Positions 1 through 64,000 of a DNA stretch of 64,000 nucleotides are shown in pieces (within the stretch, counting starts at the first letter, position 1; each line of letters starts with the position of its first letter). The translations under genes were made by a program, and so were the position numbers. The notes under the pieces are model-generated. The model saw nothing but the letters and a program-made list of their open reading frames with translations. It had not been told where the DNA came from and searched no databases. This DNA comes from Desulfomicrobium sp. ZS1. GTDB taxonomy: Bacteria; Desulfobacterota; Desulfovibrionia; Desulfovibrionales; Desulfomicrobiaceae. Where the stretch lies: NCBI RefSeq assembly GCF_024204645.1, contig NZ_CP100351.1, forward strand, positions 1,736,001 through 1,800,000, in the 5' to 3' direction.

Positions 1-17
1 AGTTCCTTGAAAACACA

Positions 18-45
18 ATGCCGCCCGGAGGCGGCATGGAAACCA
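18..45 (-). terminator. Probable Rho-independent terminator of the secreted-protein gene
   Basis: Just beyond the stop codon of the minus-strand gene there is a GC-rich hairpin with arms ATGCCGCC and GGCGGCAT and a 4-base loop. Read on the minus strand it is followed by a T-rich stretch (TTGTGTTTT). Position and shape fit an intrinsic terminator. Confidence 0.6.
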
Positions 46-58
46 CTACACCGCCTCT

Positions 59-598
59 CTATTCCTGCATTTCAAAAATTGCGTCCAGCTCGGATACGAA
101 AGGCTTCACCGTGACCTGATCTTCCGGCGAGGCGGCGAGCACTTTTTCCATCTCCGCCATGCTCGTCTGCATCTGCCCGATCATCTGGGACTTGTATTCT
201 GCAGGTATTTCCTTGTTTGCCTCGATCTCCGCGATGGATTGCTGCATCTGCCCCATGACATCCTGCCCATCCTTGCCGAGCCTGACGGCCATGTAAGCCT
301 GAGTCACCTGCTGGGAAACCGCGGCCCACGTATTCAAATCAAATCCGTGCTTGCCGAGGATGGCTTCCACGTCGCGTTGCTCTTTGAGGCCCTGGGCCCA
401 ATCAGTCACGAGCTGAGCGGTGCTTGATGCGTCACCATCGTCTCCGCTCTCTTCAGCATACTGGTCAAAGTATGGTTTGAGTTCCTGCATGGAGGCAATA
501 AAACCCTGTACGTCCTTTGCAGTCAGTCCGGAAGACCACGCGTTTGAAGAAATAAACAACATCATTATGAAAAACCCGGCCACACGCACCAATTTCAT
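59..598 (-). CDS. Small secreted protein of unknown function
   Basis: Encodes about 179 residues beginning MKLVRVAGFFIMMLF, a basic N-terminus plus hydrophobic core typical of a Sec signal peptide, with likely cleavage near SSNAWSS. The ATG at 596-598 is preceded by AGGAGG, so I prefer it to an in-frame start 27 bases further upstream. The mature part is helical and acidic, rich in Gln, Met and Glu, and shows no catalytic motif I recognise. It is transcribed divergently from gcvH and ends in its own terminator, so it is probably a single-gene unit. A periplasmic or extracytoplasmic location is inferred from the signal peptide only. Confidence 0.75.
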   Translation of the reverse strand: MKLVRVAGFFIMMLFISSNAWSSGLTAKDVQGFIASMQELKPYFDQYAEESGDDGDASSTAQLVTDWAQGLKEQRDVEAILGKHGFDLNTWAAVSQQVTQAYMAVRLGKDGQDVMGQMQQSIAEIEANKEIPAEYKSQMIGQMQTSMAEMEKVLAASPEDQVTVKPFVSELDAIFEMQE

Positions 599-756
599 AG
601 TTCCTCCTGCAAGAATTATTGGCAATGCATAATCTATTTTCCAAGCCCGTCATCTCTTTATTGCGCTTTTGTGGCAATATATTTATGTCAGCGCGAACTC
701 AAGGGGCTGGAAACGATCCAGCGCCGAATCTCCAAAAAACAACACTGGAGGCTGTC

Positions 757-1137
757 ATGAATCCCAAAGAACTTCTATACGCAAAATCCCATGAATGGGT
801 CAAAATCGAAGGCGACGAAGCCGTAGTCGGCATCAGCCACTTCGCGCAGGAACAGCTCGGCGACCTGACTTTCGTCGAACTTCCCCAGCCCGGCGACCAG
901 GCCGAGGCCGGTGCCGAGATCGGAACCGTGGAATCGGTCAAGGCCGCCAGCGAGATCTACTCCCCGGTCAGCGGCGAGGTCACCGCAGTCAACACGGAAC
1001 TGGAAAACGCGCCCGAACTGGTCAACAAAGACGCCTTCGGCATGGGCTGGCTGTTCAAGGTCCGGCTCTCCGCCGCGCCCGAAGGACTGCTCGACGCCGA
1101 CGCCTACGCGGCCCTGTGCGCCGCCGAAGCGCACTAA
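757..1137 (+). CDS. gcvH: Glycine cleavage system H protein
   Basis: The 126-residue product is the lipoyl carrier of the glycine cleavage system. It shuttles the aminomethyl group from the P protein to the T protein and is reoxidised by lipoamide dehydrogenase. The lipoylation site is Lys62 in [12 protein letters not shown], and the N-terminal SHEWVK motif is typical of H proteins. Length matches the family. The ATG at 757 has a GGAGG Shine-Dalgarno; the open frame extends upstream but without family similarity. It precedes gcvPA and gcvPB in the same direction. No glycine riboswitch fold was recognised in the short leader, and gcvT is not in the window. Confidence 0.95.
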
Positions 1138-1240
1138 CCCTTATCATCCGGCTGCCCTTCCGCTGCGCGAACGTTCACCATTTTCCGCTTGAACTCATCG
1201 CCTCCGGCCGGATGGACGCAGCCCATCATCCGGAGGCGAC

Positions 1241-2569
1241 ATGCCCTTCATACCGCATACCCCTGCCGAACAGAGCGAAATGCTGGCCACCGTCGGCGTA
1301 GACAGCATCGAAGCCCTGTTCGAAGACATTCCGAAAAAATTCCGGGCCGCCGAGCTGAACCTGCCTGAGGGCTTGAGCGAAATGGACGTCTGCCAGAAGC
1401 TCGAAAAGACGGCTGCCAAAAACCACACGGATCTGACCTCGTTCCTGGGGGCCGGATTCTACGATCACTACATTCCGAGCGCCGTGGACGCGCTCTGCAG
1501 CCGGGGCGAGTTCTACACCGCCTACACCCCCTATCAGGCTGAAGCCTCCCAAGGCATGCTGCAGGCCATCTTTGAATATCAGACCGCCGTGGCGCGCCTT
1601 CTGGACCTGCAGTACGCCAACGCCTCCCTCTATGACGGCGGCACCGCGCTCTACGAAGCGATCATGATGGCCGTTCGCCAGAACAAGCGCACGCGCATCG
1701 TCATCTCCGAGAGCGTCAACCCCATCTACCGGGTCATGCTCGACAGCTACACCTCAAACCTGAAGCTCGATCTGGTGACCATCCCCCACCGGAACTGCGA
1801 AACGGACGTGGACGCGCTGCTTGCCGCCCTGAACGACGACACGGCCGCGGTCATTGTCCAGAACCCCAACTTCTTCGGCACGATCCAGGATTTCACGGCC
1901 CTGTTCACCAAGGCCCGCGAGCACAAGATCGTCTCCATCATCTCGACCTACCCGATCATGCAGTCCGTGCTCAAGACTCCGGGCGAAATGGGCGCGGACA
2001 TCGCCGTGGCCGAAGGACAGAGCCTGGGACTCCCCTTGAGTTTCGGAGGCCCTTACCTCGGCATCATGGCCTGCAACAAGCAGCTTATCCGCCAGATGCC
2101 CGGCCGCATTGTCGGACGCACCGTGGACAAGACCGGCAAGACCGGCTTTGTGCTGACCCTGCAAGCCAGGGAGCAGCATATCCGCCGCGAAAAAGCCACC
2201 TCCAACATCTGCTCCAACCAGGCGCTGTGCGCCTTGCGGGCGCTGATGTACATAAGCCTCCTGGGCCCCCAAGGCCTGAAGAAAACCGCCCAGACAGGCA
2301 TCGAGCGCGCCCATTACGCAGCGAACCGCCTGGAGCGTCTGCCCGGCGTTCACGTCCTCAATCAGCCCTTCGGCAACGAATTCACGGTCAAACTGCCCGT
2401 GCGGGCTTACGAAGTCATCGACAAGCTCCTGGACTACAAGTTCGTGCCGGGCTTTCCCCTGGGCCGCTACTACCAGGGCATGGACAACCACCTCCTGGTG
2501 GCCTGCACCGAAAAAACCACGAAGCAGTGTATCGGCATCCTGGCCGAGTTGATTGGAGGTGCCCTGTGA
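1241..2569 (+). CDS. gcvPA: Glycine dehydrogenase (decarboxylating) subunit 1
   Basis: The 442-residue protein is the N-terminal half of the two-subunit form of the glycine cleavage P protein. It begins MPFIPHTPAEQSEML and contains the YTPYQAEASQGMLQ and SLYDGGTALYEA blocks characteristic of this subunit. With GcvPB it decarboxylates glycine and loads the aminomethyl group on GcvH. Start ATG 1241 has the Shine-Dalgarno GGAGG (CCGGAGGCGAC). Its stop overlaps the start of gcvPB by four bases, which implies translational coupling and equal stoichiometry. Confidence 0.95.
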   Translation: MPFIPHTPAEQSEMLATVGVDSIEALFEDIPKKFRAAELNLPEGLSEMDVCQKLEKTAAKNHTDLTSFLGAGFYDHYIPSAVDALCSRGEFYTAYTPYQAEASQGMLQAIFEYQTAVARLLDLQYANASLYDGGTALYEAIMMAVRQNKRTRIVISESVNPIYRVMLDSYTSNLKLDLVTIPHRNCETDVDALLAALNDDTAAVIVQNPNFFGTIQDFTALFTKAREHKIVSIISTYPIMQSVLKTPGEMGADIAVAEGQSLGLPLSFGGPYLGIMACNKQLIRQMPGRIVGRTVDKTGKTGFVLTLQAREQHIRREKATSNICSNQALCALRALMYISLLGPQGLKKTAQTGIERAHYAANRLERLPGVHVLNQPFGNEFTVKLPVRAYEVIDKLLDYKFVPGFPLGRYYQGMDNHLLVACTEKTTKQCIGILAELIGGAL

Positions 2570-4017
2570 AAACCATTTTCCAAGATTCCGCCAAAGGCCG
2601 CACCGGCGTGTGGCCCAAAGAACCACGGGGCAACACGGAAAGCGACATCCCCGCGCACCTGCTGCGCGGCAGTGCCCCGAAACTCCCCGAGCTGTCCGAA
2701 ATCGACGTCATCCGTCATTTCACCAGGCTTTCGCGCCTCAATTACAGCGTGGACAGCAATTTCTATCCCCTCGGGTCGTGCACCATGAAGTACAACCCGA
2801 AATTCACCGAGGCCGTAGCTGCCCAGCCCGGATTCACCTCCGTGCATCCGCTCATCCCGCAGCTTAAAGGGGCCGGGCACATGACCCAGGGCGCCCTTGA
2901 AGTGCTGTACGAGACTGAGCAGCTGCTGGCCGAAATCACGGGCATGAGCGCCTTCACCCTGCAGCCCATGGCCGGCGCCCACGGCGAATTGACGGGCGTC
3001 ATGCTCATGGCCGCCTACCACAACGACAAGGGCAACAAAAAGACCAAGATCATCGTGCCCGACTCCGCCCACGGCACCAATCCGGCTTCGGCGGCCATCG
3101 CCGGCTACGATGTCGTCTCCATTCAATCCAAAAACGGGATGATCGACCCCGACGAACTGGAAAAGGTGCTGGATGACGAAGTGGCGGGCCTGATGATGAC
3201 CTGCCCCAACACCCTGGGGCTGTTCGAGTGCGGCCTTGAACGCATCGTCAAGCTGGTCCACGGCGTGGACGGGCTGCTCTACTACGACGGCGCAAACCTG
3301 AACGCCATCATGGGCAAGATGCGTGTCGGCGACGTGGGCTTCGACGTCGTGCACCTGAACCTGCACAAAACCTTCGCCACTCCCCACGGCGGCGGCGGAC
3401 CGGGCTCCGGCCCGGTGGGCGTGAGCCAGCGCCTGGTGGACTATCTGCCCGTTTCGCGCGTGGTCAAACTTGAGGACGGCCAGTACTACCTCAACTACGA
3501 CTACCCCAAATCCATCGGCTACATCGCACCCTTCTACGGCAACTTCGGGGTCATTTTAAAAGCCTATGCCTACATCCTGCGTCTGGGACGCGAAGGCATC
3601 GTGCGCGCCTCGGAAAACGCGGTTCTGGCCGCCAACTACATGCGCAAGCGCCTGGAGGATGTTCTTGAAATCCCCCACGACCGCATCTGCATGCACGAGT
3701 TCGTGGCCTCGGCCGCGAAGCAGTCCGAAAAGGGCGTACGCGCTCTGGATCTGGCCAAGGCATTGCTGGACAAGGGACACTACGCCCCAACCATCTACTT
3801 CCCGCTCATCGTCAAGGAATGCCTGATGTTTGAACCCACGGAGACGGAAAGCAAGGAAACCCTGGACGGATTCGTCGATGACCTGATTGAAATACTTGGC
3901 CGTGTCGATACCGATACAGCATCGATTCAAAATGCGCCCATTACCACGCCAGTTGAACGTCTCGACGAAGTTCGCGCAGCCAGAAGCATGGAACTTGTGG
4001 ACGACGCCGGACTCTGA
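2566..4017 (+). CDS. gcvPB: Glycine dehydrogenase (decarboxylating) subunit 2
   Basis: The 483-residue PLP-binding half of the P protein. The Schiff-base lysine is Lys268 in HLNLHKTFATPHGGGGPGSG, a diagnostic motif. The C-terminus carries the FEPTETESKETLD block of the family. The start is a GTG at 2566 that overlaps the gcvPA stop (GTGA) and sits behind GGAGGT. The alternative longer frame upstream runs out of phase inside gcvPA and has no family similarity. A strong terminator follows, which closes the gcvH-PA-PB unit. Confidence 0.95.
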   Translation: MKTIFQDSAKGRTGVWPKEPRGNTESDIPAHLLRGSAPKLPELSEIDVIRHFTRLSRLNYSVDSNFYPLGSCTMKYNPKFTEAVAAQPGFTSVHPLIPQLKGAGHMTQGALEVLYETEQLLAEITGMSAFTLQPMAGAHGELTGVMLMAAYHNDKGNKKTKIIVPDSAHGTNPASAAIAGYDVVSIQSKNGMIDPDELEKVLDDEVAGLMMTCPNTLGLFECGLERIVKLVHGVDGLLYYDGANLNAIMGKMRVGDVGFDVVHLNLHKTFATPHGGGGPGSGPVGVSQRLVDYLPVSRVVKLEDGQYYLNYDYPKSIGYIAPFYGNFGVILKAYAYILRLGREGIVRASENAVLAANYMRKRLEDVLEIPHDRICMHEFVASAAKQSEKGVRALDLAKALLDKGHYAPTIYFPLIVKECLMFEPTETESKETLDGFVDDLIEILGRVDTDTASIQNAPITTPVERLDEVRAARSMELVDDAGL

Positions 4018-4035
4018 TTCCAACCAATGAACCAA

Positions 4036-4068
4036 TAAAAAAGCCTCCATCACCGGAGGCTTTTTTAT
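4036..4068 (+). terminator. Rho-independent terminator of the gcv operon
   Basis: A perfect 7-8 bp stem, AGCCTCC / GGAGGCT with loop ATCACC, flanked by A-tract on the left and TTTTTT on the right, lies 18 bases after the gcvPB stop. The A/T flanks could let it act in both directions. Confidence 0.9.
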
Positions 4069-4199
4069 TGGTTTACAAATCGATTCAACTATTATTTCTG
4101 TCTTCTTCATAGTCTGTGTGATGCGTAATAAAATTCATTGCAATCACACACCCTCGTGTTTAAAGAAACTGCATCAATTCTTTCCAGATGAGGAAAACT

Positions 4200-5315
4200 A
4201 TGTCATACATATTTGTCATACCTGCGCTGCTTAGCCTTGCAGCGCTTATGTATTTTTATGTCTCGCGCAAGCCGCAGTTGGAGCCCATTGTTGGAGAGAA
4301 TCATGATCCCGTAAAGATCAATCTGGCCGCAGCTGAACAAAGCGTGTTCAATGAATGGGAATCGGTTTTGATCCGCGCCTTGGATCACATCTACGCCGGT
4401 ACACAGTCCTCCACCGGCAACCAGATGACCCATGTCTACGAACCGCCATCCGCCCTGGCTCAAACCGCAATCTCGAATCTGGTCAAGGCCTTCGACAAGG
4501 TCGGCACACTGCACTCATCCCTGGCCGCCATCGACAACCCCGACGTCAGCATGAAGGAACTCGGAGATCTGGTCACCCGTGACCCACTGCTCTCTTCTCG
4601 TGTGCTGAAAACCATCAATTCCCCGTTTTTCCGCGTGGCCACGGATGTCAAATCCATCCACACCGCAGTGAACATCCTGGGCCTGAACAATCTGAAAAAC
4701 CTCATCGCCTTTGGCGTCATGCCCTATTCACTGTACAAGAATCCCGAGCACCAACGCATGTTCAAGGTTATCTGGCAGCACATGAACTCCACCGCCATTG
4801 CCGCCTCGTACATGGCCAGGGCCAGGCAGGACCTCGACAGTGGCACCTTGTACACGGCTGGGCTGATGCACGACATCGGCAAGCTGGTGCTCATCCTGCT
4901 GGTCAAGGACCCCGACGAAGGCGAAGTGTACCCGCAAAGCCTGGACCGTGAATACGAGCGTCTCATGGCCACCCACATCCAGGCCGCCCAGATCATGGCC
5001 AGAAGCGGGGGCATTCCGGCTCAACTGCGCACCCTCGTCCTTGGCCATCACCTTCCCGCGCTGCTGCCTGTTTCACAGCTCGAATGCGACGGGCAGCAGG
5101 CCAAGAGCCTGACCGTCCTTTTCCTGGCCAACCAGGTGGCCAAACTCATCTCACCCAACGGCACCCTGCTCGACGATGTACGCAAGCTCGACCAACTCGA
5201 CCCCAGCTTCCGCGAGATCATATCAAAACAGGAAGCCCGGGAGATCCTGCTGAGTCCCGGGCTGATAAACGACGTGATGAGCAATGTGCGACTGGTACAG
5301 GCGACCCTGAACTGA
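4200..5315 (+). CDS. Membrane-anchored HDOD-domain signalling protein
   Basis: The 371-residue protein starts with one transmembrane segment (residues about 2-22) and is otherwise cytoplasmic. Residues about 90-290 form an HDOD domain: the segment around LVTRDPLLSSRVLKTINSPFF is the typical N-terminal part, and GLMHDIGKLVLI matches the HD-like core. HDOD proteins are regulators, usually without proven phosphohydrolase activity, in chemotaxis, stress or cyclic-di-GMP pathways. I chose ATG 4200 because AGGA lies five bases upstream; an ATG at 4188 has no ribosome site. It sits alone between the gcv terminator and the convergent DUF3999 gene. Its partner is unknown. Confidence 0.85.
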   Translation: MSYIFVIPALLSLAALMYFYVSRKPQLEPIVGENHDPVKINLAAAEQSVFNEWESVLIRALDHIYAGTQSSTGNQMTHVYEPPSALAQTAISNLVKAFDKVGTLHSSLAAIDNPDVSMKELGDLVTRDPLLSSRVLKTINSPFFRVATDVKSIHTAVNILGLNNLKNLIAFGVMPYSLYKNPEHQRMFKVIWQHMNSTAIAASYMARARQDLDSGTLYTAGLMHDIGKLVLILLVKDPDEGEVYPQSLDREYERLMATHIQAAQIMARSGGIPAQLRTLVLGHHLPALLPVSQLECDGQQAKSLTVLFLANQVAKLISPNGTLLDDVRKLDQLDPSFREIISKQEAREILLSPGLINDVMSNVRLVQATLN

Positions 5316-5364
5316 GGCCGATACAACTGTTTGTTTCGCTTGCGTGCCGATCAGCGCCCGGCGT

Positions 5365-6648
5365 TCATTTTTTGTGATCCAGGGCTGCGATCAACTGCCA
5401 GGCCATGAACCCGAGCAGGATCACCCCCAGGCCAAGAACCGTCCACAGCACAAACCTGGTGTAACTTCGTTCCGGCAGCAGCCGAGCCTCGCCGCCCAGG
5501 ACCACCGGCTCAGTGATCGTGGCAGTGCCCAGCCGCACCGCCCCGATCTGATTGTCCTCAAGCATGGCCGCCAGCATGTCCGGGGTGCGCTTGATGGAGG
5601 GGTTGCCCATGGCCAGCGTGAACGGCCCGGCCCCTTGCGGCATGAAGACAAGCTCATGAGGCAGCCACCCGACGCGCAAAGGCACCGGCGCACCCTGCAT
5701 CACAATCCGCAAACGCTCATGCGGTCCATGCAGCGCAAGACCGGGACCGGCCAGCAACTGCCCGTCAACGTGCATGCGAAAAAGCGAGCCCGCCCCGATG
5801 CTGCGCCATTCATCGCCCGATGGCGCCAGCACTTTCACGCCCAGCACCGCATTTTCCACGTCCGCCAGGTCCAGCACATCCACCGGCAAGGCGGGCGGCA
5901 AAACATACTCATACGTATCGTCCCCGGCCCGCTCGCCGCGCAAAGGCGCAAAGCGGCGGGTCAAGCCTGAATCGCTACGGATCTTCTCTGCAAAGGCCGC
6001 AACCAGAAGCGAAAGATCGGCCTGCCCCGTCACAAGATAATATTTCCAGCGCTTGCCATCCAGCATGATCCTGTTCTGCAGGATGCGCCCGTTCCGGTGT
6101 TCCATGAAGGCCAGCACGCCGCTGCCGACCCTGCGCCAGGAAAAAAGGTCGTCGCTGCCCCGCACGTCGACACGGATAAAGGCTGACGATGCGGCTCCCA
6201 GCTCGAAACGCAGCGCGGCGAGGGCTTCCGTGCTGGCGGAAGCGTCGAGCAGCAGAGCCTGATCTGTTCCCCCGGCAAGCGCAGTCATCCGGGTTTCCAG
6301 AACCGCACCATGGTCACTGGTGCGCACCTGCAGGCGAACGTCGTAGTCCTGGCCGCCTTCGGAGCGGCTTGAGACCCGGAACAGATGCAAAGGGACTTCG
6401 TGCGCCGCTACCGGCCTTGCCTCACTGCGACGCAGGTGCATGGGCACCTCGGCGCCCTCGGCGTTGAATACGCGCAGATCTCCAAGATCGGCGCGCACGC
6501 TGGCATTGTAGACTTCAAAAGGAAGCTCCAGGCGTTGCAGGGCAAACTCTTCCTGCGTCTCGAGAAGATAGCCCCGGGCAAAATCCATGGGCGAGGATGC
6601 CAGGGCGGAAAAAGGCACTAATACAGCGAGCAGCACAATGAAAATCAT
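5365..6648 (-). CDS. DUF3999 family membrane-anchored periplasmic protein
   Basis: The 427-residue product has an N-terminal signal peptide (MIFIVLLAVLVPFSALASS) and a single C-terminal transmembrane helix (about residues 399-420) followed by a short basic tail, so most of it should be periplasmic. The body is beta-rich with the YLVTGQADLSLL and LPHELVFMPQGAGPF segments seen in DUF3999 proteins. Its ATG overlaps the stop of the upstream DUF2339 gene (ATGA), so the two are translationally coupled. The DUF2339-DUF3999 pairing is common in proteobacteria. The function is unknown; a cell-envelope role is only an inference from topology. Confidence 0.8.
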   Translation of the reverse strand: MIFIVLLAVLVPFSALASSPMDFARGYLLETQEEFALQRLELPFEVYNASVRADLGDLRVFNAEGAEVPMHLRRSEARPVAAHEVPLHLFRVSSRSEGGQDYDVRLQVRTSDHGAVLETRMTALAGGTDQALLLDASASTEALAALRFELGAASSAFIRVDVRGSDDLFSWRRVGSGVLAFMEHRNGRILQNRIMLDGKRWKYYLVTGQADLSLLVAAFAEKIRSDSGLTRRFAPLRGERAGDDTYEYVLPPALPVDVLDLADVENAVLGVKVLAPSGDEWRSIGAGSLFRMHVDGQLLAGPGLALHGPHERLRIVMQGAPVPLRVGWLPHELVFMPQGAGPFTLAMGNPSIKRTPDMLAAMLEDNQIGAVRLGTATITEPVVLGGEARLLPERSYTRFVLWTVLGLGVILLGFMAWQLIAALDHKK

Positions 6649-9368
6649 GAATTCTCCCCCTTGGGCGGCAGCGGACAGAAATAGCCCACAACAAGCATGA
6701 GCAGCCCCACGCCCAGAAACGAAACAATGCGCGCCACAGTGCCGCGCCCGTCCAGATCGATCAGAAAAAGCTTGCCGACCACAACCGCCAGCAGCCCCGC
6801 CCCGGCCAGCCAGGGCTGCCGCAGGGCGCGCCGACGGCCAAAGAGCATGGCCCCCACCGCCGCCATGGACCAGAGCACCGCATAGGCGGCCTGCAACACG
6901 TCGGAGCGGAACATGGAATCTATCGCGTAGGGCACATCGCCCAGAAAATGCACTGTTCTGGCCACGACCACGTTCAACCAGACAAAGGCCCAGGCGGCCA
7001 GAATACCAGGCAGAAGTCGCTCGGCACGACGGATTCGCAGCACGTCGTACACCATGGACTTTTGCGCCCACACAGCCAGGGTGACAAGCACCAGCGCCTG
7101 GGTCAAATCAAGGGGGCTCAGGACCGGGACATATGGCAACGGACGAGGGTTGCCGCTGACGAAACAGGCCCCGGCCCACCACAATGCAAGGACTGCAGCC
7201 AGGGCGCCCCCGGCGCGAAGATATGCGGCGAAATGCCGACGCAGGGGCCAGTCCAAGCGCGGAAAAACAATGACGATGAGCAGCAGAACCCCGGTCATGA
7301 CTGCGGCGACATCGGCCCAGATTCCGCTTTGAACCACATGAAAGACCTGCCAATGCGCTTCACGCAGGGCCAGCACGAAGACCAGGAGTGCGCTCAGTGT
7401 ATGCACCCATCCACGCACCCGCTCATCCCACTTTTCTCCCAGGGCGAAAAGCACCGCAAACTGAGCCATCAAGGCAAACGGCCAGGCAAGCCAGCCCCGG
7501 TCCGCGCCAGGATGCCTGTCCCAAAGCATGGCGCAGCCAAGCAGCAGCACGACCGTGAACTGCGCAAGATAGCGGGGCATGGGCCACGTGGCCCTCGCGT
7601 GCAGCACAGCCCAGATCCCAAGATTGGCCAGGACCACCGCCAGGGAAATCAGGTCCGGGTGAGCCTGGTCCGCAGCCCAAAAAAACCAGGCCCCGTACCA
7701 CCACGCGGCACCCCACAATCCCATGGCCAGCGGCAAGGGCTCTTCGCGGGACATCCGCGCTTCAGGAATGTTCCAGTAGGTCCAGCTTGAAAAAAAGCCC
7801 CCCAGACCCAGAAAAAGTCCGGCCAGCAGCTGGCCGCCATCCAGATGGAATGACCACGGGGTCAGCGAAGCCGCAAAGGCCAGCGCCGCGCCGATCTGCA
7901 ACAGCAGGCCGAAGATTCTGGTGATGAGACGTCTTTGCCGTAGCCCAAGCCAGATCATCCCCGCCCCCTCCAGCGCCCAGGTTGAAGCGGTCCATGACGC
8001 ATCAAGGGCCATGGGCACGGCCAGGGAGAGAAAAATCACGCCCAGGGCGAGATGGGCCTCGGCCAGGAGTCCAAGTCCGCCGTTCTTCTTCCAGAACAGC
8101 TTGAGGGGCAGAATATACCACAGCGCCAGCCCCAGACAGCTGAAGGCCGCGCCCATGTCCATGTCCCGGACCAGCCCCATCTGCAGGCCGAAAGCCGCCA
8201 GAGGCAGGCCGAAGACCAGGGCGCTGTCGAGTCGGATGCGCTCCGAGCCGCTGCTTGCGCGAGCAAAGAGGATGGAGATGAGCCCGTACATGAGGAAAAA
8301 GAGAATCAGGAAGGGTTCGGTGGTCGAAAAATATTCCGGCGAGTAATACCGGGCGCCCCACAAGGCCCCGATGCCGAACGTGCAGGCGAACCCGAGCAGG
8401 TTGAGTACCCGCCACGTCCTGTACCAGGCGATGCCGAGCACGCCGAGGTTCAAAAGCGCGTAGTAGCCGAAGAGATGCACATGACTGCCCTGGCCCGTGG
8501 ACAGCAGGATGGGAGCCAAAAATCCCCCCGCCGCGCCAAACACGGCCAGCGCCGAAGCATTCTGCGCCACGGCCAGAATTCCGGAAAAGACCACCACCGC
8601 GCACATGAGGATCAGCGCCCACAGCGGCGGGATCATCTCCAGAAAACGGGCCGCCGCGAAAATGGTCAGGTACAGCACGCCCACCCCGCCTCCCTGCACC
8701 AGCAGGGCGTAGACGGGATTGCTGCGCCGCAGTCGCCAGCCCAGACCCAGCAGCGCAATGCCCAGCATTCCGGCCCCGGCCATGCGCAGCTCCACCGGCA
8801 ACAGGCTGTGATCGGAAGCGTATTTGAGCAAAAAGGACACTCCGAAAAAAAGCACCACCAGCCCGACCTTGACCACAGGGTTCCCGCCGGTGATCCAGGC
8901 CTTGGCCTGCGACCAGACGCTGGCGACCCACTCCAAAGCCGCAGGCCTCGCTTCGCGAACCGGCTGCGACGGGGCTGCGGGCGCGGCCTCTTCCTGGGCC
9001 GAAAAAACGAAGTTCTCGCCGGAATCCGCCCCTTCGTTCAATCCGAAAACGGCCTCACCAACGGTAGGGGCGGCAAATTGCCGCCCGCTTCCGCTCCGAG
9101 CGGAAGCAGCCGTCGCAGCGGCATGTGCTGCGGCCCCCATGGAGGAGCTGTCCGCCGAGGCCTTCTGTTCCCGGAATTGTGCACGGAGCAGTTTTTCCAG
9201 TTCCCTTATTTTTCTGTCCTGCGCGGCAATCCGGGACGCAAGGACAAAACAGACCACGCCCAAGACCGGAAGAACAAGCAGAACCGGACTGCGCCACCAG
9301 TCGTCAAGAGCGCCGAGAAAGGAAAGCAGGATCAGGATGCCAAGAACAATGCGCACAAACACCTCCAT
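6645..9368 (-). CDS. DUF2339 family large polytopic membrane protein
   Basis: The approximately 907-residue protein has a short N-terminal membrane segment, a charged and Ala-rich cytoplasmic linker (residues about 50-150), then some twenty closely packed hydrophobic helices to the C-terminus. This is the architecture of DUF2339 membrane proteins. Start ATG 9368 (MEVFVRIVLGILI) is chosen because it begins the hydrophobic N-terminus; its ribosome site is weak (GGAGC some 17 bases away). It is first in a two-gene unit with the DUF3999 gene. No enzymatic motif is seen. Confidence 0.8.
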   Translation of the reverse strand: MEVFVRIVLGILILLSFLGALDDWWRSPVLLVLPVLGVVCFVLASRIAAQDRKIRELEKLLRAQFREQKASADSSSMGAAAHAAATAASARSGSGRQFAAPTVGEAVFGLNEGADSGENFVFSAQEEAAPAAPSQPVREARPAALEWVASVWSQAKAWITGGNPVVKVGLVVLFFGVSFLLKYASDHSLLPVELRMAGAGMLGIALLGLGWRLRRSNPVYALLVQGGGVGVLYLTIFAAARFLEMIPPLWALILMCAVVVFSGILAVAQNASALAVFGAAGGFLAPILLSTGQGSHVHLFGYYALLNLGVLGIAWYRTWRVLNLLGFACTFGIGALWGARYYSPEYFSTTEPFLILFFLMYGLISILFARASSGSERIRLDSALVFGLPLAAFGLQMGLVRDMDMGAAFSCLGLALWYILPLKLFWKKNGGLGLLAEAHLALGVIFLSLAVPMALDASWTASTWALEGAGMIWLGLRQRRLITRIFGLLLQIGAALAFAASLTPWSFHLDGGQLLAGLFLGLGGFFSSWTYWNIPEARMSREEPLPLAMGLWGAAWWYGAWFFWAADQAHPDLISLAVVLANLGIWAVLHARATWPMPRYLAQFTVVLLLGCAMLWDRHPGADRGWLAWPFALMAQFAVLFALGEKWDERVRGWVHTLSALLVFVLALREAHWQVFHVVQSGIWADVAAVMTGVLLLIVIVFPRLDWPLRRHFAAYLRAGGALAAVLALWWAGACFVSGNPRPLPYVPVLSPLDLTQALVLVTLAVWAQKSMVYDVLRIRRAERLLPGILAAWAFVWLNVVVARTVHFLGDVPYAIDSMFRSDVLQAAYAVLWSMAAVGAMLFGRRRALRQPWLAGAGLLAVVVGKLFLIDLDGRGTVARIVSFLGVGLLMLVVGYFCPLPPKGENS

Positions 9369-9511
9369 GCCGGCCGCCGCAGGGCTCCGGTGCGTTGCCC
9401 ACGCCCGGCTTGCCCCAAGATTGCAATGACTTTTCAAGGCTTTGCCGAGTGCCGGGGATGTTGGCAAGAAGAATCCAGCGCAGATTCCTCAAGCATGCCG
9501 CCGGACGCAAC

Positions 9512-9548
9512 AAAGCCCGGCCGTCACACGCATGGAGGGCCGGGCTTC
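9512..9548 (-). terminator. Probable terminator of argB
   Basis: A perfect 10-bp stem, AAGCCCGGCC / GGCCGGGCTT, with a 15-base loop lies just downstream of the argB stop. Read on the minus strand the stem runs into TTTGTTG, a short T-rich tail, so it is likely an intrinsic terminator with a modest U-tract. Confidence 0.6.
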
Positions 9549-9567
9549 CTGAAGGCGCGAGCCGTGA

Positions 9568-10449
9568 CTATTTGCTCGTGATTTCCGAACCGATGCCGCC
9601 CTGGGTGAACATCTCAAGCAGAATGACGTTCTCCACCCTTCCATCCAGAATATGGGCCTTGGCCACGCCGCCGTCCACGGCTTCGAGGCAGCATTTGATC
9701 TTGGGGATCATGCCCCCGGTGACAACTCCCTGCTCCAGGGCGTTGACGGCCTGATGCAGGGTCATGGAGGAGATGAGCTCGCCCTTCTTGTCCAGCACGC
9801 CCGGCACATCGGTCAGCAGGATGAGCTTCTTGGCGCCCACGGCCACGGCCACGGCGCTGGCCACGGAGTCGGCGTTGATGTTGTAGGTGTTGCCCTCTTC
9901 GTCCACGCCCACCGGGGCGATGACCGGAATGAAATTGGCAGCCTGCAGGGAGCTGATGACCGAAGTGTCCACAGCCACGACCTCGCCGACCTTGCCCAAA
10001 TCGATGATCTCGGGCGGCGCGTCGGCACGCTCCACGGCCATCTCCAGCTTCTGGGCCCAGATCATGCGCCCGTCCTTGCCGGACAGGCCCACGGCCCGTC
10101 CGCCCTGGGTGTTGATGAGGTTGACGATCTCCTTGTTGACCTTGCCCACCAGCACCATCTCGACCACGTCCATGGTCGCCTCGTCGGTGACGCGCAGGCC
10201 CTGGCGGAACTCGGAGGTAATGCCGAGCTGTTTGAGCATGTTCCCGATCTGCGGCCCGCCGCCGTGCACGATGACCGGATTGACGCCGATATAGCGCAAG
10301 AGCTGGATGTTCAGGGCGAAGCTCTTGCGCAGGGCTTCGTCCTTCATGGCGTGCCCGCCGTATTTTATGACGATGGTCTGGCCGTAAAACTCGCGGATAT
10401 AAGGTAGCGCCTCCAGAAGAAAGGCGGCTCTCAAAGCTTCTTGTGACAT
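9568..10449 (-). CDS. argB: Acetylglutamate kinase
   Basis: The 293-residue cytoplasmic kinase phosphorylates N-acetyl-L-glutamate with ATP, the second step of arginine synthesis. The family signatures [10 protein letters not shown] (nucleotide and catalytic lysine region), [14 protein letters not shown] (acetylglutamate binding) and the C-terminal TGGMIPKI are all present. ATG 10449 has GAGGGAG upstream and matches the usual N-terminus ([18 protein letters not shown]). A longer in-frame extension upstream is not supported. It is followed by a hairpin terminator and separated from hslU by 630 bases containing repeats, so it is probably transcribed from its own promoter. Confidence 0.95.
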
Positions 10450-10624
10450 GGCTCCCTCGTGGACGTGAAAGGTGGGGAATGGGGCCGGTTTGACGGCTTG
10501 CGGAAATACCTTGGCAAGGTGGGGGGAAAAATTCAAGCACAATGATGAATACGGCCTAGAGGCGGAACCACTGATCCGCAGAGATGAAGAATGCGCAAAG
10601 ACAGGCTCGCTGGGCGGACGCGCT

Positions 10625-10789
10625 CCGGGTTGGTCCGGGCCAGGGACCGCCGAAACTCCATCGCGGGCCTCGTAGAGTTGAATCGCTGCCGGCAGGACGA
10701 CAAATCCGGCCAGCACGCCAGGCAGCGATTCAACAAACGATGCCTGGCTCAGTCAAACAGTCGGCGACCCTGCCCCGGACCAACCCGGG
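10625..10789. repeat. Nested inverted repeat, 165 bp
   Basis: The outer arms (10625-10653 and 10761-10789) match in inverted orientation around CCGGGTTGGTCCGGG, with a few mismatches. An inner pair is perfect: GTTGAATCGCTGCC (10677-10690) and GGCAGCGATTCAAC (10721-10734). The whole could fold as one long cruciform or RNA hairpin. The shape resembles a small non-autonomous element or an extended intergenic repeat. No coding capacity. Confidence 0.65.
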
Positions 10790-10909
10790 ACGCTGGGCGG
10801 TGCAGAAGCCAACCGGTGCGCGTCATCTGGCGTCATTCCCGCGAACGTGTGCCCAGCATGGGTAGGCGGAAATCAATCGTATTTCCTCAGCAATTCCCCG
10901 GTCCACCAA

Positions 10910-10995
10910 CGTCATCCCCGCGAAGGCGGGGATCCATCCCATGATTTTAATAACCGTTTGGAACAGGATGGATTCCCGCCTTCGCGGGAATGACG
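10910..10995. repeat. REP/BIME-like inverted pair of palindromic units
   Basis: Two 29-30 base units face each other: CGTCATCCCCGCGAAGGCGG at the left and its near-complement ending CCGCCTTCGCGGGAATGACG at the right. Each unit is itself palindromic (CCCCGCGAAGGCGGGG). Repeats containing TCATTCCCGCGAAGGCGGG are known as dispersed intergenic palindromes in many proteobacterial genomes. The element lies between argB and hslU and may act as an mRNA-stabilising or transcription-attenuating structure. Confidence 0.75.
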
Positions 10996-11079
10996 CCGTG
11001 ACTAAGATGACGCCGTGGTTAAACGGAACGCCCGCAAATCAGCGAACGCCCCTTTTTCAGCGAACCAAAATGACACAGC

Positions 11080-12420
11080 CTACAGGATATACCGCGTCAG
11101 GTCCCGGTCTTCCTGCACGTCATGCAGAGCCTTGACCACATAGTCCTTGTCTATGGTCACAGTGGCCTCGTCCATGTCCGGAGCGTCGAAGGACAGGTCG
11201 GAGACGATCTTCTCCATGATGGTGTAGAGCCTGCGCGCGCCGATATTCTCGGTCTCCTCGTTGATCTTCTGGGCGAAGCGGGCGATTTCGAGCAGCGCCT
11301 CGTCGGTGTAGGCGATCTCGACCTTTTCGGTGCCCAGAAGCGCCTTGTACTGCACGGTCAGGGCGTTCTTGGGCTCGGTCAGGATGCGGTAAAAATCCTC
11401 CTTGGTCAGGGCCGAAAGCTCCACGCGCAAGGGGAAGCGTCCCTGCAGTTCGGGCACCAGGTCCGAAGGCTTGGACATGTGGAACGCCCCGGCGGCAATG
11501 AAAAGGATATGATCGCTGCGGACCATGCCGTATTTGGTGTTGACGGTGCTGCCTTCGACGATGGGCAAAAGGTCGCGCTGCACGCCTTCGCGCGATACGT
11601 CGGCCTTGCCGGAGCTGTTCGCGCCGCAGATCTTGTCGATCTCGTCCAGAAAGACGATGCCCGATTCCTGCACCCTTTCACGGGCGGTCTCGTGCACCTT
11701 GTCCATATCGATCAGGCGCTCGCATTCGGACTGGATGAGGATGTCGTAGGCGCTCTTCACCGCCACCTTCTTGGTCTTCTTTTTCTTGGGAAAGACCTTG
11801 GAGAACATGTCCTGCATTTGCATTTCCATGCCTTCCATGCCCGGAACGCCCATGACCTGCACGCCGCCCCCGGCGGAGACTTCCACTTCAACCATGCGGT
11901 CGTCGAGCTTGCCGGCGCGCCAAAGCTGGCGCAGCTTCTCGCGGGTGGAGCCTTCGGCCTGGGATTCAGGGCCGATGTAATCGATTCCGGCCGATTCCAG
12001 GGGTTTGGTGGGCAAAAGCAGGTCCAGCAGACGCTCTTCGGCCGAAACCTCGGCCTTGATGCGCACGCTGGCCTCTTCTTCCTGGCGGACCAGGTTGACG
12101 CCGATCTCCATCAGATCGCGGATGATGGATTCCACGTCGCGTCCGACGTAGCCGACCTCGGTGAACTTGGTGGCCTCGACCTTGATGAAGGGCGAACCGG
12201 CAAGTTTCGCCAGGCGGCGGGCGATCTCGGTCTTGCCCACGCCCGTGGGGCCGATCATGAGAATGTTCTTGGGCGCGATCTCCTCGGCCAGCTCGGGGTC
12301 GAGCTGACGACGGCGCCAGCGGTTTCTCAGGGCAATGGCCACCATGCGCTTGGCCTGGGTCTGGCCGACAATGTATTTGTCCAGTTCGGACACGATCTCA
12401 CGCGGGGTCAAGGTATTCAT
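11080..12420 (-). CDS. hslU: ATP-dependent protease ATPase subunit HslU
   Basis: The 446-residue AAA+ unfoldase feeds substrates to the HslV peptidase in the cytoplasmic HslUV (ClpYQ) protease. It opens with the [16 protein letters not shown] block. The Walker A is GPTGVGKT (residues 57-64), the Walker B is VFLDEIDKI, and the variable I domain follows. The C-terminus ends RYIL, the tail that docks into HslV. Its ATG shares one base with the hslV stop (TGATG), so the two are coupled. No heat-shock promoter was confidently located upstream. Confidence 0.97.
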
Positions 12421-12968
12421 CAGGAGTTCCTGGTCACGGTTTCAAAGATGATATGGTCGTTGGTATACACGCAGATCTCGGCAGCTATGGCCATGGACTT
12501 GCGCACGATATCCTCGGCGGACAGGTCCGTATGACGGCGCAATGCTCGGGCTGCGGACATGGCGTAGGCCCCGCCGGAGCCGATGGCGGCCACCCCGTCG
12601 TCGGGCTCGATGACGTCTCCGGTGCCGCTGAGCATAAGGATATTCTCGGCGTCGGCCACCAGCAGCATGGCCTCCAGACGACGCAGATACTTGTCGCTGC
12701 GCCAGTCCTTGGCCAGTTCGACGCTGGAGCGGACCAGGTTTCCGCCGAATTCTTCAAGCTTTGCTTCAAATTTTTCAAAAAGCGTAAAGGCGTCGGCCGT
12801 GGACCCGGCAAAACCGCACACGATGCGATCCCGGTACAGACGCCGAACCTTGCGGGCCCCGTGCTTGATGGCGATGGCCTGGCCCAGGGTGACCTGTCCG
12901 TCACCGGCCACGGAGACGCCTTTGTCATCCTTGACCGCCAGAATTGTCGTTCCGCGCATTTCCTGCAT
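12420..12968 (-). CDS. hslV: ATP-dependent protease peptidase subunit HslV
   Basis: The 182-residue threonine peptidase is the proteolytic core of HslUV. The nucleophile is expected to be the first Thr of [11 protein letters not shown], exposed after removal of the six-residue propeptide MQEMRG. The GDGQVTLGQ and [15 protein letters not shown] blocks are typical. ATG 12968 is preceded by AAGGA and gives a start close to the family N-terminus; a start ten codons upstream would add a lysine-rich extension and is less likely. First gene of the hslVU pair. Confidence 0.95.
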
Positions 12969-13124
12969 GATTTTTTCCTTCTTGAGTGCGCTCTTCAAAG
13001 GCGCGTGAATAAAGCAAACAAGTTGGACACTCCCCCGGTCTTGTCAAGGCAGGGGCAGGGAAATAGCATTTGAAACGGGTGCTGCCGGTCGCATGAAAAA
13101 AATTTGAATTTGAGAAAAAACTGC

Positions 13125-13153
13125 TTGACGATGAAGCCTCTTGTACATAGTAA
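13125..13153 (+). promoter_or_regulatory. Probable sigma-70 promoter of the tRNA-Arg gene
   Basis: TTGACG (13125-13130) and TAGTAA (13148-13153) are separated by 17 bases and end 13 bases before the mature tRNA. The -35 match is good and the -10 is moderate. Confidence 0.5.
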
Positions 13154-13166
13154 CCGACTTCTCGAC

Positions 13167-13243
13167 GCGCCCGTAGCTCAGTTGGATAGAGTGCCTGACT
13201 ACGAATCAGTAGGTCGCATGTTCGAATCATGCCGGGCGCACCA
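13167..13243 (+). tRNA. tRNA-Arg (anticodon ACG)
   Basis: A 77-base cloverleaf with encoded CCA. The acceptor GCGCCCG pairs with CGGGCGC, the D-arm contains AGCTCAGTTGGATAGAG, the anticodon loop is CTACGAA giving ACG, and the T-loop is TTCGAATC. It reads CGU and related Arg codons after A-to-I editing. It stands alone between hslV and the Hpt gene, with its own promoter and terminator. Confidence 0.95.
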
Positions 13244-13251
13244 GAAAATCA

Positions 13252-13289
13252 AGGGTTTGCTGATTATTCAGCAAATCCTTTTTTTTTCG
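13252..13289 (+). terminator. Rho-independent terminator of tRNA-Arg
   Basis: GGTTTGCTGA / TCAGCAAATCC form an almost perfect stem with a TTAT loop, followed by a run of nine T. Confidence 0.9.
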
Positions 13290-13767
13290 TGCACAGTCGC
13301 CCTCTCGCGCAGCCAGAACCGCAACCACCCGCCACTGCGACGCGAATCCGCGAACACCCAGGATTCCCACGCCGCCAGTAACGCACGATTCGCGTCAACC
13401 ATGGCCAAACGCCCGGACCTTGCACGACAAAAACGGCATTTCTGTCTTACATGTCTCGCGACACCCGGCTGCTTTTCCTCTCAAACGCCGTAAAAAGGCC
13501 GATGTTTCTTCTGCGACTGCGAATTTGTCATACAAATATCTTGCTCAAAAACACGTGGCTACCATACCATCGACAATTACGACGGATTCGTGCCGCTATG
13601 GCGTATCGCTGCCGAGGACACTCTGCGGACGTGAATGAATATCAATCCACTATTACTAAAAAAGATCAAATCTCTGATTTTGGGCCGTTTATGCCATCTT
13701 GGATCGATGTGCGCATCGCTGCCACTCGACAACAAAATAATGACGACGCAAGATAAAAGGCCGTTAT
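13290..13767. other. Intergenic region before the Hpt gene
   Basis: About 480 bases between the tRNA terminator and the Hpt gene. Two forward open frames cross it but they have no ribosome site, start inside or near the tRNA, and encode low-quality Arg/Ser-rich peptides. AT-rich sequence from 13640 on probably carries the Hpt promoter. Nothing else is recognised. Confidence 0.6.
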
Positions 13768-14127
13768 ATGAATAAAATAGAAAGCGATAATTTTCTCATC
13801 TGGGACAAGGAAACCATGCTCGAAAGATTCCTTGGCGATGAGCATCTGGCAAAGGAAATCCTTACATATTTTTTGGAAGACCTTCCCTTGCGGATAGAAG
13901 GATTAAAAAAAAGCCTCAATGCCAACGACATGGCCTCTACCGCGCTCCACGCTCACAGTGTCCGAGGCGCGGCTGCGAATATGGGCGCAGATATTTTACA
14001 GCATCTTGCCAAGGAAATGGAAGTTGCATGCAACAACAATGATGTAGATAATTTGAACAGAAATATTAAATCCCTGGAAGAGGCTGCTCAGGATTTTCTG
14101 AATGAAATATCAATGCATGAAAATTGA
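13768..14127 (+). CDS. Stand-alone Hpt (histidine phosphotransfer) protein
   Basis: The 119-residue all-helical protein carries the Hpt signature AHSVRGAAANMGA with the phospho-acceptor His63. The usual lysine at +3 (HxxKG) is an arginine here, a tolerated change. Such proteins pass a phosphoryl group between a receiver domain and a second response regulator in a multistep phosphorelay. No kinase or receiver is adjacent, so its partners lie elsewhere. It ends about 250 bases before ssrA and is the last core protein gene before the island. Confidence 0.85.
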   Translation: MNKIESDNFLIWDKETMLERFLGDEHLAKEILTYFLEDLPLRIEGLKKSLNANDMASTALHAHSVRGAAANMGADILQHLAKEMEVACNNNDVDNLNRNIKSLEEAAQDFLNEISMHEN

Positions 14128-14381
14128 ATGGCATTTGACGGACAATACATGCACGTTTGAACAGGATCAATCCTCCAGCCTACCCGAACACGAACGTCCG
14201 GAAATTTCCCCACAGCCCGGGAGTGCATTGACCTGCGGATCATTTCACGGACGGCAAGGCAATTGCCGGCGGGCCGAACTTGACAGGGTCCGGGATACGT
14301 GTTTTCGATCGCGCTCTTCATGTTTTTCAAAAGCGCTTGCCTTTGCGGCAATCGGTCTTAAATTACATGATAGTTCTTTGA

Positions 14382-14772
14382 GGGGCCGCCCTGGTTTCGA
14401 CGGGGATGATGAGGCCAAAGTTGCAGGTCGAGGTGCTGGGAGGTCCTCGTCAAAACCCAGCAGAAACATAATTGCCAATGACAATTATGACTACGCAATG
14501 GCTGCCTAGTTAATAGGTAACCGTTGCATGACGACCAAGGTCGTCACATCCGTGCGGTGGACGTCTGATAATCCGTATCCGGGTGGCAAACCCCATCAGG
14601 CTGGCGAAAGGTTACTGTCTGGATGACCAATCGCGAGACAAATTCCGGGCTGGCGCCAAGGAAGCCCGTTCAGGGGCTAACCGTGGAGCGAGAAGCAAAA
14701 CCTGAACTAAACCTGTAGAAGCTTTGCGCGGAGCATTCTCGGACGGGAGTTCGATTCTCCCCGGCTCCACCA
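14382..14772 (+). ncRNA. ssrA: Transfer-messenger RNA (tmRNA)
   Basis: A one-piece tmRNA of about 391 bases. The 5' end GGGGCCGCCCTGGTTTCGAC and the 3' end CGGCTCCACCA pair as a tRNA-like acceptor stem with one G-U wobble. The T-arm is GGGAGTTCGATTCTCCC. The internal reading frame (about 14474-14509) encodes the proteolysis tag ANDNYDYAMAA followed by TAG, of the type known in Desulfovibrio relatives. It rescues stalled ribosomes. Its 3' end is the probable integration site of the adjacent island. Confidence 0.97.
14741..14772 (+). other. Presumed attachment site (island left end) in the ssrA 3' end
   Basis: The T-arm and acceptor end of ssrA are the usual crossover region for P4-type integrases, and the integrase gene begins about 200 bases downstream. 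Island integration restores ssrA. No second copy of this segment (for example ATTCTCCCCGGCTCC) was found elsewhere in the window, so the right-hand site is outside it or lost. The exact core is inferred. Confidence 0.5.
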
Positions 14773-14778
14773 CGTAAC

Positions 14779-14810
14779 AAAAAAGTGCCCACGAAAGTGG
14801 GCTTTTTTTG
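14779..14810 (+). terminator. Rho-independent terminator of ssrA
   Basis: Stem GCCCAC / GTGGGC with a GAAA tetraloop, preceded by AAAAAA and followed by seven T, seven bases after the tmRNA 3' end. Confidence 0.92.
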
Positions 14811-14977
14811 TATCCTCTCCCCAGGAACCAACCGCCAGACATGGCTTTCCTGCAAGTCGCCATGCACAACTCCTCTCACTCTTGCTCTTGACCTCTCCAC
14901 CTTCTGGGGGCATCAATGGGGGCATCGCGTGACTCCTTCATAATTTTTTCGTCAAAATGCCCCCAAGAGGTGTCAAA

Positions 14978-16198
14978 GTGCCACTAAACATTGCACAAAT
15001 CAAAGCCGCTAAGCCCGCTGAAAAACCCGTCCGGATGTTCGATGAAAAAGGACTTTACCTCGAAATCTCTCCCACTGGTTCTAAACTTTGGCGCTGGAAA
15101 TACCGTTTTAACGGCAAGGAAAAGCGCCTTTCTTTCGGCGCTTGGCCCGAGGTTTCTCTTGCTGGTGCACGTTCGAAAACTCTCGAAAAGCGGGCGATTC
15201 TGGCGGAAGGGTTTGATCCTGCATCGGTCTCGAAAGCATTTGAAGTCGAGCAATCTCTTAATTCGAGAACATTCGAAGAAATCGCTCGTGAATGGCACTC
15301 GTCACGTGTCCATGTTTGGACTCCAGGGCATGCCAAGCGTATCATGCGGGGCCTTGAAAAGAATATCTTCCCATGGCTTGGCCTTCGCTCTTTCCGATCC
15401 ATGCTTGCCCCTGAACTCCTTGTGGTCCTTCGCAGGATCGAAGCCAGGGGTGCTATTGAAACCGCACACCGAGAACTGAGCACTTGCGGCCAGATCTTTC
15501 GATATGGCGTCGCTAATGGCTATTGTGACCGAGATATCGCGACGGATCTTCGCGGAGCACTCAAGCCCGTTGTCCACACGCACCACCCAAGCATTACCGA
15601 TCAAGACGGCGTTGCCGACCTTCTGAGGCGCATTGACGAGTATCAGGGCGGAAATGTCGTCCGGTGCGCCCTGCGCTTGGCTCCTCTCTTTTTCGTTCGC
15701 CCTGGCGAACTGAGGCATGCCGAATGGTCAGAATTCAACATTGAGCGCCAGGAGTGGCGTATTCCGTCGGAGAAGATGAAAGCCCGCGTCCTCCACATTG
15801 TCCCTCTTTCCAAGCAGGCACTAACGATCCTAGAAAACGAACTGCGCCCACTAACTGGTGCCGAACGCTACCTCTTCCCTGGGAGTCGCGGGAGTGCCCG
15901 GCCGATGTCGGAAAACACCGTTAACGCGGCCTTGCGCTATATCGGGTACGAAAAGGACGAAATGACCGGCCATGGCTTCCGCTCCATGGCCAGCACCCTT
16001 TTGAACGAATTGGGATACAATCGTGACTGGATTGAACGGCAACTGGCCCACGGTGAGCGAAACGAGGTCCGCTCCGCGTACAACTATGCTGAGTACCTGC
16101 CGGAGAGACGCAAGATGATGCAGGAGTGGGCGGACTACCTCGATGAACTGAAGACGGGGCAGAGGCAGAAGGTATTACCGTTTTCGGTCAATGGATAA
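14978..16198 (+). CDS. P4-type tyrosine site-specific integrase
   Basis: About 406 residues. The N-terminal DUF4102 arm-binding domain (PLNIAQIKAAKPAEKP ... GLYLEISPTGSKLWRWKY) is followed by a SAM-like core-binding domain and a C-terminal catalytic domain. The catalytic residues visible are Arg in FVRPGELRHAEW, His-x-x-Arg in GHGFRSMAS, a second His in QLAHGERNEVRSAYNY and the nucleophile Tyr in that last segment. I favour GTG 14978, preceded by AAGAGG and matching the usual family N-terminus; an in-frame ATG at 14957 would add seven residues. It catalyses integration and excision at ssrA. Confidence 0.9.
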   Translation: MPLNIAQIKAAKPAEKPVRMFDEKGLYLEISPTGSKLWRWKYRFNGKEKRLSFGAWPEVSLAGARSKTLEKRAILAEGFDPASVSKAFEVEQSLNSRTFEEIAREWHSSRVHVWTPGHAKRIMRGLEKNIFPWLGLRSFRSMLAPELLVVLRRIEARGAIETAHRELSTCGQIFRYGVANGYCDRDIATDLRGALKPVVHTHHPSITDQDGVADLLRRIDEYQGGNVVRCALRLAPLFFVRPGELRHAEWSEFNIERQEWRIPSEKMKARVLHIVPLSKQALTILENELRPLTGAERYLFPGSRGSARPMSENTVNAALRYIGYEKDEMTGHGFRSMASTLLNELGYNRDWIERQLAHGERNEVRSAYNYAEYLPERRKMMQEWADYLDELKTGQRQKVLPFSVNG

Positions 16199-16212
16199 CA
16201 TGCAAGCATAGC

Positions 16213-16250
16213 GAAGGCCCATGGAGCCTGCCCCAGGACCTTCTCTTTTA
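16213..16250 (+). terminator. Probable terminator of the integrase gene
   Basis: GAAGGCCC (16213-16220) and GGACCTTC (16236-16243) pair with one mismatch and are followed by TCTTTT, 15 bases beyond the integrase stop. Confidence 0.55.
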
Positions 16251-16481
16251 AATTATTTGTTTTTTTGGGGCCTGGTAAGAGTTTCGACGGCGGCATGACT
16301 CAAGATGAAGCCATCCAGCACCGGATGTTTTCTTCAAGCCTGTGTAGGCACCCCTAGGAGCCTTAGCTCGAAATACGCATAATAAAATGAGCACTTGCCG
16401 TTGATGCAGCTATCCTTGTATCGAGCACAAAAAAAATTATGATCGGCGAAAAGTAATCATTTGACCGAAAATATGTAGATA

Positions 16482-16709
16482 TTATTCATTAAACAAGTCA
16501 ACTATTTTTACATTCAATCCCTTGGCAATTATTGCAAGAGTTTCAAGTTTACACAGTTTTATCTTACTTGTCCTGGCTCGTTCAATAATTTTTGTGGACA
16601 ACTTCGTTTCATTTGAAAGCGCTACTATGGATATTTTTTTCTCTTCCATGATTCGCTTCACATTACTTGTTATCCCTGTTGTTTGCGAACGAACATCATA
16701 AATAGACAT
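16482..16709 (-). CDS. Small XRE-family DNA-binding regulator
   Basis: The 75-residue protein is essentially one helix-turn-helix domain: VKRIMEEKKISIVALSNETKLS forms the first helices, TKIIERARTSKIKLCKLETLAIIAKGLNV the recognition and following helices, and it ends VKIVDLFNE. This is the layout of stand-alone XRE/Cro-type repressors. The start at 16709 has a very strong GGAGGGG ribosome site; the open frame continues upstream without meaning. It is divergent from the metallophosphoesterase at 16969, so it may control it or the integrase. The target is unknown. Confidence 0.8.
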   Translation of the reverse strand: MSIYDVRSQTTGITSNVKRIMEEKKISIVALSNETKLSTKIIERARTSKIKLCKLETLAIIAKGLNVKIVDLFNE

Positions 16710-16968
16710 ACTCCCCTCCATTCCGAAAGCTGAAGGTGAGATTAGCGGAAACCCATTGACAAGCCCAACGTAATATGTTACTATTTGACCTGGCCACCTG
16801 GCGATATTCGCAAACATGTTCCAATATTTCATTTGGATAGACGAAAATACCAAGTCGCGAATCCAAGTGAGCAAACAATGGTCAACATCACCCCCAACAT
16901 TAAGAAACAACCACGAACATGCCGACATTGCAGCCTTTTATGACTGTCTGTCGCATCAATGGATAGTC

Positions 16969-17685
16969 ATGAAGATCATAATCATGGGCGACATTCACGC
17001 TGATTTTGGGGCTTTGAATCAGTTCATCAACAAGAAAAAGCCGGACATCATCCTGCAGTGCGGAGATTTTGGTTGGTGGCCGCACCGGCATGGAACAGAA
17101 AAGATTACTCGGAATCGTCGGTTCGATCAGTACAGCGTCAAGCCAGGCGGAACGCGACTCTACTGGTGCGATGGCAACCACGAAAATCATGACGACCTAC
17201 AGGAGCGTATGAAGGAGGCTCCAGGGCAACCACTGGAAATCCCGGTTCCCGGGTGTCACTACATGCCTCGCGGTTCGGTGCTGACGCTGCCAGACGGCAG
17301 GAACGTGCTCTTCTTCGGGGGAGCAATGAGCACCGACCAGGAGGGTCGGACCGAAGGCGACGACTGGTGGGCAAAAGAGGTGCCCACTGTCGAGGACCTT
17401 GATCATGCCCGGGCGCAGGTCAAGGCGCACGGCGGACGTATCGACATCGTGATCTCGCACACTGGCCCCACGGCGTTCTTGCGGCAGCTCCCGGTAAAAG
17501 AGATTAACCCGGCGCGGCTTACGGATCCCACCGTGGCCCTGCTGGATGTTATTCTTGACGAGTTTCAGCCCCGAAGTTGGTTCTTCGGGCATTTTCACCT
17601 TTATGCTCAGGGGAAGGACCATGGTTGCGCCTGGCAGGCCCTGAGTGGCGAAGGGCTCGGGGGCAAGTGGTGGGTGAAACTATGA
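16969..17685 (+). CDS. Calcineurin-like metallophosphoesterase
   Basis: The 238-residue protein begins MKIIIMGDIHADFGAL and shows the metallophosphoesterase blocks in order: GDIHADF, QCGDFGWW, CDGNHENHDD, a His in VISHTGP, and GHFHLYAQG. All five metal ligand motifs are intact, so it should be an active di-metal phosphoesterase; the substrate is unknown. ATG 16969 is the best start by motif position, although the ribosome site is weak; ATG 16984 is an alternative. It is followed by a perfect inverted repeat and the DUF6088 gene, and two more metallophosphoesterases lie 1.4 kb downstream. Confidence 0.85.
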   Translation: MKIIIMGDIHADFGALNQFINKKKPDIILQCGDFGWWPHRHGTEKITRNRRFDQYSVKPGGTRLYWCDGNHENHDDLQERMKEAPGQPLEIPVPGCHYMPRGSVLTLPDGRNVLFFGGAMSTDQEGRTEGDDWWAKEVPTVEDLDHARAQVKAHGGRIDIVISHTGPTAFLRQLPVKEINPARLTDPTVALLDVILDEFQPRSWFFGHFHLYAQGKDHGCAWQALSGEGLGGKWWVKL

Positions 17686-17693
17686 GCGCCCAT

Positions 17694-17738
17694 CTCATCG
17701 CCTGTTAGTACCAAAAAATGACACTAACAGGCGATGAG
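17694..17738. repeat. Perfect 16-bp inverted repeat
   Basis: CTCATCGCCTGTTAGT (17694-17709) is exactly repeated in inverted orientation at 17723-17738, with the 13-base loop ACCAAAAAATGAC. It begins eight bases after the metallophosphoesterase stop and ends 34 bases before the DUF6088 start. No T-tract follows, so it is not a standard terminator; an operator or RNA hairpin that regulates the downstream gene is possible. Confidence 0.75.
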
Positions 17739-17772
17739 AACACGGTGGACGGCGGGTTAAGGAGGTTTTGTT

Positions 17773-18573
17773 GTGACGAAAAAGGAGAGTATGATTGAAG
17801 TCGTGCGGCAGGTAATAGAGCAATTCCCCACTTCGAGGATATTTGGATATGAAGCCTTTGGGGATCTGGCAATTACTAGACGCAAAGCCCTAACCCGGGC
17901 TCTATCGCAGCTCGTCAAGCGCGAAGAGCTCAAGAGGGCATACTTAGCAAAGTTCTATCGGCCTGCGTGGAACAAATATGGAGCAGTACCGATCTTTGAA
18001 GCAGAAAAAATTAAGTCTTTGGGGAATGTGTATCTCACTGACCTCGACGCACATAATCTTCTTGGTATTTCAACACAACTTCCGATGATAGCCACTATTG
18101 CGCACCATTCCAAACACCATAGAAGAAAGTTTAGTCGTCTTTGTATTAAATACGTTCGCTCAACACTAAAAGAAATTCCTAATGACGCTGATTATACTTT
18201 ACTCATGATTCTCGATTCTTTGAAAGATATTAAAATTATCATGGATGCGTCACCTGATGACGCTGTGCGAAGGATATTATGGATTATTAAGAGGTTTGAG
18301 AAAGAGAGAGTTGAAAAACTCGTTGAGTATGCTTTGCACTACCCGCCACGGGTACGGGCGATTTTGGGTGCAATTCTGGAACATGCCCGACATAAAAGGC
18401 TTCGATCGATACTCAAGGCTACGCTGAACCCAAAAACTGAGTACCTTGTCGGACTTGCGGATTCTTTGCCGAATCTAAAAAAATGGAAATTGATTGGACC
18501 TGGGAGAACTTGCAGGGCGATGAATCGAAGATGGGAAAAAAGAAGAAATGAAGCACAGGCACTTGAATCATGA
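17773..18573 (+). CDS. DUF6088 / AbiEi-antitoxin-like protein
   Basis: The 266-residue protein has an N-terminal winged-helix type region (FGYEAFGDLAITRRKALTRA, then LSQLVKREELKRAYLAKFYRP) as found in DUF6088 proteins, which are related to the AbiEi antitoxin family of type IV toxin-antitoxin systems. The middle and C-terminal parts are helical and basic. The GTG start at 17773 has AAGGAGG seven bases upstream; ATG 17791 also has a ribosome site. The gene overlaps the next small gene by 26 bases and leads a run of tightly packed genes with a nucleotidyltransferase third in line. An antitoxin role is inferred from family and context only. Confidence 0.65.
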   Translation: MTKKESMIEVVRQVIEQFPTSRIFGYEAFGDLAITRRKALTRALSQLVKREELKRAYLAKFYRPAWNKYGAVPIFEAEKIKSLGNVYLTDLDAHNLLGISTQLPMIATIAHHSKHHRRKFSRLCIKYVRSTLKEIPNDADYTLLMILDSLKDIKIIMDASPDDAVRRILWIIKRFEKERVEKLVEYALHYPPRVRAILGAILEHARHKRLRSILKATLNPKTEYLVGLADSLPNLKKWKLIGPGRTCRAMNRRWEKRRNEAQALES

Positions 18574-18817
18574 AGCATGGCCCCCGGCGGCCATCGACTC
18601 CGCTATCACCCGGGGGCGGCAGGGCGATTGGAACGAGCTGCGCCAAGCCGCCCTCGATGATGCGAGGGTCATGGAGGACCTGTGCAAAATCGCGGGCTAT
18701 GAAAAGAACCTTCAGAACCCCTTTGACGACCTGTGCTACCGAGAATGGTGGAGGTGGGTGCAGGACCCAGAGCGCGAGTCCTGGGGGCCAAATTTCAAAG
18801 ACTGTGGGGGCATGTGA
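18548..18817 (+). CDS. Small protein of unknown function
   Basis: An 89-residue acidic, Trp-rich protein (C-terminal WWRWVQDPERESWGPNFK). It overlaps the DUF6088 gene by 26 bases and the next gene by four bases, so it is translated as part of the operon. I recognise no family. Its position between an AbiEi-like gene and a MNT nucleotidyltransferase suggests an accessory part of the same module. Confidence 0.65.
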   Translation: MKHRHLNHEAWPPAAIDSAITRGRQGDWNELRQAALDDARVMEDLCKIAGYEKNLQNPFDDLCYREWWRWVQDPERESWGPNFKDCGGM

Positions 18818-19104
18818 AACCGTCTGAGGCGTTACGACTACACCGGGACGCCGTTCTCAATGCCGTCAATACACGCAAGGCCTGCAACGCCCGTGTCTTC
18901 GGCTCTGTCTTACGGGGAGAGGACCACGAAGGATCTGATTTGGACATCTTGGTGGACACTCTCCCAGGGGCATCGCTGTTTGACCTTGGAGGTTTGCAGG
19001 TTGACCTTGAAGAACTTCTGGGGGTCCAGGTTGACCTTGTCACGCCTGGCGACTTGCCGGAAAAATTTAGGAACTACGTACTCAGAGAGGCTCGGAAAAT
19101 ATGA
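18814..19104 (+). CDS. MNT-type nucleotidyltransferase domain protein
   Basis: The 96-residue protein is a minimal nucleotidyltransferase. The motif G30-S31 followed by D42-L-D44 (VFGSVLRGE ... GSDLDILVD) and a third acidic residue Asp74 (VQVDLV) form the polymerase-beta-type active site. Such proteins serve as antitoxins in HEPN/MNT (type VII) pairs by AMPylating or otherwise modifying the toxin. No HEPN gene is recognised next to it. The start is GTG 18814, overlapping the upstream stop; it overlaps the next gene by four bases (ATGA). Confidence 0.8.
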   Translation: MKPSEALRLHRDAVLNAVNTRKACNARVFGSVLRGEDHEGSDLDILVDTLPGASLFDLGGLQVDLEELLGVQVDLVTPGDLPEKFRNYVLREARKI

Positions 19105-19784
19105 TTCTGTTTGCGGGGGATGCGCACGGGGAGTTCATCCCGCTCATTGAGGAGGCCAACGAGGCCTCGGCTGTGGTGCTCTTGGGCGACCAAGAACCGC
19201 TGACCGACCTTGCGGTGGAATTGGGACCAAGCGTGGCTCCGAAGACATGGTGGATCTATGGCAACCATGACAGCGATTACCAGTGTTATTTCGATAATCA
19301 CGCGCCAATGGCTGACCGCAATCTGCACTGCCGCGTAGTGGAAATCGAGGGTGTGCGCATCGCAGGCCTTGGCGGCGTGTTTCGCGCAAAAAAATTCGAG
19401 ATAGATCAAACCACGAGGCTGCACGAAGTGGATTTAAATTGTCCGCAAGACGCCAGAGCGGCGTGGATTAAGCTCCGGCGAGGCGGAAGGTCATACCCTG
19501 CGGACTTCACCTCTATCTTTCCTGACGACCTGACAGCCTTGCTGCAGCTCAAGGGGCAAGTGGACGTGCTGGTCACGCACGAGGCACCCGAGTCTCACGC
19601 GCTCGGTTTCCCACTCCTCGGCGACATTGCCCGCGCCATGGGCGTCACGACGCTCATTCATGGGCACCACCACGAACGCTACAGCGTCACTATCGCAGGC
19701 GGAATCCGCGTCGAAGGCATCGGAATGGCGAGAACAGCCGAAGGTTTTTTCCGGCTGTGCCAAAGCAATGGAGATCGGCCATGA
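19101..19784 (+). CDS. Metallophosphoesterase, first of a tandem pair
   Basis: The 227-residue protein has the blocks MILFAGDAHGEF, VVLLGDQEPL, YGNHDSDYQ, a His in VTHEAPESH, and HGHHHERYS, the complete metal-binding set of calcineurin-like phosphoesterases. Its start overlaps the MNT gene stop and its own stop overlaps the start of the next phosphoesterase (both ATGA). It is clearly a paralogue of that neighbour (same GDQEPL, GNHDSD, THEAPESH and HGHHHERY blocks), so the two arose by tandem duplication. The substrate is unknown. Confidence 0.85.
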   Translation: MILFAGDAHGEFIPLIEEANEASAVVLLGDQEPLTDLAVELGPSVAPKTWWIYGNHDSDYQCYFDNHAPMADRNLHCRVVEIEGVRIAGLGGVFRAKKFEIDQTTRLHEVDLNCPQDARAAWIKLRRGGRSYPADFTSIFPDDLTALLQLKGQVDVLVTHEAPESHALGFPLLGDIARAMGVTTLIHGHHHERYSVTIAGGIRVEGIGMARTAEGFFRLCQSNGDRP

Positions 19785-20644
19785 TCCTTTTCGTTGGGGA
19801 CTGCCACGGTGACTTTGAACCCATGCTTGAAGCCGCAGTGGGGGCATCGGCAGTCGTCCTCCTAGGTGACCAGGAACCCCTTGACGATCTGGTGTCGATC
19901 CTCGGCCCGGAGATCGCGGCAAAGACATGGTGGATATTCGGCAACCATGACAGTGATGATCCCGAATACCTCGCGCACCATGCCTCCATGGCCGACAGAA
20001 ACCTGCATTGCCGCGTGGTGGAGATTGATGGTCTGCGCATCGCTGGACTCGGCGGCACCTTTCGGTCCAACGTCTTGGGCGTAGATCGCCAGACGACTTT
20101 GAGCGACCTGCCTCAGGTTCGTCCTCAGGACACTCGCCAAAGCTTGGCATTGATTCGCAAGGACAAAAAACTCGCCCCGCAGGATCACACGACCATTTTT
20201 CCGGAAGATCTGAATTTCATGGCTCGCCTTGCCAGCAAAACCCGTGTCGATGTCCTCGTGACCCACGAGGCCCCTGAATCCCACAAACTCGGCTACCGAA
20301 TCCTGGGTGATGTGGCCCGCGCGCTCAAGGCCAGAATTCACGTTCACGGCCATCACCATGAGCGCTATGATGCCATGATCGATGGCAACGTCAGGGTTGC
20401 CGGCGTGGGGATGTCGGGCATGATGATCGAATGGCTGCAACCTAGGGATGGGCTCTTCTGGCTTTCGGCATTTCCTGGCGGCAATGTGCTTGCAATGGGA
20501 TACGACCCAAAAAGGAAGACGTACCAGGGCGAGTTCGTCGGCCTGGAAGCGTGCAAAAGCTTTACGGCGCCAGGCTTGAACGCCTTGCAGGAAGCAGGCG
20601 CACTGATTCTTGAAACGTTCTTGAAAAGACCCAAGCGTCAATAA
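19781..20644 (+). CDS. Metallophosphoesterase, second of a tandem pair
   Basis: The 287-residue protein repeats the layout of the preceding gene (MILFVGDCHGDF, LLGDQEPL, FGNHDSDD, VTHEAPESH, HGHHHERYD). It carries an extra C-terminal segment of about 60 residues (GLFWLSAFPGGNVLAMGYDP onward) that its paralogue lacks. All metal ligands are present. The start ATG 19781 overlaps the upstream stop. It is followed 13 bases later by a small gene with a strong ribosome site. Confidence 0.85.
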   Translation: MILFVGDCHGDFEPMLEAAVGASAVVLLGDQEPLDDLVSILGPEIAAKTWWIFGNHDSDDPEYLAHHASMADRNLHCRVVEIDGLRIAGLGGTFRSNVLGVDRQTTLSDLPQVRPQDTRQSLALIRKDKKLAPQDHTTIFPEDLNFMARLASKTRVDVLVTHEAPESHKLGYRILGDVARALKARIHVHGHHHERYDAMIDGNVRVAGVGMSGMMIEWLQPRDGLFWLSAFPGGNVLAMGYDPKRKTYQGEFVGLEACKSFTAPGLNALQEAGALILETFLKRPKRQ

Positions 20645-20657
20645 GAGGAGAATACCC

Positions 20658-20918
20658 ATGCGCACAATGGTTTATGACTTTTCCAAGGTGCGGCCACCAA
20701 AGAATCCGATTGATCCCGAGGAGGTGGCTACGATCAACCGCATACTACGGAAGTATCCTTGCGAAATCGAAGACGACCGCACACGGCTTCACCCGGATCT
20801 CAAGGTGACGCCAGAGGAGCGCCTGATCCTGCGAAAGTATCTGATGGCCAAGGGCTACCACGCTAACAAGGATGCGGTTGCGGAGTTGGATTCCATGGGT
20901 GACGCCATGAATGATTGA
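20658..20918 (+). CDS. Small protein of unknown function
   Basis: An 86-residue charged protein with start ATG 20658 preceded by AGAGGAG. The C-terminal half (TPEERLILRKYLMAKGYH) is probably helical. No family recognised. It closes the metallophosphoesterase/nucleotidyltransferase gene run. Confidence 0.6.
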   Translation: MRTMVYDFSKVRPPKNPIDPEEVATINRILRKYPCEIEDDRTRLHPDLKVTPEERLILRKYLMAKGYHANKDAVAELDSMGDAMND

Positions 20919-20967
20919 TAGAACGCGCGAAACGACAATGATTAATCGCGTGGAGGACCTGCTGGCG

Positions 20968-21027
20968 CAGCCGAGGCATTTCTGCTCAACATTTTTTTGA
21001 GGTGATCAAACAGAATGCGCTCGGCTG
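20968..21027. repeat. Imperfect inverted repeat in a 370-base gene-free stretch
   Basis: CAGCCGAGGCATTTCTG (20968-20984) faces CAGAATGCGCTCGGCTG (21011-21027), giving a stem of about 16 bp with one mismatch and one shifted base. The loop contains a T-run (ATTTTTTTGAGG). It lies after the small gene at 20658 and could be the terminator of that operon or a remnant element. The rest of 20919-21250 holds nothing recognisable. Confidence 0.45.
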
Positions 21028-21262
21028 CCTTTCAAGATAAACTGCCGCTACAAACCCCTTCAAAGAATCAATCTCCTCAAAATTCATCCGGTGCTCAACA
21101 ATCCGTAAAGTGAGCACGGACTCCTCCGCTCCGCCTTTGGAGCGTTTCTGGCGATTTCACAAAACACCCTCAAAGACACTGGCACTGAATTATTTCTGAT
21201 GGGCCATCATGCTTTTTTCATTAAGCAAAATCACGCGCAATATTTTTTACGACACTTTACAA

Positions 21263-21279
21263 CGACATTAAAAATGTCG
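21263..21279. promoter_or_regulatory. Probable operator palindrome upstream of the MerR-type gene
   Basis: CGACATT-AAA-AATGTCG is a perfect 7-bp inverted repeat immediately upstream of the MerR gene start (ATG 21292). MerR-family regulators bind such dyads at their own promoters, so autoregulation of the MerR and VIT-VWA genes is likely. A related half-site (ACGACAC) precedes it at about 21249. Confidence 0.5.
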
Positions 21280-21291
21280 CATAAATGCCCC

Positions 21292-21714
21292 ATGAGCTCA
21301 CACGAAAACAAACTCACCATCGACGAAGTCAGCGGGCTGACCGCGGTGTCGCCACGCACCATCCGGTTCTACATCCAGAAAGGGCTGGTGGACCGCCCGG
21401 TGGGGCAGCGCAAGGCTGCCCATTACACCCGGGAGCATGTGCGCCAGTTGCTGGAGATCGAGAAATGGAAGGCGGCCGGAGTGTCTTTGGAGGCCATTCG
21501 CGGGATCATGACCGGCGAACTGGCTGCTCCCGATGCCGCCGCCCTGCCCCGAGCCCAGCGACCCGGCGAGATCCGGCTCTGGTCACGGATCTGGCTGGCT
21601 CCGGGTCTGGAGCTGCACCTCGATCCGTCGGAACTCAAACTTGATACAGACCAGCTTCGGCACCTGGCAGGTCAGATCACCGCCCTGGTGTCATCCATGA
21701 AACCGAAGGAGTGA
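21292..21714 (+). CDS. MerR-family transcriptional regulator
   Basis: About 140 residues. The N-terminus is a winged-helix MerR DNA-binding domain: LTIDEVSGLTAVSPRTIRFY, then the wing IQKGLVDRPVGQRKAAHYT, then the second helix pair REHVRQLLEIEKWKAAGVSLEAIRGIM. The C-terminal part is short and lacks the cysteines of metal sensors. The start is uncertain: ATG 21292 is favoured because ATG 21274 lies inside the palindrome; neither has a good ribosome site. It ends three bases before the VIT-VWA gene, so both should be one operon. Confidence 0.8.
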   Translation: MSSHENKLTIDEVSGLTAVSPRTIRFYIQKGLVDRPVGQRKAAHYTREHVRQLLEIEKWKAAGVSLEAIRGIMTGELAAPDAAALPRAQRPGEIRLWSRIWLAPGLELHLDPSELKLDTDQLRHLAGQITALVSSMKPKE

Positions 21715-21717
21715 AAC

Positions 21718-23874
21718 ATGTATTCGGAAATATCAGCGCCCTGCCTGAAGACCATCGACTCGCGCAATGTTGTCCTGCAAGGCGCGAACGTGCGCGTCGA
21801 CATCCGCGACTATTTGGCCCGCACGCGCATGGAGTATCATTTCGTCAACCGCGAAGACGTGAACATCGAGGCCGTGTACACCTTTGCCCTGCCCATTGAT
21901 GGTGTGCTGACGGATCTTGGGATCGTGATCGGACACAGGGAACTCAAAGGCATCGCCGTGGAAAAACGGGAGGCTCTGGAGCGCTATGAAGACGCCATCT
22001 CCGACGGCGACTCACCCGTAATGCTGGAGCGGCTCGACTCCGGGCTGTACAGTCTGAATGTCGGCAACATCATGCCCGGCGAAAAGGCCGTAGTCAGCGT
22101 CGAATTCCTCGAAGTGCTGAGCCCCAAGGCGGGCGAGGTGCGTTACGAACTCCCGACGACCCTGGCCCCCCTCTACGGCGATCCGGCCAAGCGCGGCCTG
22201 GCCCCGCACCAGATCCCCGGACACAGTATCATGGCAGACAACAGGTTCAGCCTGCACATTGGCATCGAAGGCTGCCTCGCCACTGCGGACATCCTCACAC
22301 CCGCCCACATGACCGTCATGAAAAGGGAAGCCGGCCGCGTCGAAATCTCACTCTCGGCGGAGACAACCGCCATGGACCGCGATTTTATCCTGGCCTTCTC
22401 TTCGGAGGCTTTGCCAAGATCCTTTGCGGTGAGCGTCCCGGACAAGGACGGCCATGTGGTCCTGGCCGGGTTCACGCCTAAATTCAGCGCACCGGCTCCG
22501 GCCAGAAGCATCAAGATCGTGGTCGACTGCTCCGGCTCCATGGGCGGCGAGTCCATCCTCCAGGCCAGGCAAGCCCTGCTGCGGGCCCTAGACAGGCTGC
22601 GACCCGAAGACCACTTCAACATCATCCTCTTCGGATCTTCCTGCACCGCCCTCTTCAACAGACAGGAACCCGCCGACGCCACGCACCTCGAAGCCGCCAT
22701 CACGCTGACAAGATCCATGGACGCCAACATGGGCGGCACCGAGATGGGGGATGCGCTGGAAAAAGCCCTTGCATCCGCCTCGCCAGCAGGCATGCCCGAA
22801 GACATCCTGCTCATCACCGACGGTCAGGTCTGGGACATGGGCGCAGTCGCCGAAAAGCTGGCCAAGAAACGGCACCGGGTGTTCTGCATCGGAGTCGGCA
22901 GCGCCGTGGAACGCGGCGTTCTCTCCGCCCTTTCTTCACAGACAAAGGGCAATGCGATCTTCGTCAATGTCCAGGAAGACATGGGCAAAAAAGTCTTCGA
23001 GCATTTCAAGCGCATGACCCTCACCCCCGCCCAAAACCCGGCCTTCGATTTCGGCGGGGCAAAGCCGCTGACCGTCTGCCCGGAAAATCTGCCAGCCGTC
23101 TTCGATGGCGACATGGTGATCGGCTGCGCCTGGTTCGCATCCCCACCCAAGGCCGTTTCCTTCAGGTTCGACACCACTGACGGCTCCATGTCGCAGCAGA
23201 CCGAAGTAAAGGAATCATCGGCACTCGCTAACGCCCTGACCCGCTTCGCGGCATCTATGAAACTGGAGACGCTGCCGGAACCCGAGGCCACGGCTCTCGC
23301 GGTCGAGTACAACCTGATGAGCCCCTTCACGAACTTCCTGGCCGTACTGGAAAGGGCCGAATCCGAGAAAACGGGCGAACTGCCGCAATTGCGCACGGTG
23401 GAGCACAACATTCCGCGTGGGTGGGGAGGCATGGTCACGGGTGAAAGCTTCCTGGCCAAAATGGCATACTCTCCTGCGCCGCCACATGTGCACGACTCTG
23501 GCGTAATGTACTCATTCGCAGACAAGCCACTCAGCGCGCCATCAGAAAACACATGGATCGCGCCCTTACTCGAACAGGCCATCATTGCCATCAAAAAGCA
23601 TCCGGATATGGTCATCACCTTTGCCATGCTTGAAGCGTGGGGAGTAGCCGAAGATGTACTCGATGCATTGCGCGACATCCTAGCCAACGCCACTGGGAAC
23701 GACGCATCATCCAGACCAACGGAAAAGAATGTGGCGTTCAGCCTGATCTTGATTGCGGCAAAGAAAAGCAGGACGGTATCGCGGGATGACGTGCGCCTTT
23801 TGCGCAAAGTTGCCGGAAAAATTCAGACAGACAAAGATCTGGAGGAAAGAATTGATCGTCTCGTGAACAAATGA
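21718..23874 (+). CDS. VIT and von Willebrand factor A domain protein
   Basis: The 718-residue protein has an N-terminal VIT domain (residues about 5-135, with the YTFALPIDGVLTDLGIVIG strand pattern) and a VWA domain (about 265-440). The VWA MIDAS motif is D270-C-S272-G-S274 with later conserved residues around GGTEMGDAL and LLITDGQVWD. The remaining 270 residues include a C-terminal helical region. There is no signal peptide, so it should be cytoplasmic, unlike the inter-alpha-trypsin inhibitors that share the VIT-VWA layout. AAGGAG precedes ATG 21718. The role is unknown; VWA proteins often act as scaffolds for AAA ATPases or metal-dependent binding. Confidence 0.85.
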   Translation: MYSEISAPCLKTIDSRNVVLQGANVRVDIRDYLARTRMEYHFVNREDVNIEAVYTFALPIDGVLTDLGIVIGHRELKGIAVEKREALERYEDAISDGDSPVMLERLDSGLYSLNVGNIMPGEKAVVSVEFLEVLSPKAGEVRYELPTTLAPLYGDPAKRGLAPHQIPGHSIMADNRFSLHIGIEGCLATADILTPAHMTVMKREAGRVEISLSAETTAMDRDFILAFSSEALPRSFAVSVPDKDGHVVLAGFTPKFSAPAPARSIKIVVDCSGSMGGESILQARQALLRALDRLRPEDHFNIILFGSSCTALFNRQEPADATHLEAAITLTRSMDANMGGTEMGDALEKALASASPAGMPEDILLITDGQVWDMGAVAEKLAKKRHRVFCIGVGSAVERGVLSALSSQTKGNAIFVNVQEDMGKKVFEHFKRMTLTPAQNPAFDFGGAKPLTVCPENLPAVFDGDMVIGCAWFASPPKAVSFRFDTTDGSMSQQTEVKESSALANALTRFAASMKLETLPEPEATALAVEYNLMSPFTNFLAVLERAESEKTGELPQLRTVEHNIPRGWGGMVTGESFLAKMAYSPAPPHVHDSGVMYSFADKPLSAPSENTWIAPLLEQAIIAIKKHPDMVITFAMLEAWGVAEDVLDALRDILANATGNDASSRPTEKNVAFSLILIAAKKSRTVSRDDVRLLRKVAGKIQTDKDLEERIDRLVNK

Positions 23875-23886
23875 AACTTCGATTCT

Positions 23887-23917
23887 GAGTCCGCTTCGGT
23901 CTTCCCGAGGCGGACTC
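23887..23917 (+). terminator. Hairpin after the VIT-VWA gene
   Basis: GAGTCCGC pairs with GCGGACTC and the inner TCGG with CCGA, giving a stem of about 13 bp. The following sequence (AATCTCTATT) is only weakly T-rich, so terminator function is likely but not certain. Confidence 0.6.
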
Positions 23918-24495
23918 AATCTCTATTGCACCATTTTACTGATGTACTTAATGGGAAATCCTTACAGCATTCTCAGAAATAATATATTTTACCCCGTTTT
24001 TTGCATTTTAACTATCAAGTTAGTCACGTTGAGTATCTTACATTATTGATTGAGAGCTCACTCAATATAGTTTTATTTGACATTGAAGAAAGATAATATA
24101 TGGGAAAACTCATTATTTAAAAATAGAGCATGATAGCCTATTCATATAATTTGAAATTGGTAATTATTATTATATTGTATTTTATATCCATGTATGACGA
24201 TTCCAATAAATATTGCTCACCAGTCCGAACAATTCACAAACGTATGACACTCTTTCATTCTTGACACAGACAAACCCATAAGGCTTATCCTCTTCAAGCT
24301 AGTTTTCAAGCCAATCCTTTTTCGAAGAAAAGATCTTCCCCACATAGTGGAACCATCTCGCTTTTTTTGGTTGCAACCAAGCCAAGTTAAGCATGAATGT
24401 GGGTATCCGAAAAACCTTGAACGACGTAACCGTATCCAAGAACACAATATTGTATTCATATATTTAATTTCTATTTACAGACAAGGAAAAATGAA
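23918..24495. other. AT-rich gene-free stretch before the Zorya operon
   Basis: Nearly 580 bases of strongly AT-rich sequence, different from the GC-rich genes on the left. A minus-strand frame of 80 codons (24217-24459) lacks a ribosome site and similarity. The last 60 bases contain the AT-rich segment ACAATATTGTATTCATATAT that could hold the zorA promoter, but no single -35/-10 pair stands out. It is probably a junction between two acquired segments. Confidence 0.55.
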
Positions 24496-26835
24496 ATGAA
24501 TGCTGTCGAATTTGATCTATACACGCTCATTCCTAATTTCAAAATGGCAGGATTTTCGACAAGTTCTCATGCGATAACTGCTAATTTTGTCATTGTAATG
24601 GCAATCATATCAGCGATTGGAGCGATTTATGCTTTGAAAAGATTTATAGAATCTCGCTCAAAAATAATTTTCTATACGAATTTAGTAAATGGAATAGAAC
24701 GTGAAGATCTTGCTGCGAAACGCGAAGATATTCTTCAAAAAGCCAAAAAACATGGCAATGGAAACTTATGGCAGGAGTTTGACGAATCTCTTGTCTATTC
24801 CTCGGATGGAACAAAACTCTCAAATACATTGGATGCTGATCATTTTTTTAATGAAAGAACGTTAGCTCGCAGCCTGACGGGCAACCGCTTGCTTGCCGCA
24901 GTCCCTGCTTTCCTTACAGCTTTAGGTGTGCTTGGAACTTTTGCTGGTCTGCAACTTGGATTAGCTAGCCTGGAACTTACTTCAGAGTCCGATGTCAATG
25001 TGCTCAAAAGTGGCATTTTCAGCATGATGAGTGGCGCTTCAACTGCCTTTGTTACCTCTGTATGGGGTGTTTTATTGAGCCTTATTTTCAATTTGTACGA
25101 AAAATCACTTGAAAGAATCATCCGTAAAAATATTGCCGTCCTGCAAGACCTCATCGATTTTCTTTATCCACGCATCACAACTGAACAAACACTCATCCGC
25201 ATTTCCGATTCAAGCAACATAACTAGCAGAACCATGCAAACTCTTGCTGAGCAAATCGGTGATCGCTTACAGCAATCATTAATGCAGGCATCAGAATCAA
25301 TTCGTATCGGGATGAATGAAAATTTAAATGCTGTTCAACAGAGCATGGCTGCACTTTCAGACAATATGCGTGAAGGGCTGGAAAAAGGAATGTATGAAAT
25401 CCTTAAACCTGCCGTTGATTCAATTTCGCAAAGTGCTCAAACAAGCGGCGGCCAGATGGTCGAAACCCTTGTTTCCCAATTTTTAGGTGGAGTAGATAAG
25501 GCTGGCGCGGTGCAACAACAAGCCATGGAAAACGCAGCAGACAAAGTGCAATCAGCTGTTGAAAGCATGGGCACGCAAATGAACGTTATCATGCAAGCCC
25601 TTGAAGCTCACGGCAGAGCCGCCCAGGAATCTTCGCAGCAAGCCATCAGCAACATCACTCAAGCCATGCAAGACAGCCAGTCTGTTTTCGATGAACGCAG
25701 CAAAGCTCTAAACGATGAATTCAAACAGCAAATTTCAGCTGTATCGCAGGCCAGCTCAAATTCTGTCGAAGAAATGAAATCACTGCTGACTCAAATAATC
25801 GATAAAAATTCGGAACAGCAACTAAGTTCCGAAGCACGATTCAACCAAGTCGTTCACACCATAGAATCCATGTTGCAAACAGTCTCGGATAAATCACAAG
25901 AGATTGACGACCAGCGATTCCAGGCCATGGAACGACAGTTGTCTCAAATTTCATCGGTCATGCACGCCAACATTTCTGGATTTGAACAAGTTGTCTCCAA
26001 TATTTCCGAAGCACAGGCTCAACGAGACACCAGCCGCCAAGAGGAATTTTCAAATTCAGTGCTGGAGATGCGACAAAGTCAAGAGAGTCTTTTGGAGAAG
26101 CTCAAGGAGCTTTCATCCAGCTTTTCCATGGTCTCTGACAAAATTCACGCGCTGGCTGCTTCCCACGAACATTTAAGCAAAAATGTTCTGGGCGCTGCGG
26201 ACAACCTGAATACAGCTTCTGTCAGCCTCGGCACTCTCGGGTTGAATATAAACAACGCCGCCGGCAAAATTGAGAATGGCGCGACGCTGTTAGATAATAG
26301 CGCCAGAGAGACATCAGGTGTGATCAAGGACTCGACTTTGCTGGCCAAGGAATACTCTACCAACCTACAAAAATCCCTTGCAACCATCGATCATATCGAA
26401 AAACAAATCTCAGATACGGCAAAGACCATGGGCGCGGCCGTGAACGCCAGCCGGGAAGGTTTTGACAAGATCAAAGCCGATCTCGAGCTTTTTGCGTCCG
26501 AACTACTCAAAACCTCTGCTCAACACGCGTCTTCTCTCGACACATACCTTGAGCATATTGAAAAAAGAACTTTGAAACTTTTTCAGGAGCTGGCCAACGA
26601 ACTCCGAACACATCAAAATACAATCACGGAAGACGTGCAGGATAAGTATACTGATTTCTCAAAAGATGTTGAGCAACTCATGCAGAATTTTGGCCAGCAG
26701 ACGCAAACCCAAATCAACACGCGCCTCAACGAATGGAACGCACAGACATCGCAATACACCAAGACCATGACTGACGCGATCAAAGCCTTGGCGAACGTTG
26801 TCGGCGATATCGAAGACAAGGTAGGCAAGGCATGA
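24496..26835 (+). CDS. zorA: Zorya type I anti-phage protein ZorA (MotA-like)
   Basis: The 779-residue inner-membrane protein has hydrophobic segments near residues 27-47, 131-155 and 172-195, the MotA/ExbB-like part (LLAAVPAFLTALGVLGTFAG). A cytoplasmic tail of over 550 residues rich in Gln, Ser and heptad repeats follows and is expected to be a long helical coil. This is the ZorA layout: with ZorB it forms a proton-driven stator-like motor that senses phage infection. ATG 24496 has AAGGA upstream. It overlaps zorB by four bases. It leads the complete order zorA-zorB-zorC-zorD. Confidence 0.9.
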   Translation: MNAVEFDLYTLIPNFKMAGFSTSSHAITANFVIVMAIISAIGAIYALKRFIESRSKIIFYTNLVNGIEREDLAAKREDILQKAKKHGNGNLWQEFDESLVYSSDGTKLSNTLDADHFFNERTLARSLTGNRLLAAVPAFLTALGVLGTFAGLQLGLASLELTSESDVNVLKSGIFSMMSGASTAFVTSVWGVLLSLIFNLYEKSLERIIRKNIAVLQDLIDFLYPRITTEQTLIRISDSSNITSRTMQTLAEQIGDRLQQSLMQASESIRIGMNENLNAVQQSMAALSDNMREGLEKGMYEILKPAVDSISQSAQTSGGQMVETLVSQFLGGVDKAGAVQQQAMENAADKVQSAVESMGTQMNVIMQALEAHGRAAQESSQQAISNITQAMQDSQSVFDERSKALNDEFKQQISAVSQASSNSVEEMKSLLTQIIDKNSEQQLSSEARFNQVVHTIESMLQTVSDKSQEIDDQRFQAMERQLSQISSVMHANISGFEQVVSNISEAQAQRDTSRQEEFSNSVLEMRQSQESLLEKLKELSSSFSMVSDKIHALAASHEHLSKNVLGAADNLNTASVSLGTLGLNINNAAGKIENGATLLDNSARETSGVIKDSTLLAKEYSTNLQKSLATIDHIEKQISDTAKTMGAAVNASREGFDKIKADLELFASELLKTSAQHASSLDTYLEHIEKRTLKLFQELANELRTHQNTITEDVQDKYTDFSKDVEQLMQNFGQQTQTQINTRLNEWNAQTSQYTKTMTDAIKALANVVGDIEDKVGKA

Positions 26836-27560
26836 GCTTGGGCAAATTGCGAAAATTTCAATCAGACATTGACGAAGAGAATCCATATTGGTTGTCTTTT
26901 TCAGACATCATGTCAGGCCTGTTGATCATATTCGTTTTGGCCTCATTGGTGCTTGTTCTGGAACTTTCTCAGCGTAAGGCCTTGGTCGACGAAAAAATCT
27001 TGGAACGCACCAAGGCTGAAAAAGTCAGGCAGGAAGTTCTTGCTGAAATCAAAGAAGAACTGCGGCGCAAAGGCATCATGGTTGAAGTGAGTGACAATGA
27101 CACGGTGCTAAGAATCCCTGATGACCAGTTGGCGTTTGAATCCAACGAATACCGGGTGCCTCCACAAGATAATTACCAAGCTGCAGTCCTGGAAATAGGT
27201 CGGGTTCTTTACACCGCAATCACAAAAGAAAACAGGCTGGACCTGTTTGATACGATATTTATTGAGGGCCATACGGACAAAAGACCTTCTCCAAGAAATC
27301 TTGGCAACTGGGGGCTTTCCACATTTCGAGCGATATCAGTCTGGAATTATTGGAATGATAATTTAGGAAATGATTTGCGGCTAGATCAACTCAAAAATCA
27401 TCAAGATGCCCCCTTATTTTCAGTCAGCGGATACGGAGACACACGACCAGTTAATGAAACTCAAGAGACTGAGGAAGACTACCGCCGAAACAGACGAATC
27501 GACCTCAGATTCACGGTCATCCACCCCAAACTCGACGATATCTTGTCAATATTGGATTAG
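26832..27560 (+). CDS. zorB: Zorya type I anti-phage protein ZorB (MotB-like)
   Basis: The 242-residue protein has one N-terminal transmembrane helix (residues about 24-46) with the conserved proton-channel aspartate in LSFSDIMSGLL. The periplasmic OmpA/MotB-type peptidoglycan-binding domain shows FIEGHTDKRPS, NWGLSTFRAISVWNYW and SVSGYGDTRPV followed by RRNRRIDLRF. With five ZorA copies, two ZorB form the motor complex in characterised systems. The start overlaps the zorA stop (ATGA). Confidence 0.92.
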   Translation: MSLGKLRKFQSDIDEENPYWLSFSDIMSGLLIIFVLASLVLVLELSQRKALVDEKILERTKAEKVRQEVLAEIKEELRRKGIMVEVSDNDTVLRIPDDQLAFESNEYRVPPQDNYQAAVLEIGRVLYTAITKENRLDLFDTIFIEGHTDKRPSPRNLGNWGLSTFRAISVWNYWNDNLGNDLRLDQLKNHQDAPLFSVSGYGDTRPVNETQETEEDYRRNRRIDLRFTVIHPKLDDILSILD

Positions 27561-27562
27561 CC

Positions 27563-29062
27563 ATGACATTTGGACGATTGAAACTCAGCATGCCTGCGCT
27601 GCGCTGTATGGAATGGACAGAAAGGCACTTTTCAGAATTTTCGAAGTGTTCAGCACGTCTCTCTGATATTGCTCAAAAAGCAGGAACAACATCTGATGCA
27701 TTCAACATATCTGTCAAAAATTTTCTCAAAATCGCTAATTCTAACAACATAGAAATTCTATATAAAGAAATAATCAAACCCGTACATGTCCGAGCAATCA
27801 CTTATCTCCTTCTAAACAACAGCTCTTTCCGAAAAAAAGTTCCAATTTCACAAAAGCTTCTCCGCGCACTGGAAAAGCCTCTGGGCAGGCTGAGTAATCT
27901 TGCCCTATTGTCCTTGGTGCGTCTTTGGTTTGAATATTTTGACAGACTTGGGCCAGAAGAGATCCTAAAGCTTTTCGGGAATTTTCTTAATGACCGATTA
28001 GAGAAGAAGGCTGCAAATTCAAATTGCTCAACAGAGTTTCAAAATCTATATGAATACGGCCCTGTTATATTCAAGAAAGATGGTCCGGCGCGGCTCGTCG
28101 AGACCATTCCGCCAGGAAGCACACTGAATGATGTTTTTAACAAACCAGGTTTGCAAGGCTACGAATCAGGAAGATTTCAGACTATTTGCCGCATGTTGTA
28201 TTATATCGATACGCTTGGAAAAATACCTGTTGGCACCCACCATAGTGTGCTTGATGAAGTAATCAAACGCGACGTCTACGAAGCTTCCTACAAAGATAAT
28301 TTACTTATTGGGCATAAAATTCTGAGCATCATCATCGACCGCTCTCCGGAAGAAGATATTTCAGACTCTTGGCAGAACGTTCTTCTCTCTATCGCGGGTG
28401 ATCCTCGCGTCCCGAAATCTAGCCCGAAATACCAGAAATGGTGGGCATTTCTCACACAAAAGCAAATTTCAAAAGTCTGTGGGTGGTTATCGAAGGTAGA
28501 TCTCAAGCTTTTCTTGCAAGCGCTTGAAGAACATGGTGTATCCAGTGGCAACACAGATCTTCAGCGAATGTTTCCTTCGCGTAAGAAATTCCTCGAAGGC
28601 CTCATAAAGCAAGGTCTCGTTAAGCATTCAAGACTTTTTATCGGAAGCAACGCAGATAAGTTCTTCAAATCCATTTATGGATACAAAGAGCTTCCATCTT
28701 ATGCAAGAGTTTTAGATAGCAATAGATCAATAATTTATCTTCACGTTGGAAATTGCCATATGATTGAAGGGAGTCATTCGTTTAAACTTTGGATTTTCAC
28801 AAAACTCCCGGATGATATTAAAATATTAAATTACACAAAAAGAGAATTCTCTGTTTCTGACCTATCAACATCCATTGTTTCTGAATGCTCTAACAAATTT
28901 CCAAATAATTTTTATTATACAAGCATAGTTCACTCACCATCAAATTTTAATTGGCAGCACAAGGCGATTAGTTTTTTAAGATCAGCTGGTGAAAGCTTAG
29001 ACTTAGAAGAAATTTTTACAAACAACGAATATAGCTTATATAAAAAAATGTATGGTGCGTGA
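27563..29062 (+). CDS. zorC: Zorya type I anti-phage protein ZorC
   Basis: The 499-residue cytoplasmic protein sits between zorB and zorD, two bases after the zorB stop and directly abutting zorD. Sequence stretches such as WWAFLTQKQISKVCGWLSKVDLKLFLQAL and YASVVHSPS-like C-terminal blocks agree with the EH-signature family to which type I ZorC belongs. Position and length are the main evidence. ZorC is thought to bind DNA and help ZorD attack invading genomes. Codon use becomes strongly AT-rich toward its end. Confidence 0.85.
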   Translation: MTFGRLKLSMPALRCMEWTERHFSEFSKCSARLSDIAQKAGTTSDAFNISVKNFLKIANSNNIEILYKEIIKPVHVRAITYLLLNNSSFRKKVPISQKLLRALEKPLGRLSNLALLSLVRLWFEYFDRLGPEEILKLFGNFLNDRLEKKAANSNCSTEFQNLYEYGPVIFKKDGPARLVETIPPGSTLNDVFNKPGLQGYESGRFQTICRMLYYIDTLGKIPVGTHHSVLDEVIKRDVYEASYKDNLLIGHKILSIIIDRSPEEDISDSWQNVLLSIAGDPRVPKSSPKYQKWWAFLTQKQISKVCGWLSKVDLKLFLQALEEHGVSSGNTDLQRMFPSRKKFLEGLIKQGLVKHSRLFIGSNADKFFKSIYGYKELPSYARVLDSNRSIIYLHVGNCHMIEGSHSFKLWIFTKLPDDIKILNYTKREFSVSDLSTSIVSECSNKFPNNFYYTSIVHSPSNFNWQHKAISFLRSAGESLDLEEIFTNNEYSLYKKMYGA

Positions 29063-32044
29063 ATGAATATTTTTGAAACACTCAGTTCCATCTTAAAAAA
29101 TACAAAAGAACAGAAGTCTTTTCAAATCAATGCAGACTCATCTGGACTCAATTTTTTTGTATCAAAAGATGATTTTCAAAATCTACAAAATGCTGATGGA
29201 GATAACTATCTTCTCTACCAGTTCATCCACTTACAAATGCTCGTTGAACAAGGACAAGCCTCTTCTTTGCCCAACGGTTTTAGCATTTCCACAGAACACG
29301 CAATTCGCTTAGGCGAAGAGTTTAGAGCGCTATTTAAGCTCGACAAACAGTTCGACGGAATTTTTTCGGTTTCCATCTCAGCAGAAACATTCAACAATTC
29401 ATTTTCACTCAGGGTCATCCCAATCCGACCCGACGGCAGAGAAATTCAAAATTACAGGCTCAAAGGCGGGATGCTTCAGGTCACCGCAGAAGAATCCTAT
29501 CTCCTTGACGAACCGACTTGGTCCGCTTTCATGGCCGTCCATGAACATACAGCCCTCCCGCCCGACCAACGCACCGAACACGTGAATCTGGCTACCATTC
29601 AAATTCTGCAACATGCCAAAGAGCATGGTGTAAAAATAGATTTGGCCCATTTCAACGACTTCCCCATCGACAAGGCCAACGCTGTGCAAGTTGCTGCCGA
29701 GGTTGCAGAAGACGGCTCATTGAGACTAGCGCCCACATTCAATACCGGGCACTCTGCACAAGAAATCGCGTCAAGACTTGGGCAAATTCGCGATGCTTCG
29801 AATGTCGCGTCCCTTCGAATTGGCAAATCCATAGTCGTACTCGATGAGCAGCGGCTACGCGGCGTACGCGAAATTATCGAACACCATACTATCCCAAAAC
29901 ATCAGGTCCAGGAATTCTTCAAGTCCCCTCAAGCGTTTCTCGACGCGTCTCTCGTCGATCTCGATACCGGATTTTCTCTGCGCGTACGTGGAGCGGTTAA
30001 GTTTGTTCATATTCCCATTGGGGCTACCGACTCGAAGGGCGTGGACTGGTTCAACCTGAACAACCTCGTAGCGCCGCCAGAAGTCCTCAAAGGCATCATC
30101 AAGTCCAACGAAGATCTAGAACAATTCCGCAAATCCCTCGAAACCGCGCAAGGCCAGGGTGCTGATGTAATTTTCTTTGATGGCCGAAACATCGATATTT
30201 CCGATGCACCTGAGATTGAGCGTGTCCTGCAAGAAATTTCCAACGAAGGATTTGCCCACGCTGAGGAGATTGAGACAGTTGTTCCCAACGAGTCGGCGCC
30301 AGAGACAGAACGTGCGACCATTGAAGTTGAACAGCTAGCTGCCTGCGATGTTCTGTCCATGGCTCAAAATTCCTGGCATTCAGGGGAATTGGATCTCTCC
30401 GTTTCACCACGCACGCCGTTTTCGTATCAAGAACATGGCATCCGATGGGCTTTAGGCCTTGCAAAGGCATCGCAGCAACCCCAAGGCAATGACCGTATCC
30501 AGGGAGCGCTGCTTGCCGATGACATGGGCCTGGGCAAAACATTCATGACCCTTATGACCATCGCCCAGTACGGACAATGGCAAAAAGAAACCGGCAAAAC
30601 TATCAAACCGACTCTCATCGTCGCTCCTCTCTCCCTGATTGAAACCTGGGAGGCCGAGGTTGAAAAATCCTTCCATGTCAGTCCGTTCAGAGACCAGGTT
30701 GTTCTTTTGGGTGCCAGAGACTTAGGCAAGTTCAAAGTGGACGGGGCACAGCGGGAAACCCTGCAATCATTTGATCAAGGTGATGTGCTTGGTGAAGATG
30801 CTATACGATTTGCGTTGAAAGCGGGAAAGGATTTCGGGCTACACCGCCTGGATATGCCTGGAAGGCTGGTCCTGTGTACGTACCAGACTTTGCGCGACTA
30901 CCAATTTTCCTTTTCCCGCATTGACTGGGGTATCGTTGCTTTTGACGAGGCCCAGAACATCAAAAACCCAAACACACTCCAAACTCGGGCTGCCAAAGCG
31001 CTCAAAGCCGATTTCAAGCTGTTGGCCACAGGCACTCCTGTCGAAAACAGTCTCACAGACTTCTGGTGCCTCATGGACACAGCTCAACCCGGGCTGCTTG
31101 GCACTTGGGCTACTTTCCGAGACACGTACATCACTCCCATCAACCAGGCACCTGAGGATGAACAAGATCAAGTGCGTCTGGAGATCGGCAAAAAGCTGCG
31201 CGATGATGTCGGGCCATTCATGCTCCGCCGCCTGAAGTCTGAAGAATTGGACGGATTGCCCAAGAAACGAATTTTCACAGGTGTCATAATCGAAAACAAA
31301 GACGACTTGCAATTTGACCCCCTGCTCTCTTCAACCATGCAGGGCAACCAACTGAAATCATACGATAATATCCTAAAAGACTTTTACGTGCTCAAACAGT
31401 CAGGCCAAGCTGGCAGCAAAGCCCTAACCGCCCTGGCCCAGCTCCGAGCAATATCACTGCATCCAGCGCTCACAAGCGGCGACGGGAATCCTGTGCAAGA
31501 CCCCCATGAATCCGCAAAAATAACATGCCTGTTCAACACAATTCAGACGATAAAAAACAGGAACGAAAAGGTCATAATATTCGCAATAACCAAAAAACTT
31601 CAATCCATGCTGAAAATATGGATTAAAAAGCAATTTGGAATTGATGCAGGGATAATCAACGGAGACACAAAAGCAGTCTCTTCATCCAGCGGAGCTGAAA
31701 CGAGAAAAGGCCTCATTGAAAAATTCGAAGCCAAGGAAGGCTTTAATGTGATCATCATGTCCCCTGTCGCTGCTGGTGTCGGATTGACGGTAGTAGGGGC
31801 TAATAATGTGATTCATCTCGAAAGGCATTGGAATCCAGCAAAAGAAGCACAGGCTACAGATAGAGTTTACCGAATTGGAGCAACCCGTGATGTAAATATC
31901 TACATTCCAGCTCTCCACCATCCAGAACATACTTCATTTGACGTGCTCCTAAACAAGTTACTGATGAATAAAGTTGCAGTAAGTGACGCCGTTGTAACGC
32001 CACAAGCGGTAACTGAAATGGAAATGACGAGGATATTTGAATAG
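29063..32044 (+). CDS. zorD: Zorya type I anti-phage protein ZorD (SNF2-type helicase/nuclease)
   Basis: The 993-residue protein has about 430 N-terminal residues specific to the family, followed by an SNF2-type ATPase. The Walker A is DDMGLGKT (Lys492), the Walker B box is D628-E-A-Q631, motif III is ATGTPVENS, and the C-terminal lobe has GVGLTVVGANNVIHLERHWN followed by ATDRVYRIG. Type I ZorD proteins are effectors that degrade phage DNA. The gene abuts zorC and completes the four-gene system; no component is truncated. Confidence 0.92.
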   Translation: MNIFETLSSILKNTKEQKSFQINADSSGLNFFVSKDDFQNLQNADGDNYLLYQFIHLQMLVEQGQASSLPNGFSISTEHAIRLGEEFRALFKLDKQFDGIFSVSISAETFNNSFSLRVIPIRPDGREIQNYRLKGGMLQVTAEESYLLDEPTWSAFMAVHEHTALPPDQRTEHVNLATIQILQHAKEHGVKIDLAHFNDFPIDKANAVQVAAEVAEDGSLRLAPTFNTGHSAQEIASRLGQIRDASNVASLRIGKSIVVLDEQRLRGVREIIEHHTIPKHQVQEFFKSPQAFLDASLVDLDTGFSLRVRGAVKFVHIPIGATDSKGVDWFNLNNLVAPPEVLKGIIKSNEDLEQFRKSLETAQGQGADVIFFDGRNIDISDAPEIERVLQEISNEGFAHAEEIETVVPNESAPETERATIEVEQLAACDVLSMAQNSWHSGELDLSVSPRTPFSYQEHGIRWALGLAKASQQPQGNDRIQGALLADDMGLGKTFMTLMTIAQYGQWQKETGKTIKPTLIVAPLSLIETWEAEVEKSFHVSPFRDQVVLLGARDLGKFKVDGAQRETLQSFDQGDVLGEDAIRFALKAGKDFGLHRLDMPGRLVLCTYQTLRDYQFSFSRIDWGIVAFDEAQNIKNPNTLQTRAAKALKADFKLLATGTPVENSLTDFWCLMDTAQPGLLGTWATFRDTYITPINQAPEDEQDQVRLEIGKKLRDDVGPFMLRRLKSEELDGLPKKRIFTGVIIENKDDLQFDPLLSSTMQGNQLKSYDNILKDFYVLKQSGQAGSKALTALAQLRAISLHPALTSGDGNPVQDPHESAKITCLFNTIQTIKNRNEKVIIFAITKKLQSMLKIWIKKQFGIDAGIINGDTKAVSSSSGAETRKGLIEKFEAKEGFNVIIMSPVAAGVGLTVVGANNVIHLERHWNPAKEAQATDRVYRIGATRDVNIYIPALHHPEHTSFDVLLNKLLMNKVAVSDAVVTPQAVTEMEMTRIFE

Positions 32045-32217
32045 ATCCAGATTCGTCTGACAAACACCACTCTGGTGCATATATTTAAAACAATCGATTT
32101 TAATGTCTTACATCTTAAAATTCTTGACACTCTTGCGAAGCTGAGGCTTATCAGAATGGCTGCAACATAATGTGCAGCACATTTCAGATGCTCATGAACC
32201 AGGAGGGTTCGGAGGGG

Positions 32218-33837
32218 ATGGCTCAACTATACGGCCTAGCAGGCAAAAGTGCTTTTGCCATGGGGAATTCGCGGTACAAGGATATGCTTTCTCGCATCGC
32301 CCTACCCATGCTTTCGTCACTGCTCCTAATACCTGTGGCGTATTATCTGCTGACACATGGGTACCTTTACTGGGGTCTCGGGGTCGCTGTCTTCTATTTC
32401 GTTTCCATCAAGTCGCTTGAACAGGCAGGGCTCAAGCTCAAAAAACGCATTTCCGACGCCGATACAGGGGCCAAAGCCGAACAAGCCGTCGCCGAAGCCC
32501 TGCAGGAACTCCCTGACGATTACCACGTCTTCCATGACCTCGAATTCCCCGGTTTCAACATCGACCATGTCGTACTCGGTCCCAACGGCATTTTCCTGGT
32601 GGAGACCAAAAGCCAGAAGGGGAACATTACTCAGGAAAACGACGTCCTGCTCAGAAACGGTCGCAAATTTTTCAAGGATTTTTTGAATCAATGCTGGAGC
32701 CAGACCTACTCGCTCCGGGACCACCTGGGGGCGGAGAGACTTGGAGGGCTGTCGATCAAGCCAATCCTTTGCTTCTCGCGGGGATTTGTCGAAATTCGGG
32801 GACCCGTGAAAGGCGTTGAGGTTTTAAACATCCGTTATCTGCGGCCATTTATCCTTTCGCAACGCGGGAGTCTTCCAGCCCAGGCAAGAGATCAAATCAT
32901 CCCCCTTCTGGCCGCTGCATTGTCAGACCAGGCAGCGCAACCCAGCCCGATGGTCCCTCAGTCCCAGACCGGCGGCATTGTCTGTCCGAAATGCTTTCAT
33001 GAGCGCACACAAAACGATGATCTGCACTTTAGCGCGGGCGAATGCCCTAAATGTGGCGTCATTTACGCACGCGCTCATACGAACACGCATGAAACGCACC
33101 CTAGTGCTGAAACCGCAAGCAACAAAAAACTCCCCCCAATCGTAATCGCTTTGCTGCCATTTCTGCCAAGGCGGTTTCCGTTCACTCTGCTTGCAGCCGT
33201 TGCCATGGCAAAAGGCAAACAGACAACTCCCAATTTTTTATGGAACATCCTGGCGCTCAAATTGGCAGCATGCGCCCTGGCCGCCCTCCTCTTGATCGGT
33301 GCCTACAAAACCATGCAGGCCACCGTGACCAGCATTTTCAACCCACCGCAAACGCAAACCAAGCAGGCCCCTGAAAAGCCGATTCCAAATAAGCAGCATC
33401 CAATTCAAGCCGTAGCATTTCCTCTAACCCACGCGGTCTCCTCAGACAATTCGGCCCAGGCTATCACTTTCATCTTTGAAGAAGATCGAGGACAGAACGT
33501 CATCCTGCTTTTCTTCGACAACAAGGCCAAAACTCTCGCCCTGCGGGCCTGCGTTCGCCCCAATGAAAAATTGACCACGACGCTCCCGCGTACCGACCTG
33601 GGCTACGTCATTGTCACCGGACCTGTCTGGCAGGGCTACGAAGAACTATTCGGACCACAATCAGAATCGAAAAAAGCCCTTATAACCTTGAGTTCTCAAA
33701 CGAAAACGGGCAACGTTACGCCCATTCGAGCGACATCGAGCATGTTCGTTCAGAAGGGAGCCCAGAGCCCGCTTCCAGAAACGAGAGTTTGGGTTAAAGC
33801 GGCATTCAAGAATGCTGGCGGGTTCATGAAGATGTAG
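32218..33837 (+). CDS. Membrane NERD-domain (nuclease-related) protein with zinc ribbon
   Basis: About 539 residues. Two transmembrane helices (about 28-47 and 50-66) precede a NERD domain with PGFNIDHVVLGPNGIFLVET and following lysine, containing Asp116, Glu129 and Lys131 in the pattern of a PD-(D/E)XK-like nuclease. Then comes a zinc ribbon with two CPKC pairs (CPKCF ... CPKCG), another hydrophobic segment and a C-terminal domain I do not recognise. ATG 32218 has AGGAGGG ten bases upstream; the frame is open to 32170. It lies 170 bases after zorD and before the type III R-M operon. It may be an accessory defence nuclease. Confidence 0.75.
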   Translation: MAQLYGLAGKSAFAMGNSRYKDMLSRIALPMLSSLLLIPVAYYLLTHGYLYWGLGVAVFYFVSIKSLEQAGLKLKKRISDADTGAKAEQAVAEALQELPDDYHVFHDLEFPGFNIDHVVLGPNGIFLVETKSQKGNITQENDVLLRNGRKFFKDFLNQCWSQTYSLRDHLGAERLGGLSIKPILCFSRGFVEIRGPVKGVEVLNIRYLRPFILSQRGSLPAQARDQIIPLLAAALSDQAAQPSPMVPQSQTGGIVCPKCFHERTQNDDLHFSAGECPKCGVIYARAHTNTHETHPSAETASNKKLPPIVIALLPFLPRRFPFTLLAAVAMAKGKQTTPNFLWNILALKLAACALAALLLIGAYKTMQATVTSIFNPPQTQTKQAPEKPIPNKQHPIQAVAFPLTHAVSSDNSAQAITFIFEEDRGQNVILLFFDNKAKTLALRACVRPNEKLTTTLPRTDLGYVIVTGPVWQGYEELFGPQSESKKALITLSSQTKTGNVTPIRATSSMFVQKGAQSPLPETRVWVKAAFKNAGGFMKM

Positions 33838-33907
33838 TATCATGTTGAAACTTATGAATTATTCCTTCTCTCATCGCGTCAATGCAAGATACGAAGCGTA
33901 CTTATAA

Positions 33908-36900
33908 ATGAAGATCATCGACAATATTAACGATCTACTTGGGGATGATCTAAAGACATCACTGCGCGCGAAAAGCAAGCTCAAGATTGCTGCATCCTGC
34001 TTTTCGATCTATGCTTATGAAGCACTCAAATCGGAGCTTGCGAAGATTGATTCGCTGGAATTCATCTTTACAGCACCGACCTTCATTCCCACCGAAGTCA
34101 CCGACAAGCTGAAAAAAGAGCGTCGAGAATTTTTTATCCCCAAAGCTAACCGGGAACGCAGTCTCTACGGCTCCGAATTTGAAATCCAGCTGCGAAATAA
34201 ACTCACCCAGCGGGCCATCGCCCGGGAGTGCGCTGAATGGATGCGGCGCAAAGCCAATTTCCGCTCCAACAAAACAAAATCTTCGATGCAACAGTTTGCC
34301 TGCATCCAGGGTCCGGAGTTGGACACCGCATATATGCCATTGCATGGATTCACAGCTGTGGACTTGGGATATCAGCAAGGAGACGCAGTTTCTAATATAG
34401 TTAACCGTGTTGATGAGAAAGTTTTTACCTCTACATACCTCCAGCTTTTTGACCAAATCTGGAATGATCCTACCAAACTTGAAGACGTGACAGCAGCGAT
34501 CTGCGATCATATTGCATCTGTCTATCAAGAAAATTCTCCAGAACGAATTTATTTTCTGATACTTTACAATATCTTCAACGATTTCCTCAATGATATTGAT
34601 GAAGACGTGCTACCCAACGACCGCACTGGTTATCTGGATACGCTCGTATGGAACAAGCTTTTCAACTTTCAACGTGACGCCGCCATAGGCATTATCAACA
34701 AGCTGGAGACCTTTAACGGCTGCATACTTGCTGACAGCGTAGGCCTTGGCAAAACTTTTACCGCCCTGGCCGTTGTAAAATATTACGAGCTACGGAACCG
34801 TTCAGTGCTAGTCCTGTGCCCGAAAAAGCTCGCGGACAACTGGCTGAACTACAACCGCAACCTGACGACAAATATCTTCTCCAAAGATCGCTTTAACTAC
34901 GACGTCCTTTGCCATACGGACCTTTCCCGCACCTCGGGAGAGTCGTTCGGCATTCCTCTGAACCGCGTTAACTGGGGCAATTATGATCTGGTCGTCATCG
35001 ACGAATCGCATAACTTTCGAAACAACGATGCCGTAAAGGACCGGGAAACCCGCTACCAGAAACTTATGAACCAGGTCGTCCGACAAGGCGTTAAAACGAA
35101 GGTTTTGATGCTGTCCGCCACCCCGGTTAATAACCGCTTCAACGATCTGCGCAATCAACTCGCGCTGGCTTACGAAGGCGATTCTGAAAATCTCAGCAAG
35201 AAGCTGCGCACAGGCAGATCGGTGGAAGAAATCTTCCGGAATGCCCAAGCGACATTCAACCAGTGGTCCAAATTGGCACCGGAAGATCGGACGTCGAAAG
35301 CGATTCTGGACTCCCTTGATTTTGACTTTTTTGAACTACTGGACAGCGTAACTATTGCCCGTTCACGAAAGCACATCCAGACCTTCTACGATACCAGTGA
35401 TATTGGACAGTTTCCCGAGCGTCGCAAGCCGTTGTCATTTCACTCGCCACTGACCGGGCGCACAGATGTAATGAGCTTCAACGAAATCTTTGAACAACTC
35501 TCGCTGCTCAAACTCGCTGTGTACGCCCCAATCAGCTACATTCTGCCCAGTAGACTCAAAAAATATGAAGACCTGTATGACACGCTTGTGGAAGGCGGTA
35601 AAAGAAGGCTCAAGCAGGCAGACCGCGAACAAAGTCTACAGGCGTTAATGACGACCAACTTGCTCAAACGTCTTGAAAGTTCTGTTGAGGCGTTTCGACT
35701 GACTCTTACAAGTCTGCAAGGCAATCACACTCGCACCTTGAACAAAATCGATTCGTTCAAAGCTGCAGGCGTTGCTGACAGCGTCTCTGACTGGACCGAT
35801 AGCATGGTCAATCTAGAAGCGGAGGAGGACGATATTCCACTGGGGGATTCGGAGATCGGCGGCAAGGTCAAAATCAACCTTGCCGATATGGACCTCCCTT
35901 CTTGGGAGCACGACCTGAAGGTTGATCTGGAAGTTATTAATGCCTTGCTGACCTCCATGGCTAAGGTCACACCCAAGGACGATTCCAAACTCCAACACCT
36001 GAAAGGCCTGATTCTTAGCAAAATTCAAAACCCCATCAATGAAGGTAATAAAAAAGTCCTCCTTTTTACAGCCTTCGCGGACACAGCCAATTACCTATAC
36101 AACAATCTTGCTCCTGCCATATTGACAACACATGGGCTCCACACCGGAAAAGTCACTGGCAAAGATGCGCCAAAATCAACGCTCAAAAAAAACTATGATT
36201 TTCAATCCTTGCTGACGCTTTTCTCACCCCGCGCCAAGGAAAAGGCTCAAGTGTTGCCAAAAGAGCCGGCCGAACTGGACCTGCTTATCGGCACCGATTG
36301 CATCTCCGAAGGACAGAACCTTCAGGACTGCGATTACCTGATCAACTACGACATCCACTGGAACCCGGTCCGCATTATTCAGCGATTTGGCCGCATCGAC
36401 CGCATTGGCTCTATAAATAAAACTATCCAGTTGGTGAACTACTGGCCCGATATTTCTCTGGATGAATACATCAACCTCAAGGAACGAGTCGAAAACAGGA
36501 TGGTTATTGCCGACGTAACGGCCACCGGCGACGACAACGTCCTCACAGCAAAAAGCAGCGAGATTTCATATCGTAAAGAACAGCTCCGCCGTCTGCAGGA
36601 AGAAGTGATTGAACTGGAAGATCTAAAGACGGGCGTATCCATCACCGATCTCGGCCTGAACGACTTCCGGATGGACCTGCTGAACTATGTCAAAACCAAT
36701 GGCGACCTTGCCAATGTGCCGGGTGGCATGCATGCGGTCGTCCCAGCCCGACCCTCAATGGGATTGCACCCCGGTGTCATCTTTGCCCTGCGTAACCGCA
36801 ACGATGCGGTCAATATCAATCAGCAAAACCGGCTGCATCCCTACTACCTGATCTATATCTCTAACGACGGCCAGGTCATCGCAAACCACACCGAGGTCAA

Positions 36901-37177
36901 AACACTGCTCGACCTGGTGCGAGCCAGCTGCAAGGGACAATCGGAGCCCATTCAGGACGTCTGCCGACTCTTCAATCAACAAACGGACGAAGGTCGAAAC
37001 ATGAAGACTTGTTCCGACCTACTGAGTACAGCAATCCGTTCAATGATCGACGTCAAGGAGGAGAAGGATCTGGACAGCCTATTCTCTGGCGGCAAAACCA
37101 CGGCCCTAGTGAACACCATTGCTGGACTAGACGATTTTGAACTCGTCGCCTTTCTCGTAGTGCAAGAGGAAGGATGA
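33908..37177 (+). CDS. SNF2-like helicase of an extended type III R-M operon
   Basis: The 1089-residue protein has a superfamily 2 helicase core: Walker A DSVGLGKT (Lys282), box D365-E-S-H368, motif III SATPVNN, and motif VI in HWNPVRIIQRFGRIDRIGS. The first 200 residues look like the phospholipase-D-like region found in related helicases, but I do not see an intact HKD motif. It overlaps the DUF4391 gene by four bases and is followed by mod and res. Helicase-DUF4391-Mod-Res is a recurrent gene order in bacterial defence loci. It may help translocation or sensing; its role is not established. Confidence 0.8.
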   Translation: MKIIDNINDLLGDDLKTSLRAKSKLKIAASCFSIYAYEALKSELAKIDSLEFIFTAPTFIPTEVTDKLKKERREFFIPKANRERSLYGSEFEIQLRNKLTQRAIARECAEWMRRKANFRSNKTKSSMQQFACIQGPELDTAYMPLHGFTAVDLGYQQGDAVSNIVNRVDEKVFTSTYLQLFDQIWNDPTKLEDVTAAICDHIASVYQENSPERIYFLILYNIFNDFLNDIDEDVLPNDRTGYLDTLVWNKLFNFQRDAAIGIINKLETFNGCILADSVGLGKTFTALAVVKYYELRNRSVLVLCPKKLADNWLNYNRNLTTNIFSKDRFNYDVLCHTDLSRTSGESFGIPLNRVNWGNYDLVVIDESHNFRNNDAVKDRETRYQKLMNQVVRQGVKTKVLMLSATPVNNRFNDLRNQLALAYEGDSENLSKKLRTGRSVEEIFRNAQATFNQWSKLAPEDRTSKAILDSLDFDFFELLDSVTIARSRKHIQTFYDTSDIGQFPERRKPLSFHSPLTGRTDVMSFNEIFEQLSLLKLAVYAPISYILPSRLKKYEDLYDTLVEGGKRRLKQADREQSLQALMTTNLLKRLESSVEAFRLTLTSLQGNHTRTLNKIDSFKAAGVADSVSDWTDSMVNLEAEEDDIPLGDSEIGGKVKINLADMDLPSWEHDLKVDLEVINALLTSMAKVTPKDDSKLQHLKGLILSKIQNPINEGNKKVLLFTAFADTANYLYNNLAPAILTTHGLHTGKVTGKDAPKSTLKKNYDFQSLLTLFSPRAKEKAQVLPKEPAELDLLIGTDCISEGQNLQDCDYLINYDIHWNPVRIIQRFGRIDRIGSINKTIQLVNYWPDISLDEYINLKERVENRMVIADVTATGDDNVLTAKSSEISYRKEQLRRLQEEVIELEDLKTGVSITDLGLNDFRMDLLNYVKTNGDLANVPGGMHAVVPARPSMGLHPGVIFALRNRNDAVNINQQNRLHPYYLIYISNDGQVIANHTEVKTLLDLVRASCKGQSEPIQDVCRLFNQQTDEGRNMKTCSDLLSTAIRSMIDVKEEKDLDSLFSGGKTTALVNTIAGLDDFELVAFLVVQEEG

Positions 37178-37848
37178 CTGCCGTGCTCTTCGATTATCCA
37201 AAGAATGCCGCCTTCGGGCGCGTGCTGCCCAAGAATAAAATTTATGAGCATGGAAGCCCAAGCGCTGCCGTCAAGCAGTTGTTTGTCCGGCAGATCGACC
37301 AGATTGTCTGGCAGCACAAGCTTGCCCCGGAGACAGTCAACCTGAAGGCATCAAAGGCCGTGCCTGAAATCCAGATCTTCAGCATCACGCTCAAAGGGGA
37401 CGAGCTCAAGCCCGAGGTGCTGCAATGCATTGACCTGGCCATTCCCTTCCCGATCATTTTTGAGCTTCGGTTCGACGGGAAAGTAAAACCTGTCGCCGCC
37501 TTCAAGCGGCCGAGTGAAGCGGATACCAGCAAGTGGGTCATCAGCGAATATTTTGATGGCGACTGGACTGCTGCCGATTCGTCACGCAAGCCCTTGCCGA
37601 TGGTTTTTGACCTCGAGGCGCTTTACGGCCATTTGCTGCTGCCCCTGATGCCGTACCCGGCACGGCCGGGCGAAGACCTGCAAGTGCGGGTAGAACGGAT
37701 GGAACGCATTCGGCTCAAGCAGCGGGAGTTGGAGCGTTGTGAGGCCCGACTCCGCAAAGAGAAACAATTTAATCGCAAAGTCGCGATTAACGCCGATCTA
37801 CGTGAACTGAAAAATGAACTTGAAAATTTGACCATTCGCTCTCTGTAA
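37174..37848 (+). CDS. DUF4391 domain protein
   Basis: The 224-residue protein starts at an ATG that overlaps the helicase stop (ATGA). The core contains the DUF4391-like segments IQIFSITLKGDELKPEVLQ and FPIIFELRFDGKVKPVAAF, then a C-terminal charged coiled coil (RMERIRLKQRELERCEARL). DUF4391 proteins are found between helicase and type III methylase genes; no activity is known to me. It probably acts with the helicase as part of the operon. Confidence 0.75.
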   Translation: MTAVLFDYPKNAAFGRVLPKNKIYEHGSPSAAVKQLFVRQIDQIVWQHKLAPETVNLKASKAVPEIQIFSITLKGDELKPEVLQCIDLAIPFPIIFELRFDGKVKPVAAFKRPSEADTSKWVISEYFDGDWTAADSSRKPLPMVFDLEALYGHLLLPLMPYPARPGEDLQVRVERMERIRLKQRELERCEARLRKEKQFNRKVAINADLRELKNELENLTIRSL

Positions 37849-37884
37849 GTTGAACGATAGTCACGCCCCAAAGGATGGACATTG

Positions 37885-39990
37885 ATGGAAAAGATGAAAA
37901 TGCACTCCCCGAACCTGACCCAGGAGAACATAACCCGTATCCGTGAGCTGTTTCCAGGCTGCGTGACAGAAGCTCTGGGAAAAGACGGCCAGTTGAAGCT
38001 GGCAGTGGACTTTGACCAGCTGCGGCAGGAGTTATCCGAGTCCATCGTAGAGGGTCCACAGGAGCGTTTCCACCTCAACTGGCCTGGTAAGCGTGAGGCA
38101 CTGCTCACTGCCAATACACCCATCGCCAAGACCTTGCGCCCCTGCCGGGAAGAGAGTGTAGATTTCGATGCTACAAAGAACCTGTTTATTGAGGGTGATA
38201 ACCTGGAGGCATTGAAGCTGCTCCAGGAGACCTACCTCGGCAAGGTCAAGATGATCTACATCGACCCGCCATACAACACTGGTAAGGATTTTATTTACAA
38301 AGACAATTTCGCCACCTCGAAAAAGGAATTTGAAATTGCCAGCGGCGAACGAACTGAAGAGGGAGGAAGGCTTGTCAGCAATCCGGAAAGCCGAGGACGT
38401 TTCCATTCGGACTGGCTCACCATGATTTATCCACGCCTCTCTGTTGCAAAGCGCCTCCTGAGCGACGAGGGCCTCATCTTTATTAGCATTGATGACGCAG
38501 AACAGGCGTCATTAAGAAAGGTCTGTGACCAAGTTTTTGGGGAACAAAACTTTGTAGCGCAGCTCGTCTGGGAAAAAGGCCGAAAGAACGACGCAAAGTT
38601 CTTTTCAGTCGGGCATGAGTACATGCTTGTCTATGCGCGGAACATTATATTTCTCAGGGGGCGAGGTGAAATTTGGCGTGAGGAAAAACCGGGAGCCAGG
38701 GAGATTTGGGAGGAATTCTTGCGACTCAAGGGGATTCACAATGAAAACTACAGTGCTATTGAAACGGATTTAAGCCAATGGTACTCCGACCTGCCAAAGA
38801 ACCACCCTGCAAAGAAATGGGCGAGATACAAGCGAGTTGATCAATATGGCCCTTGGCGTGACCGTGACATTTCTTGGCCAGGTGGAGACGGGCCAAAATA
38901 CGACGTTATTCACCCTGTAACGAAACAACCTTGTAAAGTTCCTGAACGCGGATGGATTTACGCATCTCCTGAAGAAATGCAGCGCCAAATTAAACTTGGC
39001 TTGGTCGAATTCCGAGAGGACCATGCGGAGCCTCCCTTTCGCAAGGCTCACATTCGGCCGATTCCTGAAGAGAGCCAAGAAGATATGGATGAAGGCAATG
39101 TCGAAGCTGATGAAGGAAACGAGGATACCGAATTTGCTACCCAGGTCCGCGGATCATATTTCTACAAACAATCCCAGGTTGCGGTGAAGTACCTCCGGAA
39201 TTTAATGGGGGCAAAAGTATTCAGCAACCCAAAAGACCACGAAGAGCTTGCTCGCTTGATCGAGTATGTAACGCCGCGTGACCACAATGCCATCATAATG
39301 GATTTCTTTGCCGGATCAGCTAGCACCGCCGAGGCAGTCTTAAAAGCAAATGCGGCATACGGAACAAATCACCGATTTATTATGGTGCAATTGCCAGAAT
39401 CTCTCGAAGATGCTTTGGCTTCAACCACCGGCACTGCGAAGAAGACTGTTCAGACAGCCATAAAAATGCTTAACAAAGCAGGACGACCACTTTTTCTCTC
39501 GGAGGTTTCTAAAGAACGTGTCCGGCTAGCCGGAGTGAAAGCATTAGCGGATGGTGGTCACGCAGACTGGAAAAAAGATATCGGCTTCCGCGTCCTTAAA
39601 ATCGACTCATCCAACATGGCAGATGTCTACTATACTCCTGACGCTGCAGATCAGAGCAAATTTCAATACTACGTGGACAACATCAAACCAGACCGTAAGC
39701 CTGAAGACCTGCTCTTCCAGGTATTGCTGGACTGGGGCGTGGATCTGTCACTACCCATCCGAAAAGAGACCATCCAGGGTAAGACCGTCTTCTTTGTCAA
39801 TGAGTCTCCCTACGATCTTGTGGCCTGCTTCGATACCGGCGTGAATGAGGATCTGGTCAAAGAACTTGCCCAGTTTGAGCCGTTGCGGGTTGTGTTCCGT
39901 GACGCAGGCTTTGCCACTGACTCCGCCAAGATCAATGTGGAACAGATCTTCAAGCAGATGTCCCCTGGCACTGACGTGAAATCGATTTAG
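37885..39990 (+). CDS. Type III restriction-modification DNA adenine methylase (Mod)
   Basis: The 701-residue protein is a beta-class N6-adenine methyltransferase: motif IV D127-P-P-Y130 comes first and the SAM-binding motif I FFAGSASTAEAVL (residues 474-486) lies far downstream, with the target-recognition region between. FIEGDNLEALKLLQETYLGKVK is the usual Mod N-terminal block. Mod gives sequence specificity and protects host DNA. ATG 37885 has AAGGA at nine bases; a TTG just before it is also possible. res follows 12 bases later. Confidence 0.93.
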   Translation: MEKMKMHSPNLTQENITRIRELFPGCVTEALGKDGQLKLAVDFDQLRQELSESIVEGPQERFHLNWPGKREALLTANTPIAKTLRPCREESVDFDATKNLFIEGDNLEALKLLQETYLGKVKMIYIDPPYNTGKDFIYKDNFATSKKEFEIASGERTEEGGRLVSNPESRGRFHSDWLTMIYPRLSVAKRLLSDEGLIFISIDDAEQASLRKVCDQVFGEQNFVAQLVWEKGRKNDAKFFSVGHEYMLVYARNIIFLRGRGEIWREEKPGAREIWEEFLRLKGIHNENYSAIETDLSQWYSDLPKNHPAKKWARYKRVDQYGPWRDRDISWPGGDGPKYDVIHPVTKQPCKVPERGWIYASPEEMQRQIKLGLVEFREDHAEPPFRKAHIRPIPEESQEDMDEGNVEADEGNEDTEFATQVRGSYFYKQSQVAVKYLRNLMGAKVFSNPKDHEELARLIEYVTPRDHNAIIMDFFAGSASTAEAVLKANAAYGTNHRFIMVQLPESLEDALASTTGTAKKTVQTAIKMLNKAGRPLFLSEVSKERVRLAGVKALADGGHADWKKDIGFRVLKIDSSNMADVYYTPDAADQSKFQYYVDNIKPDRKPEDLLFQVLLDWGVDLSLPIRKETIQGKTVFFVNESPYDLVACFDTGVNEDLVKELAQFEPLRVVFRDAGFATDSAKINVEQIFKQMSPGTDVKSI

Positions 39991-40002
39991 GGAGGGCTTG
40001 GC

Positions 40003-43000
40003 ATGAAACTGAAGTTTAAAGTCCAGCCCTATCAGACCAGCGCGGTTGAATCCGTGGTCGATTGCTTTGCAGGGCAGGTGAATACCGCAAGTCTTGCCTA
40101 CCGACTTGATCCTGGTGTGAACAAAAAGCTGTTGGCACAGGGATCGACTTTGCCGGGGATTAATTTTGATGTTGAGCAAACCGGCTTCAAAAATGCAAAT
40201 ATCCAACTGACCGATGCCCAACTGCTGACCAATATCCAGACCGTTCAGCGTCGTCAGAACCTACCGTTGTCTGACAATCTGGTCTCAAGCGCCGGATGCA
40301 AGGTAAATCTTGATGTGGAGATGGAAACCGGGACCGGCAAGACATACTGCTACGTCAAAACCTTCTTCGAAATGAACAAGCGATACGGCTGGACCAAGTT
40401 CATCGTGGTGGTGCCCAGCATTGCCATCCGTGAAGGCGTGCTCAAATCACTGGAGATTACCGCCGAACATTTCACCGAAAGCTACGGCAAGAAGGCTCGC
40501 TTCTTTGCCTATAATTCCAGGCAACTGCACCATCTGGAGAGTTTCTCCTCCGATGCGAACATCAACGTCATGGTCATCAATATCCAGGCGTTTAACGCTA
40601 CAGGCAAGGATAACCGCCGCATCTATGACGAACTGGACGACTTCCAATCGCGCAGGCCCATCGATGTGATTAGTAGTAACCGTCCCATCCTGATCCTGGA
40701 TGAGCCACAAAAGATGGAAGGCTCGAAAACGCTGGAGGCATTGACCAAGTTCAAACCGCTGATGATTCTACGTTACTCGGCCACCCACCGGACCACACAC
40801 AACAAGATCCACCGCCTCGACGCTCTGGACGCCTATAACCAGAAGCTGGTGAAGAAAATCGCAGTGCGTGGTATCGCCGTAAAGGGACTGGCTGGCACTA
40901 CGGCATATCTCTATCTGGAATCCATTGAGATATCCAAAAAAACGCCAGTTGCCCGAATCGAGATGGAAGTGCGCCAAGGATCCGGCATTAAGCGGATTGT
41001 CAAGCGCTTGGAACAAGGCACGGACCTGTTCGTTGAGTCAAACGAGCTGGATCAATATCGAGGCTTTGTCATTGCCCAGATCGACGCCACCAAGGATACA
41101 GTGGACTTTACTAATGGCTATGTTCTGAGTCCTGGCGATGCAACCGGTGATGTAACGGAAATGGCTATCCGGCGGATTCAAATTCGGGAGACGATCAGGG
41201 CCCATCTTGAGAAAGAGCGGGTACTCTTTACCCTGGGTGTCAAGGTACTGTCCCTTTTCTTCATCGACGAGGTGGTCAAATACCGGGACTATAGTCAGGC
41301 CGATGAACAGGGAGAGTACGCCAGAATTTTTGAAGAAGAATACGAACGACTTAAAGCTGAATATCTGAGCCTTCTTCCCTTGGATGGCGGGATCTACCAC
41401 GAATATTTGAAAAGCATTTCCGTTGGACGTACTCACAACGGTTACTTCTCCATCGACAAGAAAACCAAGAAGCTTACCGATCCGACTTTCAAGACCCGTG
41501 GGGAAGAGGCCGGACTTTCCGATGACGTGGATGCCTACGATTTGATCTTGAAGGACAAGGAATCGCTTCTGCTGTTTCCATCCCCGCTCGACAGTAAAGA
41601 GGCCCGAAGAAAAAAAGAAGTTCGTTTTATTTTCTCTCATTCCGCGTTGAGAGAAGGTTGGGACAACCCCAATGTTTTCACATTGTGCATGCTCAAACAC
41701 AGCGACAACACGATTTCGCGTCGCCAGGAAGTGGGGCGTGGTTTGCGAATCAGTGTCAACCAACATGGGGATCGCGCGGACAACCCGGCTACGGTCCATG
41801 ATGTGAACGTCCTGACCGTTGTTGCCAGCGAGAGTTACAAGGACTTTGTCGGAAATCTTCAGCGAGAGATCAGCGAATCCCTATCTGAACGTCCACGGAA
41901 GGCAGACGAAGCCTATTTCACCGGGAAGGTCATCACCACGGAAACCGGTACGGTGGAAATTACCCCGGTCATGGCCAAACAGATATACAAGTACCTGCTC
42001 AAAAACGACTATACCGATGACGCAGATCAGGTCGCCGAAGCCTACCACGAAGCAAAAGCCAACGGGACCCTGGCGGCACTTCCGCCCGAGCTTGCTCCTC
42101 ATGCGGAGCAGATTTTTAGCCTGATCGACAGCGTCTTCAGCGAGTCCCAACTGCCCGTTCCTGAAAATGCCAACAAGACGAAAGTCAATCCCATCAATAA
42201 CGTCAATTTCCAGAAGAAAGAATTTCAGGCTCTATGGAGTCGGATCAACCAGAAAGCGGTTTACCGCGTTGAATTCGATTCCAACGAGCTGATTACTAAC
42301 AGCATCGAGGCTCTCAACGAAAAGCTTGAGGTCACCCCCCTTCAGTATACAATTCACACTGGTATCCAGAACGACGCAATCACCGATGATGAGTTGAAGC
42401 ATGGAGACAGCTTTCACCTCACTGGAACCAATATTGAAACACATAATGCATCTGTACACTCCATGGTCACCTACGACCTGCTGGGCAAACTTGCCGAAAA
42501 CACGCAGCTAACCAGAAAAACAATTGCCACTATATTGGTTGGAATCAATCCAGGAGCATTTGCCCAATTCAAAGAAAATCCAGAACAATTCATTGAGCTG
42601 GCATCACGGCTGATCAATGAACAAAAGGCCGCTACCGTTGTGGAACGACTCAGTTACGACGCCGTTGAAGACTCCCACGACATAGGCATTTTTTCCGCAA
42701 ATCCGACCAAGTACGACTTCACCCATGCGGGTAACAAACTGGAAAAACACATCTACGACTACGTGGTTACGGATTCCAAAGTGGAACGAAATTTCGTAAC
42801 GGAACTGGATACAAGTGATGATGTTGTCGTCTACGCAAAGCTCCCCAAAGGCTTCTTCATCCCAACCCCTGTAGGTAACTACAATCCAGACTGGGCCATT
42901 TCCTTCAAGGAAGGCAAGGTTAAGCACATTTACTTTGTAGCGGAAACAAAAGGCTCTCTCTCCACTTTAGATCTGCGTGGAATTGAAAATAACAAGATCG

Positions 43001-43125
43001 AATGTGCAAGAAAGTTTTTCGAAATGCTCAATAAAAAGCATGAAGAAAAACATGTAAAATACGACGTGGTGACGAGCTTTGGGAAACTGATGTCGATTGT
43101 TGGAAAAGCTCAAGGACTCGGATAA
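40003..43125 (+). CDS. Type III restriction enzyme Res subunit
   Basis: The 1040-residue protein joins an SF2 helicase to a C-terminal nuclease. Visible motifs: Walker A METGTGKT (Lys113), DEAD-like D233-E-P-Q, motif III SATH, motif V/VI around [20 protein letters not shown] and [10 protein letters not shown], and a PD-(D/E)XK nuclease with Asp963 (YNPDWAI) and Glu981-Thr-Lys983. It cleaves unmodified DNA after contact between head-to-head sites. All key residues are intact. A GGAGG site precedes ATG 40003. Confidence 0.93.
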
Positions 43126-43152
43126 CTGATTCACATTAGGTGAGGATTTGTA

Positions 43153-44115
43153 ATGCCTTTAGATCTTTCAGACACTCTTGTTGTAGGAATATCAGCAACC
43201 GCTCTTTTTGATCTGAAAGAAAGCGACGCTCTTTTTCAAGAAACTTCAAAGTCAGATCCAGATAACGCAATCGAAATATATCGAAATTATATGATGGAAA
43301 CAGAGGATATCCCTTTAAATCATGGAACGGGGTTCCCTCTTGTCAATGCATTACTGAATTTGAATCAATACCAGAAAGAAAATGAACCTCCGCTAGTCGA
43401 AGTAGTTATAATGTCAAAAAATAGTCCAGACACTGGAATTCGAATTTTAAAATCTATACGTCATCACAAGGTAGCAATCACGCGATCTGCATTTACTGCT
43501 GGGGAAAGTGTTGTAGATTATCTCGAAGCTTTTGACGTAGACCTGTTTCTCACAACATCAATAAAAGATGCCCAAAGAGTTATTGATAGCAGGTTCTGTG
43601 CAGCAGCTGTCGTCAAAAACCCACCAGAAGGCATATCCAATATGCCAGACAATCAAGTCCGCCTAGCTTTTGATGGAGATGCTGTTATTTTTGATGACAG
43701 TAGCGAGATCGTATACAAAACTATGGGATTAAGCGAATTTCATAAGCAAGAAAATGACAATCATGACATCCCTCTTGCTGAAGGACCGTATGCAACTTTC
43801 TTAAAAAAGCTATCTCGACTTCAAGACAGGCTGCCAATGCGTGTAGAATACTCACCAGTAAGAATTGCTCTAGTCACGGCAAGAAATTCACCTGCTGAAT
43901 TACGAGTAATCAAAACACTTCGTCATTGGGGCGTGTATGTTGACGAAGCCTTTTTTCTTGGTGGTGTTGAAAAATCAAAGGTATTGAAAGCTTTTAAACC
44001 ACATATTTTCTTTGATGACCAAGAAATTCACCTTGAAGCAGCCGCAAAATCTGTCCCATCAGGCCGCGTTCCCTATGCCAGTGAATCTCCATTAAACACG
44101 CCTTCAGATGAGTGA
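43153..44115 (+). CDS. Cytosolic-type 5'-nucleotidase (PF06189 family)
   Basis: The 320-residue protein resembles cytosolic 5'-nucleotidase I: an N-terminal VVGISATALFDLKESDALF, LNHGTGFPLVNALLNLN, VEVVIMSKNSPDTGIRILKS, then ITRSAFTAGE, and the haloacid-dehalogenase-type acid pair in AFDGDAVIFDDSSEIVY. Members dephosphorylate AMP, IMP or dNMPs. It follows res by 27 bases in the same direction with a GAGG ribosome site, and precedes the GmrSD-like gene, so it is probably co-transcribed with the restriction genes. A defence role by nucleotide depletion is only inferred. Confidence 0.8.
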   Translation: MPLDLSDTLVVGISATALFDLKESDALFQETSKSDPDNAIEIYRNYMMETEDIPLNHGTGFPLVNALLNLNQYQKENEPPLVEVVIMSKNSPDTGIRILKSIRHHKVAITRSAFTAGESVVDYLEAFDVDLFLTTSIKDAQRVIDSRFCAAAVVKNPPEGISNMPDNQVRLAFDGDAVIFDDSSEIVYKTMGLSEFHKQENDNHDIPLAEGPYATFLKKLSRLQDRLPMRVEYSPVRIALVTARNSPAELRVIKTLRHWGVYVDEAFFLGGVEKSKVLKAFKPHIFFDDQEIHLEAAAKSVPSGRVPYASESPLNTPSDE

Positions 44116-44180
44116 TAGCGACATATTGAACATTCACACAATCAGACGACCAGACGACTGCTCTATTCCAAGGACTCTAA

Positions 44181-46301
44181 ATGAAAGCCACCGAAGCCAA
44201 GCTGCTCACTTTTTTGCAAAAATCCACGCAGTTCATCATCCCCATCTACCAGCGCACCTACTCTTGGACGGAAAAACAGTGCCGTCAGTTGTGGGATGAC
44301 ATCCTGCGGGCAGGTTCAAACGACACGATAGCCGTGCATTTCATCGGCTCCATAGTCTACATTGAGCAAGGCCTTTCACAGGTCTGCTATCGGGCGCCTC
44401 TGCTGGTGATCGACGGGCAACAGCGCCTTACCACAGTCTCTTTGCTCATTGAGGCCTTGGCCCGCGTTCTTGGTGACAAAGAGCCTGTCCAAGGGTTCTC
44501 GGCCGCCAAACTACGCGACTACTACCTCACAAACCACCTCGAAAATGGCGACAACTTTTTCAAGCTGCTTCTCACGCAGACGGACAACGCTTCGCTCAAG
44601 GCCATTATCAAAAACAGCGAACAGCCTCAGGAGCCGTCCCTTCGCATCACACAGAACTTTGAACTGTTCGCCGATTGGATCAATGGTCTGAAAGGGGATC
44701 TCGTTCCAGTCTGCCAGGGTCTCGCCAAGCTCATGGTCGTGGACATCGCCCTTGCTCGCGACCAGGACAATCCCCAGCTCATTTTTGAGAGCATGAATTC
44801 GACGGGTAAAGAGCTGAGTCAGGCCGACCTGATCCGCAACTACATCCTCATGGGGCTGGAACCAACGCTGCAGACGAGGCTTTACGAAGACTACTGGCGA
44901 CCGATGGAGGTCGAATTCGGCCAGGAGGCCTACGACACGCTGTTCGACGGTTTCATGCGTCATTATCTTACTGTCCGCACCGGCGACATTCCACGCGAAC
45001 GCGAGGTCTATGACGCGTTCAAGGGTTACTCCCTGACCACTCCTGTTCAACAGGCGGGGATCGAAGCCCTGGTCAAAGAAATCCGCACGTTCGCCCGCTA
45101 CTTCTGCGCCATGGCCCTCGGCAAGGAGAAGGAACCCGCGCTCAAGCTCGCTTTCCACGATCTGCGGGAACTCAAAGTGGATGTGTCTTACCCTTTTCTG
45201 CTTGAGTTGTACTCCGACTATGACAACGGCCTGCTGAGCGTGGACGACTTCGTGGCTGCCGTGCGGCTCGTAGAGTCCTACGTGTTCCGCCGCGCCGTCT
45301 GCGCCATTCCCACAAACTCATTGAACAAAACGTTCGCCACGTTCGGCAAGGCACTGAAAAAGAACCGCTACCTCGAAAGCATTAGCGCCCATTTCCTATT
45401 GCTGCCATCATACCGCCGTTTCCCGAAGGACGAAGAGTTTCACCGCGACCTGCAAAACCGTGATCTCTACAATTTCCGCAGCCGCAGCTATTGGCTGCGG
45501 AGGCTGGAGAATCACGGGCGCAAGGAACGCGTGCCTGTGGACGAATATACTATCGAACACATCCTCCCGCAGAACCCGGAACTTTCCGCGCCGTGGCGTG
45601 AGGCGCTCGGGGAAGAGTGGCAACGCGTTCAGCAACAGTGGCTGCATACTCTCGGCAATCTCACGCTCACCGGCTACAATGCCGAGTACAGCGACCGCCC
45701 TTTTGTTGAAAAGCGCGACCGTGAAGGCGGTTTCAAGCAAAGTCCGCTCAAAATGAACGCAGGACTTGGAGATGTCGAAATCTGGAACGAAGCAGCAATT
45801 CAGAAGCGGGCAGATTCCCTTGCCACGCACGCAGTCAAAGTCTGGCAAGCTCCGGTTGTGGATTCAGCGGTCCTGGTGAACTATCGACCGGCCAAAGAGG
45901 CGTCACGGAGCGGGTACACGATTGACGACCATCCGTATCTGACCACGGGCAGTGACATGTACGGCACGATGATTCCTGAATTGTTCGAGGCGTTCCGCAA
46001 ACAGGTACTCGCCCTTGATCCGTGCGTTACGGAGGAGTTTCTTAAACTTTACGTGGCCTACAAGGCAGAGACGAATTTTGTAGATGTGGTGCCGCAGGCT
46101 AAGCGGTTGCGCTTGAGCATCAACCTGCCGTTTGCAGAGATCAATGACCCAAAAGGTTTGTGTCAGGATGTGACAAACCGTGGTCGCTGGGGAAACGGCG
46201 ATGTTGAGATCGGATTGAGTTCACACGAAGAATTGCCGTACATCATGAGCCTGATTCGACAGGCCTACGAAGCCCAGATGGGTAATGGCGGGCAAGCATA
46301 A
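44181..46301 (+). CDS. GmrSD-like DUF262/DUF1524 endonuclease with C-terminal DUF5655
   Basis: The 706-residue protein has DUF262 at the N-terminus (IPIYQRTYSW, HFIGSIVYI and the nucleotide-binding motif VIDGQQRLTT), a DUF1524 HNH-type nuclease domain (YTIEHILPQNP ... HTLGNLTLTGYNAEYS) around residues 450-530, and a C-terminal DUF5655 region. This single-chain GmrS-GmrD layout is known from type IV restriction enzymes that cut modified (for example glucosylated hydroxymethylcytosine) phage DNA. Catalytic His and the QR box are intact. AAGGA precedes ATG 44181. It follows the 5'-nucleotidase by 65 bases. Confidence 0.87.
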   Translation: MKATEAKLLTFLQKSTQFIIPIYQRTYSWTEKQCRQLWDDILRAGSNDTIAVHFIGSIVYIEQGLSQVCYRAPLLVIDGQQRLTTVSLLIEALARVLGDKEPVQGFSAAKLRDYYLTNHLENGDNFFKLLLTQTDNASLKAIIKNSEQPQEPSLRITQNFELFADWINGLKGDLVPVCQGLAKLMVVDIALARDQDNPQLIFESMNSTGKELSQADLIRNYILMGLEPTLQTRLYEDYWRPMEVEFGQEAYDTLFDGFMRHYLTVRTGDIPREREVYDAFKGYSLTTPVQQAGIEALVKEIRTFARYFCAMALGKEKEPALKLAFHDLRELKVDVSYPFLLELYSDYDNGLLSVDDFVAAVRLVESYVFRRAVCAIPTNSLNKTFATFGKALKKNRYLESISAHFLLLPSYRRFPKDEEFHRDLQNRDLYNFRSRSYWLRRLENHGRKERVPVDEYTIEHILPQNPELSAPWREALGEEWQRVQQQWLHTLGNLTLTGYNAEYSDRPFVEKRDREGGFKQSPLKMNAGLGDVEIWNEAAIQKRADSLATHAVKVWQAPVVDSAVLVNYRPAKEASRSGYTIDDHPYLTTGSDMYGTMIPELFEAFRKQVLALDPCVTEEFLKLYVAYKAETNFVDVVPQAKRLRLSINLPFAEINDPKGLCQDVTNRGRWGNGDVEIGLSSHEELPYIMSLIRQAYEAQMGNGGQA

Positions 46302-46391
46302 ACGCTGACATCAAGCCGTATGCGAAAGATGAGTATTCGGGATTGCCCGGAGCTTGTAGAAGGTCATAAAGGGACAGGTAAATTATTCACC

Positions 46392-47066
46392 ATGGGCAAT
46401 CCGAAACTCGCAACGCAGATTCTGGCCAAAAAATACGCCGACAAGGGCGACCCGGACGGCTGGTTCGAGGAGTTCTACGCGCAGGCCGATGGCGAGATCA
46501 AAAAAGTCTACTGGGCAGACCTTGAGCCCAATCCCATGCTGCTTGACTGGGTTGACAGGCATCCCCGGCAGTCAGGCCGCCGTGCGATCGTGGTTGGCTG
46601 CGGTCTTGGCGACGACGCCGAGGCTCTGCGGGAGCGCGGCTACGCGGTTGTCGCTTTTGACATCTCGCCTTCGGCCATCGACATGTGCCGCAGGCGCTAC
46701 CCGGGCAGTTCCGTGGAATACCTCGTCGCCGACCTTTTCGATCATCCCGGGCACTGGCTGCGCGGCTTCGACCTTGTGTACGAATGCAACACCATCCAGA
46801 TCCTCACTGGCCAAAATCGCGCCAGAGCCCTTGGCGCCATCGCGGAGATGGTCGCGCCGGGAGGCGAAATCGTGGTGTCCTGCCGCAGCCGGGAGATCGG
46901 CGACCACTCGCAGACATTCCCCATTGCCCTGGACCGGGGCGAAATCGACGGCTTCGTCCGGGCCGGGCTCATCGAGAAATACTTTTTCGCCTACGACGAC
47001 AATCAAGAGCCACCCGTTCCCCATTTCTTTGCGGTCTACACACGACCGCCCAAAATGAAGGCATAA
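46392..47066 (+). CDS. SAM-dependent methyltransferase, TPMT-like
   Basis: The approximately 224-residue protein has a class I methyltransferase fold: motif I VVGCGLGDDAEALRERGYAV, motif II VAFDISPSAIDMC, and the YLVADLF and FDLVYECNTIQIL blocks, similar to thiopurine S-methyltransferase relatives. It would act on a small molecule rather than DNA; no NPPY or DPPY motif is present. ATG 46392 is the first start consistent with the family, although the ribosome site is weak. It lies alone between the GmrSD-like gene and the PIN-like gene. Confidence 0.8.
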   Translation: MGNPKLATQILAKKYADKGDPDGWFEEFYAQADGEIKKVYWADLEPNPMLLDWVDRHPRQSGRRAIVVGCGLGDDAEALRERGYAVVAFDISPSAIDMCRRRYPGSSVEYLVADLFDHPGHWLRGFDLVYECNTIQILTGQNRARALGAIAEMVAPGGEIVVSCRSREIGDHSQTFPIALDRGEIDGFVRAGLIEKYFFAYDDNQEPPVPHFFAVYTRPPKMKA

Positions 47067-47231
47067 GGGGCGGGTAAATCATTCCAATTTCTGAACAAAC
47101 ACTTGTGTCATACATATCCCGTCCGTTATATCCCCACTGCGTCGTTTACCATGACCAAACTCCGTGAAATCGCCGCTCCTGGCCACACCTGAACACCTCC
47201 GCCCACAGACATGGCCATGAAGGAGGAATGA

Positions 47232-47825
47232 TTGCGCACCAACTTCGTCCTTATCGACTACGAAAACGTCCATCTGGAAGCACTGACCGGCTTGGACGCC
47301 GAACATTTCAAGATTCTCCTTTTCGTCGGAGCCAATCAGACAAAGCTGCCCTTTGAACTCGCGGCTGCCGTGCAGAAACTGGGCAACCGTGCTGAATACG
47401 TGAAGATCTCCGGCAACGGATCCAATGCTCTGGATTTTCATATCGCCTTCTATGTCGGGCAGCTCGCTGCCCAGGATCCAAAGGCCTATTATCACATCAT
47501 TTCCAAGGACAAGGGGTTTGATCCGCTGATCCAGCATCTTCGAAGCAGGAAGATCTCAATCGCGCGTTCCAGTTCCATCGCCGACATCCCCCTGCTCAAG
47601 GCGTCCAATGCCAAGACCGCCACGGAAAAACTCGACGTAATCGTCGCCAATCTCAAACAGCGCAAAACGGGAAAGCCCCGCACCATCAAAACGCTCTCCA
47701 GTACTATCAATTCACTGTTCCAGAAACAGCTCGCTGATGACGAACTCGCGTCGCTTCTGGCTGAAATGCAAGGGAAGGGCTGGATCATCTTCAATGAAAA
47801 CAAGGTTTCTTATGCTCTGGGCTGA
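47232..47825 (+). CDS. PIN-like (NYN-type) domain protein
   Basis: The 197-residue protein begins FVLIDYENVHLEAL, with the aspartate-rich first strand of PIN/NYN nucleases. Further acidic residues are in GSNALDFHIAFYVGQL and HIISKDKGFDPLIQHL, giving a plausible metal site. The C-terminal 70 residues look like a small winged-helix or helical module. The start is a TTG at 47232 behind a strong AGGAGG; an ATG four bases earlier is out of frame. It may be an RNase; the partner and target are unknown. Confidence 0.75.
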   Translation: MRTNFVLIDYENVHLEALTGLDAEHFKILLFVGANQTKLPFELAAAVQKLGNRAEYVKISGNGSNALDFHIAFYVGQLAAQDPKAYYHIISKDKGFDPLIQHLRSRKISIARSSSIADIPLLKASNAKTATEKLDVIVANLKQRKTGKPRTIKTLSSTINSLFQKQLADDELASLLAEMQGKGWIIFNENKVSYALG

Positions 47826-48210
47826 ATCTGGGCAAAGAGCCAGGCACGCATACCTACAAGGACATCATCAGCGAGCGCCTTATCTGTGCTCCGGGGCAAC
47901 TTCGCCATGGCGGACACTGATCCTGGACTATCGCCGGACAAGCCCCTACCCCATGTGCCATTTGCAATGTCCAGATAATCCCAACAGCATGGGACAATCT
48001 CCAAACTTTGGCTGGAAAAATATTGGCAGTCATGCGTATTTCGGAAAGGACGACTTTTGTCATTCTCATCTCATTCCAGCTGGGAAATGACGCCACGCAA
48101 AAACTCAAACGCCGGCCACAAGTCCAACCGCGAATAGTGAACAAGCAACTTGCTTCTCGACATTCTGGGAAAAATCAAATTCCTCTCAACCTTTAATTCG
48201 GAGGCCTCTC
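47826..48210. other. Gene-free stretch between the PIN-like and lipoprotein genes
   Basis: About 385 bases with no credible gene. The open frames here overlap the PIN-like gene out of frame or lack ribosome sites. No hairpin terminator with a T-tract is seen. The last bases carry TTCGGAGG for the lipoprotein gene. Confidence 0.5.
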
Positions 48211-48729
48211 ATGTTCCGCCAGTTCCTTCTTTTCTTCTTCCTCTTCGCCCTAGCCATCAGCACCGGTTGCTCTACAAAATCCCAGTTCAACCAAGTCAGT
48301 GACGCTCAAAACCAATGCCCGCCGTACTTTAGCATCGGAGAAATCAAGGATTCCAGCAACTACTCGCCTGGCAAGAACGATCCAGCCATTGAACCCTCAG
48401 AGATGATGCGTTCCGCTTTGAAAAATGAACTGACCAAAAAAGGATATTTTGCTGAAAAGTCCGAAAATGTCTCCACGATCAATATTGAAATCCTCAACTA
48501 CGCGCCAGGCAACGCTTTTGCCAGATGGCTCTTTCCTGGCGCTGGCGCATCAAAGCTGAAGATCCAAACCGCCCTTGTTGATTGCAAAAATATCGAAATT
48601 GCCAATATTCCCATTGACCGCAGCATTGCGGCAGGCGGTGGCTACACGATTGGAGCATGGGAGTATGTGTTCACAGATGTCGCTGAACGTCTGGTTCAAG
48701 ATTTGGAAAAGAACGTTTTGAAGAAGTAG
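48211..48729 (+). CDS. DUF4410-like lipoprotein
   Basis: The 172-residue protein has a lipoprotein signal peptide with the lipobox AISTGC (Cys20), so it is anchored to a membrane and faces the periplasm. The mature part resembles the DUF4410/YajG-like fold: an acidic region, SALKNELTKKGYF, the beta segment INIEILNYAPGNAFARWLFPG, and GGGYTIGAWEYVFTDVAERLV. GGAGG precedes ATG 48211. It ends near the start of the phosphatase-ADP-ribosylglycohydrolase gene but is probably functionally unrelated. Confidence 0.75.
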   Translation: MFRQFLLFFFLFALAISTGCSTKSQFNQVSDAQNQCPPYFSIGEIKDSSNYSPGKNDPAIEPSEMMRSALKNELTKKGYFAEKSENVSTINIEILNYAPGNAFARWLFPGAGASKLKIQTALVDCKNIEIANIPIDRSIAAGGGYTIGAWEYVFTDVAERLVQDLEKNVLKK

Positions 48730-48758
48730 TGTTCATTGATCAATTGAGAGTTACACTC

Positions 48759-50228
48759 ATGACGCAGACACCAATCGAAAACGCCTATTGGATCATCCCG
48801 GGAAAATTCCTTGCTGGGGAATACCCTCGCACTCTTGAGGAGGAATCCTCGATTTCAAGGATCACGGCGCTGGTGAAGGCTGGTGTCGGGGTGTTCATCG
48901 ACCTGACCACCCCGGCGGACGGCCTCAAGGCCTATCAGGGCATCGTCAACTTGATCGATGGGACGATCGAATGCTGCATGTTTCCGATTCCGGATGTGAG
49001 CGTTCCAGGATCGCGGCAAACGACACGTGATATTCTCGACCTGATCGACAACTCACTGGCCCAGGGCAAAGGGATCTATCTGCACTGCTGGGGTGGCATC
49101 GGGAGAACGGGAACGATTGTCGGGTGCTGGCTTGCCAGGCGTGGCTTTGCCGGAAAAGCTGCCTTGGAAAAGCTGTCCAGCCTGTGGCGATGGTGCCCCA
49201 AATCAAGGTACCGCCAATCCCCGGAAACTGAGGAACAGCGGAACTACATTGTGACCTGGAATGAAGATGCGCCCGATGCTCATCATGACGCCATTCTCTC
49301 CCGCGCCCAGGGCTGCCTCATGGGACAGCTTGCAGGAGATTCCCTGGGGAGCCTGGTGGAATTCAAGTCTGCCGAAGAGATACGCAGCCTTTATCCATCC
49401 GGGCTACGCGAACTTGCCGATGGAGGCACGTGGAACACGCTGGCTGGCCAACCCACAGACGATTCGGAACTGGCCCTCATGCTTGCCCGGTCGTTAGTGG
49501 AGCATGGCAGGTTCGACAGATACAGCGCTCGAAATGCGTACCGATTCTGGTACGACTCGCATCCGTTTGATTGCGGGGCAACCATTGCGGCAGGCCTCAG
49601 GGATCAGCCCAATTTCGAGAGCCAAGCCAACGGAGCGCTCATGCGCGTCAGCCCGCTGGGCATTTTTGGAACGCATCACAGCCTGTGGGATGTTGGCTAC
49701 TGGGCAAAAAAAGACGCCTCCATAACCCATCCGCACCCGGTCTGCTGCGAAGCCAATGCCCTTTTCGCCATGGCCTTGTCCCGAGTCATCCGGAGCGGGT
49801 GTTCCCCTCAGAGTCTCTATGCCGGCATGCTGCTCTGGTCGGAGGAAATGGACGTTCACTCCGCCTTGAAAGGCGCTCTCGCGGATGCAGCCACGTCTCC
49901 ACCCAAAAACTACGGACGCCACCAAGGGTGGGTACTCATCGCCTTCCAGAACGCCATCTGGCAGCTGCTCCATGCCCCAAACCTTGAAGAAAGCGTTGTC
50001 GACACGGTCATGCGCGGCGGCGACACCGACACCAATGCCGCCATTTGCGGCGCTCTTCTTGGGGCCGTGCATGGCCTTGAAGCAGTGCCCGCGCAATGGA
50101 GGGAAAAAGTACTCTCCTGCAGACCTGAACAGCGCGCCGGAGTAGCACACCCCCGCCCCGAAGTTTTCTGGCCTGTGGATGCTTTGGAACTGGCGCAACA
50201 GCTTGTCGGAAATACCGGACAGGCCTGA
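48759..50228 (+). CDS. Fusion of dual-specificity phosphatase and ADP-ribosylglycohydrolase
   Basis: A 489-residue two-domain enzyme. Residues 1-165 are a cysteine phosphatase: HC110-WGGIG-R116-TG is the CX5R loop and Asp79 (PIPDVSVPG) is a candidate general acid. Residues 180-480 are an ADP-ribosylglycohydrolase: RAQGCLMGQLAGDSLG, TDDSE (233-237), NGALMRVSPLG and the metal motif GDTDTNA (421-427). Both active sites look intact. A GAGAG ribosome site favours ATG 48759. It is followed by pnuC and a nadR-like gene, which points to NAD/ADP-ribose metabolism. It might remove a phosphate and ADP-ribose from one substrate in turn. Confidence 0.9.
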   Translation: MTQTPIENAYWIIPGKFLAGEYPRTLEEESSISRITALVKAGVGVFIDLTTPADGLKAYQGIVNLIDGTIECCMFPIPDVSVPGSRQTTRDILDLIDNSLAQGKGIYLHCWGGIGRTGTIVGCWLARRGFAGKAALEKLSSLWRWCPKSRYRQSPETEEQRNYIVTWNEDAPDAHHDAILSRAQGCLMGQLAGDSLGSLVEFKSAEEIRSLYPSGLRELADGGTWNTLAGQPTDDSELALMLARSLVEHGRFDRYSARNAYRFWYDSHPFDCGATIAAGLRDQPNFESQANGALMRVSPLGIFGTHHSLWDVGYWAKKDASITHPHPVCCEANALFAMALSRVIRSGCSPQSLYAGMLLWSEEMDVHSALKGALADAATSPPKNYGRHQGWVLIAFQNAIWQLLHAPNLEESVVDTVMRGGDTDTNAAICGALLGAVHGLEAVPAQWREKVLSCRPEQRAGVAHPRPEVFWPVDALELAQQLVGNTGQA

Positions 50229-50286
50229 CCGCTGGTTCATTGCCGCCCCCTCCCATGATCACAATTCTTAGCGCAAGGATCAAAAT

Positions 50287-50862
50287 ATGACCGGCATCGA
50301 AGCTCTCGCCGTGCTCTTCGGCCTGCTTTGCGTCTGGTTCTGCATCCGGCAGAACATCTGGTGCTGGCCGACCGGCCTCATCCAGGTCACGCTGTACATC
50401 TATATTTTTTATGATGTGAAGTTGTATTCGGACATGATCCTGCAGGTGGTCTTCGTCGTCCTGCAACTCTACGGCTGGTATCACTGGCTGCATGGCGGAC
50501 AAAACCGGAGTTCTTTGCCCCTTTCCCGCCTTGATGCACGAGACCTGATCTTGTGGGTGATTGCCGCGCTGGCGGGAACGGGCGCCTGGGGCTGGACGAT
50601 GACAACACACACTGACGCCTCCGTCCCCTACTGGGACGCGTTCACGACCGTCGCAAGCCTCATTGCCCAATGGCTGATGACCAGAAAGAAGATCGAGTCA
50701 TGGTACTTCTGGATAGCCGTGGATGTGGTCGCCATCGGTGTGTACGCGTATAAATCCCTTCTTCTCACATCGGGTCTTTACCTGGTCTTCCTTATGATGG
50801 CGGCTTCAGGCCTTATTGTCTGGCGAAAGGATTTCACCTCTCAATCGGAGTCGCCGGCATGA
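50287..50862 (+). CDS. pnuC: Nicotinamide riboside transporter PnuC
   Basis: The 191-residue inner-membrane protein has about seven hydrophobic helices. Family blocks seen are the N-terminal [20 protein letters not shown], the [21 protein letters not shown] segment with the signature WxxW, and the C-terminal half-repeat [18 protein letters not shown]. It carries nicotinamide riboside by facilitated diffusion, driven by NadR-type phosphorylation inside. AAGGA precedes ATG 50287 and its stop overlaps the nadR-like start by four bases. Confidence 0.92.
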
Positions 50863-51875
50863 AGACCGGCCTGACCATCGGAAAATTCGCACCGCTGCAC
50901 AAGGGTCACCAGTTTCTGATCGAGCACGCACTGGCGGAAACCGACTACCTGATCGTCATCGTGTACGATTCCCCTGAGGTCACGACGATACCCCTGCCGG
51001 TGCGGGCAGGATGGATCAGAAAGCTCTATCCGTCAGTGGAGGTCATTGAGGCTTGGGACGGCCCGACCATCGTCGGTGACACTCCGGAAATAAGAAAACT
51101 CCATGAGGATTTCCTCCTGAGCATCCTTGCAGGCCGGAAGGTCACGCATTTCTTCTGCAGTGAATTTTACGGGGCTCATGTCAGCAAGGCACTGGGGGCC
51201 ATGGACTGCCGCGTTGATGAAGGCCGCGTTGCCATCCCCATTTCGGCCACAACGATCCGAAACGCGCTCTTTGAAAACCGGCATTTCGTTGTCCCTGAAG
51301 TCTATAGGGATCTCATCACCAAGGTTGTTTTCCTCGGTGCCCCTTCCACGGGCAAGACAACACTCGCCGAATCCTCGGCGCATAACATGGGAACTGTATG
51401 GATGCCTGAGTACGGACGGGAGTACTGGGAAAAACATCAGCAGGATCGCCGCCTGACGCTCAGACAACTCCTGGAAATCGCGCAAACCCATATCCAGCGT
51501 GAGGACGAGAAAACCCTCGAAGCAAACCGCGTCCTTTTTATCGACACCGACGCGACGACAACCTGGAATTTTTCGATTCAATACCACGGCAAGGCCGACC
51601 CAAGACTCACCCAACTCGCGGACAGCACGCTAAGCCGCTACGATCTCTTTTTCCTCTGCGATGACGACATGCCCTATGATGACACGTGGGATCGCTCAGG
51701 TTCTGCGGACAGAACAATCTTTCAAAAACAGATACGCGCAGACCTCATCCGCAGACGCATCCCCTTCTTCACCCTCCGGGGAACACTCGAAGAACGCATG
51801 CGAATCGTGATGCAGATTCTCAAACATTTCGACAAGTATTCTTCGCTGGCAGATAACCTGATTTCGACGCGATAG
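50859..51875 (+). CDS. nadR: NadR-like bifunctional NMN adenylyltransferase / ribosylnicotinamide kinase
   Basis: The 338-residue protein joins a nucleotidyltransferase domain (GKFAPLH14-KGH17, and ISATTIR at 128-134) to a P-loop kinase domain (Walker [10 protein letters not shown] at 160-168, FIDTDATTT further on). It would phosphorylate nicotinamide riboside taken up by PnuC and adenylate NMN to NAD. The N-terminal helix-turn-helix repressor domain of Enterobacteria NadR is absent, so it is enzymatic only. Its start overlaps pnuC (ATGA). Confidence 0.92.
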
Positions 51876-51920
51876 CACTCAGCACAAATTTAACCCAGCT
51901 TGGCGACTGAATAATCTTTT

Positions 51921-52262
51921 TTACCGCAACCCGAACGCAAGTTGATGTGCATAATCAGACGCTTTTGATCGAACCCTAGGCATCTCACGATTTTCAAGCA
52001 ATTCATCCAAAATGTCTAAGTTGACTGGACGTAGTGTTACCTTGCCCCGTGGTTGCGTTGTGACTGGATCATTGATCACAATAGTGGCCTCTCTTGCAGG
52101 CCTGTCCAGGGTTGGATAAAGAATTGCCGTCTCACTCTTTGGGCCAGGATCTTGGCTCAGAGCATATATTGATAACTGATACAACATGTCTCTATTCAGT
52201 GTTTTCTCCCACAGGTTCCGATACTTAGCATCCAACAGCCTCACCATTGTATTTCCTTTGAA
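51921..52262 (-). pseudogene. mcrC: mcrC, 3' fragment (separated by an IS3 element)
   Basis: The last 113 codons of mcrC: FKGNTMVRLLDAKYRNLWEK onward, with the nuclease-domain lysine in LDAKYR and DMLYQLSIYALS. The frame continues exactly from the 5' fragment at 53546-54520 once the insertion and one copy of GAT are removed. Within the element the frame is open for a few codons, but without a proper start this fragment should not be translated on its own. Confidence 0.92.
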
Positions 52263-52354
52263 GATAGAAGTGGCCCAGGAAATTTGCACAAGCCTTTAGG
52301 TGGAAACTCTGCTAGCCCGGACACCTTCAAACGAAATTGATCAGGGAGCAGAGA

Positions 52355-52657
52355 ATGACCAAGCGGACGAGACGGAAGCACTCAGCAGAATTCAAGGCCA
52401 AGGTAGCGTTAGCGGCGATGGCCGGGGACAAGACACTTGCCGAGTTGGCGCAACGTTTTGAGGTGCATCCAAACCAGATTACCGAATGGAAGCGACAGCT
52501 CAGCGAGCGGGCTGCCGATGTCTTTGGCAAGTCCGCCGGGAGTGAGCCACCCGTGGATTTGAAAGTGCTCCATGCCAAGATCGGCCAACTGACGCTGGAG
52601 AACGATTTTTTAGAAAGCGCACTCAGCAAGGTGGGATTGCTGAGCGCAAAGCGATGA
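52355..52657 (+). CDS. IS3-family transposase OrfA
   Basis: The 100-residue helix-turn-helix protein ([40 protein letters not shown]) ends in a leucine-zipper-like segment ([18 protein letters not shown]). It binds the element ends. ATG 52355 has GGGAG upstream. It overlaps orfB by four bases (ATGA), so OrfB may be made by re-initiation or as an OrfAB frameshift fusion. Confidence 0.93.
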
Positions 52658-53484
52658 TCGACCGCGAGCACGAGGTTTCAATCAAGCGGCAGGCCGAACT
52701 GGTCGGGATAAGTCGCGGTACCGTGTACTATCAGCCTCGGCCTGTGAGTGCCGCCGATTTGGCGCTCATGCGCCGCATTGACGAGCTGCATCTTGAGCAT
52801 CCTTTCATGGGTGCCCGGATGCTTCGGGATCAACTGAATCGCTCAGGCGTCGCTGTTGGGCGTAAGCATGTCGGCTCGTTGATGGCACGCATGGGGATTG
52901 CTGCGCTGTACCGGAAGCCCGGCACCAGCAAGAAGCATCCTGGGCACAAGGTATATCCATATCTGCTAAGAGGACTGCTCATTGAAAGAAGCAATCAGGT
53001 TTGGGCTCTGGATACGACCTACATCCCGATGGCCAAGGGTTTCGTGTATCTGACGGCAGTCGTGGATTGGGTCAGCCGAAAGGTCTTGGCGTCAAAGATA
53101 GCGATCACCCTGGAGGCTTGCCATGCGGTCGATGTGCTTCAGGAAGCCTTTCGCCGCTATGGCACTCCGGAAATCGTGAACACGGATCAAGGGAGTCAGT
53201 TTACGGCGATCGAGTTTGTAACGGCTGTCAAGGACAGGGGTTGCAAGCTGAGCATGGATGGTCGAGGAGCCTGGCGTGACAACGTTTTCGTTGAACGCCT
53301 TTGGAAGTCGGTAAAGTACGAACGGGCTTATCTGCACGCCTACGACACGGTGAGCGATGCCCGGAAGTCGATCATGGAATACATGAATTGGTACAATCAA
53401 AAGCGGCCGCATTCACGGTTGGGCAAGAAAACGCCTGACGAGGCTTACGTCGAACGAATGTCGCCAGTGAGAGTGGCAGTGTAA
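52654..53484 (+). CDS. IS3-family transposase OrfB (DDE integrase)
   Basis: The 276-residue catalytic subunit has an HTH_21 segment ([17 protein letters not shown]) and the rve integrase core with the DDE triad: Asp in [13 protein letters not shown], Asp in VNTDQGSQF and Glu in [14 protein letters not shown]. The C-terminal [15 protein letters not shown] motif is typical. No frameshift or stop is present, so the element may still be active. Confidence 0.95.
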
Positions 53485-53545
53485 GAAGAGCGGAGATTCC
53501 ACTTAAGAAACGGGCAAACGTGTTCAAACGAACTGAGCCACTTCT

Positions 53546-54520
53546 GATAGCGAAGTCAGGGCGGAGGGACGGAGAACGATGGTTTTGCGGATTCTTCTCT
53601 GCCTGGTACTTCATCATTCCATAAAGCTTGAATTCGTCTTGAACCTTATGATCTGTCAGATAATCGCTCATGAAGCGTGACAACAGAGTTTGGAAGAAAC
53701 GATTCATATCAAACAAGAAGCCTTCGAACTTGACCACATCCTGATCGGCCATTGAAATCCCTTGGCCTTCCATCAAGATTTTAATTATACGGAAAGCTGG
53801 CTGGTAAGCACCGACAAGTCGATTCTCCTCACGGTCAAGTCGTTGGAAACTGTGGTTGTCAAGCTGAACCTTTGACACTTCTGAAAGAAAGGATTTGTTA
53901 AGCCTTCTAAGTTTGCTTTTGAGAATAGTGTTGTCGCAGATATTTGTAGCCAGACTTAACCCCGCGCCAAGAATTTGATTAGGCAAACAGTCGATGTCGC
54001 GTGGATAGTATACACAAGGCAGCCTGCCGGTGATGACGCCACCGTTAGCGGCTATTTGATTGATATCAATCAAGCCACGAGGAGAGGACAGCCCCTCTCT
54101 TTGGCGTTTATATTGTCTACAAAGGCCCCTGCTGACTAGGTTCATGACTTCCATCGCCAGTTGAGCGATGAGAATCTCTTGGAATGCATCCTTTTCAAGA
54201 TCATAATCAACGTCTGAATAAAGGTGTAAATCCTTCAGGCCGTAAGCGTACTTCACCAACCTCAAGAGCTTGAGGCCCTGAATCTTTGGCTGGATAGTGA
54301 TACGCAATGGGCCTAGATTGATTCGCCCGACATAAGAAGATGCTCCGAGAGAGATGCCATTTCGAGTCTCGATCACAGAGAGAATGTTGGCCTGCGTGAG
54401 CTTCTCGGCGGTGATCCGTGCGGGATCGCCTGACTCAAAATAGACCGGCTGCTTATCCGGCCATTGCAGAGGCTGACTGTTTTCCCATTCGTTGAGACTT
54501 ATGATGAGGGTTTTTTGCAT
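53546..54520 (-). pseudogene. mcrC: mcrC, 5' fragment (interrupted by an IS3 element)
   Basis: 325 codons of the McrC nuclease subunit: N-terminal part with SSYVGRINLGPLRITIQPKI, KLLRLVKYAYGL, RGLIDINQIAANGG and the start of the nuclease domain at SLRPDFAI. The frame then runs into the IS element and ends in it after about 57 foreign residues. The complete gene would have encoded 438 residues. McrC supplies nuclease activity to the McrB motor, so the system is probably inactive here unless the element leaves. Confidence 0.93.
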
Positions 54521-56805
54521 TACGCCTCAACATTTTGATCATTATCGTCATCAACGCTATCATCATGAATTTCCAAGGCTTCCTGTTCTGCCTGTACGGT
54601 TTTCGGTGATGAAGCGATTTCAGGGTCCATTTCAAGAAGGATTCGAACCAAGTCATCTTTCTTCGTTGGAGAGAATAGGTCATTTCGAACCTGCTGAGTT
54701 TCGACATCAACAAGTTTTTTTAAGATGCTGTGAAGTGCGGTGTAATCTTCATAGCAATATTCCTCCAAGAGTGGGATGATGTCCTCCCGAAGTGCGCGGG
54801 CAAAACCTGAGAATGATCGTATTGGGTTGCTGCCATCCATAAGATATGAATGCCCTATCTGCAAATTTCGCGCATCACGTCCGACGTGTTGGCAGATTTT
54901 ACGGTTAAGCGAGTCAAGCCACGGTCCCAGCGGCAAACCTTCAATCATGGCTTCGCCCAGCACAGACGAGTCAGGCATGAGTTCAATAAAACCAAATCGC
55001 CTTCTGAGCGCAGCATCAAGCAAGGCAATCGATCGATCTGCGGTATTCATCGTTCCTACTACAAAGACGTTTGCAGGGACGACGAATGACTGTGCGGAAA
55101 GCGGGAGCGTTATGGATTTTCCGCGTTTGTCTTTTTCAAGGATTGTCAGAAGTTCTCCGAAGATCCTTGGAATGTCTCCACGGTTAATTTCATCGATAAG
55201 AAGGTAAAAATTCTTGTCTGGTCTTTTCTGGGCATCTTCGCATAGCTGCTTGAAAATCCCATTTTTTGAAACAAAAACCATTTTGCTTTCGTGCAACTCT
55301 GGCCTGTAGCCTTCCAAAAAATCTTCATATCCGTAAGCAGGGTGAAAGCAACACATGCGGACAGGCTTATTTTCTCCCGGCCCGGGCTGGATGTGTAATT
55401 TCTGCTCGTTATCGAGCTGATTGAATGGTTTACCGTACCAGGAAAGCGCTGCAAGATCTTTTGTTGCAACGTCGGCCCAATAGGTCTTACCAGTCCCCGG
55501 AGGCCCGTAGAGAATGACTTGCTTCTTTCTTTCGAGCACCGACTGAATTCGCCCAGGGATACCAACCAACTTGTTGCTAGCTGTTTTGATTTGGACTTCT
55601 GGGACTAAGGGAGCCTCTAGAATGCGCCGTTCGATTTCCAAGAGATTCTCAGGGTACTTGCCAAGTTTATGGACAGTGGTTTGGAGACCTTCCTTTACTG
55701 GTTCCTGCCATGATTCAAGAGATAGCCATTCGACGGGTCGCTTGTGTGGGAATTCCGCTTTGGCATCGTAGTAATACTCACCAGTAACCTTGCCAATACC
55801 GAGAATTATCATGCCGTTAGCAGCGACAACAACTTCTCCTTCTTTTATTTCGGCAACGAATTTGAAGAGCTGATTGGATTGTCTTGAGGATATGTGTGCT
55901 GGCTTGGGGTATTTCTCCAACATCAATTTCTTGAGTTCCTCTTTATGCTCAGAGTTGTAATTAACCCAAGAAAGATCACCCAAATCATTCCAACCGACAG
56001 ATATAAAATTCCCCTGTTTCATTTCAAGCCAATAATTTGAGTCATATCCGTCTGTTGTGCCTACGCGCCAGTATGAATAAGGGTTGCCGTACAGTTCGTT
56101 TAAGGAATAGGTTAGATGATTGATATGCATTCCAAGATGTTTTGCGATCTGTTGAAAAGTATAAGCAGCAATGTAACGACCGTCTTTGTCAGACGGTGCT
56201 TTTTGTAACATTCTGGTCAACATGTATCTCTGATAGACGGGGGAATGAAAGTCATCAAGAATGTGTGGGTGCAGCAAAGAAAAATATTTATGACCCCACG
56301 CAAGTGTACTAACATCTGGTGCTTCTTTATCGAGACTGTTTTGAAGATTTACGTAATCGTCAAAACTCGGACTTCCAGGCATCTGCTTAAGAAGATCATC
56401 GCCGTTGATGAGTTGATCTCGATGTTTACGGGCAAAGCCAATGGCTTCTTCAACAGTCAATTCACGCTGGTTGCTGGGATGACCTGTCATCCATTTTCCG
56501 GTTTCTTTTCTTTTATAGAGACAAAACTTGAGCGCACTGCCACCAGCAATGCTACCGAAAATAGCCGGTAACTCCTTATCATCTTTGAATTCAAGCCAGT
56601 AAACCAGACTATCTTTGGTCGCGTGACTATGCATAAAATCAAGGAGTGCTTCACCGTCTAGCGAACGCAATATGTCAGGACCAAACTTATCTCTGAAATT
56701 TTTATAACAAACAGCAAGATTTTCATTTGAGAGGAGCTTTCCATCGTTATGAAGCATGTCTCGCATATCACGTATTTTTTTTTCGACAAAAGTATGTAGA
56801 CTCAC
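54520..56805 (-). CDS. mcrB: McrB-type GTPase/AAA+ subunit of a methyl-specific restriction system
   Basis: The 761-residue protein has an N-terminal region of about 250 residues of unknown fold, a putative modified-base reader (residues about 255-370: NFISVGWNDLGDLSW ... GEVVVAANGMIILGIGKV, EVE/PUA-like), and the McrB AAA+ domain with Walker A GPPGTGKT (434-441), LLIDEINRGDIPRIFGELLTILE and the signature MNTADRS (586-592). McrB with McrC cuts DNA containing methylated or hydroxymethylated cytosine. The stop shares one base with the mcrC start (TAATG). Intact, but the partner is broken. Confidence 0.93.
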   Translation of the reverse strand: MSLHTFVEKKIRDMRDMLHNDGKLLSNENLAVCYKNFRDKFGPDILRSLDGEALLDFMHSHATKDSLVYWLEFKDDKELPAIFGSIAGGSALKFCLYKRKETGKWMTGHPSNQRELTVEEAIGFARKHRDQLINGDDLLKQMPGSPSFDDYVNLQNSLDKEAPDVSTLAWGHKYFSLLHPHILDDFHSPVYQRYMLTRMLQKAPSDKDGRYIAAYTFQQIAKHLGMHINHLTYSLNELYGNPYSYWRVGTTDGYDSNYWLEMKQGNFISVGWNDLGDLSWVNYNSEHKEELKKLMLEKYPKPAHISSRQSNQLFKFVAEIKEGEVVVAANGMIILGIGKVTGEYYYDAKAEFPHKRPVEWLSLESWQEPVKEGLQTTVHKLGKYPENLLEIERRILEAPLVPEVQIKTASNKLVGIPGRIQSVLERKKQVILYGPPGTGKTYWADVATKDLAALSWYGKPFNQLDNEQKLHIQPGPGENKPVRMCCFHPAYGYEDFLEGYRPELHESKMVFVSKNGIFKQLCEDAQKRPDKNFYLLIDEINRGDIPRIFGELLTILEKDKRGKSITLPLSAQSFVVPANVFVVGTMNTADRSIALLDAALRRRFGFIELMPDSSVLGEAMIEGLPLGPWLDSLNRKICQHVGRDARNLQIGHSYLMDGSNPIRSFSGFARALREDIIPLLEEYCYEDYTALHSILKKLVDVETQQVRNDLFSPTKKDDLVRILLEMDPEIASSPKTVQAEQEALEIHDDSVDDDNDQNVEA

Positions 56806-56907
56806 TGATTTTGCCTCATTTTATTAAATCTGTACTTGACTTTCTTTGTCGATAATAAAACAGCATAAATAGAAATTTTGATGAAGGAATGTTCGGAGCA
56901 AAAAATC

Positions 56908-57741
56908 ATGACACAAGATAATCGAGGGACACGCGAAATCAGCAGCAATGAAATGCTCGACTGGAACGACCGAATCATCCCTGTTGCCCACAGCAAAGGC
57001 GGAGTGAAAGCTGTTGCGCACCCCTACGACAACTTGATCCGCACCGGCATCACGGCCTGGCCGCCACCGGAAATCGTTCAGAAATTCTACAAAAGCAGGC
57101 AATCCCGGGCCTTCGAAGGAAAAGACCTCGAAATCGCCACCTCGGGCCTGGGCTACTACTGCGACCTGCAATCGCTGCATAGCGAAGACGCCATCACGTG
57201 GTCGGTGTTCGGCACCATCGCCCGCTCCCCGCAAACGATCCTTGAGAACTGGCTCAAGCACCTGTTCAGACTGATCGACCTGCCGGATGCAAACACAGAC
57301 AACGCAGAAATCTTCCTCTGGCGCCGCATCCCCCACCCCGACACCCTGGTTTCCGGCGGTCCGGAAATCGATGTGGGCATCACTACGTCAAACACGGTGA
57401 TTCTTTGTGAAGCCAAATGGCTGTCGGGCATCGGAGCCGCCCAAGGCAAAGCCAAGGACAAGGACCAGATCCAACTGCGGGGTGAATTCCTGGCCAAATA
57501 CGGGACTGCCATATTTCCGGGCAGGCTTCACAAAGTCGTTTTGGGCATAAGCCTGCTTCCAGACGCATTCAAGGATACAACGCCGGAAGGCGTCAGTTTC
57601 CGGACAACCTCCTGGCAACATCTGAGCGCCCTCACATCCCATCCTCTGGCGAATGAACTGGCTCTCTATTTCGAATGGAAAAGGGGCAATTCCTTAACAC
57701 CGAAAAATGCGAAACACAAAAATGCAAATTCTGCCATCTGA
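56908..57741 (+). CDS. Probable PD-(D/E)XK nuclease-like protein
   Basis: About 277 residues. The segment GGPEIDVGITTSNTVILCEAKW fits the D ... (D/E)xK core of a restriction-type nuclease fold (Asp in EIDV, Glu-Ala-Lys). The rest is not recognised. ATG 56908 has GGAG at nine bases; ATG 56881 is possible but without a ribosome site. It is divergent from mcrB with about 100 bases between starts. GC-rich, unlike the next gene. Confidence 0.65.
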   Translation: MTQDNRGTREISSNEMLDWNDRIIPVAHSKGGVKAVAHPYDNLIRTGITAWPPPEIVQKFYKSRQSRAFEGKDLEIATSGLGYYCDLQSLHSEDAITWSVFGTIARSPQTILENWLKHLFRLIDLPDANTDNAEIFLWRRIPHPDTLVSGGPEIDVGITTSNTVILCEAKWLSGIGAAQGKAKDKDQIQLRGEFLAKYGTAIFPGRLHKVVLGISLLPDAFKDTTPEGVSFRTTSWQHLSALTSHPLANELALYFEWKRGNSLTPKNAKHKNANSAI

Positions 57742-57759
57742 AGCCCACGACTTAACTTT

Positions 57760-58290
57760 TTAAAAAATCGTAAACGCATAATTAGTATTTGGTATAAACT
57801 TCGTATAAACTTCATCGCTTACCAAGTCGCAATTATCCCTAATATATTTTTTTATCTCGGCCTTAGTCATTTTATCTTTACAATGAATTCCTACAACCCA
57901 AAAATTCCTCATGTCTATATCTGAAACTTTAACTTTCTCAATCTTATCAACATCTTTTAGCATATTTGAAAAGCAAGATCTAGGAGATGGGTTCTGCTTA
58001 AACTCTAATACGATATAGCTATTTCTTTTAAACCCCTTTCTCCTGAATATAAAATCAGCTGAAACCTTCTTACGAAATTTTTCTTTTCTTCCATCTGTTA
58101 AAATTTCATATTCTCTATACCATTCGATTTCATCACCATATTGAATAGTTAAAAAAGTTGCAAATTCGATTTGCAACCATATTTCCCATCCTGTTATATC
58201 ATTTTCAAAAATAATATCTAAACTTTTTTGAATTTTTCTCTGAGAAAAGAACTCTTCTAAAATCGATTTTGAAAATTCAAAGTCATTCAT
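57760..58290 (-). CDS. Hypothetical protein with possible PD-(D/E)XK core
   Basis: A 176-residue protein of low GC content, strikingly different from the neighbours and so probably a separate acquisition. The segment VSADFIFRRKGFKRNSYIVLEFKQ has the Asp ... Glu-x-Lys spacing of a PD-(D/E)XK nuclease fold. It is rich in Lys, Ile and Phe. A GGGAGTG ribosome site lies upstream. It converges with the previous gene with an 18-base gap. No family is recognised. Confidence 0.6.
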   Translation of the reverse strand: MNDFEFSKSILEEFFSQRKIQKSLDIIFENDITGWEIWLQIEFATFLTIQYGDEIEWYREYEILTDGRKEKFRKKVSADFIFRRKGFKRNSYIVLEFKQNPSPRSCFSNMLKDVDKIEKVKVSDIDMRNFWVVGIHCKDKMTKAEIKKYIRDNCDLVSDEVYTKFIPNTNYAFTIF

Positions 58291-58464
58291 TTTTATAACA
58301 CTCCCATGACGTGCATGCTGTTAAATATTGATATGAAGATACCCCAAATTTACTTTCGATATTAAACTAAAAATATCATTTCGCCAAGAAAATAAAATGT
58401 CTTACATGCAGTCGACAAGCGTATGCCAAAGGCAAAAATGTAATACAAAGAATAACCATGCGGT

Positions 58465-59643
58465 TTATCGAGTTTTTATCCAACCATTTAACACATCCCA
58501 AGTGACTTTGGACACCTTCCCATTCCGATACAACTTAACTTGCTCAATCCGAAACTTTCCATCCGGCAACCTGTGCACCTCCATGGTCGCCCTCTCCGGC
58601 GCATGCACACGGTAAATGAATACATCCCCGCCCATCACCCGATCCACATAGCCTCCGACACAATGCTTCATCTCCATCCCTTCATCGAGCAAGTCGCCAA
58701 CCTTGCAGATATGCTTGATGTCTTTTGTGTCTTTGAGCGGTGACGGAGGCAAATCTTCGCCGTAGCGGGCAATGATGGCCGCCCGATCTTTTCTGTTTAT
58801 TTCTTCTGCAATTCTGTCGTGCAGATTCTTGATCTGGAACGCGCTTTTCATGGCGCAAATTTCGTTCTCGGGATACGCGCGCTCGGTTGTTCTGCACATC
58901 ATGCGAATATCACGGATATAGACACAGACCTTACCCAAAAATCGAAACGCGTCCCGGCAATTTTCAGCTGTCAGACAACCCTTGGCGCACGCGAGAGCCA
59001 TCACATAGCGCTGGTTCAAAAACACCTTTAGCACGGGCCAGTTGATATGCCGGGAGTGGCGGACTTTCTTCAAAAATTCATCGTCGAGCAGCATACGGCG
59101 CAGCAAATCCAGATCTTCCCGCAGGTAGCTGAAGTCGCGAATTTTTGACAAGAATTTCAGATGTGATCTGCTTGAATTCACAGAAAACATTTCCAGAATT
59201 GAAACACGTCGGCGACTATAGAGTTTGCGGACATCGGCCCTAGACGGAGCCGGACCGAGCATGTTCGAGGCCAGCCAAAAGAGGATTGGCGCGGAGCCAG
59301 CCATCTCCGCGCTTTCAGGAAACTGGCCGACCACATGCAAAAGTCTGCATTGCAAAGAACTGAACTGACCCAACACCTTGGTCACGTCTGCGGGCAAAGC
59401 GTCGTGGTACGCTCGCACGGGGTGCGTTGGTTCAAGCTCGAAAACATCATCCGAAACAATGGGGTAGTCGAAGGCGTCGTCGTTTCTTATCCACCGTCCG
59501 CCCTCCTTCAGCTCCACTCCCCCGCCCTCGTTCCAGGAGCGCAGCCGAACCTCGAATCCTCCTTGGCCGGGAGCCTGGGCCATGGAGACGGTCAGACGCT
59601 GCGAGGCTGGATCAAATTCACAATACTCGGGATCAATGATCAT
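58465..59643 (-). CDS. PcfJ-like protein
   Basis: The 392-residue protein has a mostly helical N-terminal part and a C-terminal domain with the PcfJ-type signature: LLDEGMEMKHCVGGYVDRVM, then GGDVFIYRVHAPERATMEVHR. The HCVGGY histidine-cysteine motif is the hallmark of this domain. PcfJ was named from a conjugative plasmid; homologues occur on many mobile elements with unknown activity. The ribosome site lies inside the end of the upstream AAA gene, nine bases away, so the two are coupled. Confidence 0.8.
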   Translation of the reverse strand: MIIDPEYCEFDPASQRLTVSMAQAPGQGGFEVRLRSWNEGGGVELKEGGRWIRNDDAFDYPIVSDDVFELEPTHPVRAYHDALPADVTKVLGQFSSLQCRLLHVVGQFPESAEMAGSAPILFWLASNMLGPAPSRADVRKLYSRRRVSILEMFSVNSSRSHLKFLSKIRDFSYLREDLDLLRRMLLDDEFLKKVRHSRHINWPVLKVFLNQRYVMALACAKGCLTAENCRDAFRFLGKVCVYIRDIRMMCRTTERAYPENEICAMKSAFQIKNLHDRIAEEINRKDRAAIIARYGEDLPPSPLKDTKDIKHICKVGDLLDEGMEMKHCVGGYVDRVMGGDVFIYRVHAPERATMEVHRLPDGKFRIEQVKLYRNGKVSKVTWDVLNGWIKTR

Positions 59644-59652
59644 GGCACACCC

Positions 59653-61851
59653 CTATTTCAAGAACCCCATTCCCCGCCCTGCGATATCGAGCTTCAATTC
59701 CTGCTCCTTGCGCAAACCCTCAAGCAGCACATGATGTTCTACACCCTTTCCGCCATCAAAAAGCATCCGTGAACGAACGGCATGAAAATCCCCCGGAGTC
59801 AGGCGGCGCATGGCCAGCAATTCCGTTTCAAGGGCTTTTGAAATCGGTTCCGACGCCAGCGGAGCAAGGAGCGCGTCATAAAGCGCCTTCACCTGCTCCG
59901 GCTTGGAGTATGTGAATTCGATCTTGTGGCTGAATCGGCGCATGACCGCCTGATCCATGTTCTCCCGGCGATTGGTCGTGCAGATGCAGAAGCCCCGGCA
60001 CTCTTCGAGGGCGGTCAGGAACTCGTTGACTTGGGTGGTCTCCCAGGAATGCGCTGCTTTTTCCCTTGGAAAGAGAAAGCTGTCGGCTTCGTCGATGACA
60101 AGCACGGCGTCGTCTCGCTCCGCATCCCGAAAGGCTTCTGCAATGTTCGCTTCCGTCATCCCGACATACGGCCCGAGCAGGTCGCTGGCGCGGACAACCT
60201 TGCATTCCCGGTCCAGCCGGTCCGCCAGATACCGGGCAAGCGCGGTCTTGCCTGTGCCGGGAGGGCCGTAAAAGAGCATCGTGGCCGCGCCTGCGCTCAG
60301 CTCTCCGCCGCTACGCAACATGCGATCCACCCGAGCCAGCTTGTTCACCAGGGTATCAACGGAGCCTTCCAGGCTGACACCTTTGGGATCGTAATGCGGC
60401 GCCACCGCAATCTTGTTGCGGCGCTTGCCACCATCACGCCGAAGCGTCTCATAGGAATCCACCACGCGCCTGAGCGCCGGGACAAAGGCGCTCCGCTTTC
60501 TCCCGCTAAGCGTCGCAGCCTGGGTCACGGACATCTCCATGACCGAGGCCGGAATATCATAGGTACGGGACAAATCAGCCAGCTCGACGTCATTCACACG
60601 GTTCAGCACGCCGCGCCGTTCCAGGATCTGCCGCCACATGGCGCCCCGCTCCTTGCGGCCCAGCGGCTCGAAGTGGATGCTGAAATGGAAACGCCGACGC
60701 ACCGCCCCTTCCAGATGATGCACGTGGTTCGTGATCCAGACCACCCGCTGGCCGGGCTTCTCCAGGAAGGTGTTGAGCCAGGCTTTATCCATGTTCTTTT
60801 CCCGAGAGAACATGTCACAATCGAGGATGCGCTCGGCCTCGTCCACGAGCAGGAAGGCCTTGTCGTGCTGAGAGACGATGCGCGCCCCGGCTGTGAGTTG
60901 GGCGCGGCGGTCGTTATTTGCGCCCTGAGGCGGACTCACGGCCCATGCCGGCACGCCTTCGGCCGCAGCCAGGCTGCGGGCAAAGGTCGTCTTTCCGGTG
61001 CCCGGACCGCCGTACAGGAGAATATGGACGGGCCTGTCGCCTTTCTGCCGAAGCAAAGCGCGGGCATGCTCCATCTGTTCGGCAGGAATGCTGAAGTTTT
61101 CGAGCGGCAGCACCTCCCCTTCCAGAGGGTGGCAAAAGGCCTCGGAAATCCGCCTGGAGTCGGTTTCGGTCCAAAGGTCTTTGATCGGATCTTCGAGGAC
61201 CACGCTTGACCGGTCGATGCTCGCTACGCCGAGGTAAGCCAGTTCTCGCAGGATGTTACGGCAACGCGAACTCGGTATGCCGAGCATGTGAGCAAGAAAG
61301 TCGGTTCCGCCGAACCGCATGACGTTTAAGCTATCCTCGAAATAGCTCTCCACCGGCTCAAAGGCGCGGTTGATAAACAAAAACTCACACAGATCCACGC
61401 TTTCCTGGTCAAGTCCAAACAAATCCTTCAGGCGCTTGGCCGCCATGACAAAAGAACGTGGACGCTTCATCTTTACGGAAGACACATGTCTGCATTCCCC
61501 CTGCAGCAAGGCTCTGACCACTTTTTGATGGTGCGGATGCTCCTGCAGAAATTCCTCTAAGGAATTTGTCAAATTGAAGAGGGATAACCGCTTGAGCTCC
61601 TTGAGAACCTGCAACTCATCTTTTGTCTTGGAGACAAGAGAATACCGCTTCGATTCCTCAATGAGCCCATGCAGGCAGGTATCAAGGCCGCCAAGGCACC
61701 AGGCGGCGCAATCGAGCAGTTGCGAGTTCACCACGACCCGCTTGTCCAGGATTCGCATGAGCCAACCTGCCGTCCTGATACAAGCATAGCGGCTCTCGGG
61801 CGTGGAATCGATAGAACCGGAATTGTGTATCTTTCTGAACCGAAATTTCAT
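59653..61851 (-). CDS. Tandem AAA+ ATPase
   Basis: The 732-residue protein has a helical, winged-helix-like N-terminal region (residues 1-250) and two AAA+ modules. First: Walker A GGPGTGKTT (281-289), Walker B LLVDEAE (334-340), sensor ITNHVHHLEGAVRRRF. Second: Walker A GPPGTGKTA (529-537), Walker B VLVIDEAD (584-590), sensor CTTNRRENMDQAVMRRF. Both look competent for ATP hydrolysis. The unit is a putative remodelling or unfolding machine. It is first in an operon with the PcfJ-like gene and divergent from an ADP-ribosylglycohydrolase. CGGAG precedes ATG 61851. Confidence 0.85.
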   Translation of the reverse strand: MKFRFRKIHNSGSIDSTPESRYACIRTAGWLMRILDKRVVVNSQLLDCAAWCLGGLDTCLHGLIEESKRYSLVSKTKDELQVLKELKRLSLFNLTNSLEEFLQEHPHHQKVVRALLQGECRHVSSVKMKRPRSFVMAAKRLKDLFGLDQESVDLCEFLFINRAFEPVESYFEDSLNVMRFGGTDFLAHMLGIPSSRCRNILRELAYLGVASIDRSSVVLEDPIKDLWTETDSRRISEAFCHPLEGEVLPLENFSIPAEQMEHARALLRQKGDRPVHILLYGGPGTGKTTFARSLAAAEGVPAWAVSPPQGANNDRRAQLTAGARIVSQHDKAFLLVDEAERILDCDMFSREKNMDKAWLNTFLEKPGQRVVWITNHVHHLEGAVRRRFHFSIHFEPLGRKERGAMWRQILERRGVLNRVNDVELADLSRTYDIPASVMEMSVTQAATLSGRKRSAFVPALRRVVDSYETLRRDGGKRRNKIAVAPHYDPKGVSLEGSVDTLVNKLARVDRMLRSGGELSAGAATMLFYGPPGTGKTALARYLADRLDRECKVVRASDLLGPYVGMTEANIAEAFRDAERDDAVLVIDEADSFLFPREKAAHSWETTQVNEFLTALEECRGFCICTTNRRENMDQAVMRRFSHKIEFTYSKPEQVKALYDALLAPLASEPISKALETELLAMRRLTPGDFHAVRSRMLFDGGKGVEHHVLLEGLRKEQELKLDIAGRGMGFLK

Positions 61852-62160
61852 GCGATCTCCGTTGGTCTGCGGTTAGGTCTGGAACCCGACCCTTCGCGGG
61901 TCAGTGCACTTGAGATCACTTGTACCAATTCCGCATGATCACTGGCCATCGACAACACGATGATCGTCCCGCGAGGCTGGGAAGATCCCACGTTTTTCCA
62001 CCTCACGCGCCCCGCATCTACTCCCCCCCCAAGTATTCGCAGGGATGCTCCCAACAGTCCGGGACGATCCAGCCTATCACGATTGCCGCGCCGAGCCACA
62101 AACTGCACAAAGAATGCGTCACACACATCCAAACCTTCGTCGCAACCAGCGAGGAGCACG
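61852..62160. other. Divergent promoter region between AAA and ADP-ribosylglycohydrolase genes
   Basis: 309 bases without a credible gene. It should contain promoters for both directions. A homopolymer of eight C lies at 62023-62030. The ADP-ribosylglycohydrolase frame is open through much of it but the encoded peptide is low-complexity and has no start signal. Confidence 0.5.
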
Positions 62161-63483
62161 ATGAACGAAAGCGCACAGCATCAAGTCCCGTATGAAGAAA
62201 TCCTCCACGCCATCGCCATGGACGCCCATGACGGGCTAGCTAAACCTGGGGATATTTCGCCAGCCAAACCTGAACATATTGACCACCCCGATACGCGCTG
62301 CGGCTTACCGATCCATGCCTACGCCACCCACGAGTCCAGCAACCGCAAGCCCCGGAGCCCCCGAATGAACGAGACGCGTCAGATCAACGCCAACATACTC
62401 CACCAACTGTTTGAAACCAAAGCCATACGGCTGGAGCGCGGCGCAATATTCGACCATGCGCTTGCCCCCAAAGGTCCGGATTTCGACTTTGATCGTGTGG
62501 AGGGGATGCTCTTGGGCGCGGCCATCGGCGACTCTCTTGGAAATACTTCGGAATCAAGACTTCCACTCATCAGACGGCAACTCCACTGTGAAATCCGCGA
62601 CTATTTGGCCCGCGATGGGACAGGCTGCGCCAAGGGGTATCCCAGTGACGACACGCAGCTGACATTCTGGACCCTGGAGCAGCTGATCGAGGACAAGGGC
62701 GAGTTCATACCGGAGCACCTGGCCCGCAAATTTGCGGAAAGCGGCCGGATTTACGGCATCGGCCAGACCGTGAGAGGCTTTCTGAAAGCGTACAAATCGG
62801 GGCAGCCCTTGCATGAATGCGGGCCGCACTCCGCCGGCAACGGCGCACTCATGCGCATCGCGCCCATGCTCATCCCGCACCTGCGCCACGGCGGCACGGA
62901 CATTTGGATCGACACGGCCCTCTCGGCCATGATGACCCACAATGACCATGCGTCCACTTCCTCATGCCTGGCTTTCACGGCCATGCTCTGGGAACTGCTG
63001 GACATGAAGACTCCCCCGCCGCCACACTGGTGGCCGGAAAGATACGCAGCCATCACCGCCGATCTTCAAGGCAGGATCGGGTATACCCCGAGAAGCGGAT
63101 GTATGAAGTACTCCTTCGATGGCCCGTTGCATCAGTTTGTCAGCGAAAAGCTGGCCTGGGCGCATGCCAATAACTTGAGCGCCATGGAAGCCTGCGAAAT
63201 CTGGCATTCCGGAGCATATCTGCTGGAGACCGTGCCCAGCGTCCTGTATATCCTCATGCGCCACGGCCATGATCCGGAAGAAGCGTTGGTGCGGGCAGTC
63301 AATGACACCAAAGACAACGACACCGTCGCGTCCATCGTAGGCGCTGCTATCGGCGCGCTCCACGGCAGGAAAGGCCTGCCGGATCGCTGGATTGAAGGAC
63401 TTGCAGGCAGGACCAGAGGGACGGATGACGGCCAGGTATTCAGACTCATATCCAAGGCCCGCCTCGAATTTTGGGAAAAATGA
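62161..63483 (+). CDS. ADP-ribosylglycohydrolase family protein
   Basis: About 440 residues. After an unrecognised N-terminal extension of roughly 68 residues, the family fold begins: FDFDRVEGMLLGAAIGDSLG, YPSDDTQLTFW (metal-binding Thr-Asp-type acidic pair), SAGNGALMRIAPM and VNDTKDNDTVASIVGAAIGALHG, where the usual GDTDT is KDNDT. It would hydrolyse ADP-ribose from proteins or nucleic acid, or a related N-glycoside. ATG 62161 has GAGGAG upstream; ATG 62365 (MNETRQ) is an alternative that removes the extension. It is divergent from the AAA-PcfJ pair. Confidence 0.88.
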   Translation: MNESAQHQVPYEEILHAIAMDAHDGLAKPGDISPAKPEHIDHPDTRCGLPIHAYATHESSNRKPRSPRMNETRQINANILHQLFETKAIRLERGAIFDHALAPKGPDFDFDRVEGMLLGAAIGDSLGNTSESRLPLIRRQLHCEIRDYLARDGTGCAKGYPSDDTQLTFWTLEQLIEDKGEFIPEHLARKFAESGRIYGIGQTVRGFLKAYKSGQPLHECGPHSAGNGALMRIAPMLIPHLRHGGTDIWIDTALSAMMTHNDHASTSSCLAFTAMLWELLDMKTPPPPHWWPERYAAITADLQGRIGYTPRSGCMKYSFDGPLHQFVSEKLAWAHANNLSAMEACEIWHSGAYLLETVPSVLYILMRHGHDPEEALVRAVNDTKDNDTVASIVGAAIGALHGRKGLPDRWIEGLAGRTRGTDDGQVFRLISKARLEFWEK

Positions 63484-63536
63484 CCTCCGGGGGCAAAACG
63501 CCCCTGTGCAACAAAGTCAGCAAAGAGAGACTCATC

Positions 63537-64000
63537 ATGCAAAGGACAATCATTTTCCTGCACGGCAAACAGTCAACGCCGGAAGGCTCGGGCAGCGGCA
63601 AGGCGATCAGGGAACATTTCTCAAGCGAACACAACGTGCTCATCCCGGATTACAAACCCATGGAGCGCACTCATGAAGAAGTCGAAGCCTATTTGAGGGA
63701 GTACATCTCCCCGCACCCCGAAGCGCTCATTGTCGGCATTTCCCTGGGCGGCTATTGGGCCTATCGCATGGCGAGCATCCTGTCTGCCAACCTTGGCCTG
63801 TCCTGCGTCCTGCTCAACCCATATTTCTACAACTATCCCGAGATCGAAATTCCCATGCCGCTGGCAACGATCCCGATCACCGTCGTCGTCAACCTCGACG
63901 ACGACCTCATCAAACCGCAAGAAGTGATCAAACGCTTCCAAGGTGCGGCGACAATCAGAGCATTCGAGAAAGGCGGGCACAGGTTCAAGGACAAGACGCC
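63537..64000 (+). CDS. YqiA-like alpha/beta-hydrolase (partial, runs off the window)
   Basis: The first 154 codons of a small serine hydrolase: TIIFLHGKQSTPEGSG at the N-terminus, the nucleophile elbow VGISLGGYWAYRMA with its serine, and VVVNLDDDLI near the expected acid, then FEKGGHRF with a candidate catalytic His. This order fits the YqiA/UPF0227-type esterases. It follows the ADP-ribosylglycohydrolase by 53 bases and is probably co-transcribed. The 3' end is outside the window. Confidence 0.8.
   Translation, partial: MQRTIIFLHGKQSTPEGSGSGKAIREHFSSEHNVLIPDYKPMERTHEEVEAYLREYISPHPEALIVGISLGGYWAYRMASILSANLGLSCVLLNPYFYNYPEIEIPMPLATIPITVVVNLDDDLIKPQEVIKRFQGAATIRAFEKGGHRFKDKT

Follow-up and report, generated by a model that had tools for sequence, protein, structure and literature searches.

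A phosphatase-ADP-ribosylhydrolase fusion beside NAD salvage genes in a defence island of Desulfomicrobium sp. ZS1: partner variety and a possible role in ADP-ribose erasure

Introduction

The closest described counterparts of the locus are ARG-centric host systems with phosphatases of the rhodanese-phosphatase (R-P) kind, which were predicted to act against viral ADP-ribosylation (PMC9503650, section 3.8). The pairing of an eraser with a phosphatase is thus already published as a prediction. According to the sections of that study which treat these systems, a little over 55% of the ARG neighbourhoods comprise a coupled phosphatase, with R-P as the most frequent kind, and about 42% of the ARG-centric R-P systems comprise a WYL or Nudix regulator. 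An accessory REase-fold nuclease, often a peptide-binding chaperone such as vWA and optionally an ARPP are further described there, with no coupled ADP-ribosyltransferase or sirtuin. PnuC, inositol and transporters are not mentioned in its main text. Our literature search found no paper combining an ADP-ribosylglycohydrolase with both PnuC and NadR or with an inositol monophosphatase, and no biochemical data on the fusion treated here. We describe this phosphatase-hydrolase fusion in a stretch of 64,000 nucleotides of Desulfomicrobium sp. ZS1 (NZ_CP100351.1, positions 1,736,001 to 1,800,000), in the following called the window.

The fusion gene and its two domains

The fusion gene (48759..50228, plus strand) encodes 489 aa from the ATG at 48759. 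A GTG at 48729 opens a longer frame of 499 aa; the ATG is the likelier start, since the frame of a homologue in a sister genome (G002:C49) starts at about the same point. The N-terminal part is a tyrosine-phosphatase-like domain with an intact C-x5-R, which matched the Pfam families PF22785 Tc-R-P (3.6e-15), PF22784 PTP-SAK (7.6e-14) and PF22741 PTP-NADK (1.1e-9) above their cut-offs and DSPc below its cut-off. Its active-site elements (48984..49112, plus strand), read from the sequence, are a PIPD loop at 48984-48995 and HCWGGIGRTG at 49083-49112. The Cys is conserved in 36, the Arg in all and the PIPD Asp in 33 of the 37 aligned phosphatase rows.

The ADP-ribosylhydrolase (ARH/DraG) domain follows at 49311..50093 on the plus strand and matched PF03747 ADP_ribosyl_GH over residues 195-455 (4.7e-58, above cut-off). 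Metal-site motifs were read from the same strand as TDD (49455-49463) and GGDTDT (50016-50033). Both Asp of TDD, the TH pair and D-x-D-T are conserved in 102 of 102 hydrolase rows, an alignment that covers the branch of the window and excludes five long-branch rows. The Pfam/NCBIfam matches and the conserved motifs confirm the first-pass annotation in its description of a two-domain enzyme with intact CX5R and ADP-ribosylglycohydrolase sites. In a structure model of the fusion, the hydrolase part showed a pLDDT above 90 over most of its length, while the phosphatase part lay mostly below 50, so that the geometry of the domains is not readable from the model.

The nearest solved structures of the hydrolase are those of DraG, with which it shares the fold, the metal motifs and an Asp aligned with DraG D97. 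It differs from DraG in its fusion to a phosphatase and in its score against TIGR02662, which stays below the cut-off (124 versus 337 bits). A search for DraT (PF07357) gave no match in the own genome, and none in the controls either. Tri1-type immunity ADP-ribosylarginine hydrolases belong to the same superfamily, and a toxin-reversing role would be plausible for the hydrolase of the window; in contrast to Tri1, it scores 91.5 bits for NF041672, where the cut-off is 490, and no effector partner was recognised.

Setting in the defence island

The fusion is set in a tmRNA-linked island together with Zorya, type III R-M, GmrSD and McrBC, which agrees with the defence setting assumed before. The GmrSD-type (DUF262) restriction protein with DUF5655 (44181..46301, plus strand; PF03235, PF07510, PF18899) has a 92% homologue directly upstream of a fusion copy lacking PnuC in G002:C49. 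A second ADP-ribosylhydrolase of 507 aa from a different branch (ARH2; 61960..63483, plus strand; PF03747, 1.2e-52) has a 54% homologue that immediately precedes a phosphatase-hydrolase pair at the locus L199 (tblastn).

As in the ARG-centric R-P systems as far as they are described in PMC9503650, an ARG (PF03747) and an R-P phosphatase (PF22785) are combined, here in one protein and within a conflict locus. A candidate counterpart of the accessory nuclease is the nuclease-like gene of the operon, judged from a motif read by eye. Pfam scans of 28 window proteins revealed no ADP-ribosyltransferase or sirtuin. In contrast to that description, PnuC and NadR follow the fusion, and no WYL or Nudix regulator, ARPP or chaperone adjoining the fusion was found among the same 28 proteins; a VIT-vWA gene lies at 21718-23874, 25 kb away.

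PnuC, NadR and the order of the operon

The stop of the fusion gene ends 58 bases upstream of PnuC, a nicotinamide riboside transporter (50287..50862, plus strand; PF04973, 8.2e-61; TIGR01528 above cut-off; PnuC structure 4qtn, 1.3e-15). NadR, comprising NMN adenylyltransferase and ribosylnicotinamide kinase, follows at 50859..51875 on the plus strand, with AAA_28 (PF13521, 2.3e-35) and CTP_transf_like (PF01467) above their cut-offs and a match to the NadR-type structure 9x6f (1.2e-28). Against TIGR01526 it showed 1.8e-49 but remained under the cut-off (168.7 versus 341 bits), and no DNA-binding domain was matched in the Pfam and NCBIfam searches. The two genes overlap by the four bases ATGA (50859-50862), in line with the translational coupling proposed earlier. 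Judging from their families, PnuC and NadR together would yield NAD from nicotinamide riboside. Since the host genome has NadA, this salvage is likely an add-on.

A second species carries the block with 85.5% identity across 3109 bases (blastn), with a dN/dS of 0.13-0.26 for the fusion, PnuC and NadR and a looser 0.30-0.39 for the phosphatase part alone; the arrangement is therefore not due to chance. The sister genome carries two homologues of the fusion with 88-89% identity. In G002:C9 the order is fusion, PnuC, NadR and a nuclease-like gene, where NadR overlaps PnuC as well as the nuclease-like gene by ATGA, and in G002:C49 the nuclease-like gene follows the fusion at a distance of three bases, without PnuC and NadR. 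Accordingly, PnuC and NadR adjoin two of the three window-type fusion copies, all of which belong to one genus. A 77% identical hydrolase fragment in G008 lies at a contig edge, which hides whether it is fused; the remaining 3.7 kb contain neither PnuC nor NadR.

In the window, the homologue of this nuclease-like gene is found at 56878..57741 (plus strand, 287 aa), with 87% and 84% nucleotide identity to its counterparts L025 and L024. From NadR it is separated by a block (51876..56877) of McrC pieces, an IS3-type element (52337-53484, assigned by eye from two frames) and McrB on the minus strand (McrB and McrC by Pfam/NCBIfam). At the corresponding point of G002:C9 this block is absent, as seen from the break in blastn collinearity, and the nuclease-like gene is the predicted natural end of the operon, now beyond the McrBC/IS3 block. 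The protein shows a D...EAK pattern which, read by eye, resembles PD-(D/E)XK. No Pfam family matched it or its two homologues, no NCBIfam family matched the one homologue searched, and a single-sequence scan gave no viral relatives; its single-sequence structure model (pLDDT 31) was too low to use. An Rfam search of 46000-54000 gave no match, and a scan of 47000-52400 yielded 3 promoter-like sites (3.2 expected) and 9 terminator-like sites (5.5 expected, sd 2.2).

Partners of the two domains in other genomes

For the phosphatase, the top 20 of 30 non-self matches were fetched with their loci. A hydrolase is fused in three of them and lies within about 50 bases in eight (measured between match ends). 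In two further loci it shares the strand at a distance of 1.2-1.4 kb, in one it is found 4.4 kb away on the opposite strand, and in six none was found. Among 108 neighbouring proteins from 19 of the 20 loci, ARPP-1, which marks the predicted system, occurred twice and WYL three times. Most of the fetched phosphatase relatives stand beside a hydrolase branch other than that of the window. L192, for example, combines a phosphatase sharing 56% identity with that of the window and a hydrolase sharing only 27%, so that the family also partners a deeply diverged hydrolase branch. On a plasmid (L212), a 47% identical phosphatase adjoins a macrodomain hydrolase of the MavL type. A Sir2 gene is coupled to them as well, which departs from the ARG-centric template.

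Conversely, the hydrolase branch of the window is fused to IMPase-family (CysQ/HisN-like) domains in seven loci, where the CysQ models stayed under their cut-offs and HisN was the best match in two of six. The hydrolase has at least 497 relatives in genomes, of which the best 80 were inspected for partners: one has an adjoining phosphatase, three are IMPase fusions, and neither was found in the other 76. Several hydrolase relatives sit among genes that resemble sugar metabolism by their names, as judged by eye. Weak matches that failed tblastn at 1e-5 were left out of the counts: L046 has a NadR-like stretch of 72 residues, and ORFs resembling IMPase lie near L074 and L091.

Hence, one phosphatase family is found beside three hydrolase types, and one hydrolase branch together with two unrelated phosphatase folds; this variety of partners is new here. 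It suggests, on sequence grounds, that the phosphatase of the fusion acts in ADP-ribose chemistry, and the tie proposed before is upheld to this extent.

In a quick tree, the hydrolase of the window was placed far from the other branch. In AU tests with 44 rows, leaving out the long-branch L197, L206, L207, L208 and ARH2 and further rows, the tree joining the two lay 5.8 log units above the free quick tree (p 0.62); an exchange of hydrolase domains is thus not proven by the trees. A tree in which L101 groups with the window fusion (p 0.44) and a single origin of the IMPase fusions (six of seven included, p 0.26) were likewise not rejected.

Possible connection of NAD salvage to the fusion

The first-pass annotation had put forward the NAD genes and the fusion as a candidate module. 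PnuC or NadR was found in none of 119 hydrolase loci and none of 20 phosphatase loci, many of them with short flanks, and NadR occurs in 2 of 61 relatives and 3 of 395 genomes of the phylum, the own genome included, the other two cases giving no hydrolase or phosphatase match nearby. Judged by the condition which the annotation had set against itself, a fusion gene mostly lacking NAD genes, the link to NAD fails outside one genus. While domains, sites, coupling, island and the connection to ADP-ribose held, the general NAD module did not, and the NAD genes beside the fusion look like a rare, lineage-specific addition, only weakly linked to it as judged from the gene neighbourhoods.

This could be explained if PnuC-NadR were a mobile pair for nicotinamide riboside salvage which reached the island as a passenger, functionally unrelated to the eraser. 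Of 26 plasmid records matching NadR, four were viewed, and PnuC adjoins NadR in all four; the plasmids are unrelated, and their stretches contain no hydrolase or phosphatase match. A scan of viral contigs gave only two distant PnuC-NadR loci, likewise without either enzyme. The fusion copy without the pair in G002:C49 and the loci without NAD genes point in the same direction. The window shares both genes with the plasmids, here overlapping; it differs in the order, which is reversed compared to three of the four plasmid pairs, and in the position within a defence island adjoining an ADP-ribose eraser. Against a passenger stand the identical order of fusion, PnuC and NadR in two species, the position of the pair between the fusion and the nuclease-like gene in G002:C9 with its ATGA junctions, and purifying selection on PnuC-NadR at an NG86 dS of about 0.75. 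Altogether, we consider a passenger about as probable as not.

Proposed function

We tentatively propose, with slightly less than even confidence, that an eraser system for ADP-ribose, of the predicted ARG/rhodanese-phosphatase kind, is built around the fusion. The hydrolase would cut ADP-ribose from a macromolecule, most likely at an arginine-type linkage as in DraG, which is suggested by the nearest structures and the Asp aligned with D97. The phosphatase would strip a phosphate from the ADP-ribosyl substrate or product, and the variety of partners is consistent with two such steps in sequence. The nuclease-like gene would be the operon partner, judging from the sister genome, with a putative nuclease activity. 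PnuC-NadR may be an optional cassette between the two in this lineage, importing nicotinamide riboside and refilling NAD spent by ADP-ribosyltransferases or NADases during conflict; the pathway follows from family knowledge, and its tie to the eraser from the order conserved in two species. Against the eraser proposal stand the lack of NAD genes in 119 of 119 hydrolase and 20 of 20 phosphatase loci searched, the phosphatase or IMPase partners in only 4 of the best 80 of at least 497 hydrolase relatives, and the relatives among sugar-metabolism-like genes.

Another explanation would be nucleic-acid end repair. The hydrolase would release ADP-ribose from RNA or DNA ends that carry a phosphate, after which the phosphatase would remove the terminal phosphate thus uncovered; the nuclease-like gene would be their partner. 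In other fusions, the phosphatase is replaced by IMPase domains of the CysQ-like kind, whose known substrates are 3'-phosphoadenosine compounds, although the CysQ models stayed under their cut-offs and HisN was best in two of six. An ARH-like enzyme is described to reverse ADP-ribose on 5'- and 3'-phosphate RNA ends, and a Deinococcus PARG gene to sit with a ligase and an HD-phosphatase/kinase (both PMC11833690). However, no ligase or KptA-type transferase was found among the scanned neighbours of the fusion, and the nearest structure is the protein-acting DraG. We consider end repair unlikely.

It is rather doubtful that the set serves to restore the NAD level once abortive systems of the NADase type have fired, comparable to phage NARP pathways. 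PnuC-NadR could supply this NAD, and phage NAD reconstitution exists (PMC12774641); NAD refill would be the outcome shared with NARP1. According to the description there, however, the phage pathway runs on other enzymes, with Adps and Namat named for NARP1, and the Pfam scans of 28 window proteins gave no recognisable NADase. The NadR of the window is closer to bacterial and plasmid enzymes (54-60%) than to phage ones (at most 34% among the best 15 of 430 matches), and a phage origin was rejected.

A metabolic glycoside hydrolase unrelated to ADP-ribose is improbable: in Caldilineaceae, a number of close relatives are solitary and have enolase-superfamily, amylase-like and similar genes as neighbours (names judged by eye), but the ARH catalytic motifs are conserved in this branch, the fold is DraG-like and the phosphatase partner is also paired with a MavL macrodomain.

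Implications

The eraser proposal can be extended, with low confidence, to an operon that would by itself repair ADP-ribose damage bearing a phosphate. In this reading, the phosphatase would dephosphorylate an ADP-ribosyl scar, for example the residue after trimming of an RNA chain joined through NAD (NAD-RNA) or an ADP-ribosylated phosphate end, the hydrolase would free the target, the nuclease would hit the attacker and PnuC-NadR would refill the spent NAD. If this is true, the R-P, CysQ-like and macrodomain partners would be signs of a two-step chemistry that is general but so far unrecognised.

In the sister genome G002, a fusion copy with NAD salvage exists alongside one that lacks it, which offers a natural comparison of whether refilling NAD benefits the eraser. 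The variety of partners narrows the question of why ADP-ribosylhydrolases keep joining phosphatases and leads to a testable claim, namely that the substrate of the phosphatase may be derived from ADP-ribose.

The fusion protein and its operon

The frame at 48729-50228 on the forward strand, with ATG 48759 as the likely start codon, encodes a phosphatase-like and an ADP-ribosylhydrolase domain. Within the phosphatase domain, the Pfam families Tc-R-P (PF22785), PTP-SAK (PF22784) and PTP-NADK (PF22741) each scored above cut-off, and the solved structures matched by this domain are tyrosine/dual-specificity phosphatases. With domain matches above cut-off and intact sites, the two-domain enzyme described in the first-pass annotation was confirmed. 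DraG is nearest to the hydrolase domain by sequence and fold, although the domain scores well below the DraG family cut-off; it also scores well below that of Tri1. Of 102 rows from this hydrolase branch, 98 retain the aspartate that aligns with the residue altered in the DraG D97N structure. This position has a role in arginine substrates.

PnuC (50287-50862) begins 58 bases after the fusion stop and overlaps NadR (50859-51875) by ATGA, in agreement with the proposed translational coupling of both genes. Solved-structure relatives exist for both proteins. Among 61 genomes, full-length fusions of the window type numbered one in the own genome and two in the sister genome G002, while G008 showed a fragment of the hydrolase part at a contig edge, with neither PnuC nor NadR found in the remainder of its 4.2 kb contig. 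One G002 copy (contig C9) has the order fusion, PnuC, NadR and nuclease-like gene, in which ATGA overlaps join PnuC to NadR and NadR to the nuclease-like gene. The operon order is conserved in two species. The other copy (contig C49) comprises GmrSD, the fusion and a nuclease-like gene beginning 3 bases past the fusion stop, without PnuC and NadR. Since the window matches C9 in two separate stretches (85.5% over 48768-51873 and 87% again at 56900-57693), a block of ~5 kb, carrying McrBC and an IS3-type element, parts NadR from its nuclease-like partner (56878-57741). The window GmrSD matches the one adjoining the C49 copy. The dN/dS values (Nei-Gojobori) were 0.14-0.22 for the fusion, 0.30 for the phosphatase part by itself, 0.14 for PnuC and 0.13 for NadR.

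The nuclease-like family was present in 3 of 101 relatives, namely the own genome, G002 (twice) and G003. The G003 copy lies on a 4.5 kb contig behind an HNH protein and a Nudix-like gene; a fusion was not found there. GmrSD-type genes also adjoin window-type hydrolases in other bacteria (L082, 6829-10924, 56% identity to the window GmrSD; L051, 8126-10939, 28%), an arrangement echoing the window and C49.

Genomic island

The host genome (3.87 Mb, single contig) contains five PF03747 matches in all. In the window, an integrase adjoins the tmRNA gene, with three closely spaced calcineurin-like phosphoesterase genes (16816-20644) near it. Further downstream follow a vWA protein, Zorya type I (ZorA, B, C, D; 24496-32044; PADLOC models), a NERD protein, a type III R-M system, a 5'-nucleotidase (PF06189, 43153-44115), GmrSD, the fusion cassette, McrBC with the IS3-type element, an AAA protein and a second ADP-ribosylhydrolase. 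A HAD-type 5'-nucleotidase is also named among components of published ADP-ribosylglycohydrolase (ARG) systems (PMC9503650). The IS3-type element, assigned by eye, comprises two overlapping reading frames (52337-53484) and lies within mcrC, the end of which is at 51921-52289. McrBC has probably been disrupted.

The second ADP-ribosylhydrolase (61960-63483, 507 aa) lies beside the AAA protein and a PcfJ-like protein, and its N-terminal ~180 residues gave no Pfam match. A 54% homologue immediately precedes a phosphatase-hydrolase pair in L199. In L048, the gene just upstream of the hydrolase is a distant homologue (25%).

Pairing of phosphatase and hydrolase

The phosphatase was detected at E 1e-15 in 26 of 395 phylum genomes, own included. 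For this family the link to hydrolases is general. At the best-scoring 20 of 30 non-self matches, the hydrolase was fused in three (L192, L197 and, with reversed domain order, L210), ~50 bases or less away in eight, 1.2-1.4 kb off on the same strand in two and 4.4 kb off on the opposite strand in one, measured between match ends; none was found at the remaining six. These hydrolases show 25-35% identity to that of the window, though the L192 phosphatase shares 56% with the window phosphatase.

The reverse does not hold: the phosphatase link is not general in the hydrolase branch of the window, which spans many phyla at 53-67% identity, the phosphatase being adjacent at 1 of 80 genome loci (L101). 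An inositol monophosphatase (IMPase) family domain shares the frame with the hydrolase at 3 of the 80, and at seven loci in total when plasmid and viral ones are counted; among six scanned, the best model was CysQ in four and HisN in two, every score being under cut-off. In L130 (861-4160) and L037 (6161-9265), such a fusion is followed by two conserved genes, the first of them a Nudix gene; in L130 these two form a single frame. On a Sphaerotilus plasmid (L212), a 47% identical phosphatase is preceded by Sir2 and by a macrodomain protein of the MavL type (E 3.9e-121). Taken together, the surveys and this plasmid show the phosphatase family next to ADP-ribosyl hydrolases of three kinds, and the one hydrolase branch combined with either of two unrelated phosphatase folds. 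Quick trees suggest repeated pairing; AU tests allow fewer origins, and the joined tree scored above the free one.

The gene row on this same Sphaerotilus plasmid (L212, 1644-7519; WYL, AAA, Sir2, MavL-type macrodomain hydrolase, phosphatase, MoxR, vWA) is a candidate ADP-ribose conflict system.

Connection to NAD supply

The reading of fusion, PnuC and NadR as a general NAD/ADP-ribose module did not survive the neighbourhood search, PnuC and NadR not having been found at the loci searched beyond the lineage. Neither was found at E 1e-5 at the 80 genome loci (best 80 of at least 497 hydrolase relatives) and 39 viral loci, many with flanks below 10 kb, or around the 20 phosphatase loci; a laxer search gave one 72-residue NadR-like match around hydrolase relatives. 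Of 61 relatives, two had NadR, as did 3 of 395 phylum genomes, own included. The other two phylum cases had no hydrolase or phosphatase match nearby, and one had a PnuC-like match. On plasmids (26 with a NadR match), NadR and PnuC were adjacent in all four records viewed, again with no hydrolase or phosphatase match. A Leptolyngbya plasmid pair (L231, 6989-9676; NadR 59% to that of the window) adjoins WYL and Csc3 genes. The host possesses NadA, and its NAD supply therefore probably does not depend on the salvage pair alone.

Relation to predicted systems

Section 3.8 of PMC9503650 predicts ARG-centred host systems countering viral ADP-ribosylation. According to this source, a little over 55% contain a coupled phosphatase, most frequently of the rhodanese type (R-P), and other parts are nucleases, chaperones, ARPP and regulators of the WYL or Nudix kind. 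The window fusion corresponds to the core described there, whereas a regulator, chaperone or ARPP was not recognised near it. Among 108 proteins near phosphatase relatives, ARPP-1 was found in two and WYL in three. PnuC, inositol and transporter are absent from the main text of PMC9503650.

In the proposed mechanism, the hydrolase would free ADP-ribosylated targets, the phosphatase would act on the ADP-ribosyl substrate or its product, the operon partner would be a nuclease, and PnuC-NadR would refill NAD. An ARH-like enzyme is described as acting on phosphate-end ADP-ribose in RNA (PMC11833690), and human ARH1 as taking off RNA chains that the T4 transferase ModB has linked to protein (PMC10468400); substrates with a phosphate next to ADP-ribose therefore exist.

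Altogether, the cassette is real and conserved, and its partners vary. Its eraser-phosphatase core is a variant of an already predicted system, the variant itself being new. The NAD part, of uncertain significance, is an addition specific to this lineage.
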